Part shown: positions 1 through 41,702 of the stretch, in pieces
Layout: every line of letters begins with the position of its first letter
Position numbering within the stretch: position 1 is the first letter of the stretch
Assembly (NCBI GenBank): GCA_009773765.1
Contig: WTWZ01000032.1
Coordinates: 1 to 41,702 of the forward strand
DNA from: Prolixibacteraceae bacterium
Lineage (GTDB): Bacteria; Bacteroidota; Bacteroidia; Bacteroidales; Prolixibacteraceae
Length of the DNA: 41,702 bases
Direction of reading: 5' to 3'
Notes under the pieces: model-generated
Database searches by the model: none
What the model saw: the letters and a program-made list of their open reading frames with translations, nothing else
Told to the model about the DNA's origin: nothing
Program-made: the position numbers and the translations under genes

Positions 1-79
1 TCAGATTTATGCGAAGGTAGTGGATGAAAAGAAACAGAAAGCAGCTAATACAATTAATCTCAATTTGGACAATGTATGA
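1..79 (+). CDS. Tyrosine recombinase/integrase, C-terminal end only
   Basis: Frame 2 reads from the window edge to a TGA at 77-79 and gives QIYAKVVDEKKQKAANTINL followed by NLDNV. This is the typical end of Bacteroidota tyrosine recombinases, where the Tyr of T-Q-I-Y-A-K is the catalytic nucleophile (codon 8-10 here). The rest of the gene lies upstream of the window. Such enzymes cut and rejoin attachment sites to integrate and excise mobile elements. Its stop overlaps the ATG of the next gene (ATGA), so the two are probably translated together. The assignment rests on only 25 residues, but the motif and the mobile-element genes that follow agree. Confidence 0.8.
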   Translation, partial: QIYAKVVDEKKQKAANTINLNLDNV

Positions 80-1095
80 AAAATATACACAAAATAATGT
101 TTGGTGAGCTTCGTCCCTGGTCAGAAAGCAACGCCCAGGTGGATGAATATTACAAACCTCTCATACGCTCTTTAAAATTGGTTCAACCCGATTTCAAATC
201 TAATTATGAACTAAAATTCATTCGTGAGATTTCAGTTAAAACGCAGTATTTCAAAAAGCTGATTGAAAATGACCTTACAGAATATTGTAATACTCTTTTC
301 AGTGAAACGCAAAATGCAAGTTCAAACCGAATAGCATACAAGGTGAACAAAACAAATAATGAGTTGTATGCCCGGATAATAAAATTATCCGAAATCATTA
401 AAACGCAAAATCTTGAGTTATCAAATATCAATTCACCTTACACCGATTTCTCAACTGACAAACTTTACAAAGAATCTACTTACATTATTTTCTATCTGCT
501 TTCCGCCCTAATCAAATGTTGTTTGGAAGTCCAACAACATTTTATTGACAGTATTCACGAAGATGACAGAATGGAAGTTGCAGATTTTTATATTCGGTTT
601 CTTCAGCAACAGGCCCCGGCACATTCTTTTATCAGTGAAATAACAACTATTCAGGTTAAAGAATCAACCACTAAAATACAGGAAAATGAAAAAGATGATT
701 TTGCTACTCAGGTGCTTTCAACCAAATACCAAAGCTTTATGGAGACCGTTTCCATATATCAGTTTATGGCTTTATCAAAATTGGAAACGCTTAATGTAAA
801 GGGTCAAAATGAACTTATATATCTTGTTATCAATAAAGATGTCCCTTATGCTGTTGCAATGATGGTTTATCTGGGTTATTTAGATAAACTCAAACAGGAT
901 TATTCACTGAGCAAAGAAAAGATATATGCTCACCTGTCAAAAGCATTAAAATCCAACACACGCACAATAAAAGGAAATTGTTTGGTACTGATAAATCCAA
1001 ATACCACCGAAGACAAATACAAATATCCCGCAGAAAACTATAAAAAAGATACCCAGAATGACTACAACGCAATTTTAGCCAAACACCATAAATGA
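76..1095 (+). CDS. Hypothetical protein coupled to the integrase
   Basis: A 339-aa protein that I do not recognise at family level. It is soluble and mostly helical by composition, with no signal peptide and no nucleotide-binding or nuclease motif. One stretch around residues 135-160 is hydrophobic (YIIFYLLSALIKCCLEV) and may be a buried helix. The ATG overlaps the integrase stop by 4 nt, and a hairpin terminator follows about 80 nt after its stop. It therefore sits in the integrase transcription unit, which suggests a role in control or accessory steps of integration and excision. A distant relationship to RteC-type excision regulators is possible but I see no motif that proves it. Confidence 0.75.
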   Translation: MKNIHKIMFGELRPWSESNAQVDEYYKPLIRSLKLVQPDFKSNYELKFIREISVKTQYFKKLIENDLTEYCNTLFSETQNASSNRIAYKVNKTNNELYARIIKLSEIIKTQNLELSNINSPYTDFSTDKLYKESTYIIFYLLSALIKCCLEVQQHFIDSIHEDDRMEVADFYIRFLQQQAPAHSFISEITTIQVKESTTKIQENEKDDFATQVLSTKYQSFMETVSIYQFMALSKLETLNVKGQNELIYLVINKDVPYAVAMMVYLGYLDKLKQDYSLSKEKIYAHLSKALKSNTRTIKGNCLVLINPNTTEDKYKYPAENYKKDTQNDYNAILAKHHK

Positions 1096-1174
1096 CGGGC
1101 ATTCCCCCAGAAATTGGGAGAACGATTCCCATTTTTTAGGTGTATATGCCTCAAAAATACCCTAACTCTTTCGC

Positions 1175-1212
1175 ACCATGATTTTCTATTGAAGTCATGG
1201 TTTTCTTTTTAT
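1175..1212 (+). terminator. Probable terminator of the integrase unit
   Basis: The arms ACCATGA (1175-1181) and TCATGGT (1195-1201) form a 7-bp stem with a 13-nt loop. They are followed by a T-rich run (TTTTCTTTTT). It lies about 80 nt after the stop of the 339-aa gene and before the helix-turn-helix genes. The stem is short, so strength is uncertain. Confidence 0.45.
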
Positions 1213-1253
1213 TGGCACGAAAGAAAGCCCAATCGCCGAAAACAGAATATACA

Positions 1254-1607
1254 ATGTTTTCAAATGAAATTTCTTTCAACGATATGCCGCAAGCAGTGGC
1301 GTATCTGATTAACAAGGTCGAAAGATTGGAATCCTTGTTAAATGCAAAACAACCGGAGACACAGGAATCCGACCGTTGGTTCAACCTCGAAGAACTCCGG
1401 CAGTATCACCCCGACCACCCGGCAGCTCCAACAGTTTATGCCTGGGTAGGTCAGCGCCTCATCCCGAATCACAAACACGGCAAAAAGCTGATGTTTTTGA
1501 AAAGTGAAATCGATGCCTGGCTAAAGACCGGCAAGCGTAAAACTTCTGCTGAAATTGAAGCAGAGGCAAAGCAGTTTGTAACTAATAATGGGAGGGCAAA
1601 ACGATGA
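1254..1607 (+). CDS. Helix-turn-helix DNA-binding protein (excisionase-like)
   Basis: A 117-aa protein if the ATG at 1254 is used. An upstream in-frame ATG at 1197 would add a 19-residue basic tail that does not look conserved and overlaps the terminator region. Residues from about 40 (WFNLEELRQYHP) through YAWVGQRLIPNHKHGKKLMF to EIDAWLKTG match the MerR/Xis-type winged helix seen in small regulators of Bacteroidota integrative elements: recognition helix, wing, then the residue pattern I-D-x-W-L. The N-terminal part is probably a short coiled coil (VERLESLL). Its stop overlaps the next start (ATGA). Role inferred: excision or transcription control of the element. Confidence 0.75.
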   Translation: MFSNEISFNDMPQAVAYLINKVERLESLLNAKQPETQESDRWFNLEELRQYHPDHPAAPTVYAWVGQRLIPNHKHGKKLMFLKSEIDAWLKTGKRKTSAEIEAEAKQFVTNNGRAKR

Positions 1608-1930
1608 ACACACCAAAAAGAATTGGAGAAATCATTGAAGAGCTCCGCAAAGACCCAAACTCGTTTGTGTCAATCATCGAACGAAATGCAAGTTCCTGCC
1701 CATTCCATCAGCACGTTGGTCAGACTCCATTGGAAGAGTGGCTGGATAATCAGGATGTCATGCAACTTTTACACATCAGTCCAAGAACTTTACAGACATT
1801 ACGTTCAAACGGCACTTTGCCGTTTTCTCGTATTGGTAATAAACTGTTTTACCGTAGGGCCGATATTCAGCAAATTCTGAAAGATAATTACACAATGTTT
1901 AAGCTAAGGGGCAATGGAAACATTGAATAA
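1604..1930 (+). CDS. Second helix-turn-helix protein (HTH_17/Xis-like)
   Basis: A 108-aa protein. Residues about 45-95 show the excisionase-like fold: EEWLDNQDVMQLLHISPRTL followed by QTLRSNGTLPFSRIGNKLFY and a closing R-x-A-D-I-Q-Q-I-L. In such proteins the first helices bind the major groove and the G-N-K-L-F-Y strand forms the wing. It overlaps the gene before it by 4 nt and the gene after it by 17 nt, so all are one transcript. Paired small HTH genes ahead of primase genes are a common arrangement in Bacteroidota integrative elements, where they regulate excision or replication genes. Binding site unknown. Confidence 0.8.
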   Translation: MNTPKRIGEIIEELRKDPNSFVSIIERNASSCPFHQHVGQTPLEEWLDNQDVMQLLHISPRTLQTLRSNGTLPFSRIGNKLFYRRADIQQILKDNYTMFKLRGNGNIE

Positions 1931-2855
1931 AGAATCCATACTGAAAAAAACTCATTATGGACTAAATATCTATGCTCACATCCTGCGTTGCTATTATCCG
2001 GAACAAATAGTCCTATCCATTTCGGGGAGGACTTGCGCCCCCACCCGAAATCCGTTCAACAGCGACAAGCCTACTTTATTCATTGAGGTTAAAAAAAACA
2101 TGGCCGTGCACAGGGATAGCGAAAACGCTATCCCTGCTGGGGATGTGTTCAGCTACGCTGAACTGCATTACAAACAGTCTGGTGATAAATTATTGCAAAT
2201 CCTCAATGTGGAAATGAATTTACAGATAAGCGAAAAATTCACCTTTTATGGAAAAAATCCAGAAGGTGAACTTCCTAAAAGCCCCTCCATTGAAAGGATT
2301 GGGGAGGCTTCATTCTCCTTTTTCAAAGCTCCTGTCAGCAATATTACACCGCACAGTCAAACCACCCTGGTACAGATATTCAATGCAATAAAAGGAAATT
2401 ACTACGAAGAACGGACTTCTAATTTACGTGCGTTTGCCGATGGCAAACTTGCCCGCCTTTATAAAGCACAGCATTTTGACTATTGTACATTTTCAGGTGT
2501 TTTTACCACCCGTAATGATAAGTCACTGGTAAAACATTCAGGTTTATTGTGTATTGATTTCGACCATTTAAACAGCGTTGAAACACTGTTTAAAAGTCTT
2601 TTACAAGATGATTATTTCGATACACAACTACTTTTCCGCAGTCCCTCTGGCGATGGGTTAAAGTGGATAATTCAAATAAATCCTCCATTGAGGGATTTAG
2701 GGAGCTTCTCACACGGCGAATACTTCGCCGCGGTGGCAAATTATATTCGTCAAGCCTACGGTGTTGAAGTTGATAAATCAGGCCGGGACTTGTCCCGTGC
2801 CTGCTTTTTACCTCATGACCCCAATGCTTACATTAACCCATTAATTGCAAAATAA
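1914..2855 (+). CDS. VirE N-terminal/BT4734-type primase-like protein
   Basis: A 313-aa protein of the BT4734/BF3469 type. The C-terminal half from about residue 145 has the VirE-N/primase-like pattern: NLRAFADGKLARLYKAQHFD, then CTFSGVFTTRNDKSLVKHSG, the acidic core CIDFDHL and FRSPSGDGLKW. The D-x-D of CIDFDH is at the place of the metal-binding acids in archaeo-eukaryotic primase folds. Role inferred: priming or copying the excised element together with the next gene. Five palindromic insertions interrupt the coding sequence without breaking the frame (2019-2051, 2111-2136, 2279-2310, 2681-2730, 2779-2803). They add unusual segments such as HRDSENAIPAGDV. The next start is 3 nt downstream. 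Confidence 0.8.
   Translation: METLNKESILKKTHYGLNIYAHILRCYYPEQIVLSISGRTCAPTRNPFNSDKPTLFIEVKKNMAVHRDSENAIPAGDVFSYAELHYKQSGDKLLQILNVEMNLQISEKFTFYGKNPEGELPKSPSIERIGEASFSFFKAPVSNITPHSQTTLVQIFNAIKGNYYEERTSNLRAFADGKLARLYKAQHFDYCTFSGVFTTRNDKSLVKHSGLLCIDFDHLNSVETLFKSLLQDDYFDTQLLFRSPSGDGLKWIIQINPPLRDLGSFSHGEYFAAVANYIRQAYGVEVDKSGRDLSRACFLPHDPNAYINPLIAK
2019..2051. repeat. In-frame palindromic insert 1
   Basis: Arms ATTTCGGG (2019-2026) and CCCGAAAT (2044-2051) are perfect inverted repeats around a 17-nt loop. It lies inside the VirE-N gene and encodes the ISGRTCAPTRNP segment, which looks unlike the rest of the protein. Confidence 0.6.
2111..2136. repeat. In-frame palindromic insert 2
   Basis: CAGGGATAGCG and CGCTATCCCTG are perfect 11-bp inverted repeats with an AAAA loop inside the VirE-N gene. 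A hairpin this perfect within a coding region is not expected by chance. It encodes part of HRDSENAIPAG. Confidence 0.8.
2279..2310. repeat. In-frame palindromic insert 3 (GGGGAGGCTTC family)
   Basis: Arms AAGCC and GGCTT flank an imperfect inner stem of CCTCC against GGGGA type. The core CTCCATTGA..GGATT..GGGAG..CTTC recurs at 2681-2708 and, more divergently, at 2936-2965, in the same orientation. All three lie inside genes without breaking the frame. Confidence 0.65.
2681..2730. repeat. In-frame repeat 4 plus adjoining hairpin
   Basis: The first part (2681-2708) is a second copy of the CTCCATTGA..GGGAG..CTTC repeat. It is followed directly by a perfect 7-bp hairpin, CGGCGAA (2714-2720), loop TAC, TTCGCCG (2724-2730). 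Together they encode the low-similarity segment PPLRDLGSFSHGEYFAA in the VirE-N gene. Confidence 0.65.
2779..2803. repeat. In-frame palindromic insert 5
   Basis: CAGGC-C-GGGAC, a TT loop, then GTCCC-GT-GCCTG gives two 5-bp stems separated by a small internal loop. It encodes SGRDLSRAC near the end of the VirE-N gene. Confidence 0.6.
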
Positions 2856-2858
2856 AAA

Positions 2859-4658
2859 ATGAGCAAGAAAATATTTAATCCTGCCGAATGGCAGCCAAAA
2901 GAATCAAAAAAACAGGCTGAATTACCAGCTAAAAACCTACCCATCGGGGAGATTGGAGGGGCTTCTGATATTGAAACTATTACCGCACGCGTTGAAGCGG
3001 TGGCAGTTGATATTGCTCCAAATTATGCTGACTGGCGTGACCTTGGCTTTGCCCTCGCTGACGCTCTGGGCGAAAGTGGTCGCAATTATTACCACCGTTT
3101 AAGCCGTTTCTATTCCGGTTACACCGAAACAGAAACCAACAAACAATTCGACAACTGTCTAAAAGCCAAAGGACACGGAGTAACAATCAAAACACTTTAC
3201 CACCTCGCAAAATCCTCAAGTATAAACATTGCCATACCAAAATCAATGCAATTCTCGAATAATGGAGCTAAACCTTCCCCCTCTTCAAGTGGAGAGGGGG
3301 AAGGGGTGAGGTCGGAAACAACAGATATGGAGGAAACTCAGTTTACGCTTCCTACTTTCCCCGATGAAGTTTATGCTGATTTGCCAAACCTGCTCCAATT
3401 GGTAACCGAAAAATCGATTTCAGCAGAAGATAAAGACCTCCTTTTACTCGGTTCAATGGTGGTTGTATCGGCTTGTTTGCCAAACATTTATGGCATTTAT
3501 GCTGAAAGAAATGTTTTTCCAAACCTTTTTTTGTTCGTTACTGCCCAGGCTTCTGCTGGTAAAGGCAGGCTTACACTTTGCCGTAAATTGGTGGAACCAA
3601 TTCACCGCAAATTAAGGGAACAAGCCAAAATTGCTTATCAGGAATACCAATGCAAGCTTACAGAATATGCCGCTGCAAAAAACAAAGCAGAAGTTGAACG
3701 CCCGGTTGAGCCACCTATGCGGATGCTCATCATTCCGGCAAACAACAGTTCAACCGGCTTATTTCAAATTCTTAACGATAACCAGGGCATTGGATTGATT
3801 TTTGAAACCGAGGGTGATACTCTTGCACAGACGTTTAAGTCAGAACATGGCAATTATTCCGATGGCTTTCGCAAAGCGTTCCACCACGAAACCATTTCTT
3901 ACAACCGGCGCAAGGACCGTGAATTTGTCGAACTCGAAACGCCCCGCCTTTCGGCGTTGCTTTCCGGAACTCCGAAACAAGTTTCTACGTTAATTCCCAA
4001 CGCTGAAAATGGACTTTTCAGCCGCTTTATTTTCTATTTTCTGAATATTCAACCAATATGGAACGATGTTTTTGCAGGCAATTCCGACCAAACGCTTGAC
4101 AGCTACTTTATCATGTTGGGGAATCAATTTCACGATTTATACAAGTTCCTGCAAAGCTCAAACGAACCAATGCGCTTCTGCCTGACTTCAAACCAGCAGC
4201 AATCGTTCAATACCTATTTTTCTCAAACGCAAAACCAGTATCTCTACCTTTGTGGACTCGATTACCTCGCCACCGTCCGGCGGCTCGGTCTGATTACATT
4301 CCGCATGGCAATGATTCTCACTGCCCTGCGAATTATGGATAACGGGGAATTGCAATCACCGCTGGTTTGTTCCGATGTGGATTTCAAAACAGCACTTTCG
4401 ATGGTAAAGGTATTGGTGCAACATGCTGCCCGGGTTTATCAGCAACTGCCAGCAGATGCAGTAAAAGCAACAATACCCAATCAAAAGCAACAGTTTTTGG
4501 ACGCGCTCCCTGCCGAGTTTTCGAGGCAAATTTATTTGAATGCAGCCGGACTTTTGGGCATCCCGCCCAAAACCGCCGAAAAACACATCAAACGATTTAC
4601 CGATAACGGCCTTATAATTCACTTTGCACACGACCAGTATCGGAAGCTACAGCGATAA
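2859..4658 (+). CDS. PriCT-2/DUF3987 primase-helicase-like ATPase
   Basis: A 599-aa protein. Residues about 40-125 resemble the primase C-terminal PriCT-2 domain (ADWRDLGFALADALGESGRN, then YYHRLSRF and the C-L-K-A-K-G-H-G-V-T segment). Residues about 165-560 are a DUF3987 ATPase with a P-loop variant ASAGKGRL near residue 231 and an acidic GLIFETEGDTL strand near 311, followed by GTPKQVSTLIPNAENGLFSR. The pair VirE-N protein plus DUF3987 is standard in Bacteroidota mobile elements and is thought to act in element replication. The linker near residues 138-152 (PSPSSSGEGEGVRS) is encoded by a 12-bp-stem palindrome at 3273-3304, and another repeat lies at 2936-2965. A strong terminator follows the stop. 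Confidence 0.85.
   Translation: MSKKIFNPAEWQPKESKKQAELPAKNLPIGEIGGASDIETITARVEAVAVDIAPNYADWRDLGFALADALGESGRNYYHRLSRFYSGYTETETNKQFDNCLKAKGHGVTIKTLYHLAKSSSINIAIPKSMQFSNNGAKPSPSSSGEGEGVRSETTDMEETQFTLPTFPDEVYADLPNLLQLVTEKSISAEDKDLLLLGSMVVVSACLPNIYGIYAERNVFPNLFLFVTAQASAGKGRLTLCRKLVEPIHRKLREQAKIAYQEYQCKLTEYAAAKNKAEVERPVEPPMRMLIIPANNSSTGLFQILNDNQGIGLIFETEGDTLAQTFKSEHGNYSDGFRKAFHHETISYNRRKDREFVELETPRLSALLSGTPKQVSTLIPNAENGLFSRFIFYFLNIQPIWNDVFAGNSDQTLDSYFIMLGNQFHDLYKFLQSSNEPMRFCLTSNQQQSFNTYFSQTQNQYLYLCGLDYLATVRRLGLITFRMAMILTALRIMDNGELQSPLVCSDVDFKTALSMVKVLVQHAARVYQQLPADAVKATIPNQKQQFLDALPAEFSRQIYLNAAGLLGIPPKTAEKHIKRFTDNGLIIHFAHDQYRKLQR
2936..2965. repeat. In-frame repeat 6 (GGGGCTTC family)
   Basis: The sequence around CCCATCGGGGAGATTGG followed by AGGGGCTTC resembles inserts 3 and 4 and lies in the N-terminal linker of the DUF3987 gene (LPIGEIGGAS). 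The similarity is partial, so this is the least certain member. Confidence 0.45.
3273..3304. repeat. In-frame palindromic insert 7, 12-bp stem
   Basis: CCTTCCCCCTCT (3273-3284) and AGAGGGGGAAGG (3293-3304) are perfect inverted repeats around an 8-nt loop, and GGGTGAGGTC follows. It falls exactly in the linker between the PriCT-2 and ATPase domains of the DUF3987 protein, where an insertion is least harmful. Confidence 0.8.
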
Positions 4659-4687
4659 AGATATTTTATCTTACAAATCTTTGTACT

Positions 4688-4726
4688 ACAAAATCGGCAA
4701 TAAACTATCGTTATTGCCGATTTTGT
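4688..4726. terminator. Strong hairpin terminator after the primase block
   Basis: ACAAAATCGGCAATAA (4688-4703) pairs perfectly over 16 bp with TTATTGCCGATTTTGT (4711-4726), with a 7-nt loop. A-rich and T-rich flanks allow it to act in both directions. It starts 30 nt after the DUF3987 stop and separates the primase block from the defence operon. The remaining 200 nt before the next start are AT-rich, and I see no exact TAnnTTTG box there. Confidence 0.8.
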
Positions 4727-4930
4727 TAGTTTTAGTGATGTTTAAAACCTTTATAAGGCTCTTTTTTACAAAATATTATCTTTATTTTTACGGTTGATAT
4801 AATTTGATTATAACACAAAGCATTCTCTTTCACAATGCTAAAAGTGGACGGGAACAAAAAGTTGGACCGCTTTTAAAAAATAATCAATTAGTAGAATAAA
4901 AATCAATTTAGAACAACCAATAAATGCAAT

Positions 4931-7606
4931 ATGTCAACCGCTGTATCCTATCAAACCATTGAAGCAAAATTACAAACATTGCACGAAACCACTTCCGCTC
5001 AGGAGTTTGGTTACGATTTACTGCGCATATTTAATGCAATGTCCGAAACTAAAATCAATCGTATAAAAGAGGGTAAAGACAATTTACTGAAAACAGAAAA
5101 CGCTTTTTTAGCCAATAAAACCCTTGCATTTTGCTGGTGTAAGACCATTCAACTTGCCACTGAATTGGAATACCTCAAGAATAGCGCAAAAGTTACCAAA
5201 GCCGCTCCAAGGTTATTGGTGGTGTCTGATGGTGTAAACGTGTTGGCATACGACCCCAAAGAAAAAGAAAGCTATGATAACGAAATAGCAAAAATCCGTT
5301 TCGACTACCAATTTTTTATGCCCCTCGCAGGTGTCGAACGTTACCAGGCTGTTGGCGAGGAAGAAGCCGATGTTAAAGCTGCCTACAAAATGGCTCGCAT
5401 ATTCGATGAAATTCGCCGCTACAACGAAATTGATTATAAAAACAAACAGGACATTCACGCGCTGAATGTGTTTATGTCGCGCCTCCTTTTTTGTTTTTTT
5501 GCTGAAGATACCGACATTTTTAAAAATAAAATTTTCACAAATGCGATAAAAAGCTATACGCTCGAAGATGGGTCTGATGTTGGAAACTTCCTTGATGAAG
5601 CTTTTGATATAATGAGTACAAACAGCGCGTCAATACGTGCTCAAAAATCTCGGGCTATCAGTCAATTCCCTTATGTAAACGGTGGCTTGTTCTCGGTGCA
5701 TTATACAGTTCCAACGCTTGGTTGGAAAGCCCGCCGCCTGTTGCTCGAATGTGGCGACCTCAATTGGGATAAAATCAATCCCGACATTTTCGGGAGCATG
5801 ATTCAGGCTGTTATTTCGCCCGAATTGCGCAGTTCGCTCGGCTTACACTACACTTCGGTTTCGAATATAATGAAGGTGATACAACCACTTTTTCTTGACG
5901 AATTGTATGCCGAGTTTGCCAGTGCCCGAAACAACGAAAAACAACTCCACAAACTGCTCATCCGAATATCGAAAATAAAATTCTTTGACCCCGCTTGCGG
6001 TAGTGGAAATTTCTTAATCATTATCTACAAAGAACTCCGGAAACTCGAAATACAAATATGGCAGCCACTCGAAAAACTAAGCGGTGAACGTATCATCCCT
6101 TTTTCGAACATTCAGCTCACACAATTCTATGGCATCGAACTCGATGAATATGCCCAGGAAACTGCCATTCTTTCACTTTGGCTGGCCGAACACCAGATGA
6201 ATAAAGAGTTTGAAGACCGTTTCCATATTCATGTCGATGCACTTCCATTGCGTTCAAGTGGTAACATTGTAAAAGGCAACGCCTGCCGGTCAAACTGGAA
6301 TACCGTTTGTCCGCATAAGCCGGATGAAGAAGTTTATATCATGGGAAACCCGCCCTATTTGGGAGCCAGATTGCAGGATGACAATCAAAAAAGTGATTTG
6401 GAGTATGCGATGGGAAACGACATTCAGTATAACAACCTCGATTATATTGCTTGTTGGTTTTATTTGGGCGCAAACTATATCGAAAACTCTGTTGCAAAGT
6501 TTGCCTTTGTTACCACCAATTCAATTTGTCAGGGTGAACAAGTTAGTTTATTATGGCCATATCTTCTCTCGAAAGACATTGAAATCGATTTTGCCTATTC
6601 TTCATTCAAATGGGCAAATAACGCCAAATATAATGCAGCAGTAATAGTTGCCATTATTGGGTTGCGCCCAATCTCTAATCAACCAAAAAACCTGTTTACT
6701 GAAACTTCGAAGAAACAAGTAAAAAACATCAATGCTTATTTGCTGGATTCTGCAAATGTAATTGTTCATAAAAGAAATAAATCACTATGTAATTTTCATG
6801 AAATGAACTTTGGCAATATGCCTAATGATAATGGAAATTTACTTTTAGAAAAGAGTGAGAGGAATAAATTGATTGCAACCTATCAAAAGACTGAAATACT
6901 AATCAAAGGATTTTGTGGTTCTCAGGAATTTATTCGAGGTGAGGAAAAATATTGCTTATGGATTACTGAAGAAACAAAAGACTTTGCATACTCTTTTCCA
7001 ATTATAAAAAAAAGAATTGATGCTTGTGAAAAAGTACGTTATGAAAGTAAACGCGAAGCAACTAAGAAGTTATCTGAAGTTTCTTATCGTTTTGGTGAAG
7101 TTAGACACAAAGATTCTGATTCTATCATTATTCCACGTCATTCTTCTGAATCCCGTGATTATATACCCATCGGGTTCTTGGATGAAAAAACAATTATTGC
7201 CGACTCTGCTTTAGCCATTTATGATGCTCAACTCTGGCTTTTTGGAATTCTTACTTCCAAAATGCATATGGCCTGGGTAAAAACTATAGGTGGCAGGTTA
7301 AAAACCGATTATCGGTATTCTGCCACACTCTGTTATAACACCTTTCCGTTCCCCAAAATAAGCGAAGCCAAACGAGCCGAAATTGAGCAGGCCGCTGAAG
7401 ATGTTCTACTGGCACGCCAGTACCACACCGAAAAAACATTAGCCGAAATGTACGACCCCAAAAAGATGCCAGCCAACCTGCGCCAGGCACACACCTTACT
7501 CGACCGCTTGATTGAAAGTTGTTACCGGCCTGAGCCTTTCCACTCCGACGAAGAAAGATTGGAGCACCTTTTTGCATTGTACGAAAAAATGACAAAGAAA
7601 AAATAG
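4931..7606 (+). CDS. MmeI-like class I DNA methyltransferase
   Basis: An 891-aa protein with MmeI-like architecture. An N-terminal domain carries PRLLVVSDGVNVLAYD near residue 93. A helicase-spacer-like part has RLLFCFFAEDTDIF near 183 and FPYVNGGLF near 246. The methyltransferase core has motif I DPACGSGNF near 352 and motif IV NPPY near 475, and a target-recognition and C-terminal part follows. NPPY predicts N6-adenine methylation. In MmeI-type fused enzymes the N-terminal domain supplies an E-x-K nuclease site. The corresponding segment here appears to be NRIKEGKDNLL, without the Glu, so I infer that nuclease activity is lost and that this is the modification and recognition arm. It opens a nine-gene operon; RhuM follows after 19 nt. 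Confidence 0.85.
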   Translation: MSTAVSYQTIEAKLQTLHETTSAQEFGYDLLRIFNAMSETKINRIKEGKDNLLKTENAFLANKTLAFCWCKTIQLATELEYLKNSAKVTKAAPRLLVVSDGVNVLAYDPKEKESYDNEIAKIRFDYQFFMPLAGVERYQAVGEEEADVKAAYKMARIFDEIRRYNEIDYKNKQDIHALNVFMSRLLFCFFAEDTDIFKNKIFTNAIKSYTLEDGSDVGNFLDEAFDIMSTNSASIRAQKSRAISQFPYVNGGLFSVHYTVPTLGWKARRLLLECGDLNWDKINPDIFGSMIQAVISPELRSSLGLHYTSVSNIMKVIQPLFLDELYAEFASARNNEKQLHKLLIRISKIKFFDPACGSGNFLIIIYKELRKLEIQIWQPLEKLSGERIIPFSNIQLTQFYGIELDEYAQETAILSLWLAEHQMNKEFEDRFHIHVDALPLRSSGNIVKGNACRSNWNTVCPHKPDEEVYIMGNPPYLGARLQDDNQKSDLEYAMGNDIQYNNLDYIACWFYLGANYIENSVAKFAFVTTNSICQGEQVSLLWPYLLSKDIEIDFAYSSFKWANNAKYNAAVIVAIIGLRPISNQPKNLFTETSKKQVKNINAYLLDSANVIVHKRNKSLCNFHEMNFGNMPNDNGNLLLEKSERNKLIATYQKTEILIKGFCGSQEFIRGEEKYCLWITEETKDFAYSFPIIKKRIDACEKVRYESKREATKKLSEVSYRFGEVRHKDSDSIIIPRHSSESRDYIPIGFLDEKTIIADSALAIYDAQLWLFGILTSKMHMAWVKTIGGRLKTDYRYSATLCYNTFPFPKISEAKRAEIEQAAEDVLLARQYHTEKTLAEMYDPKKMPANLRQAHTLLDRLIESCYRPEPFHSDEERLEHLFALYEKMTKKK

Positions 7607-7625
7607 AACCAGTTTTTAACGCATC

Positions 7626-8621
7626 ATGGAACAAAACGAAATAGTAATTTACAAAAGCCAGGATGGAAATATAAAAGTAGATGTACTTTTTTTTGACGAT
7701 ACAGTGTGGCTTACAATCGACCAGATGACCGCACTCTTTGCAAAATCCCGGGCAACAATTAACGAGCACATTTTGAATGTTTATACCGAAAAAGAGCTTT
7801 CGGAAGATACCACGATGAGAAAAATCGGAATTTCCGATTTTTCTACCAAACCAACTAATTTTTATAATCTCGATGTCATTATATCAGTTGGTTACAGGGT
7901 GAAATCGCCTCAGGGTACGCAATTCCGCATTTGGGCTACCCAACGCCTTCGCGAATATATCATCAAAGGTTTTGTTCTCAATGACGAGCGTTTCAAATCC
8001 GGCTCCTCGATGAACTATTTTCGCGAGCTTCTCGAACGCATTCGGGAAATCCGCATCTCCGAGAAACTTTTCTATCAGCAAATCAAGGATATATATTCCA
8101 CCAGTATCGACTATAACCCGTCTGATGAAATGACATTGGCATTTTTCAAGGAAGTTCAAAACAAACTATTGTGGGCAGTGAGTGGCAAAACCGCTGCCGA
8201 ACTGATTTACTACCGGGCCAATGCTGCTTTACCTCAAATGGGACTTACCTCTACAAAAACACTTCAAAAGGTAAACAAAGGTGATATCGAAATTGGGAAA
8301 AACTATTTGAAGGAAGATGAATTAGCCGGACTAAAACTGATTGTCGAACAGTATCTGGCATACGCCGAAGCCCAGGCGCTGAATCACAAACCCATGTACA
8401 TGCACGATTGGATTGAAAAACTCGGACAAGTGCTTACCATGAACGAAAAAAATATTCTTGACCACGCCGGAAAAATTTCGCACAAATTAGCCTTGAAAAA
8501 AGCCGGTGAAGAATACAGTAAATATTTGGAATTGCAACGAAATGCCGAACATTTGGAAAGTATTAAAGAATTGGACAAGGATATAAAAGCATTGAAAGCA
8601 ACAAAGAAAAAAAAGCCATAA
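7626..8621 (+). CDS. RhuM-family protein
   Basis: A 331-aa protein of the virulence RhuM family. The N-terminal half has IVIYKSQDGNIKVDVLFFDD, then T-V-W-L-T-I-D-Q-M-T-A-L-F, a helix-turn-helix-like start, and NLDVIISVGYRVKSPQGTQF followed by RIWATQRLREYIIKGFVLND. The C-terminal half (from about 110) is helical and ends in a Lys-rich tail. RhuM proteins occur beside restriction genes and in prophages; their biochemical activity is not established. Here it is 6 nt from the helicase start, inside the operon, which suggests that it is a working part or a regulator of this system. Confidence 0.85.
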   Translation: MEQNEIVIYKSQDGNIKVDVLFFDDTVWLTIDQMTALFAKSRATINEHILNVYTEKELSEDTTMRKIGISDFSTKPTNFYNLDVIISVGYRVKSPQGTQFRIWATQRLREYIIKGFVLNDERFKSGSSMNYFRELLERIREIRISEKLFYQQIKDIYSTSIDYNPSDEMTLAFFKEVQNKLLWAVSGKTAAELIYYRANAALPQMGLTSTKTLQKVNKGDIEIGKNYLKEDELAGLKLIVEQYLAYAEAQALNHKPMYMHDWIEKLGQVLTMNEKNILDHAGKISHKLALKKAGEEYSKYLELQRNAEHLESIKELDKDIKALKATKKKKP

Positions 8622-8627
8622 CCAACA

Positions 8628-10568
8628 ATGGAAAATATTGTAAACATATCTTATGCCCAAACAGGCAAAGCCACCAATACCAACGTGCTGGGTATGCGAC
8701 CAATGCAGACGAAGGCTTATGAAGCCCGCCTCAATCAATATATTTTGCTTAAAGCGCCACCTGCATCGGGCAAAAGCCGTGCGCTCATGTTTTTAGCGTT
8801 GGATAAGTTGGAATACCAGGGCGTTAAAAAAGCGATTGTTGCTGTTCCCGAAAAAACCATTGGACGCTCTTTTGCCAATACCGATTTAATTTCTCATGGC
8901 TTTTTTGCCGATTGGCGGGTTGCAACCTATTACAACCTTTGTGATGCTGAAAACGAACAAAACAAAGTGGGGCGCTTCACCGAGTTTTTGCGCGATACCA
9001 AGGCAAGGACTTTGGTTTGCACACACGCCACTTTACGTTTTGCTGCCAAAATTTTGGCTGATATTGATTTTAACGATTGCCTGTTGGCTATCGATGAGTT
9101 TCACCACGTATCAGCCGACGCCAACAGCGGTTTGGGCGAACTGATTCACCGTCTTATGACCCAGACCAATGCTCACATTATTGCCATGACTGGTTCGTAC
9201 TTCCGGGGAGATGGTGTACCTGTACTTCGCGCTGACGATGAAGGTCGATTTTTTCCTGTGACATACAATTACTATGAACAACTAAACGGATATAAGTATC
9301 TCAAAAGTTTGGGTATTGGTTATCATTTTTATAAAGGGCCATACCTGACTGCGATTAACGAAGTGCTTGATTTAAATAAAAAAACCATTGTACATATTCC
9401 TTCGGTAAACTCAAGAGCTTCAACCGGCGATAAATACGATGAGGTACAGAAAATTTTAACTTCAATCGGCGAAGTGGTTCACACCAATTATGAAACGCGC
9501 ATTTATACAGTAAAAACCGCTAAAGGTAAACTACTCAAAATTGGCGATTTGGTTGAAGATAATCCTCGCGAAAGATTACAATTACAGGCATTTCTGCAAC
9601 GCATGAACGGCAAGGATGCTGTTGATATAATTATTGCACTGGGCACAGCCAAAGAAGGATTCGACTGGCAATGGTGTGAACACTGCCTGACGATTGGTGT
9701 GCGCGGCAGTTTAACCGAAGTGGTGCAAATCATTGGCCGGTGTACCCGCGATTGTGAAGGCAAGGAACATGCTCAGTTTACCAATTTGATTGCAAGTCCT
9801 GATGCTGCCCAGGAAAATGTGGAAGTAGCTGTAAACGATATGCTGAAGGCTATTACTGTATCGTTACTGATGGAACAGGTAATGGCTCCATCATGGAAAT
9901 TTAAAACAAAACGTGACGAAGAGGATAATGGTGATGATGACAGGCCGATGGTATTTGTTGAAGGATTAAAACCCCTTTCGTCTGAACGCACAAGAAACAT
10001 TGTTGAAGGCGATTTAAACGACCTGAAAGCCACAATTCTGCAGGATGATATGATTGCCCGTTCTATGGGTGGCGGGATTGCTCCCGAAGTGATTAACAAT
10101 GTACTGATTCCAAAAATTATTCAGGAGAAATATCCTGACTTAACTCCTGACGAAGTGGAGGAAGTACGTCAGCGGGTAGTTCTTGATTCTGTTACAAAGG
10201 ATGCCAGAATAGAACAAAATGCTGGAAATACATTTATGGTAATAGGAAAGAGGTTCATCAATATCGACACCCTGTCAATAAACTTGATTGACAGCATCAA
10301 TCCATTCCAGCGAGGGTATGAGATTTTATCAAAATCAGTAACTGCCCCGGTGCTTAAAGTCATTCAGAATGTGATTGAAGAAAATAAAATCGACATGTCG
10401 CTCGAAGAAGCAATTACATTGTTCAAAAAATACATTCCTCAATATCGGCAGGAACACAATGGTTCGTTGCCCGAACTTTCCGATTCAAACCCTTTTAATC
10501 GCCGGTTAGCTCAGGCTATTGTGACTATTCGCAGAGAGAAACAAAAACACATGGACAAAAATCGCTGA
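8628..10568 (+). CDS. SF2 DEAD/DEAH-type helicase
   Basis: A 646-aa protein with both RecA-like lobes. Walker A is APPASGKS (43-50), motif II is DEFHH (156-160), motif III-like AMTGSYFRGD lies near 186, motif V is GTAKEGFDW (339-347) and motif VI is QIIGRCTRD (367-375). The last 270 residues are helical and unassigned. Helicases of this kind translocate on DNA in restriction-like systems. The position between a methyltransferase and a GIY-YIG nuclease, with 2 nt to the latter, suggests a motor subunit of a multi-gene restriction system. DNA rather than RNA as substrate is an inference from this context. Confidence 0.9.
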   Translation: MENIVNISYAQTGKATNTNVLGMRPMQTKAYEARLNQYILLKAPPASGKSRALMFLALDKLEYQGVKKAIVAVPEKTIGRSFANTDLISHGFFADWRVATYYNLCDAENEQNKVGRFTEFLRDTKARTLVCTHATLRFAAKILADIDFNDCLLAIDEFHHVSADANSGLGELIHRLMTQTNAHIIAMTGSYFRGDGVPVLRADDEGRFFPVTYNYYEQLNGYKYLKSLGIGYHFYKGPYLTAINEVLDLNKKTIVHIPSVNSRASTGDKYDEVQKILTSIGEVVHTNYETRIYTVKTAKGKLLKIGDLVEDNPRERLQLQAFLQRMNGKDAVDIIIALGTAKEGFDWQWCEHCLTIGVRGSLTEVVQIIGRCTRDCEGKEHAQFTNLIASPDAAQENVEVAVNDMLKAITVSLLMEQVMAPSWKFKTKRDEEDNGDDDRPMVFVEGLKPLSSERTRNIVEGDLNDLKATILQDDMIARSMGGGIAPEVINNVLIPKIIQEKYPDLTPDEVEEVRQRVVLDSVTKDARIEQNAGNTFMVIGKRFINIDTLSINLIDSINPFQRGYEILSKSVTAPVLKVIQNVIEENKIDMSLEEAITLFKKYIPQYRQEHNGSLPELSDSNPFNRRLAQAIVTIRREKQKHMDKNR

Positions 10569-10570
10569 TT

Positions 10571-12046
10571 ATGGATGTGGAAAAAGAATTGCTGGACATT
10601 TTCAACGACCCGATTTTTTCTGATGTAAAACCCTCAGAAATCAAACCTACTTCCGACGACAGGTTAGTACAGTCATTCGAAGAGATAAACGCCTTTTTTG
10701 AGAAAAATAATCGGGTGCCATCTGTGTCAAATGGTATTAAAGAAAAGCTGCTTTGGGCTGCATTACAAGGCATACTTACAAACGAAGAAAAGCTGAAGCA
10801 TTTACTTCCATACGACAGGTTTGAACTTTTGCGCCCCAAAGACCCAGTAAATATTGCCGAACTGGAAGATGTATTTAATAGTCCTTTGCTTGAAATGTCC
10901 TCTGATGCATTGTCAATTCTTGATGTACCGGAACATTTAAGAAAAAATCTTCAGATTGATACTTCTGACTACATTGCCCAACGCAAAAAATGTGAAGACT
11001 TTTATTTATATCAGGAGGGTTTTGTGCAAGTAAATCAGGAACTAAAATCCGGCAAACGCAGTTTCGTTAGGTTTTCTTCCAACCAGCTTGAAAAAGCGGG
11101 TAGTTATTTTCTGCTGGATGGCATGTTGGTTTATTTAGCCGAAGTTCTGGACCTAAGTCGCAGCATGAAGGGCCATTTTACAGGTCGTTGTATCTGTATT
11201 TTCGACAATGGAACAATGTCGGATTTAAAGTTGGACACATTACGCCGTGCCCTTTACGAAAATGGTTACGCTATTCGCGAAAACAACGAAGCTGTCAGTC
11301 AATACCTCAACCACCAGTTTAAAGTAGAAGAAAAAGACCAATTATCAGGTTATATTTATGTATTGAAATCGCTTTCTACCAATCCGGCAATCAGCTCAAT
11401 CGAAAATCTGTTCAAAATAGGATTTTCTACAACTCCGGTTCAGGAACGCATTGCCAATGCAGAAAATGAGCCAACGTATTTAAATGCCAAAGTTCAAATT
11501 GTTGCAACATGGCAGGCTTATAACTTAACGGTTGCCAAATTTGAAACATTGTTACACAAACTTTTTTATAGCGTACAGTTACAGGTAAAAGTTGGCAACC
11601 AAACCCCTCTGGAATGGTTTGTTGTTCCGTATAGTATAATTGAAAAAGCTATCAGTCGTATTATTAAAGAAATTCCAATTAGTTACGACCCTGTTAATCA
11701 GGCAATAATTGAGCATACCGCAGTAGAGAATAACGAAAAGGAATCAATTGATACCACCGGATGGAAAATCCTGACATTAAATATTAAGGAAATCTATTTT
11801 AAGGAAATTGTAGCTGGCACAAAAAAAGAAGAATATAGAAAATTAAAACCCTCAACAATAAATAAATACACATTTATTGAAGAAGGTAAAAGATGGTTGA
11901 AAAAGTATGATGCCATTCGCTTTTATGTAGGTTACCACAAGGACCGCGAGAGTGCATTGGTCGAAGTTACCGATGCTACTTATAGTTATGCTGAACAAAC
12001 TGTTATTTATTATTTAGGCAAAATATTTGAGGTAATTTCAAAATAG
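10571..12046 (+). CDS. GIY-YIG nuclease with C-terminal ASCH-like domain
   Basis: A 491-aa protein. Residues 1-250 have no clear family. Residues about 260-350 form a GIY-YIG domain of the T5orf172 type: GYIYVLKS (260-267) supplies the first strand, LFKIGFS (280-286) the second, with Arg293 and Glu325 as candidate catalytic residues. Residues about 398-491 look like an ASCH fold: LTLNIKEIYFKEIVAGTKKE, then EYRKLKP and IRFYVGYHKD; ASCH domains bind nucleic acid or modified nucleotides. Inference: this is the DNA-cutting subunit, and the ASCH-like part may sense base modification or an RNA. A 78-nt gap to the Argonaute gene is the largest in the operon. Confidence 0.8.
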   Translation: MDVEKELLDIFNDPIFSDVKPSEIKPTSDDRLVQSFEEINAFFEKNNRVPSVSNGIKEKLLWAALQGILTNEEKLKHLLPYDRFELLRPKDPVNIAELEDVFNSPLLEMSSDALSILDVPEHLRKNLQIDTSDYIAQRKKCEDFYLYQEGFVQVNQELKSGKRSFVRFSSNQLEKAGSYFLLDGMLVYLAEVLDLSRSMKGHFTGRCICIFDNGTMSDLKLDTLRRALYENGYAIRENNEAVSQYLNHQFKVEEKDQLSGYIYVLKSLSTNPAISSIENLFKIGFSTTPVQERIANAENEPTYLNAKVQIVATWQAYNLTVAKFETLLHKLFYSVQLQVKVGNQTPLEWFVVPYSIIEKAISRIIKEIPISYDPVNQAIIEHTAVENNEKESIDTTGWKILTLNIKEIYFKEIVAGTKKEEYRKLKPSTINKYTFIEEGKRWLKKYDAIRFYVGYHKDRESALVEVTDATYSYAEQTVIYYLGKIFEVISK

Positions 12047-12124
12047 ATGGATTTGAAATCCAGTTGCTTACGATAAAAAAATGAAAAAATATATGTAAAA
12101 ACTAACCTTTAATCTGTAATTCAA

Positions 12125-14314
12125 ATGCGTAATGAATCCCTTTTTCTCAATACCCTTGCTTTTGAGTTTCCATCCGAAACAAAGACTTTTTATTTCACAC
12201 TTACCGACAGGGAAGATGTGTTGTTGACCAAGTTAAGTCATCAGCTCTTCCCGAATAACATACGGAAAATCTTTCCCGAACTAAGCAATGGTGAAAATCT
12301 TTACACCTCATTCACTCGTAAATTGGAGGGGCTTACATCGCTCGAAATTAATTTTGCAACCGAAAACTTTGCCTTGGTCAAACGTTACTTCAACCGCGAA
12401 ATAAAACACTATTTCACAACAAGGGATATTCTCGTAGAGCCAACATTCATTAAGGATAATCAGGTCTGGTTACGCAATACGACCGAAAAACCACCCGCCA
12501 ACTGTGCAATCTATGACAGATTTACAGTTAAGGTCAATTTTAATCAATTCACAAACACACCCGAATTGGTTCTTTCTTATGACCGAAAAGCAAAGGTGTA
12601 TTCAAATTCTGTCAATGCATTTTTAGCCGCAAACGAGGGTGCCACCGCCGAACTTTTTAACAGGGTGGTTCATGTGCAATATTTTCAAAAAGGAGACAGG
12701 AAAATCACCAAAAGAAGTGTGACAAAGTATGATTTCCTTAAGGAAAAGGAGGATGTTGATTACAATAACGTCTATCCGATTATTGGTCATAAGCTGGCCG
12801 CTTATCTTGGTTTTAATGATGAGGAAGAAGAACCGGCAAATCAGCTTCAAAGTAAAAACCGATATACCAAATACCACAATAAAATCAATGGTTTTTATAA
12901 TAAGTTCATCAATAATACTGACTTTCGGAAACTAATTCAAATTTCAAATAACGGTTTCGACAAGGCGCGGCCTTTGCAAATTGGAAAAACTTCAGCTAAA
13001 AGCAATCAGCTGGTTTTTGGGAAAACATCTGATGGCAAAAATGCCATCGATGTAAAACCTCAACGGGGAGTAAATAACGGACCATTCAGTCAGCCTAGGC
13101 GTAAAAACAATATTCAGATGTTTTTTATTGTCCCCGAAGGTTACAAAAAGCTGACAAACGACCTGTCAACATACCTGATTAAAAATTATAAAAATCTGTT
13201 CAAAGGATTGATACATTACACGGCAGTCCCAATCACCCTTGCATCAAAAACATTCAATATCCCATTCACCGATTACGCCAATCCATTGGCTGAAATTGAA
13301 AAAGCCCTTGAAAATAATAACTGGGTTGAAGGAGTGAAATACCTTGCAATTTATCTTACACCCATTGGTAAACATGCCATAGACAAGGAACAACGTAAAA
13401 TTTACTATAAAGTCAAAGAAAAACTGCTGAACCTCGATATAACTTCACAATGTATCGAAACCGATAAAATGCTGAAAGTTATTGAAGAGGACAAAAAAGT
13501 GGATGAATATGGAAGAAGCAAAAGCAACTTTGCCTATACCCTGCAAAATATGGCAATTGCCATAAATGCCAAGTTAGGAGGTATTCCCTGGCGCATCAAC
13601 GTCCCCGACCATAAAGAATTGGTAGTAGGTGTGGGAGCATTCCGTCATGAAGACACAAAAATTCAGTATCTCGGCTCAGCCTTTTCGTTCGATAATACAG
13701 GAGCGTTCAACTCTTTCGATTATTTTCACCACGACCAGACTGCGGAACTTGCTGGCTCTATTGAAGAAGCCGTAATCCGTTATGCCAATGTAAACGACAA
13801 ACCCGGACGCCTAATAATTCATTTTTACAAAGAAATGAGCGAGGAAGAAATTAAACCCATTGAAAACGCCCTGCATAATTTAGGGCTCGACATACCTGTT
13901 TTTGTCGTTACCATCAATAAAACCGAATCAGAAGATTTTGTCATTTTCGATACAGGTTGGAAAGAACTAATGCCTTACAGCGGCAGGTACATCAATCTGG
14001 GTAACAAAACGTACCTGCTTTGCAACAATACCCGTTACGACGACGATAGTCACAGACCTACAGATGGATTTCCCTTTCCTGTTAAACTAAAAATCGATTG
14101 TCCCTCGGACAATACACTCCAAATCGATACAAAAACAATTGAGGAACTGATTGACCAGGTATATCAGTTCTCCCGGATTTATTGGAAATCCGTCAAACAA
14201 CAAAACTTGCCGGTTACAATAAAATATCCCGAAATGGTAGCGCAAATTGCACCCCATTTCAACGCTGGCAACATTCCACCCAACATCGGAAATGACAACC
14301 TTTGGTTTCTATAA
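12125..14314 (+). CDS. Prokaryotic Argonaute, full length, probably catalytically inactive
   Basis: A 729-aa protein. MID features are Y427-x3-K431, Q442 in ITSQCI and K483 in AINAKLGGIPWRI, which together form the Y-K-Q-K pocket for a guide 5' phosphate. The PIWI fold continues with ELVVGVGAF (498-506), GRLIIHFYKEMSEEEIKPIE (561-580) and the conserved C-terminal N-L-W-F-L. Active pAgos have Asp in the first strand (usually G-x-D) and in H-R-D-G; here these places read G504 and Y568, so I infer no slicing. The N-terminal 330 residues fit N, L1, a PAZ-like region and L2, so this is a long pAgo. Inactive long pAgos are known to work with separate effector proteins. It is followed after 15 nt by the methyltransferase-like gene. 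Confidence 0.9.
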   Translation: MRNESLFLNTLAFEFPSETKTFYFTLTDREDVLLTKLSHQLFPNNIRKIFPELSNGENLYTSFTRKLEGLTSLEINFATENFALVKRYFNREIKHYFTTRDILVEPTFIKDNQVWLRNTTEKPPANCAIYDRFTVKVNFNQFTNTPELVLSYDRKAKVYSNSVNAFLAANEGATAELFNRVVHVQYFQKGDRKITKRSVTKYDFLKEKEDVDYNNVYPIIGHKLAAYLGFNDEEEEPANQLQSKNRYTKYHNKINGFYNKFINNTDFRKLIQISNNGFDKARPLQIGKTSAKSNQLVFGKTSDGKNAIDVKPQRGVNNGPFSQPRRKNNIQMFFIVPEGYKKLTNDLSTYLIKNYKNLFKGLIHYTAVPITLASKTFNIPFTDYANPLAEIEKALENNNWVEGVKYLAIYLTPIGKHAIDKEQRKIYYKVKEKLLNLDITSQCIETDKMLKVIEEDKKVDEYGRSKSNFAYTLQNMAIAINAKLGGIPWRINVPDHKELVVGVGAFRHEDTKIQYLGSAFSFDNTGAFNSFDYFHHDQTAELAGSIEEAVIRYANVNDKPGRLIIHFYKEMSEEEIKPIENALHNLGLDIPVFVVTINKTESEDFVIFDTGWKELMPYSGRYINLGNKTYLLCNNTRYDDDSHRPTDGFPFPVKLKIDCPSDNTLQIDTKTIEELIDQVYQFSRIYWKSVKQQNLPVTIKYPEMVAQIAPHFNAGNIPPNIGNDNLWFL

Positions 14315-14329
14315 AAAAAATGAAATTGC

Positions 14330-15334
14330 ATGAGCTCTGTAGAAATAGAACATAGTATAATACTTCCAGCCTGGTTAGATTCCTTTATTTATGATGAACT
14401 TGGTGCAAATTATGCACCTGATTATGTCCGATATGAGTACAATTTAGATTTATCCAAAGAAGAAGTTAAGACATATTTAGGCACATATTTCCCAAGAAGT
14501 TATGCCGAGTCCTTTTGCATATTCGACAATTTATATTGTAATGCGAAATATTATTCCGTAATGCAGGAAAAATCAGAGATATCAATCCTTGATTTCGGAT
14601 GCGGTACTGGCGGTGAAATTATAGGGTTACTTACAGTTTTAAACAAACATTTACCCGATTTAAAGAAAGTCACAATTTTAGCCATTGACGGTAATCACGA
14701 TGCTTTAAGATATTCGAATAAAATTGTTGAACAATTCAAATTACAGTGTCCATATAAAATAGAATACAATGTTGGCCCAATTGCTATTAGTGATTGTAGC
14801 GATGTAGAAATAATGGACGAGATTGTAAAAAGCTCATTTGATTATATTTTATCATTTAAGGCAATTTGTGAATTAATTTCGAAACAGCGTATTACAGGTA
14901 ATGCATATCAGTATGTTGCTGAAATATTAGCCCCGAAACTTACTGAAACCGGTTTAATAACTCTTTTAGATGTTACTGTAAAAAACGATATGATTGGTAC
15001 TTATTATCCAATTTATATGAATCAAGGGTTACGACATTTTTTAATTGACGCCGAAACATTTAAAACCCTAATTCCACTCCCATGCCATAAATTTGAAGAT
15101 TCATGTACGCAACTATGCTTTACTCAAAGAATCTTTAAAATAACGCACAGCCGCAAAATCAATGATATTAGCAAAGTTTCATATCGGATAATGGGTAAAC
15201 AGGATTTTATCCAAAAAATAATACCTGAATTTACAGATGGTAAATTTATTATCCGAAAGAAGAATGGAGTTAATACATACTGTCCTTATTCTGCAGGTAT
15301 TAAAGAAATAAACTCATTTGATATAAATATTTAA
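14330..15334 (+). CDS. SAM-dependent methyltransferase-like protein
   Basis: A 334-aa protein with a Rossmann methyltransferase core. Motif I is LDFGCGTGG (87-95), the acidic end of strand 2 is AIDGN with D120, and DYILSFKAICEL (171-182) fits the motif IV/V region. An 80-residue helical N-terminal part precedes it. There is no NPPY or PC motif of the kind found in DNA methylases. The layout recalls Rsm22-like and other RNA or protein methyltransferases, but I cannot name a substrate. It lies between the Argonaute (15 nt) and the UvrD-like helicase (11 nt). It may process or mark guide or target RNA, or it may be a toxic effector. Both ideas are inference. Confidence 0.75.
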   Translation: MSSVEIEHSIILPAWLDSFIYDELGANYAPDYVRYEYNLDLSKEEVKTYLGTYFPRSYAESFCIFDNLYCNAKYYSVMQEKSEISILDFGCGTGGEIIGLLTVLNKHLPDLKKVTILAIDGNHDALRYSNKIVEQFKLQCPYKIEYNVGPIAISDCSDVEIMDEIVKSSFDYILSFKAICELISKQRITGNAYQYVAEILAPKLTETGLITLLDVTVKNDMIGTYYPIYMNQGLRHFLIDAETFKTLIPLPCHKFEDSCTQLCFTQRIFKITHSRKINDISKVSYRIMGKQDFIQKIIPEFTDGKFIIRKKNGVNTYCPYSAGIKEINSFDINI

Positions 15335-15345
15335 ATTTAAAATAT

Positions 15346-16377
15346 ATGGAAGACGAATTTTATATTGATTATGCCAAATTAGATGATTTTCAGCGACAAT
15401 TAGTTGATAAACGGACAGATAAACCAATGGTTGTTACTGGTAAAGCCGGAAGTGGTAAATCTGTTATTGCGTTGCATAAAGCCAAACAAGTTTCTACCTT
15501 GGGTTCATATGCCATTGTTGTTTTTACAAAAACTTTAAGGAAATATTTTAATGATGGCCTTGAGAAATTAAAACTCCAAAATGTATATCATTATCATGGT
15601 TGGCCAAAACAACAAGTAGATTATTTGATTGTTGACGAATGCCAGGATTTTAGCCCGGAACAAATTGAAGAAATGAATAATTGTGGTAAAATTTGTTTCT
15701 TCTTTGGTGATTCGGAACAATCTATAATGAGTTTTCGTGGCCCGGTGCAAAAAGTCGAAGAAACAGCTTTCAAATATAATATCAAGTTATATGAACTGTA
15801 TTTTAATTACCGATTAACAATCGAAAATGCATTATTAGCTGAAAAAGTAGGTAATGTTGAAGAAGTTGTAGAAAAATGCAAAAGAAATGGTGAAAAACCT
15901 CAGTTAATTAATAAAAATTCTATTGATGCCCAGTTGGATGAAATTATTCGGATTATTAAAAATAAATCGTTAACAAACGTTGGTATCTTAATGCGATTTA
16001 ATTCAAAATCACAAGCTAAGTCTCGAACAGGAAATGAAAAACTTTCTGTTGAGTACGTTCATGAATATTTTTCAAAAAAAGGTGTTACAAATGAATTTAA
16101 ATACAATGCAAATCAGGCAACAGCAATGGACTTGGATTTTCATTCTTCAAACCCAAAAATAATGACTTGGTGGTGTGCCAAAGGATTACAATTTAAAGAC
16201 GTATTTATTCCTTGTAGTGAAGCGAACCATGAAGAAGAAAAACGTGCCGCTGTATATGTGGCAATGACAAGAACTGGTGAACGTTTATATATTAGTTATA
16301 CAGGCCAATTATCAAGTTTCTTTCCGGAACCAACTAATGGTTTATATGCGAGTACTGATGAAATTGAAATGATTTAG
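15346..16377 (+). CDS. Compact UvrD-like SF1 helicase
   Basis: A 343-aa protein with a complete SF1 motor: Walker A GKAGSGKS (32-39), motif II DECQD (97-101), motif III GDSEQSI (121-127), motif IV NYRL (154-157), motif V WWCAKGLQFKDVF (275-287) and motif VI VAMTRTGERLY (305-315). UvrD and PcrA are around 700 aa, so the 1B and 2B accessory subdomains are mostly missing. This leaves a minimal motor similar to the short UvrD-like ATPases of several defence systems. It would need a partner to bind DNA well. The next gene starts 2 nt after its stop and is the likely partner. Confidence 0.9.
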   Translation: MEDEFYIDYAKLDDFQRQLVDKRTDKPMVVTGKAGSGKSVIALHKAKQVSTLGSYAIVVFTKTLRKYFNDGLEKLKLQNVYHYHGWPKQQVDYLIVDECQDFSPEQIEEMNNCGKICFFFGDSEQSIMSFRGPVQKVEETAFKYNIKLYELYFNYRLTIENALLAEKVGNVEEVVEKCKRNGEKPQLINKNSIDAQLDEIIRIIKNKSLTNVGILMRFNSKSQAKSRTGNEKLSVEYVHEYFSKKGVTNEFKYNANQATAMDLDFHSSNPKIMTWWCAKGLQFKDVFIPCSEANHEEEKRAAVYVAMTRTGERLYISYTGQLSSFFPEPTNGLYASTDEIEMI

Positions 16378-16379
16378 TT

Positions 16380-18587
16380 ATGAAATATTATATAATTACT
16401 TCTAGCTTGAATGTAGATAACATACTTTCATCTGAAAGTATATCCCCAATTTCCTTTTATGGCAAAAGGGATTTTGGTTACAAAACTTTTCAAAAAATTG
16501 ACAAACTCAATATAGCCAATAACATTGTTTTGTTTTCTGAAATACCTTATTTCGAGATTCATGATTCGGAAAGAGAGAATTATCCAATGGTCATTGAGAT
16601 TACCGATGATGTTCAACTGAAGGATAAATTACATTATACTGAACAATCACATTCTGTTTGCCAAATCTTTCTTTACAATCAGTCAATTCGTTTAACCCCA
16701 TGGAATTGCAAAATATTATTCTTTTCTCAACAAGCTCTTGTTCTCTCAAAGCTGAAATGTTCTGACAGCCTATGTAACAAGTTGAGTGAATTTTACAGGT
16801 TCGAATTAGTAAAACCTAACAAATCAATTTTATTAAAAGATGTGTTAAAAGATTCTGCTATAAATGAGCCTGGTTTTAACATTGATTTATTGGTTTTAGA
16901 AAACAAGTTAAATAGGCTTAAAGGTTTTCTGTATGGATACAACTTAGGCTTTACGAAATCATTATCCGATGATGTTGCTAAGTTATTAGGGCTGCAAAAG
17001 AGAATTTATAATATTGTTGCTTCAATAATAAATAACAAGGGTGTAAGTAATGAACACTTTAATGAGGAATTAAAAAAACTTGATTATTTATACAATGAAA
17101 TTGACCCGCATAAAAAGCTATCGCGCAATTTATGGAATGAAAAAATATTATCCAGATTTACTTCTTCAGCCGACAAAAATACTTTTGAAACAATTCTCAG
17201 GGAACTTTTCGTTGAAAGTGAAGCAAAATTGAATTTCTGTAAAAATAATAACCTTATTGTCCGGAAACTTTCGTATTCAACACCACAAAAATACTTTGAC
17301 TGGTCTGCTTATCAAAGCGAGTTGTCTGTTTATACTCAGAGCATTATATATGAGGATAAAGCACAAAGAACAAACATTGATTTATCAACGGAATTTACAC
17401 TTCCTGCTGATTATTCTACAATAAGATTAAATGATGAAAATGCAAAATTATATAATGAAATACTTTCTGGATATTTTTTCAAGGATAGTGTAATTACCAT
17501 TGAAGATTTACGGTTAAATAGACTTGAAATAGCAACAGAGATTACAAAAGGTTTAAAAGCTCTTATGCAATCAGCTAATAAAGATTGGGAAAATAGCCAG
17601 GAACGATTATTCTTTAATTCTTTGCGCCAAAACATAGCTAATTCAGAGCCATTCGATTTACAAAAAGCACCTGATATTATAAATTTATCAATTGCTGCTT
17701 TTTTATTGAAGGGAGAAGATTTTGAAGCATTAACTCGCTATTTAGAAGAAAATGGTGTTTCTGATTATAAATACGTTTTGGGATTTTGGGGAGCAGCGTG
17801 TGGGTACGTTGATATGCCCAAACCAAATCTCAATCCAATTATTAAGCAAAAAGAAAGCTTTTGTCAGGTTTATAAATCCGTGGATAATTTATTGTTTAAG
17901 AGTTCCATAGAAGGTCCATTTCCCGAAACTTCTAATGTGTTCATTAATAAAAGTAATACTGAGGTTCCATTAATAAAGGAGAATAATAAATCAGTGCAAC
18001 CAGAGAATAAATTCAATGAAATATTTTCGGCTGTTCAGAAAAAATTAGGTAAGAAAATAAATGAAAAGCAAAAAATTGCTGTTGAGAAATCTCTTAATTC
18101 GGCAAGCACACCTGATAAAATTCTTTATTACTTAAAAAAGAATGATATTAAATCAACTACCAAAATTTATAAAGAGTTTGAAGCCTATCTTTCTCCGTCA
18201 GTTGCAAAAAACGTTGAAATTGAAAGGGAATTATTTTCCGATTCTTCCTTTCTGGCAGCAGTTCATCAATCTGATTTGTCCTTTTTAATGGATGTAAATC
18301 GTATCAATAATATCAGTCAATTAATTGTTGGTGATAAAAACTTAAAACAATTTAAAACAGATTTGGAATGGTTTGTTGAAAATCATAGGGAATCATATTT
18401 GGATAGTAAAAAAGGGTTTCAATCTGGTTTTTATTATGGCAAGTCAACGGATAATAAGTCCGTTATAGAACGATTTGAGATATATCTTAATAATAAGAGA
18501 GAAAACAAACAAAAGTGGCTTTCAGATATTTATCTACAAATTCCGGTAGAGAAAATTATTGCTCGTTTAAAAAACGTTTATAAATGA
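16380..18587 (+). CDS. Unknown 735-aa protein, partner of the UvrD-like helicase
   Basis: I do not recognise this family. The N-terminal 150 residues look like a separate alpha/beta domain (MKYYIITSSLNVDNILSSES, then FYGKRDFGY, IVLFSEIPYFEI and PMVIEI). The spacing of Y-I-I-T with N-I-L-S weakly recalls ADP-ribosyltransferase-like folds such as DarT, but no catalytic set can be fixed. The remainder is long, helical, Lys- and Asn-rich, with a flexible linker near residues 540-560. There is no transmembrane segment, P-loop or nuclease motif. It lies 2 nt after the UvrD-like gene and overlaps the DUF1848 gene by 4 nt (ATGA), so it is a core part of the operon. It is the best candidate for a new effector or adaptor. 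Confidence 0.8.
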   Translation: MKYYIITSSLNVDNILSSESISPISFYGKRDFGYKTFQKIDKLNIANNIVLFSEIPYFEIHDSERENYPMVIEITDDVQLKDKLHYTEQSHSVCQIFLYNQSIRLTPWNCKILFFSQQALVLSKLKCSDSLCNKLSEFYRFELVKPNKSILLKDVLKDSAINEPGFNIDLLVLENKLNRLKGFLYGYNLGFTKSLSDDVAKLLGLQKRIYNIVASIINNKGVSNEHFNEELKKLDYLYNEIDPHKKLSRNLWNEKILSRFTSSADKNTFETILRELFVESEAKLNFCKNNNLIVRKLSYSTPQKYFDWSAYQSELSVYTQSIIYEDKAQRTNIDLSTEFTLPADYSTIRLNDENAKLYNEILSGYFFKDSVITIEDLRLNRLEIATEITKGLKALMQSANKDWENSQERLFFNSLRQNIANSEPFDLQKAPDIINLSIAAFLLKGEDFEALTRYLEENGVSDYKYVLGFWGAACGYVDMPKPNLNPIIKQKESFCQVYKSVDNLLFKSSIEGPFPETSNVFINKSNTEVPLIKENNKSVQPENKFNEIFSAVQKKLGKKINEKQKIAVEKSLNSASTPDKILYYLKKNDIKSTTKIYKEFEAYLSPSVAKNVEIERELFSDSSFLAAVHQSDLSFLMDVNRINNISQLIVGDKNLKQFKTDLEWFVENHRESYLDSKKGFQSGFYYGKSTDNKSVIERFEIYLNNKRENKQKWLSDIYLQIPVEKIIARLKNVYK

Positions 18588-19624
18588 CAGATAAAATCCA
18601 ATTAACAACGGATGGTGGGCAAACAGTTGAGGCAATTGCCCCAATTATTATTTCGGCAAGTCGCTCAACAGATATTCCTGCATTTTATGCAAAGTGGTTT
18701 ATCAACCGCCTAAAAAAGGGATATGTTGTTTGGTATAACCCTTTTAACCAACAGCCAATGTATGTATCATTTAAAAGAACCAGGGTTGTTGTTTTTTGGA
18801 CAAAAAATCCGGCACCTTTAATTCCATTTTTGAATGAATTGGATAAAAAAGGCATTCACTATTATTTTCAGGTTACCCTTAATGATTATGAACAGGAAAA
18901 ATTCGAACCGAATGTTCCACCTTTAAAACAAAGGATAGATTCATTTAAAAATTTATCGGCGCAGATTGGGAAAGAAAAAGTTATTTGGCGTTTTGACCCC
19001 TTGATTTTAACTAAGGATACAAACCCAAGAACTCTTTTGACACGCATCTGGCATATTGGCAATGAATTAAAGGGTTTTACAGATAAACTGGTATTTAGTT
19101 TTGTTGATGTGAAAGCATATCGGAAAGTTCAGAACAACCTCGTTAAAGAAACGGATTCCTTTTCGAGAGAAGATGTTGAAATAGCAGAACCTAATGAAGA
19201 GCAAGTAAACGAATTAATTGAAGGGTTGGTTAAAATACGTGATGCATGGGCAAAAGATGGCTGGAATCTTGAAATGGCTACTTGTGCAGAAGAAATTGAT
19301 TTGGACAAATATAAAATAGAGCATAATCGCTGCATCGATGGCGAATTAATGAAACGTATTTTCTCCTCTGATAATGAATTAGTTTACTACTTAAATTATG
19401 GCAAATTACCAGAAAACACTTTATTTGCCCATGAATCCAACTTAAATCCCGTCAATATGAAAGACAAAGGGCAACGTAAAATTTGTGGATGTATGGTTAG
19501 TAAAGATATTGGGATGTATAACACATGTCATCATTTATGTGTGTACTGCTATGCAAACACCTCAAGAAAGGTTGTTGAAAATAATAGAGCATTGCACAGC
19601 GAAAATTCAGAGAGCTTAATTTGA
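18584..19624 (+). CDS. DUF1848 protein with cysteine cluster
   Basis: A 346-aa protein of the DUF1848 family: IIISASRSTDIPAFYAKWF near residue 22, VVWYNPFN, VVFWTKNP and VIWRFDPLIL. The C-terminal end has C301-x-C303 and C315-x3-C319-x2-C322 (YNTCHHLCVYCYAN). The C-x3-C-x2-C spacing is that of radical-SAM iron-sulphur sites, although here it lies at the C-terminal end. The family's activity is not known to me. It is the last gene of the operon, coupled by an ATGA overlap to the 735-aa gene, and a weak hairpin follows. In this setting a role in nucleic-acid repair or modification is plausible but unproven. Confidence 0.85.
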   Translation: MTDKIQLTTDGGQTVEAIAPIIISASRSTDIPAFYAKWFINRLKKGYVVWYNPFNQQPMYVSFKRTRVVVFWTKNPAPLIPFLNELDKKGIHYYFQVTLNDYEQEKFEPNVPPLKQRIDSFKNLSAQIGKEKVIWRFDPLILTKDTNPRTLLTRIWHIGNELKGFTDKLVFSFVDVKAYRKVQNNLVKETDSFSREDVEIAEPNEEQVNELIEGLVKIRDAWAKDGWNLEMATCAEEIDLDKYKIEHNRCIDGELMKRIFSSDNELVYYLNYGKLPENTLFAHESNLNPVNMKDKGQRKICGCMVSKDIGMYNTCHHLCVYCYANTSRKVVENNRALHSENSESLI

Positions 19625-19668
19625 CACGTTTTAATTCAATTGAAGAAATAGCGTATTTGTAGGAAATA

Positions 19669-19698
19669 GGGGAAATGTTCCATTTCCTCCATTTCCCC
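19669..19698 (+). terminator. Possible terminator of the defence operon
   Basis: GGGGAAAT (19669-19676) and ATTTCCCC (19691-19698) form an 8-bp stem with a 14-nt loop, 45 nt after the DUF1848 stop. There is only a weak T-run behind it, so termination may be partial or factor dependent. Confidence 0.4.
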
Positions 19699-19767
19699 AA
19701 TTTCAGCATTCTTTCCTATAGGTTATGTTTATTCATTAACCTTCGGCAGTTACTTGAAAAATATATT

Positions 19768-19797
19768 TTGAAGTACTGATTAATTAAAGTAATTTTG
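19768..19797 (+). promoter_or_regulatory. Bacteroidota-type promoter for the TIGR04255 module
   Basis: A -33 TTG (19768-19770), a 19-nt spacer and TAATTTTG (19790-19797) match the sigma-ABfr consensus TTG-N19-TAnnTTTG exactly. The ATG of the next gene is 26 nt downstream of the box. This gives the module its own promoter, separate from the Argonaute operon. Confidence 0.7.
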
Positions 19798-19822
19798 CGT
19801 CACATATGTATTATTAAAGAAA

Positions 19823-20569
19823 ATGTGGAAGACACTCAATAATCCACCGGTGGTTGTAGCCTTGTTTCAATTTAAATACAATCCAACAGGTATTAAACTG
19901 AACGATTTCCTAAAATATGATACCCTATTAAAGCATAACTTTCCTATACGAAAGGAAAATATTCAGGTTGGTATTGATTTAGGTGGCTCGTCAATTCCAT
20001 TAGGTGTGTCAAAAATAACCGGCACATCTGATGCTAAAATTGGAAGTTATGTCTATTTCTCTGTAGACCAAAAAATCAAATTGGAAATCTCAGATAGTAA
20101 AATTACATATATTGATGAGCGCCGTTATAATGGTTGGGATAATTTCAAAGAATCTGCTTTAAAAAGTTTATCTCCATTAACAGATATTTTAACGAATATT
20201 GAGGTTGTTCGCACTTCCATTCGATTCATTAATCGATTCACATTTGACAATTTTGATAATCCTCAGGATTATTTTAAAACATTAATTTCAAGTAGTGAAG
20301 ATAATCAACTTCCATTTCCTTTGCGGCAGTATGGCTTCCGGCTATTAATGGATGTTCCCGAAACTGACATCTATTCGATTGTAAATCAAAATGTAGAAAA
20401 TGTGCGTACTAACAATTTTATTTATACCTTCGACATTGATGTATTAGATAACCAACATCTTATTTTTGATAAGGAAACACTTGCTGCAAATATGGAAAAT
20501 TTGCGTCAAGTTAAAAACGAAATCTTTTTTGGTAATGTGACTCAAAAAACTTTAGATTTATGCAATTAG
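19823..20569 (+). CDS. TIGR04255 family protein
   Basis: A 248-aa protein that fits the TIGR04255 family: N-terminal LNNPPVVVALFQFKYNP, a middle strand-rich region and the typical VVRTSIRFINRFTF near residue 132, ending in NEIFFGNVTQKTLDLCN. Function of the family is unknown. Members are often next to a small second protein in variable loci, which is also true here: the next start (20560) overlaps this gene by 10 nt. An exact promoter match lies upstream. I infer a two-gene accessory module carried by the element, perhaps toxin-antitoxin-like or defensive. Confidence 0.8.
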   Translation: MWKTLNNPPVVVALFQFKYNPTGIKLNDFLKYDTLLKHNFPIRKENIQVGIDLGGSSIPLGVSKITGTSDAKIGSYVYFSVDQKIKLEISDSKITYIDERRYNGWDNFKESALKSLSPLTDILTNIEVVRTSIRFINRFTFDNFDNPQDYFKTLISSSEDNQLPFPLRQYGFRLLMDVPETDIYSIVNQNVENVRTNNFIYTFDIDVLDNQHLIFDKETLAANMENLRQVKNEIFFGNVTQKTLDLCN

Positions 20570-21015
20570 TTAAACTGTCAAATAAATTGAGACCTCTTAC
20601 TCTTGCTGCTGGATTATTTTCTGCTGTAACAACATTTGCATATTCTGACTTAGATAATTACAGTGGTATTTTAACAATGACCTCAAATTATAAAACTTCA
20701 GAATACATAAAATTAGTTGATAAAAGCGATGAATCTTTACTTTTAAGAAAGTTTAAGTTTGACAACCACTTGATTAATTGGCAAAAGAGAACAATGTTTC
20801 TGTCTTCTACTAAAGCCATTATTGAAAATGAAGATTTTCAGTCTATTGTGGCAATGGGGCATTCTGCTGTTCCATACATTATTGAGGAAATTGAAAATAG
20901 GCCCTCTACTCTTGTATGGGCACTAAATCTTATTTACAATCAAAAGATTACAAATAATCCAAACGCTACAATTTCAGAGGCTTGCAATTTATGGGTGAAA
21001 CAGTTGAAGAAATAA
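20560..21015 (+). CDS. Small hypothetical partner of the TIGR04255 protein
   Basis: A 151-aa protein, not recognised. Residues 12-27 (PLTLAAGLFSAVTTFA) are weakly hydrophobic and could be a helix; this is not a convincing signal peptide. The rest is a small alpha/beta domain with MGHSAVPYIIEEIENRPSTL in the second half, which resembles the end of a HEAT-like or immunity-type protein. The start overlaps the upstream gene by 10 nt, so expression is coupled. Confidence 0.75.
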   Translation: MQLVKLSNKLRPLTLAAGLFSAVTTFAYSDLDNYSGILTMTSNYKTSEYIKLVDKSDESLLLRKFKFDNHLINWQKRTMFLSSTKAIIENEDFQSIVAMGHSAVPYIIEEIENRPSTLVWALNLIYNQKITNNPNATISEACNLWVKQLKK

Positions 21016-21032
21016 AACATAGATTGTTTTAG

Positions 21033-21473
21033 GCTTTTCCCAAACTTTTGCACGACATCGGGTTCAAAGTTACAAGCAAAGCTACTCCTGACTACAATTG
21101 TATTGCTTGGGCATGCAATTATAGTGAACGTTGGATTCAGCCTCCTTATTTGGGAAGACCCAACTTAGATTGTGTCGTTTGGTGGCCCCCGGAAGTTCCT
21201 GAAGGTCTTGAAATAGACTATCTAATAAAAGTTTTTGAATTTCATGGATATTCGCAGTGCGATTCAGGTGAACATGAAAATGGATACAGAAAAGTCGCAT
21301 TGTATTATGATGAAAAAACAAAAGAATGGACACACGCAGCCAGGGAACTACTCAATGGTTGCTGGACAAGTAAATTAGGTGAATACATCGATATTCAACA
21401 CGGGTCTCCCAAAACAATAGAGAATGATGATTACGGCAAGGTATATTGCTTTATGAAAAAGAAATTCGAATAA
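21033..21473 (+). CDS. DUF7689-type protein, 5' end uncertain
   Basis: From a TTG at 21048 this is 141 aa. Core residues match DUF7689: DYNCIAWAC, ERWIQPP, VWWPPEVPEG, VFEFHGYSQC, YRKVALYYDE, THAARELLNGCWTSKLGEY and DIQH, then YGKVYCFMK. The frame is open only from the codon after a TAG at 21030-21032 and has no ATG. The residues just before the TTG (AFPKLLHDIG) look like the family's usual N-terminal F-P-x-L, so either a rare start is used or the first codons have been lost. Function unknown; the conserved Cys, His and Trp residues suggest an enzyme. It follows the 151-aa gene at 32 nt. Confidence 0.75.
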   Translation, partial: AFPKLLHDIGFKVTSKATPDYNCIAWACNYSERWIQPPYLGRPNLDCVVWWPPEVPEGLEIDYLIKVFEFHGYSQCDSGEHENGYRKVALYYDEKTKEWTHAARELLNGCWTSKLGEYIDIQHGSPKTIENDDYGKVYCFMKKKFE

Positions 21474-22480
21474 ATCTTTTTATTGGTTCTTCTTTCTATA
21501 ACATATCTTTCCCACGCAGGATTAAACCGAACAGGTAAAAAGGTGTTCGTCAATCGTTCGTTTTTGTTCGCTGGGCATACTTGCAAGGGCAAGACAAGCG
21601 TCAAAAAAAATCTCCACCCTTTGGGTAGTATTTTTCTTTCCGCCCTTGCAATCACCGCCTCCACACTCTTTTTTTGCGCTCCGGCAGGTGCTCAAAAAGG
21701 CGTGTTGGCTTGCTCAGCTCACCTACTCTCACTCAATCCTCACTCGTGGCTACTCCTGCCCCCTGAAACCCCAACAAGGTATTCGTAAACTCATTTACTT
21801 TTTTACAGGGGGCAGCCGCCACTTATTGTTAGGCTCGCCTGCGGGTCGCTGCGGGCTAATCGGGCTGTCACACTTTTTGCAGTTCGCTTCCTATTTGGCT
21901 TTTGCAGTCTTCCTTCCGGTCGTTTCTCCCTTCACTCACACAGCAACGCCAACCCGCGCAAGAGCTGTCATTCCTTCAATCGTTACATTCCATTCAGCAC
22001 CATTCTCTCTTGGCAGCATTTGTTTTTTCCTCCCTCAATCCTTGCGGTTGCAGCAGTGTTTCGCTGCGCTTCACACAGCTTCACCGCCGCGCACAAAAGC
22101 CGCCAATCGTTCATTCGCTTCATTCCATTTCACTTTTTCTGTCATTCCAGCCCTTGCTTTTCCACCCCACGCTCAAAGCAAAAAGTCCGCCAGCCCTGCC
22201 GAAATCGGCAGCCGTCCGCCGCCCTCATTCTTCGGGCTTCCTGCTGCCAGCGCCCTTGCTCCACTCGCAGTCGGCTCGCGCCTCTCCACTTCGCAGGCAA
22301 AAACAATTCCGCTATATCTCCACTTGTTTTTTCCTGCTTCGTTCCGGCTCAAGGCTGCTTTACCTGTTTTCGGTTTAAATCCTGCTTCGCCCTCACCAGC
22401 CCCCGACCACCCACCCCAAACCAAAACATTTTTTTAGCAAAATCAGGCTTTTACAAAATTTGTGAGTATTTATAATAAAC
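21474..22480. other. Pyrimidine-rich, probably non-coding stretch
   Basis: About 1 kb in which the + strand is dominated by C and T. Three + frames stay open over several hundred bases at once, because TAA, TAG and TGA need purines. The translations are rich in Ser, Pro, Phe and Ala, have no family pattern and overlap each other, so I do not call them genes. The sequence is far more GC-rich than the neighbouring genes. It holds the first copy of a hairpin element (21581-21651). It may be a decayed region, a structured RNA or a transfer-related region of the element; there is no direct evidence for any of these. Confidence 0.6.
21581..21651. repeat. Structured hairpin element, copy 1
   Basis: Outer arms TTGCAAGGGC (21581-21590) and GCCCTTGCAA (21642-21651) are perfect 10-bp inverted repeats. 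Inside are AAAAAT (21606-21611) with ATTTTT (21630-21635), and an inner stem ACCC-TTT-GGGT (21616-21626). The inner part AAAAAT-CTCC-ACCC-loop-GGGT-AGT-ATTTTT recurs at 22700-22730 with different outer arms. Confidence 0.65.
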
Positions 22481-22512
22481 AATAAAATATTTAAAAACAG
22501 AAAGGAGGAATT

Positions 22513-22587
22513 ATGGGAAAGTTAGATTTCTTACACTCGGATGAGTACAGAATCCGATTCTATCAGTTGGTGAATTATCGGCGTTAA
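22513..22587 (+). CDS. 24-codon small ORF with strong ribosome binding site
   Basis: The ATG at 22513 is preceded by AAAGGAGGAATT, a near-perfect Shine-Dalgarno sequence at good spacing, which is rare in Bacteroidota. The ORF encodes MGKLDFLHSDEYRIRFYQLV followed by NYRR and ends at TAA 22585-22587. A hairpin terminator starts 9 nt later. Four of the last 12 residues are Arg, read by different codons. It could be a small protein or a leader peptide for the DUF6266 gene further on. No family is known to me. Confidence 0.5.
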   Translation: MGKLDFLHSDEYRIRFYQLVNYRR

Positions 22588-22595
22588 TTAAAGTT

Positions 22596-22626
22596 TACCC
22601 CCGGTTTTAGGGGGTATCTTTTTTCG
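22596..22626 (+). terminator. Rho-independent terminator after the small ORF
   Basis: TACCCCC (22596-22602) pairs with GGGGGTA (22610-22616) around a 7-nt loop and is followed by TCTTTTTTC. This is a classic intrinsic terminator directly behind the 24-codon ORF. Confidence 0.8.
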
Positions 22627-22676
22627 AACAAAAAAATGATATGCAAAGATAGCCGTTCCGCTTACCGTCTGTAAAG

Positions 22677-22746
22677 GTCAAGCCCTTCGGGTTTTCGGCA
22701 AAATCTCCACACCCTTCGGGGTAGTATTTTGCCGAAAAACCTTGAC
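22677..22746. repeat. Structured hairpin element, copy 2
   Basis: GTCAAG (22677-22682) pairs with CTTGAC (22741-22746). A small CCCTTCGGG hairpin comes next. GTTTTCGGCAAAAT (22691-22704) pairs with ATTTTGCCGAAAAAC (22726-22740) with one bulged A. The inner stem is ACCC-TTCG-GGGT (22711-22722) with a TTCG tetraloop. The inner part is the same as copy 1 at 21606-21635, while the outer arms differ in sequence but also pair. Apart from this and the terminator I see nothing else in 22588-22976. Confidence 0.7.
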
Positions 22747-22976
22747 AGCCGCCGCTTCACTGGCTTAAAAAGGTTCATATCAATTTTTTTCTTTCTCTTT
22801 CCCGAAATAAAATTTATGGGTTTAGTAGTGTAAAAAAAGCAATAAGAAGCAACTGAAAGCATGTGCAACCAATATTGCAAGAGTTAAACCCCTCTTAATT
22901 ACCTTCGGGGAAGTCAAGGTCAAAGCCGCATTTGCTCCATACCAAGACCAAGTATTAACAAATAAAAATTATTGCC

Positions 22977-23621
22977 ATGGGCACGATTAAACAAGGTATT
23001 TTAGGTGGCTTCTCCGGCAAGGTCGGAACGGTCATCGGTGGCAAGTGGAAAGGCATAGATTATATGCGAAGTAAAGCTGCCAGCGTCTCGAATCCTAAAA
23101 CTGAAGCACAACTGGACCAACGCGCCAGGTTTGGTGCTGCACTCAAATTCTTACAGCCGTTAACCTCATTTCTTCGAGTTGGTTTTAAGAATTACGCTGT
23201 GAAAATGACAGCTTTCAACAGCGCTATGTCCTACAACCTGAACAATGCACTTGCAGGAGCATTTCCGGAGTACTTCATTGATTATGCAAGCGCACTTGTA
23301 TCTCGCGGTTCTCTTCCTGGAGCATTAAATCCTCAGGTTCAATCCACAATCCCGAATCAGATTGATTTTACCTGGCAGGACAATTCGCAGGATTCAACAG
23401 CAAGTCCAAATGACCGTGTACTATTAGTGGTTCTTAATCCCGCCAAACAAAAGGCGATTTCGATTATTGGCGGCAACGAAAGGAACTTTGGTCAGCAGTC
23501 AATTGAAGTTCCATCAACGTTCATGGGTGATGAGGTTCATTGCTACATTGCATTTCAGAATGTAAATCAGTCTGTTTTGTCTAACAGTGTATATGTAGGT
23601 TCGGTTGGTATGGTTGATTAA
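22977..23621 (+). CDS. DUF6266 family protein
   Basis: A 214-aa protein. The N-terminal part follows the DUF6266 pattern: MGTIKQGILGGFSGKVGTVI, then GGKWKGIDYMRS, PKTEAQLDQRARF and ALKFLQPL. The rest is predicted to be beta-rich with a Ser/Asn/Thr-rich surface. The role of the family is unknown; members are common and often multi-copy in Bacteroidota, frequently at variable loci. There is no signal peptide. A terminator follows the stop. Its place at the edge of the accessory region leaves open whether it belongs to the element or to the chromosome. Confidence 0.85.
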   Translation: MGTIKQGILGGFSGKVGTVIGGKWKGIDYMRSKAASVSNPKTEAQLDQRARFGAALKFLQPLTSFLRVGFKNYAVKMTAFNSAMSYNLNNALAGAFPEYFIDYASALVSRGSLPGALNPQVQSTIPNQIDFTWQDNSQDSTASPNDRVLLVVLNPAKQKAISIIGGNERNFGQQSIEVPSTFMGDEVHCYIAFQNVNQSVLSNSVYVGSVGMVD

Positions 23622-23640
23622 TAAATTTAACCGCATCCTT

Positions 23641-23672
23641 AAAAACCGCTTTCATTCAGAGAGCGGTTTTTT
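23641..23672 (+). terminator. Rho-independent terminator of the DUF6266 gene
   Basis: AAAAACCGCT (23641-23650) pairs with AGCGGTTTTT (23662-23671), and the T-run continues with TTT. It starts 19 nt after the stop codon. Confidence 0.85.
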
Positions 23673-24045
23673 TTATTTATTTCTGCAAACAAACCAAGAT
23701 TATAGTGCCAAAAAGGCCTTACTTATTATTTTACAATTGTTCCTCTATTTATTAATAAAAAATCATTCATATATTTGTATATCAGTTTTTTATAGTATTC
23801 TTTTATTAATTAATGATTTGTACCATATTTGTGCAAATATATTATAATACATTGATTTTCTGATACATAAATCTTTGAGGAAGTAAAATAAGAATGTAAG
23901 AATTTCATCTGGCAACTTTAAGTCCACCTGCTGAATATACCATAATGACATAAAAAAGCTCTTCTGTGAAATAACGGGAGGGCTTTTTGTTTATCATCTT
24001 GCTGAAATATTTCCTTAATTTTGCTGTTCTTTAAAAAACTGTAAT
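23673..24045. other. AT-rich intergenic stretch with an orphan terminator
   Basis: No credible gene; the frames that stay open here are short and of biased composition. A second hairpin with T-run lies at 23953-23988 (AAAAAGC pairs with GCTTTTT and the stem continues with G-T wobbles). Nothing annotated ends near it, so a short RNA could be made from about 23.85-23.99 kb. A TAATTTTG box at 24016-24023, 22 nt ahead of the next ATG, is a likely promoter element for the 264-aa gene. Confidence 0.5.
23953..23988 (+). terminator. Orphan terminator-like hairpin
   Basis: AAAAAGC (23953-23959) pairs with GCTTTTT (23982-23988), and the stem extends inward by about 7 pairs including G-T wobbles around an 8-nt loop. 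It lies 330 nt after the last upstream stop codon, so its transcript is not known. Confidence 0.55.
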
Positions 24046-24840
24046 ATGCGGATTTTAGTAATTCTGGTTCTTTTGTTGCCACTTTTCGCTTTCTCCCAAA
24101 TCAACCAAACCGATACAAACGGTTTGCGGCAGGGATTTTGGCAGAAACAGCAGCCCAGCGGGAGGTTAATGTACGAGGGGAATTTCATGGATGGAAAACC
24201 GGTGGGGGAGTGGAAACGCTATCATCCGGGCGGACAGGTAAAGGCAATCATTACCTACCACGCCGGTTCTGATTCGGCATTTACACAGCTTTTTGATGAA
24301 TGGGGCAAAAAAGTGGCAGAAGGAATATATTTGAATGAAAAGAAAGCCGGATTGTGGGTTTATTTTTCAGAAGGCAGAAAAGTGGCCGATGAACATTTTA
24401 CTGATGGAGAAAAGCATGGCAAATCGAGGAAATATTACGAAACAGGCGAAGTTTGGGAAGAAACGGACTGGGTTCGCGGCAAACAGGAGGGAAGCTACCG
24501 GGTTTCCTTTCAAAGCGGCGGGCCTTTTTTTCAGTGTAAAATGAGTAACAACCAGAGAAACGGGTTGTGCCTTACCTATTTTCAGAATGGACGGGTAGAA
24601 TTGGAAGCCAACTATAAAAACGGATTGCGGCATGGCGAATGGAAATATTTTGATGAATCGGGCAATTACCGGTACTCATTATATTATGATACGGGGAAAA
24701 TATTAAATCCGGAAGTCCGCGACAGCATCAGCAACCTGCAGTTAAATTTGATGGAGGTTGGAAAGGACTCGGTTCCCGACCCCGGGAAATACATGCAGGA
24801 TCCTTCGGGGTACATGTTAAAAATGAATATCAACAAGTGA
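24046..24840 (+). CDS. Secreted MORN-repeat protein (YwqK-like)
   Basis: A 264-aa protein. Residues 1-18 (MRILVILVLLLPLFAFSQ) are a signal peptide. Five or more MORN_2-type repeats follow, each of the kind G-x-W-K-x-Y-x-x-x-G-x-x (for example GEWKRYHPGGQVKA, GLWVYFSEGRKVA, GEWKYFDESGNYRY). These are named YwqK-family antitoxin repeats in databases, but in Bacteroidota exported forms are usual, and an antitoxin role is not supported here. It ends with an unrelated 45-residue tail (NLQLNLMEVGKDSVPDPGK). Likely periplasmic or cell-surface. A TAATTTTG promoter box precedes it. Confidence 0.8.
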   Translation: MRILVILVLLLPLFAFSQINQTDTNGLRQGFWQKQQPSGRLMYEGNFMDGKPVGEWKRYHPGGQVKAIITYHAGSDSAFTQLFDEWGKKVAEGIYLNEKKAGLWVYFSEGRKVADEHFTDGEKHGKSRKYYETGEVWEETDWVRGKQEGSYRVSFQSGGPFFQCKMSNNQRNGLCLTYFQNGRVELEANYKNGLRHGEWKYFDESGNYRYSLYYDTGKILNPEVRDSISNLQLNLMEVGKDSVPDPGKYMQDPSGYMLKMNINK

Positions 24841-24908
24841 AAATTTCGGATAAATGGTAAATTTGGCTGCAATTTTACAAAATCAGGTATTGGCTAGATA
24901 AAGTTAAA

Positions 24909-26549
24909 ATGACAAAATATTTATTTCTCTTTTTCATTCTGTTTGGTTTTTTTTATTCTGTAAATTCAAAAGCGCAGGAATATTACTGGGTTGGGTTTTC
25001 GGATAAAAAAGACACTCGGTTTTCGTTGTCATCGCCCGGGGATTATCTCTCGGAACGTGCCATACAGCGCAGAATCAGACAAAATATTATTATTGACTCC
25101 CTTGATTTGCCTGTAAACCAGAATTATATTGACGAAGTTGTAAAAATTGGCGCCAGTTTTATTCATGCTTCAAAATGGCTGAATGGAATTACAGTAAAAG
25201 CCGAAACCGACAGTTTTGCAGTTAAAGTTTCGAAATTGCCATTTGTCATGGAGTTTCAGCTTACAAAAGGACAGGCTAAAAAAAGTGCTGTGCAGAAATT
25301 TAATGATACGTCAGGCCATATTGATTTTCATATAGATAAATCATTTTACGGGCTTTCTGTTTCTCAAACCTCCATTTTAAATGGCCAGTTTCTTCACAAC
25401 CAGAATTACCTGGGGCAGGGAATGCATATCGCTGTTCTTGATGGCGGGTTTTACCATGCCGACCGATATCCGGCAATGGATAGTTTGTGGGCTAACAACC
25501 AGATTTTGGGAACTAAGGATTTTGTCGATCCAACGGTTGATTTCTTTAAAACGCATTATCACGGAATGAGTGTACTTTCGTGTATTGGTGGCAATGTACC
25601 GGGCAAATTAATTGGTACTGCACCAAAAGCATCGTACTGGTTAATTCGCTCCGAAGACACAGGTTCAGAATTCCTGATTGAAGAAGATAACTGGGTTGCA
25701 GCAGCCGAATTTGCCGATAGCGCCGGGGTTGATATCATCAATTCCTCGCTGGGTTATACCGAGTTTGACGATCCCCAAATGAACCATACATACTATGATT
25801 TGGACGGGAAAACTACCCGGGTTACCAGGGGGGCAAACATTGCTGCTTCACGGGGGATTTTGGTTTTTTCCAGTGCAGGAAACCAAGGAAATAAACCATG
25901 GAAATACCTTGTTGCGCCTTCTGATGGGGACAAAGTAACAGGCGTTGGCGCAGTTAACAAAGACAGTATTCCGGCAGGTTTTACTTCGCTGGGCCCGGCT
26001 TTTGGCGGTAAAACCAAACCCAATGTAACAGCTTTGGGTTGGAATACATATCTGCAAAAAAGTGACGGTTCGTTCGGATATTTAAGCGGAACCTCCTTTT
26101 CATCGCCGGTAATGGCCGGAATGGCTGCTTGTTTGTGGCAATCGCAGCCGCACGCAACAGCAGAACAGATAAAATCGGCCATTGAAATGACCGCCCATTT
26201 ATACGGGAACCCAAACGATTTAATGGGATTTGGGATTCCGGATATGTACCGTGCCTGGCAGCTTCTGCTTAATCTTTCAACTTCAACTCCTGAAGTTTCA
26301 AAGCAATGGGCCGCTTATCCAAATCCGGTAAGCGATGTATTGATTCTTCAAAACAATAAAAATCAGTTTCAAAATGAAATCAATATTGAGGTTTATACCA
26401 TTGAAGGCAAACTGGTAAAAAAATGGCTAAAACCTGATGCCAACCGAATAGAACTCCGCGATATAAATGAGCTGCCCAAAGGAATTTTGTTGTTGAAAAT
26501 CAGTAGCAATAAATCTTCTGAAACCATAAAACTGAGTAAAACACAATAA
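24909..26549 (+). CDS. Subtilisin-family (S8) protease with type IX sorting domain
   Basis: A 546-aa protein. A signal peptide covers residues 1 to about 22 (ends N-S-K-A-Q). A propeptide-like part follows up to about 160. The catalytic domain has Asp178 in AVLDGGF, His218 in HYHGMSV, the oxyanion Asn in SSAGNQG and Ser396 in GTSFSSPVMAG. The last 80 residues (AAYPNPVSDVLILQNN to KLSKTQ) are a type A C-terminal domain for the type IX secretion system. The enzyme is therefore predicted to be exported and attached to or released from the cell surface. All three catalytic residues are present. xseA starts 3 nt later, probably by read-through organisation rather than a functional link. Confidence 0.92.
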   Translation: MTKYLFLFFILFGFFYSVNSKAQEYYWVGFSDKKDTRFSLSSPGDYLSERAIQRRIRQNIIIDSLDLPVNQNYIDEVVKIGASFIHASKWLNGITVKAETDSFAVKVSKLPFVMEFQLTKGQAKKSAVQKFNDTSGHIDFHIDKSFYGLSVSQTSILNGQFLHNQNYLGQGMHIAVLDGGFYHADRYPAMDSLWANNQILGTKDFVDPTVDFFKTHYHGMSVLSCIGGNVPGKLIGTAPKASYWLIRSEDTGSEFLIEEDNWVAAAEFADSAGVDIINSSLGYTEFDDPQMNHTYYDLDGKTTRVTRGANIAASRGILVFSSAGNQGNKPWKYLVAPSDGDKVTGVGAVNKDSIPAGFTSLGPAFGGKTKPNVTALGWNTYLQKSDGSFGYLSGTSFSSPVMAGMAACLWQSQPHATAEQIKSAIEMTAHLYGNPNDLMGFGIPDMYRAWQLLLNLSTSTPEVSKQWAAYPNPVSDVLILQNNKNQFQNEINIEVYTIEGKLVKKWLKPDANRIELRDINELPKGILLLKISSNKSSETIKLSKTQ

Positions 26550-26552
26550 AAA

Positions 26553-27998
26553 ATGGAACAAAAACTTACTCTGTTGCAATTAAATGAATTGATAAAGGAG
26601 GCGCTAAGCGGCGCTTTCCCGGCATCGGTTTGGTTAATTGCCGAAGTGAGCGAGTTAAAGGAAAACCGTAACGGCCATTGTTATCTTGAACTCATTGAAA
26701 AGCAGGGAACTGAAATTGTGGCACGTACAAGGGCTACCATTTGGTCATATACCTACCGTATGTTAAAACCCTATTTCGAAACAACCACAGGGCAGTTTTT
26801 TACGCAGGGAATAAAAATTCTTGTTCAGGTTTCGGTTGAATATCATACTGCGTTTGGATTAAGCCTGAATATCAAAGACATAGACCCGGTTTATACCGTA
26901 GGCGACATGGCTATGCAGCGCAAGGAAATCATCAGCAGATTGCAGTCGGAGGGTGTTTTCGAAATGAACAAGGAACTTGAATTGCCGCTGGTCCCGCAAA
27001 AAATTGCAGTTATTTCAGCGGCTACTGCGGCAGGTTACCTGGATTTTATGAACCATTTGGACAGCAATGAATTCGGTTTCAGGTTTTACACAAAACTGTT
27101 TCAGGCTACATTGCAGGGTGTTGAAACCGTTCCGTCAATCATCAGTGCGTTGGAAAGGATTTTTCAATACGAAGATTTTTTTGATGCAGTGGTGATTATC
27201 CGCGGTGGTGGCGCCACTGCCGATTTAAGCAGCTTCGATAGTTACGATCTGGCATTTAATATTACTCAATTTCCGTTGCCGGTAATTACCGGAATTGGCC
27301 ACGAAAAAGATGACACGATTATAGATATGGTAGCCCACACCCGGCTGAAAACCCCAACTGCTGTTGCCGAATTCCTCATAAAAGGCATGGAACGTTTTTA
27401 TGACAGGATGATGGAACTGGAAAAGGAAATTGTCAGGCTTACACGCGGTTCAATTGATTCCCATCAAAAGGAACTTGAACAGGCTGCCTCAACCCTGAAT
27501 TTTGTTGTTGCGGATTTTATCAATAGAAACCAGGCACAATTAACACGAAAAGGGAACGGGCTTCAGCGGGCAGTGAAACAGTTTTCATTTCAAAAGGAAC
27601 ATGATATGAATAACCTTCGGCATCAAATAAAATCCACACTGTTATTGTGGTTTTCAGTTTCAAAAACCGGAATTGAACAAAAAAAGCGAAACTTAAAACA
27701 TGTGGTTAACGAATCGTTGATTAAACGGAACGCAGAACTTAGCCATTATAAAAACTTGTTGAAAGGGCGGACGGAAAAAATGATTTTCAGGGAGCAGCAA
27801 CGCATTCATTTCTTCGAAAACACAGCCCGTTTAATTCACCCCGAAAATGTATTAAAACGCGGATATACTTTAACTTTGAAAGAGGGTAAAATTATAAAAT
27901 CGGTAAATCAGCTAAACCTTATCGAGGAAATTGAAACCCGCTTTGCCGATGGGGCCGTAAAAAGTAAAATAATAAAGAAACACAACAATGAGCGCTAA
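26553..27998 (+). CDS. xseA: Exodeoxyribonuclease VII large subunit
   Basis: A 481-aa protein. The N-terminal OB fold (SVWLIAEVSELKENRNGHCY) is followed by the catalytic core with VIIRGGGATADLSSFDSYDL and GIGHEKDDTIIDMVAHTRLK, the signature of the family. A long coiled coil then leads to the C-terminal PENVLKRGYTLT segment. With XseB it degrades single-stranded DNA from both ends into short oligonucleotides in repair and recombination. It overlaps xseB by 11 nt. Confidence 0.97.
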   Translation: MEQKLTLLQLNELIKEALSGAFPASVWLIAEVSELKENRNGHCYLELIEKQGTEIVARTRATIWSYTYRMLKPYFETTTGQFFTQGIKILVQVSVEYHTAFGLSLNIKDIDPVYTVGDMAMQRKEIISRLQSEGVFEMNKELELPLVPQKIAVISAATAAGYLDFMNHLDSNEFGFRFYTKLFQATLQGVETVPSIISALERIFQYEDFFDAVVIIRGGGATADLSSFDSYDLAFNITQFPLPVITGIGHEKDDTIIDMVAHTRLKTPTAVAEFLIKGMERFYDRMMELEKEIVRLTRGSIDSHQKELEQAASTLNFVVADFINRNQAQLTRKGNGLQRAVKQFSFQKEHDMNNLRHQIKSTLLLWFSVSKTGIEQKKRNLKHVVNESLIKRNAELSHYKNLLKGRTEKMIFREQQRIHFFENTARLIHPENVLKRGYTLTLKEGKIIKSVNQLNLIEEIETRFADGAVKSKIIKKHNNER

Positions 27999-28191
27999 AA
28001 AAACAGTTACTTACAACGATGCAATGGCCGAGGTTGAGGAAATTCTGGAGAAAATTGAAAACGAAGAACTGGATGTTGACGATTTGGCCGAAAAGGTAAA
28101 ACGGGTGTCGGTGCTATTGAAAATCTGTAAGGAAAAGCTTCTGAAAACCAACGAACAGGTGGAACAGATTTTAAAGGAGATGGAAGAATAA
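27988..28191 (+). CDS. xseB: Exodeoxyribonuclease VII small subunit
   Basis: A 67-aa protein with the family's two-helix form: TYNDAMAEVEEILEKIENEE, LDVDDLAEKVKRVSVLLKIC and a C-terminal Lys/Glu-rich helix. It binds the long coiled coil of XseA. Length is normal for the family. The start overlaps the end of xseA, which fits coupled translation of the subunits. deoC starts 11 nt later. Confidence 0.95.
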   Translation: MSAKKTVTYNDAMAEVEEILEKIENEELDVDDLAEKVKRVSVLLKICKEKLLKTNEQVEQILKEMEE

Positions 28192-28202
28192 AAACAATTA
28201 AA

Positions 28203-28886
28203 ATGAATTATACCAAAAAACAAGTAGCCCAAACCATCGATCACGCTGTTTTAAAACCTGAAAACACCGACGCCGATTTGGCTGCCAATGCCAAAATGTG
28301 CATCGAAAACGGTGTTTTCAGCATGTGTGTAAAACCCTGCGATATTAAAGCTGCCAGGGAACTGTTAAGGAATAGCGATGTAAAAGTTTCGTGCGTGCTG
28401 AGTTTTCCCCATGGCGCCGATGCTACACCTGTAAAAGTATTTCAGGCAAAGCAGGCAATTGAAGACGGGACGGATGAAATAGATATGGTAATGAATATCG
28501 GGAAATTCGTTTCGGGCGATTATGAATATGTGGTGAACGACATAAAAGCGGTTGTCGATGTGGCGCATAACCACGGGGTTTTAGTAAAAGTAATACAGGA
28601 AAGCGGCTATTTAACCTTGGAACAGGTGGCCAGGGCCTGTGAACTTTCGTACGAAGCCGGGGCTGATTTTGTAAAAACATCAACTGGTTTCGGCCCCGGC
28701 AAGGCGACTCCTGAAATTGTTGATGTAATGATTAAGACCGTTGGTGACAGGATGATGGTGAAACCTTCGGGCGGTATCCGCGATTGGGAAACAGCGGTTG
28801 CATTTCTGGAGCAGGGAGCTGACAGGCTTGGGATTGGTTCTACTGAAGCTGTTTTAAAAGGGGCAAAAGCAGAAAGGGACTATTAA
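28203..28886 (+). CDS. deoC: Deoxyribose-phosphate aldolase
   Basis: A 227-aa TIM-barrel enzyme. The Schiff-base Lys158 is in FVKTSTGFGPG, the second Lys187 in MVKPSGGIR and the acidic partner Asp94 in DEIDMVMNIG; IDHAVLKP forms the first strand. It reversibly splits 2-deoxyribose 5-phosphate into glyceraldehyde 3-phosphate and acetaldehyde in deoxynucleoside breakdown. Length is normal. Placed behind xseAB, it may recycle products of DNA degradation, though co-location could be chance. Its TAA is followed directly by an ATG that leads to only 11 codons before a stop (see the next entry). Confidence 0.95.
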   Translation: MNYTKKQVAQTIDHAVLKPENTDADLAANAKMCIENGVFSMCVKPCDIKAARELLRNSDVKVSCVLSFPHGADATPVKVFQAKQAIEDGTDEIDMVMNIGKFVSGDYEYVVNDIKAVVDVAHNHGVLVKVIQESGYLTLEQVARACELSYEAGADFVKTSTGFGPGKATPEIVDVMIKTVGDRMMVKPSGGIRDWETAVAFLEQGADRLGIGSTEAVLKGAKAERDY

Positions 28887-28922
28887 ATGGCTAAACGTTT
28901 TTTAACAAGTTGGGTATTCTGA

Positions 28923-30029
28923 AAAAATATCAAACCCGTTAAAGTTTACGGAACTTTTGGCGAAGAATTGCAAAACTGTCTTTTACAACTGAAAAATATC
29001 AATTCAGGGAAGAGGATTTTCAAACTTAATTTCTTTATCGATGCCAACTCAAAAGAAGATTATATTCATTTTCAGCAAACAATACATCACGAAGTTTACG
29101 GCCTTTTTTCAGATAAAATTCTGCTAAGTGTTCTGGCACAACCTCCACTGGCGGGAAGATTAATTGTTGAGGCCTGTTATTATGATCCTCTTTTTTGGAA
29201 ATCTGCCTTTTTTTCGAATGGTGAGAATGGGGCGGTTTTGTTTGAGCAGGGAAAATGCAGGATACTGATTGGAAATGTTCAGTCGAACGAAAATGCCGGG
29301 TGCCGCTTAAATTCAGAAAAGGCATTTGGCAGTTTATCCGGGATTTTCGAATCAGCAGGATTTCAGATAAATTCAATTGTCCGACAGTGGAACTATATCG
29401 AAAACATTTTGGGTTTCGATGGCAGCAAGCAGCGTTACCAGGAGTTCAATAATGTACGATCGGGTTTTTACGGTGATTCGTTCAAAAATAATGGTTATCC
29501 GGCTGCCACCGGAATTGGGATGAACCGGGGAGGAACTATCATCGAATTTATTGCAATTCAGTCTGGCCAGTTGGCAACCTTTCCAATCGACAATCCAGAA
29601 CAGGTATCAGCCCATTCATACAGCAAAGAAGTGCTGGTTGGCGATGAATGCGTATTAAAAACAACCCCCAAATTCGAACGTGCGCGCTTTCTCGAATTGT
29701 TCGGAAAAAAAATCATTTTCATTTCCGGAACAGCCTCAATTCGGGGCGAAAAAACCGTTGGCGAAGGAGATCCTGCCTTACAAACAGAAGTGACTATCGA
29801 CAATATCAAACAGTTGTATTCAGGCAAAGTACTTTCCAAAATATCGAACGGGGATTTGGTTCCCAAATATGGGCACGCCCGCGTTTATATTAAAGACAGG
29901 AAAGATTTTGCAGCAATAAAAAAAACATTCCGGATGCATTTCGGCAACCTCCCTGTGGTTTACATTGTTGCCGACATTTGCCGGCCAGAATTGCTTGTTG
30001 AAATTGAAGGAAAAGTAATTCTGGAGTAA
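28923..30029 (+). CDS. Chorismatase-like (FkbO/Hyg5, Rid-fold) protein, start uncertain
   Basis: About 353-369 aa. It shows the FkbO/Hyg5 chorismatase pattern: IVRQWNYIENIL, RYQEFNNVRSGFY, YPAATGIGM, then F-I-S-G-T-A-S-I-R-G-E and GDPALQTEVTIDNIKQLYSG. Known members hydrolyse chorismate. I cannot tell whether this one does. The frame is open from 28923, just after a TGA (28920-28922), and residues KPVKVYGTF before the first TTG (28968) look like a native first strand. The only in-frame ATG, at 28887, sits directly after deoC and is cut off by that TGA. Either a rare start is used or a point mutation interrupts the gene. The start given is the first codon after the stop. Confidence 0.75.
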   Translation, partial: KNIKPVKVYGTFGEELQNCLLQLKNINSGKRIFKLNFFIDANSKEDYIHFQQTIHHEVYGLFSDKILLSVLAQPPLAGRLIVEACYYDPLFWKSAFFSNGENGAVLFEQGKCRILIGNVQSNENAGCRLNSEKAFGSLSGIFESAGFQINSIVRQWNYIENILGFDGSKQRYQEFNNVRSGFYGDSFKNNGYPAATGIGMNRGGTIIEFIAIQSGQLATFPIDNPEQVSAHSYSKEVLVGDECVLKTTPKFERARFLELFGKKIIFISGTASIRGEKTVGEGDPALQTEVTIDNIKQLYSGKVLSKISNGDLVPKYGHARVYIKDRKDFAAIKKTFRMHFGNLPVVYIVADICRPELLVEIEGKVILE

Positions 30030-30083
30030 TAGGGAAATATCCTTTGATATTTTCTTAAATTTGGTGCAACAATATGTCCTTTT

Positions 30084-30461
30084 ATGATTAATGTTCCAAA
30101 ACAAATTGAATATTGGCTGAATGGCGCAAATGATGACTTTGAAACTGCCAGGATATTAATTGAAAACAGAAGGTATATTCATGGTTTGTTCTTTTGTCAT
30201 TTATCTGTTGAGAAAATTATTAAAGCCCATGTTGTTAAGACATTAAATGAGATTCCACCCAAATCACATGAACTATTCTACCTATCAAAATTAGCTAAAA
30301 TTGAATTGCCTGAAGATAAACAGTTGATTATTCAAATTTTAATGAAATACCAACTTGAGGGCAGATACCCAGAGTACATGCCAGAAGCACCACAACAAAA
30401 AATTGTTGAGTATTTAAATCAAACTAACGATTTATTAAAATGGTTCAAAGAGAAATTATAA
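30084..30461 (+). CDS. HEPN-domain protein (HepT-like toxin or partner)
   Basis: A 125-aa protein of the HEPN type associated with minimal nucleotidyltransferases: WLNGANDDFETARILIENRR, then FFCHLSVEKIIKAHVVK and KSHELFYLSKLAKI. In known HEPN/MNT pairs the HEPN protein is an RNase toxin neutralised by AMP transfer from its partner. The R-x4-6-H catalytic motif of such toxins is not clearly present, so activity is uncertain. The gene overlaps the MNT gene by 22 nt, which is typical of toxin-antitoxin pairs. Confidence 0.85.
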   Translation: MINVPKQIEYWLNGANDDFETARILIENRRYIHGLFFCHLSVEKIIKAHVVKTLNEIPPKSHELFYLSKLAKIELPEDKQLIIQILMKYQLEGRYPEYMPEAPQQKIVEYLNQTNDLLKWFKEKL

Positions 30462-30760
30462 ATATCATCAAACAATATATTAAGAATTTAAATGAAGGTG
30501 GCATAATCATTCAATTTGCTTACTTGTATGGAAGCTATGCAAGAAATGAAGCAACTCCGGAAAGTGATATCGATGTATTGCTTGTTGGAGATGTATTTGA
30601 CACAAATGATGATGTAATATTGTCTAACCCCTGGTTGCCAAAATTCAGAAATGATTATAGAATAGAACCAATTGCTATTGGGACAAAGCGGTTTGAGACT
30701 GACGATATTTCCCCTGTTATTGAGTTGGCAAAACAAGAAGGGATTAGAATCCATCCTTAA
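30440..30760 (+). CDS. MNT-type nucleotidyltransferase (antitoxin)
   Basis: A 106-aa protein with the minimal nucleotidyltransferase signature G31-S32-x10-D43-I-D45 (YLYGSYARNEATPESDIDVL). The third acidic residue of the family is likely in DYRIEPI. In characterised pairs it adds AMP to the HEPN toxin. It starts inside the HEPN gene. The stop is 6 nt from the stop of the convergent TonB-dependent receptor gene. Confidence 0.9.
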   Translation: MVQREIINIIKQYIKNLNEGGIIIQFAYLYGSYARNEATPESDIDVLLVGDVFDTNDDVILSNPWLPKFRNDYRIEPIAIGTKRFETDDISPVIELAKQEGIRIHP

Positions 30761-30766
30761 AACCAA

Positions 30767-33163
30767 TCAGAATTTGAAATCAATACCAAACAAAAAATGA
30801 GTCCCTGCCTGGGGAAAGTAACCATCAATTTTTGCCCGTTCTCCTTCATAAATATATGAATACACCCAGGCATTCGATTCATATTTTTCGTTGAATAAAT
30901 TATTTATCATCAGCCGAATTTTAATTTCCTCAAACAATTTAGTTTTTACTGAATAATCAGCATTCAGGTTATTCACAAACCAGGCATTCAAAACGCGGTC
31001 ATCATTCGAGGTGTTGTCGATGTATTGTTTTCCAACGTACGAAGAAACAAAACTAAACTCCAGGTTATTTGCGGGCGAAAAAGTAAACCGGCTGTTGGCA
31101 ATAACGTTGGGCGAAAAAGCCAGGCCTGTTGTTCCCAGTTCAAAAGGTTCCTGGCCCCAGGTATCCCAGTTGTCAACATATTCAGTAAAATCCTTAACTT
31201 TATTAATACTGAACGTGGTGTTGCCATTCCACTGCAGTGCGGGTGTAATTTTTACACCTGTCTGCAATTCAATTCCGGTACGAAAACTTTTATCGACATT
31301 CACCATAACTGGCGCACCCACATCGTTGATTTCGCCGGTTAAAACCAACTGGTTTTTGTAACTCATATAATAGTAATTGGCCGAAAAAGAAAATGCCGGC
31401 GATTTGTAATTGTATCCAAGTTCCCAGTTGTACAGCGTTTCATAAACCGGCTGCTTGCCGGCAGGATTGGCATCCACGTAATTACTGCGGTTGGGTTCGC
31501 GGTTGGCAACTGCCAGCGAAAGATAAAGTTGCCGGTTTTGTTGAGGCTCATAAAAAACGCCAAATTTCGGGTTGAAAAAATTGAATACATGTTTTTGTGA
31601 AATATCCCGTAAATCGTCGTCAATTCCGTCAATCGCATAATTAATATTCCTGTACTGTAAATCGGTGAACAGATTTACTTTTTCTGCTACACGGTAATTG
31701 TATTTTGCGTAAATATTAAAATCTTTTTTTAATCCGTTACTGCGGTACCAATCGTGATTAGGTTCGGCATTTCCCTGAAACTGCGCCCAAATTACCTTTC
31801 CAAAATGATCGCCATCATAAATGCTGTAACCGCCGCCAAAAATAAAATCACTTTTATCTTTCTGATAACTTAGGGAATATATGAGGCCATAAAAATCATT
31901 GTCGAGCCATTTTTGGTTAATAAGGTCTGAGGTTTCCACTTTTTCATTCCCAACTATAACCGGTGAAATTTGATAATCTTTTAAATTTTCGTCTTCCTTG
32001 TAATTCTCGTAAAAACCTTTTCCGCGGGTGTAATGAGAAGAAGCATTCAAACTTAAATTTTGATTAAAACTGTGCGAAAAATGGAGTTGAAAATGGTCTT
32101 GCTGATAATCATCCACCTGGTTGCCGTAATATTTAACCACTCCATTTTCGTTGGAATATTTCCCGGCGCTGTTGTATGTGCGGTTTGTGGAAAGCAAATT
32201 GGACGGAACCCCGTTCCATGCCTGGTATGTTTTTTCGTGTCCCGAAAAAATAATGGCTTTCAAAACAGTAGTTTTGGTATAATAACCCGAAGCAAAATAA
32301 AAGGATTTCAAATCTGCAGTAGCCCTGTCAATATAACCATCGGAGGTTATTTTTGAAAGGCGGGTGTCAACGGTAAATTTACCATTGATTAAACCTGTTC
32401 CTGCCAAAACCGTGTTTTTAAAAGTGTTGAATGAACCGAAAGCCGTTTTATATTCAGCATACGGGTCGGGGTTAAAAGCGCTGGTTTGTATGTTAATGGT
32501 AGCGCCAAACGCTGCTGCGCCGTTTGCCGAAGTTCCTGCGCCCCGCTGAACCTGCACATTTTCGATGGACGAGGCCAGGTCGGGTTGATCGACAAACCAG
32601 GTTCCGTGCGATTCTGCATCATTAAGCGGGATTCCGTTTACGGCGACATTAATCCTGTTCATATCAGTGCCGCGTATCCTGAAATTAGTGTAACCTATTC
32701 CGCCCCCTGCATCGGAGGTAGCTACAAAAGAAGGCGTAAGCTGTAACAGGTACGGAATATCCTGCCCCATGTTTTGCCTGGCAATTTCTTCGCCCGAAAC
32801 GTTGGTGTAAGCCATCGGCGTTTTATTTTTTGCAAACGATGCCGAAATCAGAATTTCGTCGGTTAAAATTACATTTGGTTCAAGTTTAACAGAAATGTGT
32901 TGGTCTGATTTTAAATTCACATTTATTTCAGCGGTTGCAAAACCAATAAATGAAACCTTAACCACATATTCGCCCGGTTTCAGGTTTTTAAATTCAAAAG
33001 TTCCGTTGCTTAATGCAGAAACACCATACATCGTGTTTGCCAAAACAACGTTTGCCCCCGAAAGTGGTTCGTTGTTGCCCAAAACTACACCCGAAAGTTT
33101 AAATTGCGCAAATGCATTGATTACAAACAATTGCACGAGAAGCCCAAAAAAACATTTTTTCAT
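30767..33163 (-). CDS. TonB-dependent receptor, probable thiamine or precursor importer
   Basis: A 798-aa outer-membrane protein. Signal peptide: MKKCFFGLLVQLFVINAFA. A CarboxypepD_reg-like domain lies at about 20-105 (KLSGVVLGNNEPLSGANVVL). The plug domain at about 115-230 has YTNFRIRGTDMNRINVAVNG and VQVQRGAGTSANGAAAFGAT. A long beta-barrel follows, ending in G-I-D-F-K-F. It probably brings a ligand across the outer membrane using TonB energy. The TPP riboswitch ahead of the gene points to thiamine or its pyrimidine part as the cargo; that is an inference from regulation. No TonB box can be fixed with certainty. Confidence 0.93.
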   Translation of the reverse strand: MKKCFFGLLVQLFVINAFAQFKLSGVVLGNNEPLSGANVVLANTMYGVSALSNGTFEFKNLKPGEYVVKVSFIGFATAEINVNLKSDQHISVKLEPNVILTDEILISASFAKNKTPMAYTNVSGEEIARQNMGQDIPYLLQLTPSFVATSDAGGGIGYTNFRIRGTDMNRINVAVNGIPLNDAESHGTWFVDQPDLASSIENVQVQRGAGTSANGAAAFGATINIQTSAFNPDPYAEYKTAFGSFNTFKNTVLAGTGLINGKFTVDTRLSKITSDGYIDRATADLKSFYFASGYYTKTTVLKAIIFSGHEKTYQAWNGVPSNLLSTNRTYNSAGKYSNENGVVKYYGNQVDDYQQDHFQLHFSHSFNQNLSLNASSHYTRGKGFYENYKEDENLKDYQISPVIVGNEKVETSDLINQKWLDNDFYGLIYSLSYQKDKSDFIFGGGYSIYDGDHFGKVIWAQFQGNAEPNHDWYRSNGLKKDFNIYAKYNYRVAEKVNLFTDLQYRNINYAIDGIDDDLRDISQKHVFNFFNPKFGVFYEPQQNRQLYLSLAVANREPNRSNYVDANPAGKQPVYETLYNWELGYNYKSPAFSFSANYYYMSYKNQLVLTGEINDVGAPVMVNVDKSFRTGIELQTGVKITPALQWNGNTTFSINKVKDFTEYVDNWDTWGQEPFELGTTGLAFSPNVIANSRFTFSPANNLEFSFVSSYVGKQYIDNTSNDDRVLNAWFVNNLNADYSVKTKLFEEIKIRLMINNLFNEKYESNAWVYSYIYEGERAKIDGYFPQAGTHFLFGIDFKF

Positions 33164-33176
33164 TTTATAAGAAATT

Positions 33177-33196
33177 ATTGGTTAGAACTAACCAAT
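33177..33196 (-). promoter_or_regulatory. Hairpin between TPP aptamer and receptor start
   Basis: ATTGGTTAG, an AA loop and CTAACCAAT form a perfect hairpin 14 nt upstream of the receptor ATG. There is no long U-run behind it, so it is more likely to hide the ribosome binding region than to terminate transcription. Confidence 0.5.
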
Positions 33197-33219
33197 GAGG
33201 CAGGAAAATTTCCTTTTGC

Positions 33220-33295
33220 ACTCCCTACGCCGGCATTACCCGGATCAGGTTCGTTGAGTATATTCTCAGTCCCGATAAAAACGGAACACCCCATT
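33220..33295 (-). ncRNA. TPP riboswitch (thi-box)
   Basis: On the minus strand the sequence has GGGGTGTTCCG, then ACTGAGA, GAACCTGATC and GGGTAATGCCGGCGTAGGGA in the order and spacing of the TPP aptamer. The CTGAGA element is at 33264-33269 and the pyrophosphate-binding side is near 33221-33245. It lies about 55 nt ahead of the receptor ATG. Between the two is a perfect 9-bp hairpin (33177-33196, ATTGGTTAG/CTAACCAAT) that may be the expression platform. High TPP should reduce receptor expression. Confidence 0.95.
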
Positions 33296-33341
33296 GCATA
33301 AAAATATCGGGGCAAATGTAGTTCAGAATTTTGAATAAAGG

Positions 33342-33758
33342 TTAATCGCTGATCAAATAATTTTCGAAACAAGTTCTCATTTGGTTTCCAAGCCGCGCCG
33401 GTCGAAGGGTTTTACTATTTATGAATGAGCCTTTCTGATGGCCGGTGGTGCAAAGTTCGTGTTTTTCGTTGTAAAATCTAAACTGTAAAATAGCCGAAGC
33501 ATTGTTAAGCTGCGATACCCAACATTCAATAAACACCCGGTTATTTAAAAAAAGCGGACGTTTATATTGAATAATTGTTTCGGTTATTATAGGCAGGACT
33601 TTCTGGGTTTGAAGCAAGTTAAAAATGGAAATTCCCATGGCTTCAAATAGTTTCACCCGCCCGTTTTCCATCCATGTTACGTAGTTGATGTTGTTTACAT
33701 GCCCTACAAAATCGATGTGATAAGTATAAATTTTTTCTTCGAAAGTTAATTTTTGCAT
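33342..33758 (-). CDS. Acyl-CoA thioesterase (hotdog fold)
   Basis: A 138-aa protein of the 4-hydroxybenzoyl-CoA thioesterase-like family. The signature YHIDFVGHVNNINYVTWME, with the catalytic Asp in H-I-D-F, lies near residues 13-31, followed by the central helix and antiparallel strands (IIQYKRPLFLNNRVFIECWV). These enzymes split acyl-CoA or acyl-carrier thioesters; the natural acyl group cannot be told. Length is typical. It lies upstream of the riboswitch on the same strand as the receptor but is separated from it by the riboswitch leader. Confidence 0.88.
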   Translation of the reverse strand: MQKLTFEEKIYTYHIDFVGHVNNINYVTWMENGRVKLFEAMGISIFNLLQTQKVLPIITETIIQYKRPLFLNNRVFIECWVSQLNNASAILQFRFYNEKHELCTTGHQKGSFINSKTLRPARLGNQMRTCFENYLISD

Positions 33759-33793
33759 TTCCTGATTTAATTTTTTGGCACAAACCGGACACT

Positions 33794-34834
33794 CTAATTT
33801 GGGTTAAAATGAAGTTCAGAGAATTTTCGCTTTTTCTGAATAAAAAACTTCCACATTATACTTTTTGAAAATACTTCGGGATGATTTTTTACAATAACCA
33901 GTTTTTGCACCAGTTTTCTTTTGCGAATGAGTATTGCCAGATTTTTATAAAACGAAAAGTGTGCTTTTAAAACTGCCCAAAACTCGCTGTTATTAAGGCC
34001 AATAATAAATTTAACCGCCGCAACCCCGTCTAAAACCATGCGCAGAAAGAAAATCCGTGTGAACTGTTGACGGGGCAGGTTTTTAAAAAGCATGAACAAA
34101 TTATTCCTGAAGTTGAGGTAAACCTTTTTTGGGCTGCCGTACGAAAGTGTTCCACCTCCCAAATGATAAACCACGCTTTTGGGTTCGTAAACAACTTTGT
34201 ACCCTTGGTTTTTTAGCCGCCAGCACAAATCAATTTCTTCCATGTGCGCCCAAAAATCGCCGTCAAAACCACCCGCGGTTTTAAAGGCAGAAGCCCTGAT
34301 AAACATACACGCTCCTGTGGCCCAGAAAATAGTGGATGGCTCGTCATATTGGCCAAAGTCTTTCTCAATCCGGTTAAGTATTCTTCCCCGGCAAAACGGA
34401 TAGCCAAATTTGTCAATAAAACCACCGGCTGCACCGGCATATTCAAATTTATCAGGTTGATTGTAACTTAATATTTTAGGTTGAATTGCGGCCAGTTTTT
34501 CATTGGCTTCAAATCGTTCAATACAAGGTCCAATCCAGTTTTGGGTAACTTTTACATCCGAATTCAGCAGGATAAAAAATTCAGCCTCAACCTGTTTTAA
34601 AGCCTGGTTGTAGCCTTCAGCAAAACCGTAATTTGCTTTTAATCCTATAATTCTGACCGATGGATAAAAAAGCCTGAGGTGTTCAACTGATTTGTCTTCA
34701 GAACCATTGTCTGCAACAATTACCTCCATATTTTCGGAATTGGAATGTTCAATGACAGATGGCAGAAAATCGTCGAATAATTTTTCACCGTTCCAACTCA
34801 GAATTACAATGGCTATTTTTGTGGGTTTGGCCAT
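33794..34834 (-). CDS. Glycosyltransferase family 2
   Basis: A 346-aa protein. The GT-A fold begins with IAIVILSWNGEKLFDDFLPS, then VIVADNGSEDKS, GLKANYGFAEGYNQAL and the metal-binding ILLNSDVKV. Acceptor-side motifs are WATGACMFIRASAF and AHMEEIDLCWRLKNQGYKV. A C-terminal amphipathic region with basic residues may sit on the membrane. Rhamnosyl- or similar transferases for surface polysaccharides look like this; the sugar cannot be named. The gene starts 5 nt after the 158-aa gene stop on the same strand. Confidence 0.9.
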   Translation of the reverse strand: MAKPTKIAIVILSWNGEKLFDDFLPSVIEHSNSENMEVIVADNGSEDKSVEHLRLFYPSVRIIGLKANYGFAEGYNQALKQVEAEFFILLNSDVKVTQNWIGPCIERFEANEKLAAIQPKILSYNQPDKFEYAGAAGGFIDKFGYPFCRGRILNRIEKDFGQYDEPSTIFWATGACMFIRASAFKTAGGFDGDFWAHMEEIDLCWRLKNQGYKVVYEPKSVVYHLGGGTLSYGSPKKVYLNFRNNLFMLFKNLPRQQFTRIFFLRMVLDGVAAVKFIIGLNNSEFWAVLKAHFSFYKNLAILIRKRKLVQKLVIVKNHPEVFSKSIMWKFFIQKKRKFSELHFNPN

Positions 34835-34839
34835 AAAAA

Positions 34840-35316
34840 TTAGTCGGTTAACAATTTCAGGACTATTGAAGTGAGTTTTTCTTTTTCCAGTTCATCCAGA
34901 ATTTTAGTAATTTTTTCAGTTTTTTCATTGTCCTCCGATTGAATCAAAGCCTCAAGTTCTTTAAAATTCTTTCCGGTCAACTCATCCTGAAGTAATTCCC
35001 TGATTTTTTCTTTTTCCTTGTTGGTTTGCGGTAAACCCAGTGTTTCAAGTTCGGTAATTGCAGCTTTTAAAATTTCCTCTGCCTGCAGCAATACAGGGTC
35101 TTTATCGCTGGTTTTACCGGCTGCTGCCGTGTCGCGCAAATTCCAGCTTGAGTAATCGTATCCCAGATCCTTAATCATTTTTAACTTTGAACTGTCTTTA
35201 CCAAAAATCCGTTCAAAAAAAATGATTGTGTGGCTTTTCCAGGCTTCCAAATCAAATTTTTTCTCGTAAAGCCTTTCAATTTGTCCTTGTAATAAAGCTA
35301 TTTCCTTGTCTGCCAT
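34840..35316 (-). CDS. Hypothetical helical protein
   Basis: A 158-aa protein, not recognised. It is Glu/Lys-rich and mostly coiled coil: residues 1-30 (ALLQGQIERLYEKKFDLEAW) and 75-150. There is no signal peptide and no known motif. It is probably a cytoplasmic scaffolding or regulatory protein. It sits 5 nt ahead of the glycosyltransferase gene and is probably transcribed with it. Confidence 0.8.
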   Translation of the reverse strand: MADKEIALLQGQIERLYEKKFDLEAWKSHTIIFFERIFGKDSSKLKMIKDLGYDYSSWNLRDTAAAGKTSDKDPVLLQAEEILKAAITELETLGLPQTNKEKEKIRELLQDELTGKNFKELEALIQSEDNEKTEKITKILDELEKEKLTSIVLKLLTD

Positions 35317-35370
35317 TGGTTATTTGTTTTTTTGCAATTTACAAAAATAATAATGCCAAAAGTTGAGGTT

Positions 35371-36537
35371 TTAATAGTTTAATCCAAAAACCCAAAGAGG
35401 GATGGTATTTCCAAATCCATATTCAATATCGTCTTTTACTATAAATGCATTTTCCAGATTTATTATTTGGTTACTTTTTTTTGATTTACCACCAATTTCA
35501 AAAGTATATTTACCTATTGTAAAATCGGCTTCCTTTGATGAAAAAACTTTATTCTTCAAACTCATTTGATTTAAAAATAGGGTTTCCCTGATATTGCCGG
35601 TATTTGGAATTCCCTCAGCAAAAAGATGAATCATGTTTGGATTGTACAGATAAATTTTCTGAACCTTACCAAGCAACCTGATTCCTCGAGTGGATTCCCT
35701 TAGCTGAAGAATTAAACCTGTCCGCTCAAAAAGTTTAAGATACTCAGTAATCTGGTTTCTGCCAATACCTATTATTTCGGCAATTTTGGTGAGATTTGGT
35801 TTAAATGGAACAGATTGGGAAACGACAAATAAAAGCTGTTTTAACTTGTTTACGGTTGCCGCGTTCATTCCCGAATGGCTTGGTATATCGGTTTCAATAG
35901 TAAGATTTATGGTATTGTTCAGTTTTTCAAGGTAGCCTGGTTCTTTAAAAAACGGGTAATATCCAAATTTCAGATATTCCTGAAAAAGTTCAAGCGGTTT
36001 AAAACCTTCAAATTCAAATTTATTTTGAATGATTTGGTCAAAGGATTGGACAGGTATTTGAATGCCGCTTTTCATTTCCATAAATTCCCGAAAAGAAAGT
36101 CCCGGCAAATAATGGGTTAAAACCCTGCGGCTTAAATCAGCATAACCCTTATATATGTCCAGAATAGATGAACCCGTAAAAACTATACGCAAGTCGGGCA
36201 GGTAATCGTAAATCATTTTTAATTCTTTCGACCAGTTTGCGTATTTGTGAATTTCATCAATGAATAAAAATTTTCCACCACGATTTGAAAAATTCTGTGC
36301 AAATTCAAACAGGTTTTTGTCAGTCAAATAAATATTGTCGGCGCCAATGTATAATGTTTCATTCACCGGAAGTTTAAGTTTAATTATCTGAAGTAATAGT
36401 GTAGTTTTTCCTGCTCCACGTGGGCCAACAATTGCTGTAATCCGGTTATCGGGATTGATTTCGTGGTATAAAAACCGAAGAAATTTTGTGCTTGTCCGCG
36501 AAAGAATACTCCTGTATAAATTATTGATTTGTTCCAT
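35371..36537 (-). CDS. AAA ATPase with DUF4143-like C-terminal domain
   Basis: About 388 aa from the second ATG (M-E-Q at 36537); a first ATG three codons earlier (36546) lies inside the repeat upstream. Walker A is GPRGAGKT and Walker B FLFIDEIHKY, 50 residues further on. The N-terminal AAA_14-like domain is followed by an HTH-like segment (TKIAEIIGIGRNQITEYLKL) and a C-terminal nuclease-fold-like DUF4143 region (FTIGKYTFEIGGKSK). Such ATPases are common, often multi-copy, in Bacteroidota, and their role is unknown. The operator-like 32-bp repeats at 36542-36637 lie directly in front, which suggests dedicated control. Confidence 0.85.
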   Translation of the reverse strand: MEQINNLYRSILSRTSTKFLRFLYHEINPDNRITAIVGPRGAGKTTLLLQIIKLKLPVNETLYIGADNIYLTDKNLFEFAQNFSNRGGKFLFIDEIHKYANWSKELKMIYDYLPDLRIVFTGSSILDIYKGYADLSRRVLTHYLPGLSFREFMEMKSGIQIPVQSFDQIIQNKFEFEGFKPLELFQEYLKFGYYPFFKEPGYLEKLNNTINLTIETDIPSHSGMNAATVNKLKQLLFVVSQSVPFKPNLTKIAEIIGIGRNQITEYLKLFERTGLILQLRESTRGIRLLGKVQKIYLYNPNMIHLFAEGIPNTGNIRETLFLNQMSLKNKVFSSKEADFTIGKYTFEIGGKSKKSNQIINLENAFIVKDDIEYGFGNTIPLWVFGLNY

Positions 36538-36541
36538 AATT

Positions 36542-36637
36542 TGCATGCTTTTAAATGCAAATATATTAAAAAATGCATATTTAAATGTGCATTAAATGTA
36601 AAAAGTGCATATTTAAATATGCATTTATTACAAAAAA
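36542..36637. repeat. Three 32-bp tandem repeats with palindromic core
   Basis: Units start at 36542, 36574 and 36606. Units 2 and 3 share TGCATATTTAAATRTGCATT and unit 1 is diverged. The core ATGCATATTTAAATATGCAT is a 20-bp palindrome (one mismatch or none per copy). The 32-bp period is close to three helical turns, so three dimers would bind on one DNA face. The array overlaps the start of the AAA ATPase gene, which fits an operator set for its repression. Confidence 0.7.
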
Positions 36638-36662
36638 TGCTTGCGGTATTGCGCAAATCAAG

Positions 36663-37460
36663 CTACTTATTACCTAAATTCTGATTGATAATTTGGTAAA
36701 ATTCATCGAAATAGTTATTGCTTGCTGCAATGATTTCGCCACCAAACAGCCAGTTTTTTCCACCGTTAAAATCGGTAATTTTTCCACCTGCCTGCTGAAT
36801 GATGAAAGCTCCGGCGGCCACATCCCAGGCGTGCAGGGCATGTTCGTAAAATGCGTCGAAACGGCCTGCTGCAACATACGACAAATCCACTGCTGCCGAG
36901 CCCAACCTCCTTAGCCCGCGGGTGTGTTTCATTAAATGTTTCATAGCGGCAATGTAATCATCTACCCTGTCGAAATCGTAATACGGAAAACCGGTGGCAA
37001 TCAGTGCGTTTTCCGATTTTGAATTTGGCGAAACCCTGATTTCGCTTCCGTTTAAATATGCGGCGCTGTCTTTCCACGCGTAAAACATCTCATCGAGTTT
37101 AACTTCGTAAACTACTCCTAAAACGATTTTATCATTTTCCTTTAAAGCGATGCTTACTGAGTGCGGTGCAATTCCGTGAATGAAATTTGTAGTGCCATCG
37201 AGCGGGTCAATAATCCAGGTGTATTTTTCATTTTTCGAATCTGCTGTTCCTTCCTCGGCAACAAAACCCGAATCGGTAATCAGTTGTTTCAGAGCGGCAA
37301 CAATTCGGGCCTCTGCACTTTTATCCACATAAGTTACCAGGCTTGTTATCCCTTTAAATTCGATGTCACTAACTTTAATTTTTTTACCTTCTTCGCGAAT
37401 AAAACTGCCTGTTTCCCGGGCTATTTTCTGTACCTGTAAACAAAGGTTTTCGTAATTCAT
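36663..37460 (-). CDS. suhB: Inositol monophosphatase family protein
   Basis: A 265-aa protein with the metal and phosphate motifs of the family: Glu69/Glu70 in VAEEGT, WIIDPLDGTTNFIHG (Asp85, Asp88), and HAWDVAAGAFIIQQAGG near the C-terminal. It dephosphorylates inositol 1-phosphate or related sugar phosphates. The name SuhB is used for the bacterial subgroup; the true substrate here is not shown. Length is standard. It is followed on the same strand by the 32-bp repeat region and preceded by mtaB. Confidence 0.88.
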   Translation of the reverse strand: MNYENLCLQVQKIARETGSFIREEGKKIKVSDIEFKGITSLVTYVDKSAEARIVAALKQLITDSGFVAEEGTADSKNEKYTWIIDPLDGTTNFIHGIAPHSVSIALKENDKIVLGVVYEVKLDEMFYAWKDSAAYLNGSEIRVSPNSKSENALIATGFPYYDFDRVDDYIAAMKHLMKHTRGLRRLGSAAVDLSYVAAGRFDAFYEHALHAWDVAAGAFIIQQAGGKITDFNGGKNWLFGGEIIAASNNYFDEFYQIINQNLGNK

Positions 37461-37493
37461 TTTATTGAAAGTTTGAGATAAAATTAGATAAAA

Positions 37494-38798
37494 TTATCCT
37501 GCAGAATCCATTGAAACATTCCCGTTTGGAAGAATTGATTTCAGTGTTACTTTTTTCATTTGGTTCACCAAGCCTTCATCATGACTGGTTTCTACTTTGA
37601 TATAGTTTTCAGTGAACCCCAAAATCTTATCCTTTTTGATTTGCTCTTCAAAGAGAACGGTTTGTTGCGTTCCCAAATGTTTTACGTAAAAGGCGCGAAG
37701 TTTTTTCTCCGAAAGATTAATATACATCTGTGTCCTGCGTTTGCGATCTTCATTTTCCACCTTCCATGGAATTTTCAGCGCCTGCGTTCCGCTTCGTTCG
37801 GAGTAAGTAAAGGCATGAAGCTGAGATATTTCCAGCCCGTTAATAAAATCGTATGATTGCTTGAAAAGTTCTTCTGTTTCACCATTGGTTCCGGCAATTA
37901 CATCGACTCCAATAAAGGCGTGCGGCACAATTTCGCGGATTTGGTTAATCCGTTTTGCAAACAATCCGGTGGAATATTTGCGCTTCATCAGCGATAGAAC
38001 TTCATCGGAACCCGATTGCAGCGGAATATGGAAATGAGGCATAATTACTTTTGAACCGGCAACCAGTTCAATTATTTCATCTTTCAGCAGGTTGGGTTCG
38101 ATTGAACCTAACCGGAGCCTTTTTAATCCTTCCACATTTTCGAGGGCTTTTAAAAGGTTTAGGAAATTTTCGCCGGTTGTTTTTCCAAAATCCCCAATAT
38201 TGACGCCTGTTAATATTATTTCCTTAAAACCTTTGTCAACTGCTTTTTTTGCTTCAGCAGCGGTATTTTGAATGTTGTCGTTCCGGCTTTTGCCTCGGGC
38301 ATACGGAATTGTGCAAAACGAACAGTAATAGTCGCAGCCATCCTGTATTTTTAAAAAACTGCGTGTGCGGTCGCCCCACGAAAAAGCTTTGTGGTAACTT
38401 TTAATATCGGCTAAACGCGTAGTTTTTATTTCGGTAATTTCCTTTTTCTTTAAATCGTCGAGGAAAGCCGGAATGTGAAATTTCTCCTGTGTGCCCAAAA
38501 CCATGTCAACGCCTTCAATATGGCCAACTTCTTCGGGTTTTAACTGTGAATAGCAACCCACAACAATAACCATTGCATCCGGATTATTTCTGACTGCCCT
38601 GCGGATTATGTTGCGGCTTTCCTTGTCGCCCTGATTGGTTACGGAGCATGTATTAATTACATAAACATCGGCTTTTTCTTCAAAATCAACCCTTTCAAAC
38701 CCAACTTCCTTAAATGAACCGGCAATTGTTGAGGTTTCCGAAAAATTGAGTTTGCACCCCAATGTATAAAAAGCTGCTTTCTTCCCCTTGTAATCCAT
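37494..38798 (-). CDS. mtaB: tRNA ms2t6A37 methylthiotransferase
   Basis: A 434-aa radical-SAM enzyme. The first iron-sulphur cluster is held by Cys15 (YTLGCKLN), Cys51 (NTCSVTNQGD) and Cys82 (VVGCYSQ), the second by Cys155-x3-Cys159-x2-Cys162 (CDYYCSFCTIPYARG). A C-terminal TRAM-like domain ends the protein (VETSHDEGLVNQMKKVTLKS). It adds methylthio to t6A37 of tRNAs reading ANN codons. The pattern YTLGCKLNFSET separates MtaB from MiaB and RimO. Confidence 0.93.
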   Translation of the reverse strand: MDYKGKKAAFYTLGCKLNFSETSTIAGSFKEVGFERVDFEEKADVYVINTCSVTNQGDKESRNIIRRAVRNNPDAMVIVVGCYSQLKPEEVGHIEGVDMVLGTQEKFHIPAFLDDLKKKEITEIKTTRLADIKSYHKAFSWGDRTRSFLKIQDGCDYYCSFCTIPYARGKSRNDNIQNTAAEAKKAVDKGFKEIILTGVNIGDFGKTTGENFLNLLKALENVEGLKRLRLGSIEPNLLKDEIIELVAGSKVIMPHFHIPLQSGSDEVLSLMKRKYSTGLFAKRINQIREIVPHAFIGVDVIAGTNGETEELFKQSYDFINGLEISQLHAFTYSERSGTQALKIPWKVENEDRKRRTQMYINLSEKKLRAFYVKHLGTQQTVLFEEQIKKDKILGFTENYIKVETSHDEGLVNQMKKVTLKSILPNGNVSMDSAG

Positions 38799-38861
38799 CT
38801 TTACTATAATTCTAAACAGGGGGCAAAGGTAGAAAAAAGCTGTTTATGACAAATTGATTCA

Positions 38862-40196
38862 TTAAAGCAGGTTACTGGCCAGTTCGGCGAGATAGCTGCG
38901 TTCGCCTTTTACCAGGTTGATGTGGGCAAAAATATCCTGGTTTCGCATCCGGTCGGTCATAAATGCCAAACCGTTCGATTTCATATCGAGGTATGGAGAG
39001 TCTATTTGCTGTAAATCGCCTGTAAAAACCATTTTTGTACCTTCTCCGGCGCGGGTGATAATGGTTTTTATTTCGTGCGGTGTTAAGTTTTGGGCTTCGT
39101 CGATGATGAAAAATGCATTCGATAAACTACGCCCGCGAATGTATGCCAGTGGTGTAATATTCAACCGCTCATCTTTTATCATTTCTTCAATTAATTGATA
39201 TTCATTGCTTCGTGGGTTAAAGGAGTGTTTTATTACCGACAGGTTATCGTAAAGTGGCTGCATATACGGACTGATTTTTTCCGATGCATCGCCGGGCAAA
39301 TATCCCAAATCGCGGTTGCTGAGCGCAACAATTGGACGGGCCAGTAAAATGGTTTCGTACAAGCGGTTTTGTTCAATGGCAGCAGCAAGGGCAAGCAGGG
39401 TTTTTCCGGTACCTGCCTTTCCAGTTAGGGCAACAAGTTTGATATCGGGATCCATCAGCATGTTCAAACTAAAAGTCTGTTCTGCATTTCGTGGTTTTAT
39501 TCCGTAAGCCGGTTTTTTTTCTATTCGATAAATTCGTTTCGATTTAACATCATAACGGGCCAATGCGCTTGAAGTTGTTCCCTTAAATATAAAGCACTCG
39601 TTGGCTTCGGGCGAAAAACCGGGTTTAACATCATCTGCCGAAATTGACCCCTGATTATAGAGAACTTCAATTATATCGTCTCTGAAATTATCGAAAGTTG
39701 TTACTGTTTTGTCGAGTACGTTCTGGTCGGTAACCTGGTCGGTTTTGTAATCTTCAGACTGAATTCCCAGGGATTTAGCTTTCATCCGGAGATTGATATC
39801 CTTGCTGACAAGAATGGTTTTCCGGTTTGGATAAGCTTTTGAAGTATAATCGGCAATTGAAAGAATCCGGTGATCGGGAATATCTTCGCGGAAAGATTCT
39901 TTCAAAATTTCAGAAAAGGGTTTGCCGGTTTCAATCCGAAGTTTTCCCATACCGGGGCCCAATTGTTTTCCACCATTAAAAAGTTCATCTCCAACTATCT
40001 CATCGAGTAAACGGGTGAATTCACGCGCCTGAAAATTAATCAAATCATTACCACGTTTAAATTTGTCAAGTTCCTCCAATACAGTTATTGGAAGAATAAT
40101 ATCATTTTCCTGGAACTGATAGATGCAAGTGTGGTCGTGTAAAATTACATTTGTGTCGAGAATGAAGATTTTACTTTTTTTTGTTTTGCTTAGCAT
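38862..40196 (-). CDS. PhoH-family ATPase with N-terminal PIN domain
   Basis: A 444-aa protein from the ATG at 40196 (M-L-S-K). An upstream ATG at 40253 would add 19 hydrophobic residues and is less likely. The PIN domain has FILDTNVILHD at the start and ILSIADY plus LVSKDINLRMKAKSLG later. The PhoH ATPase has Walker A GKAGTGKT, Walker B FFIIDEAQNLTPHE and the downstream VFTGDLQQIDSPYLD. PIN-PhoH proteins are thought to act on RNA as helicase-nuclease; the exact role is unknown. folC is divergent, sharing a 100-nt intergenic space. Confidence 0.9.
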   Translation of the reverse strand: MLSKTKKSKIFILDTNVILHDHTCIYQFQENDIILPITVLEELDKFKRGNDLINFQAREFTRLLDEIVGDELFNGGKQLGPGMGKLRIETGKPFSEILKESFREDIPDHRILSIADYTSKAYPNRKTILVSKDINLRMKAKSLGIQSEDYKTDQVTDQNVLDKTVTTFDNFRDDIIEVLYNQGSISADDVKPGFSPEANECFIFKGTTSSALARYDVKSKRIYRIEKKPAYGIKPRNAEQTFSLNMLMDPDIKLVALTGKAGTGKTLLALAAAIEQNRLYETILLARPIVALSNRDLGYLPGDASEKISPYMQPLYDNLSVIKHSFNPRSNEYQLIEEMIKDERLNITPLAYIRGRSLSNAFFIIDEAQNLTPHEIKTIITRAGEGTKMVFTGDLQQIDSPYLDMKSNGLAFMTDRMRNQDIFAHINLVKGERSYLAELASNLL

Positions 40197-40298
40197 TTTT
40201 GTAAATATTGAATGCTTTAAAAGTATCAAAATTGCATAGACAGAATTACGCAAAACACATAAATTAATTAACTTGTATCAGTTGATAAATATTTTGAA

Positions 40299-41594
40299 GT
40301 GAATTATAAGGAAACATTACAATATCTTTTCGACCGATTGCCCATGTTTCACCGCATTGGGGAAGCTGCTTACAAAAACAGTCTGGACAATACTTTAAAA
40401 CTCGATGGGATTTTTGGCCATCCGCACAGAAATTACAAAACTGTGCATGTGGCCGGTACAAACGGGAAAGGATCCGTTTCGCACATGCTGGCTGCCGTTT
40501 TTCAAACGGCAGGTTACAAAACAGGGTTATACACATCGCCCCATTTAAAGGATTTCAGGGAACGGATAAAAATCAACGGACAAATGATTTCTCAGGAGGA
40601 AGTTATTGAATGGGTTGAGAATTATCCCGGAAAATATAACCTTTGGAATTTGGAACCGTCGTTTTTTGAGCTGACTGTTGCTTTGGCTTTCGATTATTTC
40701 TCCCAACAAAAAGTTGATATTGCCATAATTGAAGTTGGGTTGGGCGGCAGGCTGGATTCAACCAATATTATTGCCCCGGAAGTGAGCGTAATTACCAATA
40801 TAGGTTTGGACCACATCAATTTACTTGGCGGTACACTTGATAAAATTGCTACTGAAAAGGCAGGTATTATTAAATCAAATGTACCGGTTGTGGTTGGGTT
40901 AACACAGATCGAAACTAAACCGGTTTTTACAGAAATCGCCCGGACAAAGCATTCATCGTTGTTTTTTGCTGATCAGGAATATGTTGCTTCCTATTCGATG
41001 CTGGGATTTGACGGAAAACAAATTTTAAACATTGAACGAAACGGCAAAGTGGCTTTTCCCGAAATAAAACTTGATTTAGCAGGTGTGTACCAGGCTAAAA
41101 ATGTACCGGTGGTTCTAAAAACTTTGGATATTTTAATTGAAAAAGGCTGGCAAATTTCGAGGGAAAATATTTACGAAGGGCTGGCAAATGCAGCAAAATC
41201 AACAGGTTTAATGGGGCGCTGGCAGATTATCGGGAATAACCCGCTTACGGTTTGCGATACCGGGCACAATGAAGACGGAATTAAAATGGTGGTGGAACAA
41301 ATAAGAAATACGCCATACAAAACACTTCATTTTGTGTTTGGGGTTGTAGCCGATAAAAATCAGGACGCTGTTCTCCGGCTTTTACCCACCGATGCGGCCT
41401 ATTATTTTACCCGCGCTGCAATTCCACGGGCAATGAACGAACAGGAACTGGCCCAAAAAGCAGCAGGTTTTGGACTGAAAGGGGAGAGTTACTCAACTGT
41501 TGCAGAAGCTTTTAATGCAGCTAAAGTAAATGCAGGCAAAAACGATTTGATTTTTGTTGGAGGCAGCACATTTGTGGTAGCCGAGATTTTATAA
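40299..41594 (+). CDS. folC: Folylpolyglutamate synthase/dihydrofolate synthase
   Basis: A 431-aa protein starting with GTG at 40299; no ATG lies before the P-loop in this frame that would leave a natural N-terminus. Residues 52-60 form the P-loop (AGTNGKGSV), with DFRERIKINGQMIS, the Mur-ligase centre VDIAIIEVGLGGRLDSTN and NIGLDHINLLG, and the C-terminal domain with VCDTGHNEDGI. It ligates glutamate to dihydropteroate and to folates. Length fits. Nothing is seen in the 108 nt after the stop. Confidence 0.95.
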   Translation: MNYKETLQYLFDRLPMFHRIGEAAYKNSLDNTLKLDGIFGHPHRNYKTVHVAGTNGKGSVSHMLAAVFQTAGYKTGLYTSPHLKDFRERIKINGQMISQEEVIEWVENYPGKYNLWNLEPSFFELTVALAFDYFSQQKVDIAIIEVGLGGRLDSTNIIAPEVSVITNIGLDHINLLGGTLDKIATEKAGIIKSNVPVVVGLTQIETKPVFTEIARTKHSSLFFADQEYVASYSMLGFDGKQILNIERNGKVAFPEIKLDLAGVYQAKNVPVVLKTLDILIEKGWQISRENIYEGLANAAKSTGLMGRWQIIGNNPLTVCDTGHNEDGIKMVVEQIRNTPYKTLHFVFGVVADKNQDAVLRLLPTDAAYYFTRAAIPRAMNEQELAQKAAGFGLKGESYSTVAEAFNAAKVNAGKNDLIFVGGSTFVVAEIL

Positions 41595-41702
41595 TTTAAT
41601 TTCGCATCAGTTCAGCGTAAAAAAAACGTTATTGAAAACTAATTAGTTATAATAGGTTGATAAAAATATTTTTCCGGCTAATTTTGCTGACAGTGGGAAA
41701 TG

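Follow-up and report, generated by a model that had tools for sequence, protein, structure and literature searches.

The long-B prokaryotic Argonaute (pAgo) systems BPAN, BPAS and BPAM include a catalytically dead long pAgo, as described in passages of PMC10620215, and long-B pAgos are characterised by a MID domain of the YK type (passage of PMC6299218). A further long-B clade, linked to VirE-N genes (og_54), was published in 2023 without a known function, the VirE-N gene standing 2 to 8 genes upstream of the pAgo (passages of PMC10620215). The guide source of prokaryotic Argonautes is an open question, and for Thermus the primase-polymerase of the mobile element ICETh2 was proposed as the supplier of Argonaute guides (passages of PMC7693054). 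Among restriction-type genes, the three-gene cluster dnmA-yeeB-yeeC was published from Bacillus subtilis (passages of PMC9973331), and RhuM, a proposed toxin, adjoins restriction genes (passages of PMC3710099).

The DNA analysed here (the window) is one whole contig of 41,702 bases, and the integrase-bearing left end of the element is therefore absent from it. The nine ORFs originally predicted on its + strand were borne out in their order and gaps (19, 6, 2, 78, 15, 11, 2 and -4 nt, from the ORF coordinates), and their family names hold (Pfam, PADLOC), the methyltransferase assignment of gene 6 being weak. The features are:

76..1095, + strand: DUF6617-like backbone gene, adjoining the integrase in relatives (cluster c3, 34 loci)
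1197..1930, + strand: two small HTH_17 backbone genes (Pfam; clusters c5 and c10)
1914..2855, + strand: BT4734-like primase of the archaeo-eukaryotic primase family, upstream of the nine-gene run (Pfam PF08800)
2859..4658, + strand: PriCT_2-DUF3987 protein with a predicted role as replicative helicase; its linkage to the Argonaute holds in all 12 at E 1e-140 or better, window included (Pfam)
4688..4726, + strand: terminator-like hairpin with a 16-pair stem at the border of primase unit and cargo, before gene 1 (pattern match only)
4931..7606, + strand: gene 1, DnmA/MmeI-like methylase with specificity domain (Pfam MmeI domains)
7626..8621, + strand: gene 2, RhuM, putative accessory insertion in the three-gene unit (Pfam E 9e-100; PADLOC PDC-S05)
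8628..10568, + strand: gene 3, YeeB-like SF2 helicase (Pfam DEAD/ResIII)
10571..12046, + strand: gene 4, YeeC-like nuclease of the GIY-YIG type, carrying an additional C-terminal tail (Pfam T5orf172/MUG113)
12125..14314, + strand: gene 5, catalytically dead long-B-type Argonaute, putatively the element's gene (Piwi E 6e-17; motif counts; position)
14330..15334, + strand: gene 6, methyltransferase-like (weak Pfam class I match, best model just under cut-off)
15346..16377, + strand: gene 7, compact SF1 helicase (Pfam Viral_helicase1/UvrD_C)
16380..18587, + strand: gene 8, u735, a protein of 735 aa without a known family (N-terminal region conserved in the alignment)
18584..19624, + strand: gene 9, DUF1848, with a CxxxCxxC motif near the C-terminus (Pfam E 4e-95; motif read in the translation)
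22977..23621, + strand: DUF6266 gene near the element's right end (Pfam; cluster c6, 23 loci)

DUF6617 was matched by the L057 member of cluster c3, the window copy having no Pfam match. Host-type genes start at 24046, and one relative (L045) repeats the order there, with DUF6266 followed by relatives of the window's three genes at 24046-27998. Homology to other loci supports the predicted position inside an integrative element, and defence-type genes within such an element are likewise supported. The left neighbour of the integrase was mnmE in 10 of the 14 relatives with room for it; in L089 only a small ORF lay between, and mnmE was not beside the integrase in L050, L063 and L070. The window contained no mnmE 3' end with up to 3 mismatches and one match with 4, at 23853.

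Packing of the nine genes and their partners elsewhere

The nine genes lie as close together as those of a single transcript, the largest internal gap being 78 nt, so that shared expression and a degree of shared function are possible. No terminator-like site was found on the + strand in the gaps between them, such sites being a weak signal in this region (14 found vs 12.9 in shuffles). One integrated defence system, with cooperating modification, recognition, motor and nuclease functions, would fit this same-strand layout and the matches of most of the genes to defence-type models (Pfam, PADLOC), but it is very improbable: no second example was found in the Argonaute loci (best 80 of 363), in 17 helicase-GIY regions, in the 2 other u735 loci or in the 1 other methyltransferase-DUF1848 locus, the composition steps 3' of the Argonaute (GC3 0.34-0.43 in genes 1-5 vs 0.22-0.30 in genes 6-9), and the modules have other partners elsewhere. 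Among the best 80 of 363 Argonaute loci, genes 6-9 were matched by none in the stretches examined, genes 1, 3 and 4 by one (L107) and RhuM by eight.

We consider it likely that the nine genes are separately moving modules within an integrative element, namely a restriction unit, the element's Argonaute and an AT-rich cassette, whose biochemical actions as given below are predicted from sequence. In the loci examined the gene families keep other company, which the original prediction had itself named as grounds against it, and one nine-gene system is not supported. Of the suggested split into two modules, the border at the 78-nt gap is supported; another border lies just after the Argonaute, and the second of the two modules is not supported. 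The nine genes together may still have no described counterpart, as had been claimed, but their first part is the published DnmA-YeeB-YeeC type. The locus cautions against taking a compact run of defence genes for one system, as no fewer than four units adjoin in it with invisible seams.

The methylase, helicase and GIY-YIG unit with RhuM

Genes 1, 3 and 4 match DnmA-YeeB-YeeC, with RhuM as an insertion. Both clusters have, in the same order, an MmeI-like methylase without a recognised nuclease motif, an SF2 helicase and a T5orf172/GIY-YIG protein; the window differs in having RhuM between methylase and helicase and in the C-terminal tail of about 107 residues on its GIY protein, which is present in 2 of the 17 aligned. 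In phmmer the methylase aligns with MmeI (5hr4) from chain residue 105 onward; the MmeI active site lies near residues 70-82. Inspection by eye of methylase residues 60-120 in 14 aligned sequences revealed no conserved acidic-ExK pattern. Contrary signs are a match of residues 10-163 to the model of the MmeI N-terminal domain (E 2e-15) and a type IIG nuclease-methylase as the best PADLOC model.

For the other two proteins the alignment comprised up to 16 loci and the window (L129 and L144, with the unit interrupted or partial, were omitted); 90% or more of the 17 aligned sequences retained K49, S50 and D156-E157-F158-H159 of the SF2 helicase, and G260, Y263, K282-I283-G284, R293 and E325 of the GIY-YIG protein. 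The two genes occurred together in all 17 regions found by either gene (6 from Bacteroidota and 11 from plasmids, the latter among 225 GIY and 263 SF2 plasmid records matched), none of which matched the Argonaute. RhuM had no match in L107 or L128-L145. As in the restriction-modification neighbourhoods described in passages of PMC3710099, it stands beside restriction genes; here, in contrast, it lies inside a DnmA-type unit, and in 7 other loci it directly precedes the Argonaute.

The methylase would mark host sites; with the helicase moving along unmarked DNA, the GIY-YIG protein would cut. RhuM is a proposed toxin-type accessory. Passages of PMC9973331 relate that deletion of the cluster altered phage sensitivity in Vibrio crassostreae and that no restriction activity of B. 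subtilis DnmA-YeeB-YeeC was seen with three phages.

The Argonaute, the primase-helicase pair and the restriction cargo

Gene 5 is predicted to encode a long-B-type Argonaute, with a PIWI domain without catalytic Asp and a YK-type MID domain. The prediction of a dead Argonaute was borne out at the two PIWI tetrad sites scored, which were placed by the canonical motif positions. Across 95 proteins, comprising that of the window, those of the loci from L023 on and some distant pAgos, the first site is occupied by G (92) or N (3), and the second (columns 568-569) is mostly Y-K, with Asp in none. The residues of the guide 5'-phosphate pocket in MID were kept (Y427 and K431 in 95, Q442 and K483 in 94 of 95). 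PDLC02385 pAgo was the best PADLOC model, and NCBIfam AgoRhdb gave a partial match (E 8e-15) far under its cut-off. The closest Argonautes among the 80 loci listed of 363 relatives were those of L039 and L040 (72% and 71% identity), with seven partial records at 23-26% identity in plasmids and one locus in viral contigs.

The Argonaute appears to be a gene of a Bacteroidota integrative element, usually placed downstream of the BT4734-like primase and DUF3987 helicase. In the best 80 of 363 relatives, with up to 10 kb of flank in view either side and contig ends often cutting this short, the primase was upstream on the same strand in 47, downstream in 2 and out of view in 31. Searched from the primase side, all 12 primases at E 1e-140 or better, window included, were followed by an Argonaute (3 known before and 9 of 9 new), and none of five distant primases (E 1e-60 to 1e-78) was, three of these having just 3.0, 7.3 and 8.4 kb downstream. 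The limits were 1e-80 in one search and 1e-60 in two others, and the two most deeply searched families were picked because each held an Argonaute-bearing genome. The BT4734-like family is listed among primases in a passage of PMC5862659; D215, D217 and D287 occurred in 45 of 45 aligned, window included. PDB searches for BT4734 and DUF3987, and a viral contig search for DUF3987, yielded nothing useful. As an exception to the layout, a DUF6617-like gene follows the Argonaute in 10 of the best 80 of 363 loci, two of which (L101, L105) have the primase downstream.

With the og_54-linked pAgos the window shares a dead long pAgo and a VirE-N-type gene, likened by domain family, VirE_N being presumably the older name of PF08800; the window's PF08800 gene is the sixth upstream. 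The og_54 passages of PMC10620215 mention no integrative element, primase-side linkage test or exchangeable restriction cargo; absence from print is judged here from open-access papers. A mobile-element primase with a helicase is shared with Thermus ICETh2; ThAgo differs in that it cuts and is described as megaplasmid-located, and the Thermus gene pair has no full match in distribution according to its authors, whereas the window pair is linked in one element (passages of PMC7693054).

Argonaute distances track those of DUF3987 (Spearman 0.53, n=52, p 0.001; near-copies removed 0.46), BT4734 (0.56, n=45, p 0.001; 0.49) and the integrase (0.67, n=16, p 0.002; 0.61). No agreement was detectable with HsdR (0.08, n=12, p 0.33; near-copies removed -0.10) or type III Mod (0.02, n=11, p 0.41; -0.04), both small samples, the HsdR set being 12 by a coverage rule from a cluster of 20. 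Distance agreement is no proof of function, because RND cargo also tracks the Argonaute (0.85, n=8) and the backbone pair DUF3987 and DUF6617 disagrees (-0.02, n=9). The Argonaute seems to be passed on together with the primase and helicase of the element, with no detectable tie to the restriction genes beside it, which provides a defined pair for testing.

Restriction labels were assigned from clusters by rule, and by hand (Pfam or tblastn) for the window, L107 and L023-L027; "McrBC-like" is our label for an AAA_5 gene with an unassigned gene, and "DISARM-like" for a helicase with an MZB gene. By raw count, 42 of the 59 Argonaute loci that could be resolved carry restriction-type genes upstream in the same run: 22 of type I, 13 of type III, 5 McrBC-like and 2 of the window's DnmA kind. 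Where the upstream neighbour shares the Argonaute's strand (67 loci), the gap between the two has a median of 18 nt and is 80 nt or less in 54. The Argonaute might on these grounds be a general accessory of any restriction type, restriction fragments becoming guides by which the remaining invader DNA is blocked, and passages of PMC6299218 name HsdS and type III nuclease as pAgo neighbours. We regard this as unlikely: between primase and Argonaute, 10 of the 59 loci have no restriction genes and 7 have other genes, co-inheritance with HsdR or Mod was not detectable, and restriction kind is scattered nearly at random on the 59-Argonaute tree (30 changes vs a shuffled mean of 32.9; as low in 24 of 200 shuffles). 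Some clustering of labels was seen on the 86-row tree of the window, L023-L027 and the best 80 of 363 relatives (43 changes vs 53.4 shuffled; 0 of 200 as low). The 59-row test leaves out 22 of these rows as unresolved and 5 that lack upstream sequence; both trees are quick ones without bootstrap and with long-branch warnings. Specialisation of the Argonaute for one restriction type was rejected, four kinds, or none, filling the gap before it.

The Argonaute would bind a 5'-phosphorylated guide without cutting and most likely represses or marks guide-matching DNA, whether this belongs to phage, plasmids, competing elements or the replicating form of the element itself. Possibly, though doubtfully, it serves replication or maintenance of the element, limiting copy number or excluding relatives, and is not a defence gene. 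Its place beside primase and helicase and the agreement of its distances with both would suit such a role, as would the increase of the circular form of ICETh2 upon loss of the Thermus Argonaute (fourfold), of the primase-polymerase (twofold) or of both (about tenfold; passages of PMC7693054); the abortive-infection immunity reported for the long-B system BPAN in passages of PMC10620215 speaks against it. Guided interference is a speculative scheme to which we give a rather low probability: the primase would copy short stretches of invading or replicating ssDNA into guides for the dead Argonaute, matching replicons would be silenced and the plug-in restriction module lying between the two genes would cut. 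If true, this would be a mobile form of guided interference with guide maker and binder co-inherited and the nuclease exchangeable.

The AT-rich genes downstream of the Argonaute

Gene 6 begins 15 nt after the Argonaute, and BPAN, BPAS and BPAM have effectors downstream (passages of PMC10620215), a pattern that an Argonaute-methyltransferase-SF1-u735-DUF1848 module would repeat as a long-B pAgo with its effectors. Such a module is extremely improbable, as it was matched by none of the Argonaute loci (best 80 of 363), L039 and L040 included, and the composition step falls at that border. In contrast to those three systems, no dedicated downstream effector was found, no single family following the window-type Argonaute: the next same-strand gene was unshared in 31 of the best 80 of 363 loci, and the largest shared family (c13) accounted for 12.

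Genes 6-9 would instead form a separate AT-rich cassette, probably of accessory anti-phage genes, in which an SF1-u735 pair appears nested inside a methyltransferase-DUF1848 pair. The former pair recurs in L021 and L022 (three loci with the window) and the latter in L137 (two with the window), each without the other in these few loci; the Argonaute, gene 6 and DUF1848 were matched in neither of the other SF1-u735 loci (20 kb viewed). At the limits used, u735 matched nothing in Pfam, PADLOC, NCBIfam, PHROGs or PDB, searches of viral contigs and plasmids led nowhere, and structure prediction from the single sequence reached a mean pLDDT of 34.8; an ADP-ribosyltransferase at its N-terminus is our guess and is not claimed. 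The CxxxCxxC motif of DUF1848 is presumably radical-SAM-like, and no open-access paper was found with "DUF1848" and "defense". Plasmid and viral contig searches for the gene 6 methyltransferase led nowhere; a weak partial match to it was seen in G606 (E 3e-7). The SF1 helicase had six weak records in plasmids, and its Walker A and DExQD residues are invariant in three copies. For defence screening the SF1-u735 pair offers a small new candidate; one of its occurrences lies within a BREX-type operon, and that of the window within the methyltransferase-DUF1848 pair.

Gene order, composition and borders of the element

The stretch carries an ordinary patchwork of defence modules adjoining an unusual, catalytically dead Argonaute that is owned by the mobile element itself. 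The original prediction of nine open reading frames on the + strand, with gaps of 19, 6, 2, 78, 15, 11, 2 and -4 nt, was confirmed, and the family names given to the nine genes were correct.

Features referred to in the text
1914-2855: BT4734-like gene (primase)
2859-4658: PriCT_2-DUF3987 gene (predicted helicase)
4931-19624, + strand: genes 1 to 9, namely methylase, RhuM, SF2 helicase, GIY-YIG protein, Argonaute, methyltransferase-like protein, SF1 helicase, 735-aa protein (u735) and DUF1848 protein
10571-12046, + strand: gene 4, GIY-YIG protein

A DUF6617-like gene, two HTH genes, the BT4734-like gene and the PriCT_2-DUF3987 gene lie 5' of the nine genes, and on the 3' side a DUF6266 gene is followed by host-type genes. 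Since the window is one complete contig out of the 118 in the genome, it lacks the element's left end. The right border was placed between 23621 and 24046, provided that the insertion at the related locus L045 uses the same site, because there too the DUF6266 gene is followed by relatives of the same three host-type genes. In the host part (30084-30760) a HEPN gene overlaps a nucleotidyltransferase gene, as in a HEPN-MNT toxin-antitoxin pair.

Composition splits the nine genes directly 3' of the Argonaute: GC3 was 0.391, 0.428, 0.403, 0.343 and 0.405 in genes 1 to 5 and 0.236, 0.215, 0.246 and 0.300 in genes 6 to 9, and was equally low (0.261 and 0.257) in the two ORFs following gene 9 up to 21015. 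The border between two fused modules previously proposed at the 78-nt gap looks real, but it parts the restriction genes from the Argonaute and does not group the latter with genes 6 to 9.

The restriction unit and the nested gene pairs

Genes 1, 3 and 4 are the cluster published as dnmA-yeeB-yeeC, which consists of an MmeI-like methylase without nuclease motif, an SF2 helicase and a T5orf172/GIY-YIG protein in conserved order (PMC9973331, available portion). According to the same portion, the cluster left three phages unaffected in B. subtilis and affects phage sensitivity in Vibrio crassostreae. Unlike the published cluster the window has RhuM as an additional gene; RhuM is known from restriction neighbourhoods and a toxin role has been proposed for it (PMC3710099, in the part available). 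The alignment of the window methylase to MmeI starts only at residue 105; the MmeI N-terminal domain model nevertheless matches it, and its PADLOC label is type IIG enzyme. The helicase and GIY-YIG motifs were conserved in at least 90% of 17 aligned proteins. Most likely gene 1 would mark, gene 3 move and gene 4 cut in such a restriction unit. The window GIY-YIG protein carries an extra C-terminal tail (about 107 residues), which among the 17 is shared only with L131 and, at a guess, resembles an ASCH domain.

The SF2 helicase was found in 7/296 genomes of the phylum, the window's genome counted. The six other regions all had a GIY gene downstream, five had a methylase match (partial in L136, absent in L131), and none had an Argonaute match. 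Plasmid records matched the helicase (263) and the GIY protein (225), and 11 regions were read (Pseudomonas, Acinetobacter, Arthrobacter, Rhodococcus, Escherichia, Ligilactobacillus, Nitrosococcus, Acetobacter, Synechococcus, Proteus, Staphylococcus). Helicase and GIY protein were matched in 11/11 of these, the methylase in 9/11 (partial in L144) and the Argonaute in 0/11. Four of the phylum regions (L132-L135) had 0.8 to 1.9 kb without a RhuM match between the methylase and helicase matches, and the Synechococcus region L143 had a toxin-antitoxin pair there; the position of RhuM is therefore a recurrent insertion point at which other insertions occur. On the Acinetobacter plasmid (L129:6429-10884) an ISAba1 copy adjoins the helicase-GIY pair, which is broken into several ORFs, and an OXA-23 gene is close by.

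The u735 gene was found in 3/345 genomes, window counted, and a profile search in the order of genome G316 returned 1/246 genomes, namely G316; the fold of u735 was not predictable. The two other copies (L021, L022) come 15 and 5 nt after an SF1 gene like gene 7, and relatives of genes 5, 6 and 9 were not matched in the 20 kb around these pairs. The gene 6 family occurred in 2/296 genomes, window counted, and at the second locus (L137) the relative lies 9 nt ahead of a DUF1848 gene that shares 52% identity with gene 9. Since the two pairs occur apart elsewhere, genes 6 to 9 are one pair nested inside another, with few contexts (3 and 2 loci including the window). At L021:7791-10859 the SF1-u735 pair sits in a BREX-type operon with a PglX-like gene on one side and PglZ on the other, a position that often holds accessory genes.

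Argonaute family and linkage to the primase

The Argonaute was found in 15/345 genomes of the phylum, and a wider scan gave 80 listed loci out of 363 relatives; these 80, save L041 and L117, are of Bacteroidota lineages by record title. Motif positions are the canonical ones for Argonautes. In a set of 95 full-length proteins that counts the window's own, the first catalytic Asp site was Gly in 92 and Asn in 3, a second catalytic site was mostly Tyr-Lys and Asp in none, and the guide 5'-phosphate residues were Y (95), K (95), Q (94) and K (94). Judged from these residues, cleavage is therefore lost and guide binding appears to be retained family-wide. The protein would most likely hold a guide and then block or mark matching DNA.

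The position of the Argonaute in the element is nearly fixed. The primase was upstream on the same strand in 47/80 listed loci, downstream in 2/80 and out of view in 31/80. The search from the primase side (2/118 genomes at E 1e-80; 5/60 and 11/60 at E 1e-60, one repeated from the 118 set) gave 17 different matches. All 12 primases at E 1e-140 or better had the Argonaute downstream; these were the window, L023 and L024, known earlier, and L173-L181, new and with Argonaute in 9/9 (in two ORFs in L181). It followed 0/5 primases at E 1e-60 to 1e-78, three of which had just 3.0 to 8.4 kb readable. The left neighbour of the integrase was mnmE in 10/14 relatives with room on the left, and in L089, additionally, only a small ORF parts the two.

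Ten of the 80 listed loci have a DUF6617-like gene directly 3' of the Argonaute in place of primase-then-Argonaute.

Loci of the second layout
L068, L069, L071, L072, L081, L086, L090, L101, L105, L116

On contig C101 of the window's genome (L156) a related integrase (49-53% identity) comes after mnmE, and an Argonaute match was absent from the 19.5 kb read there. At L063:18758-22035 the right-end genes of one element (c21, DUF6266) run straight into an HTH gene and an integrase like those at the start of an element, which suggests tandem integration.

Argonaute distances tracked those of DUF3987 (Spearman 0.53, n=52), BT4734 (0.56, n=45), the integrase (0.67, n=16) and DUF6617 (0.70, n=9), and also closely those of the RND cargo (0.85, n=8). 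No agreement was found with HsdR (0.08, n=12, p 0.33), Mod (0.02, n=11, p 0.41) or RhuM (0.28, n=9, p 0.14), and DUF3987 and DUF6617 distances disagreed with each other (-0.02, n=9). After removal of near-copies the values were 0.46 (DUF3987), 0.49 (BT4734), 0.61 (integrase), -0.10 (HsdR), -0.04 (Mod), 0.28 (RhuM) and 0.88 (RND). Within the 8 loci with both Mod and DUF3987 the Argonaute still tracked DUF3987 (0.55, p 0.03); the same check for HsdR gave 0.5 (p 0.51) with only 3 loci.

One paper counts BT4734-like proteins with the archaeo-eukaryotic primases and gives DUF3987 as a predicted helicase of mobile-element replication (PMC5862659, available portion). Residues D215, D217 and D287 of the primase were conserved in 45/45 and are read here as metal-binding motifs I and III. 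For Thermus it was proposed that a primase-polymerase of a mobile element makes the guides of ThAgo, since DNA uptake rises in both mutants and the circular form of the element is affected in both; the authors add that the distributions of the two genes do not match fully (PMC7693054, in the part available). In the window's element, by contrast, primase and Argonaute are linked, and the pair may be considered as a guide pathway, which is a lead and not a result.

The cargo slot between primase and Argonaute

Primase and Argonaute are separated by a cargo slot, as tabulated for the window, L023-L027 and the 80 listed loci; a DnmA-type unit (genes 1, 3 and 4) lies 5' of the Argonaute in the window and L107. 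McrBC-like and DISARM-like are labels given in this analysis. L057 and L091 are examples of the layout that lacks restriction cargo.

Genes upstream of the Argonaute in 86 loci
type I: 22
type III: 13
McrBC-like: 5
DnmA-type: 2
other: 7
none, or just one small gene of regulator size: 10
unresolved: 22
no upstream sequence: 5

Argonautes near in sequence adjoin differing neighbours: in L040 the Argonaute is preceded by DISARM-like helicase and MZB genes and has a putAbiC gene as its second downstream neighbour, and in L041 type I genes and RhuM precede it. On a quick tree of 59 resolved Argonautes the cargo labels required 30 changes (shuffled mean 32.9; as low in 24/200 shuffles). Eight labels on the 86-row tree required 43 (shuffled 53.4; 0/200 as low), and therefore some clustering of labels remains.

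A minority of long-B pAgos, of functions still to be established, goes with the VirE-N protein og_54, encoded as a rule 2 to 8 genes upstream (PMC10620215), and HsdS, type III nuclease and RND transporters have been recorded near pAgos (PMC6299218). The available portions of these two papers and the literature searched held no description of the primase-side linkage, the element or the exchangeable cargo. RND efflux genes (cluster c7) form a second cargo near the Argonaute in 21/80 listed loci, e.g., L057:14040-17864.
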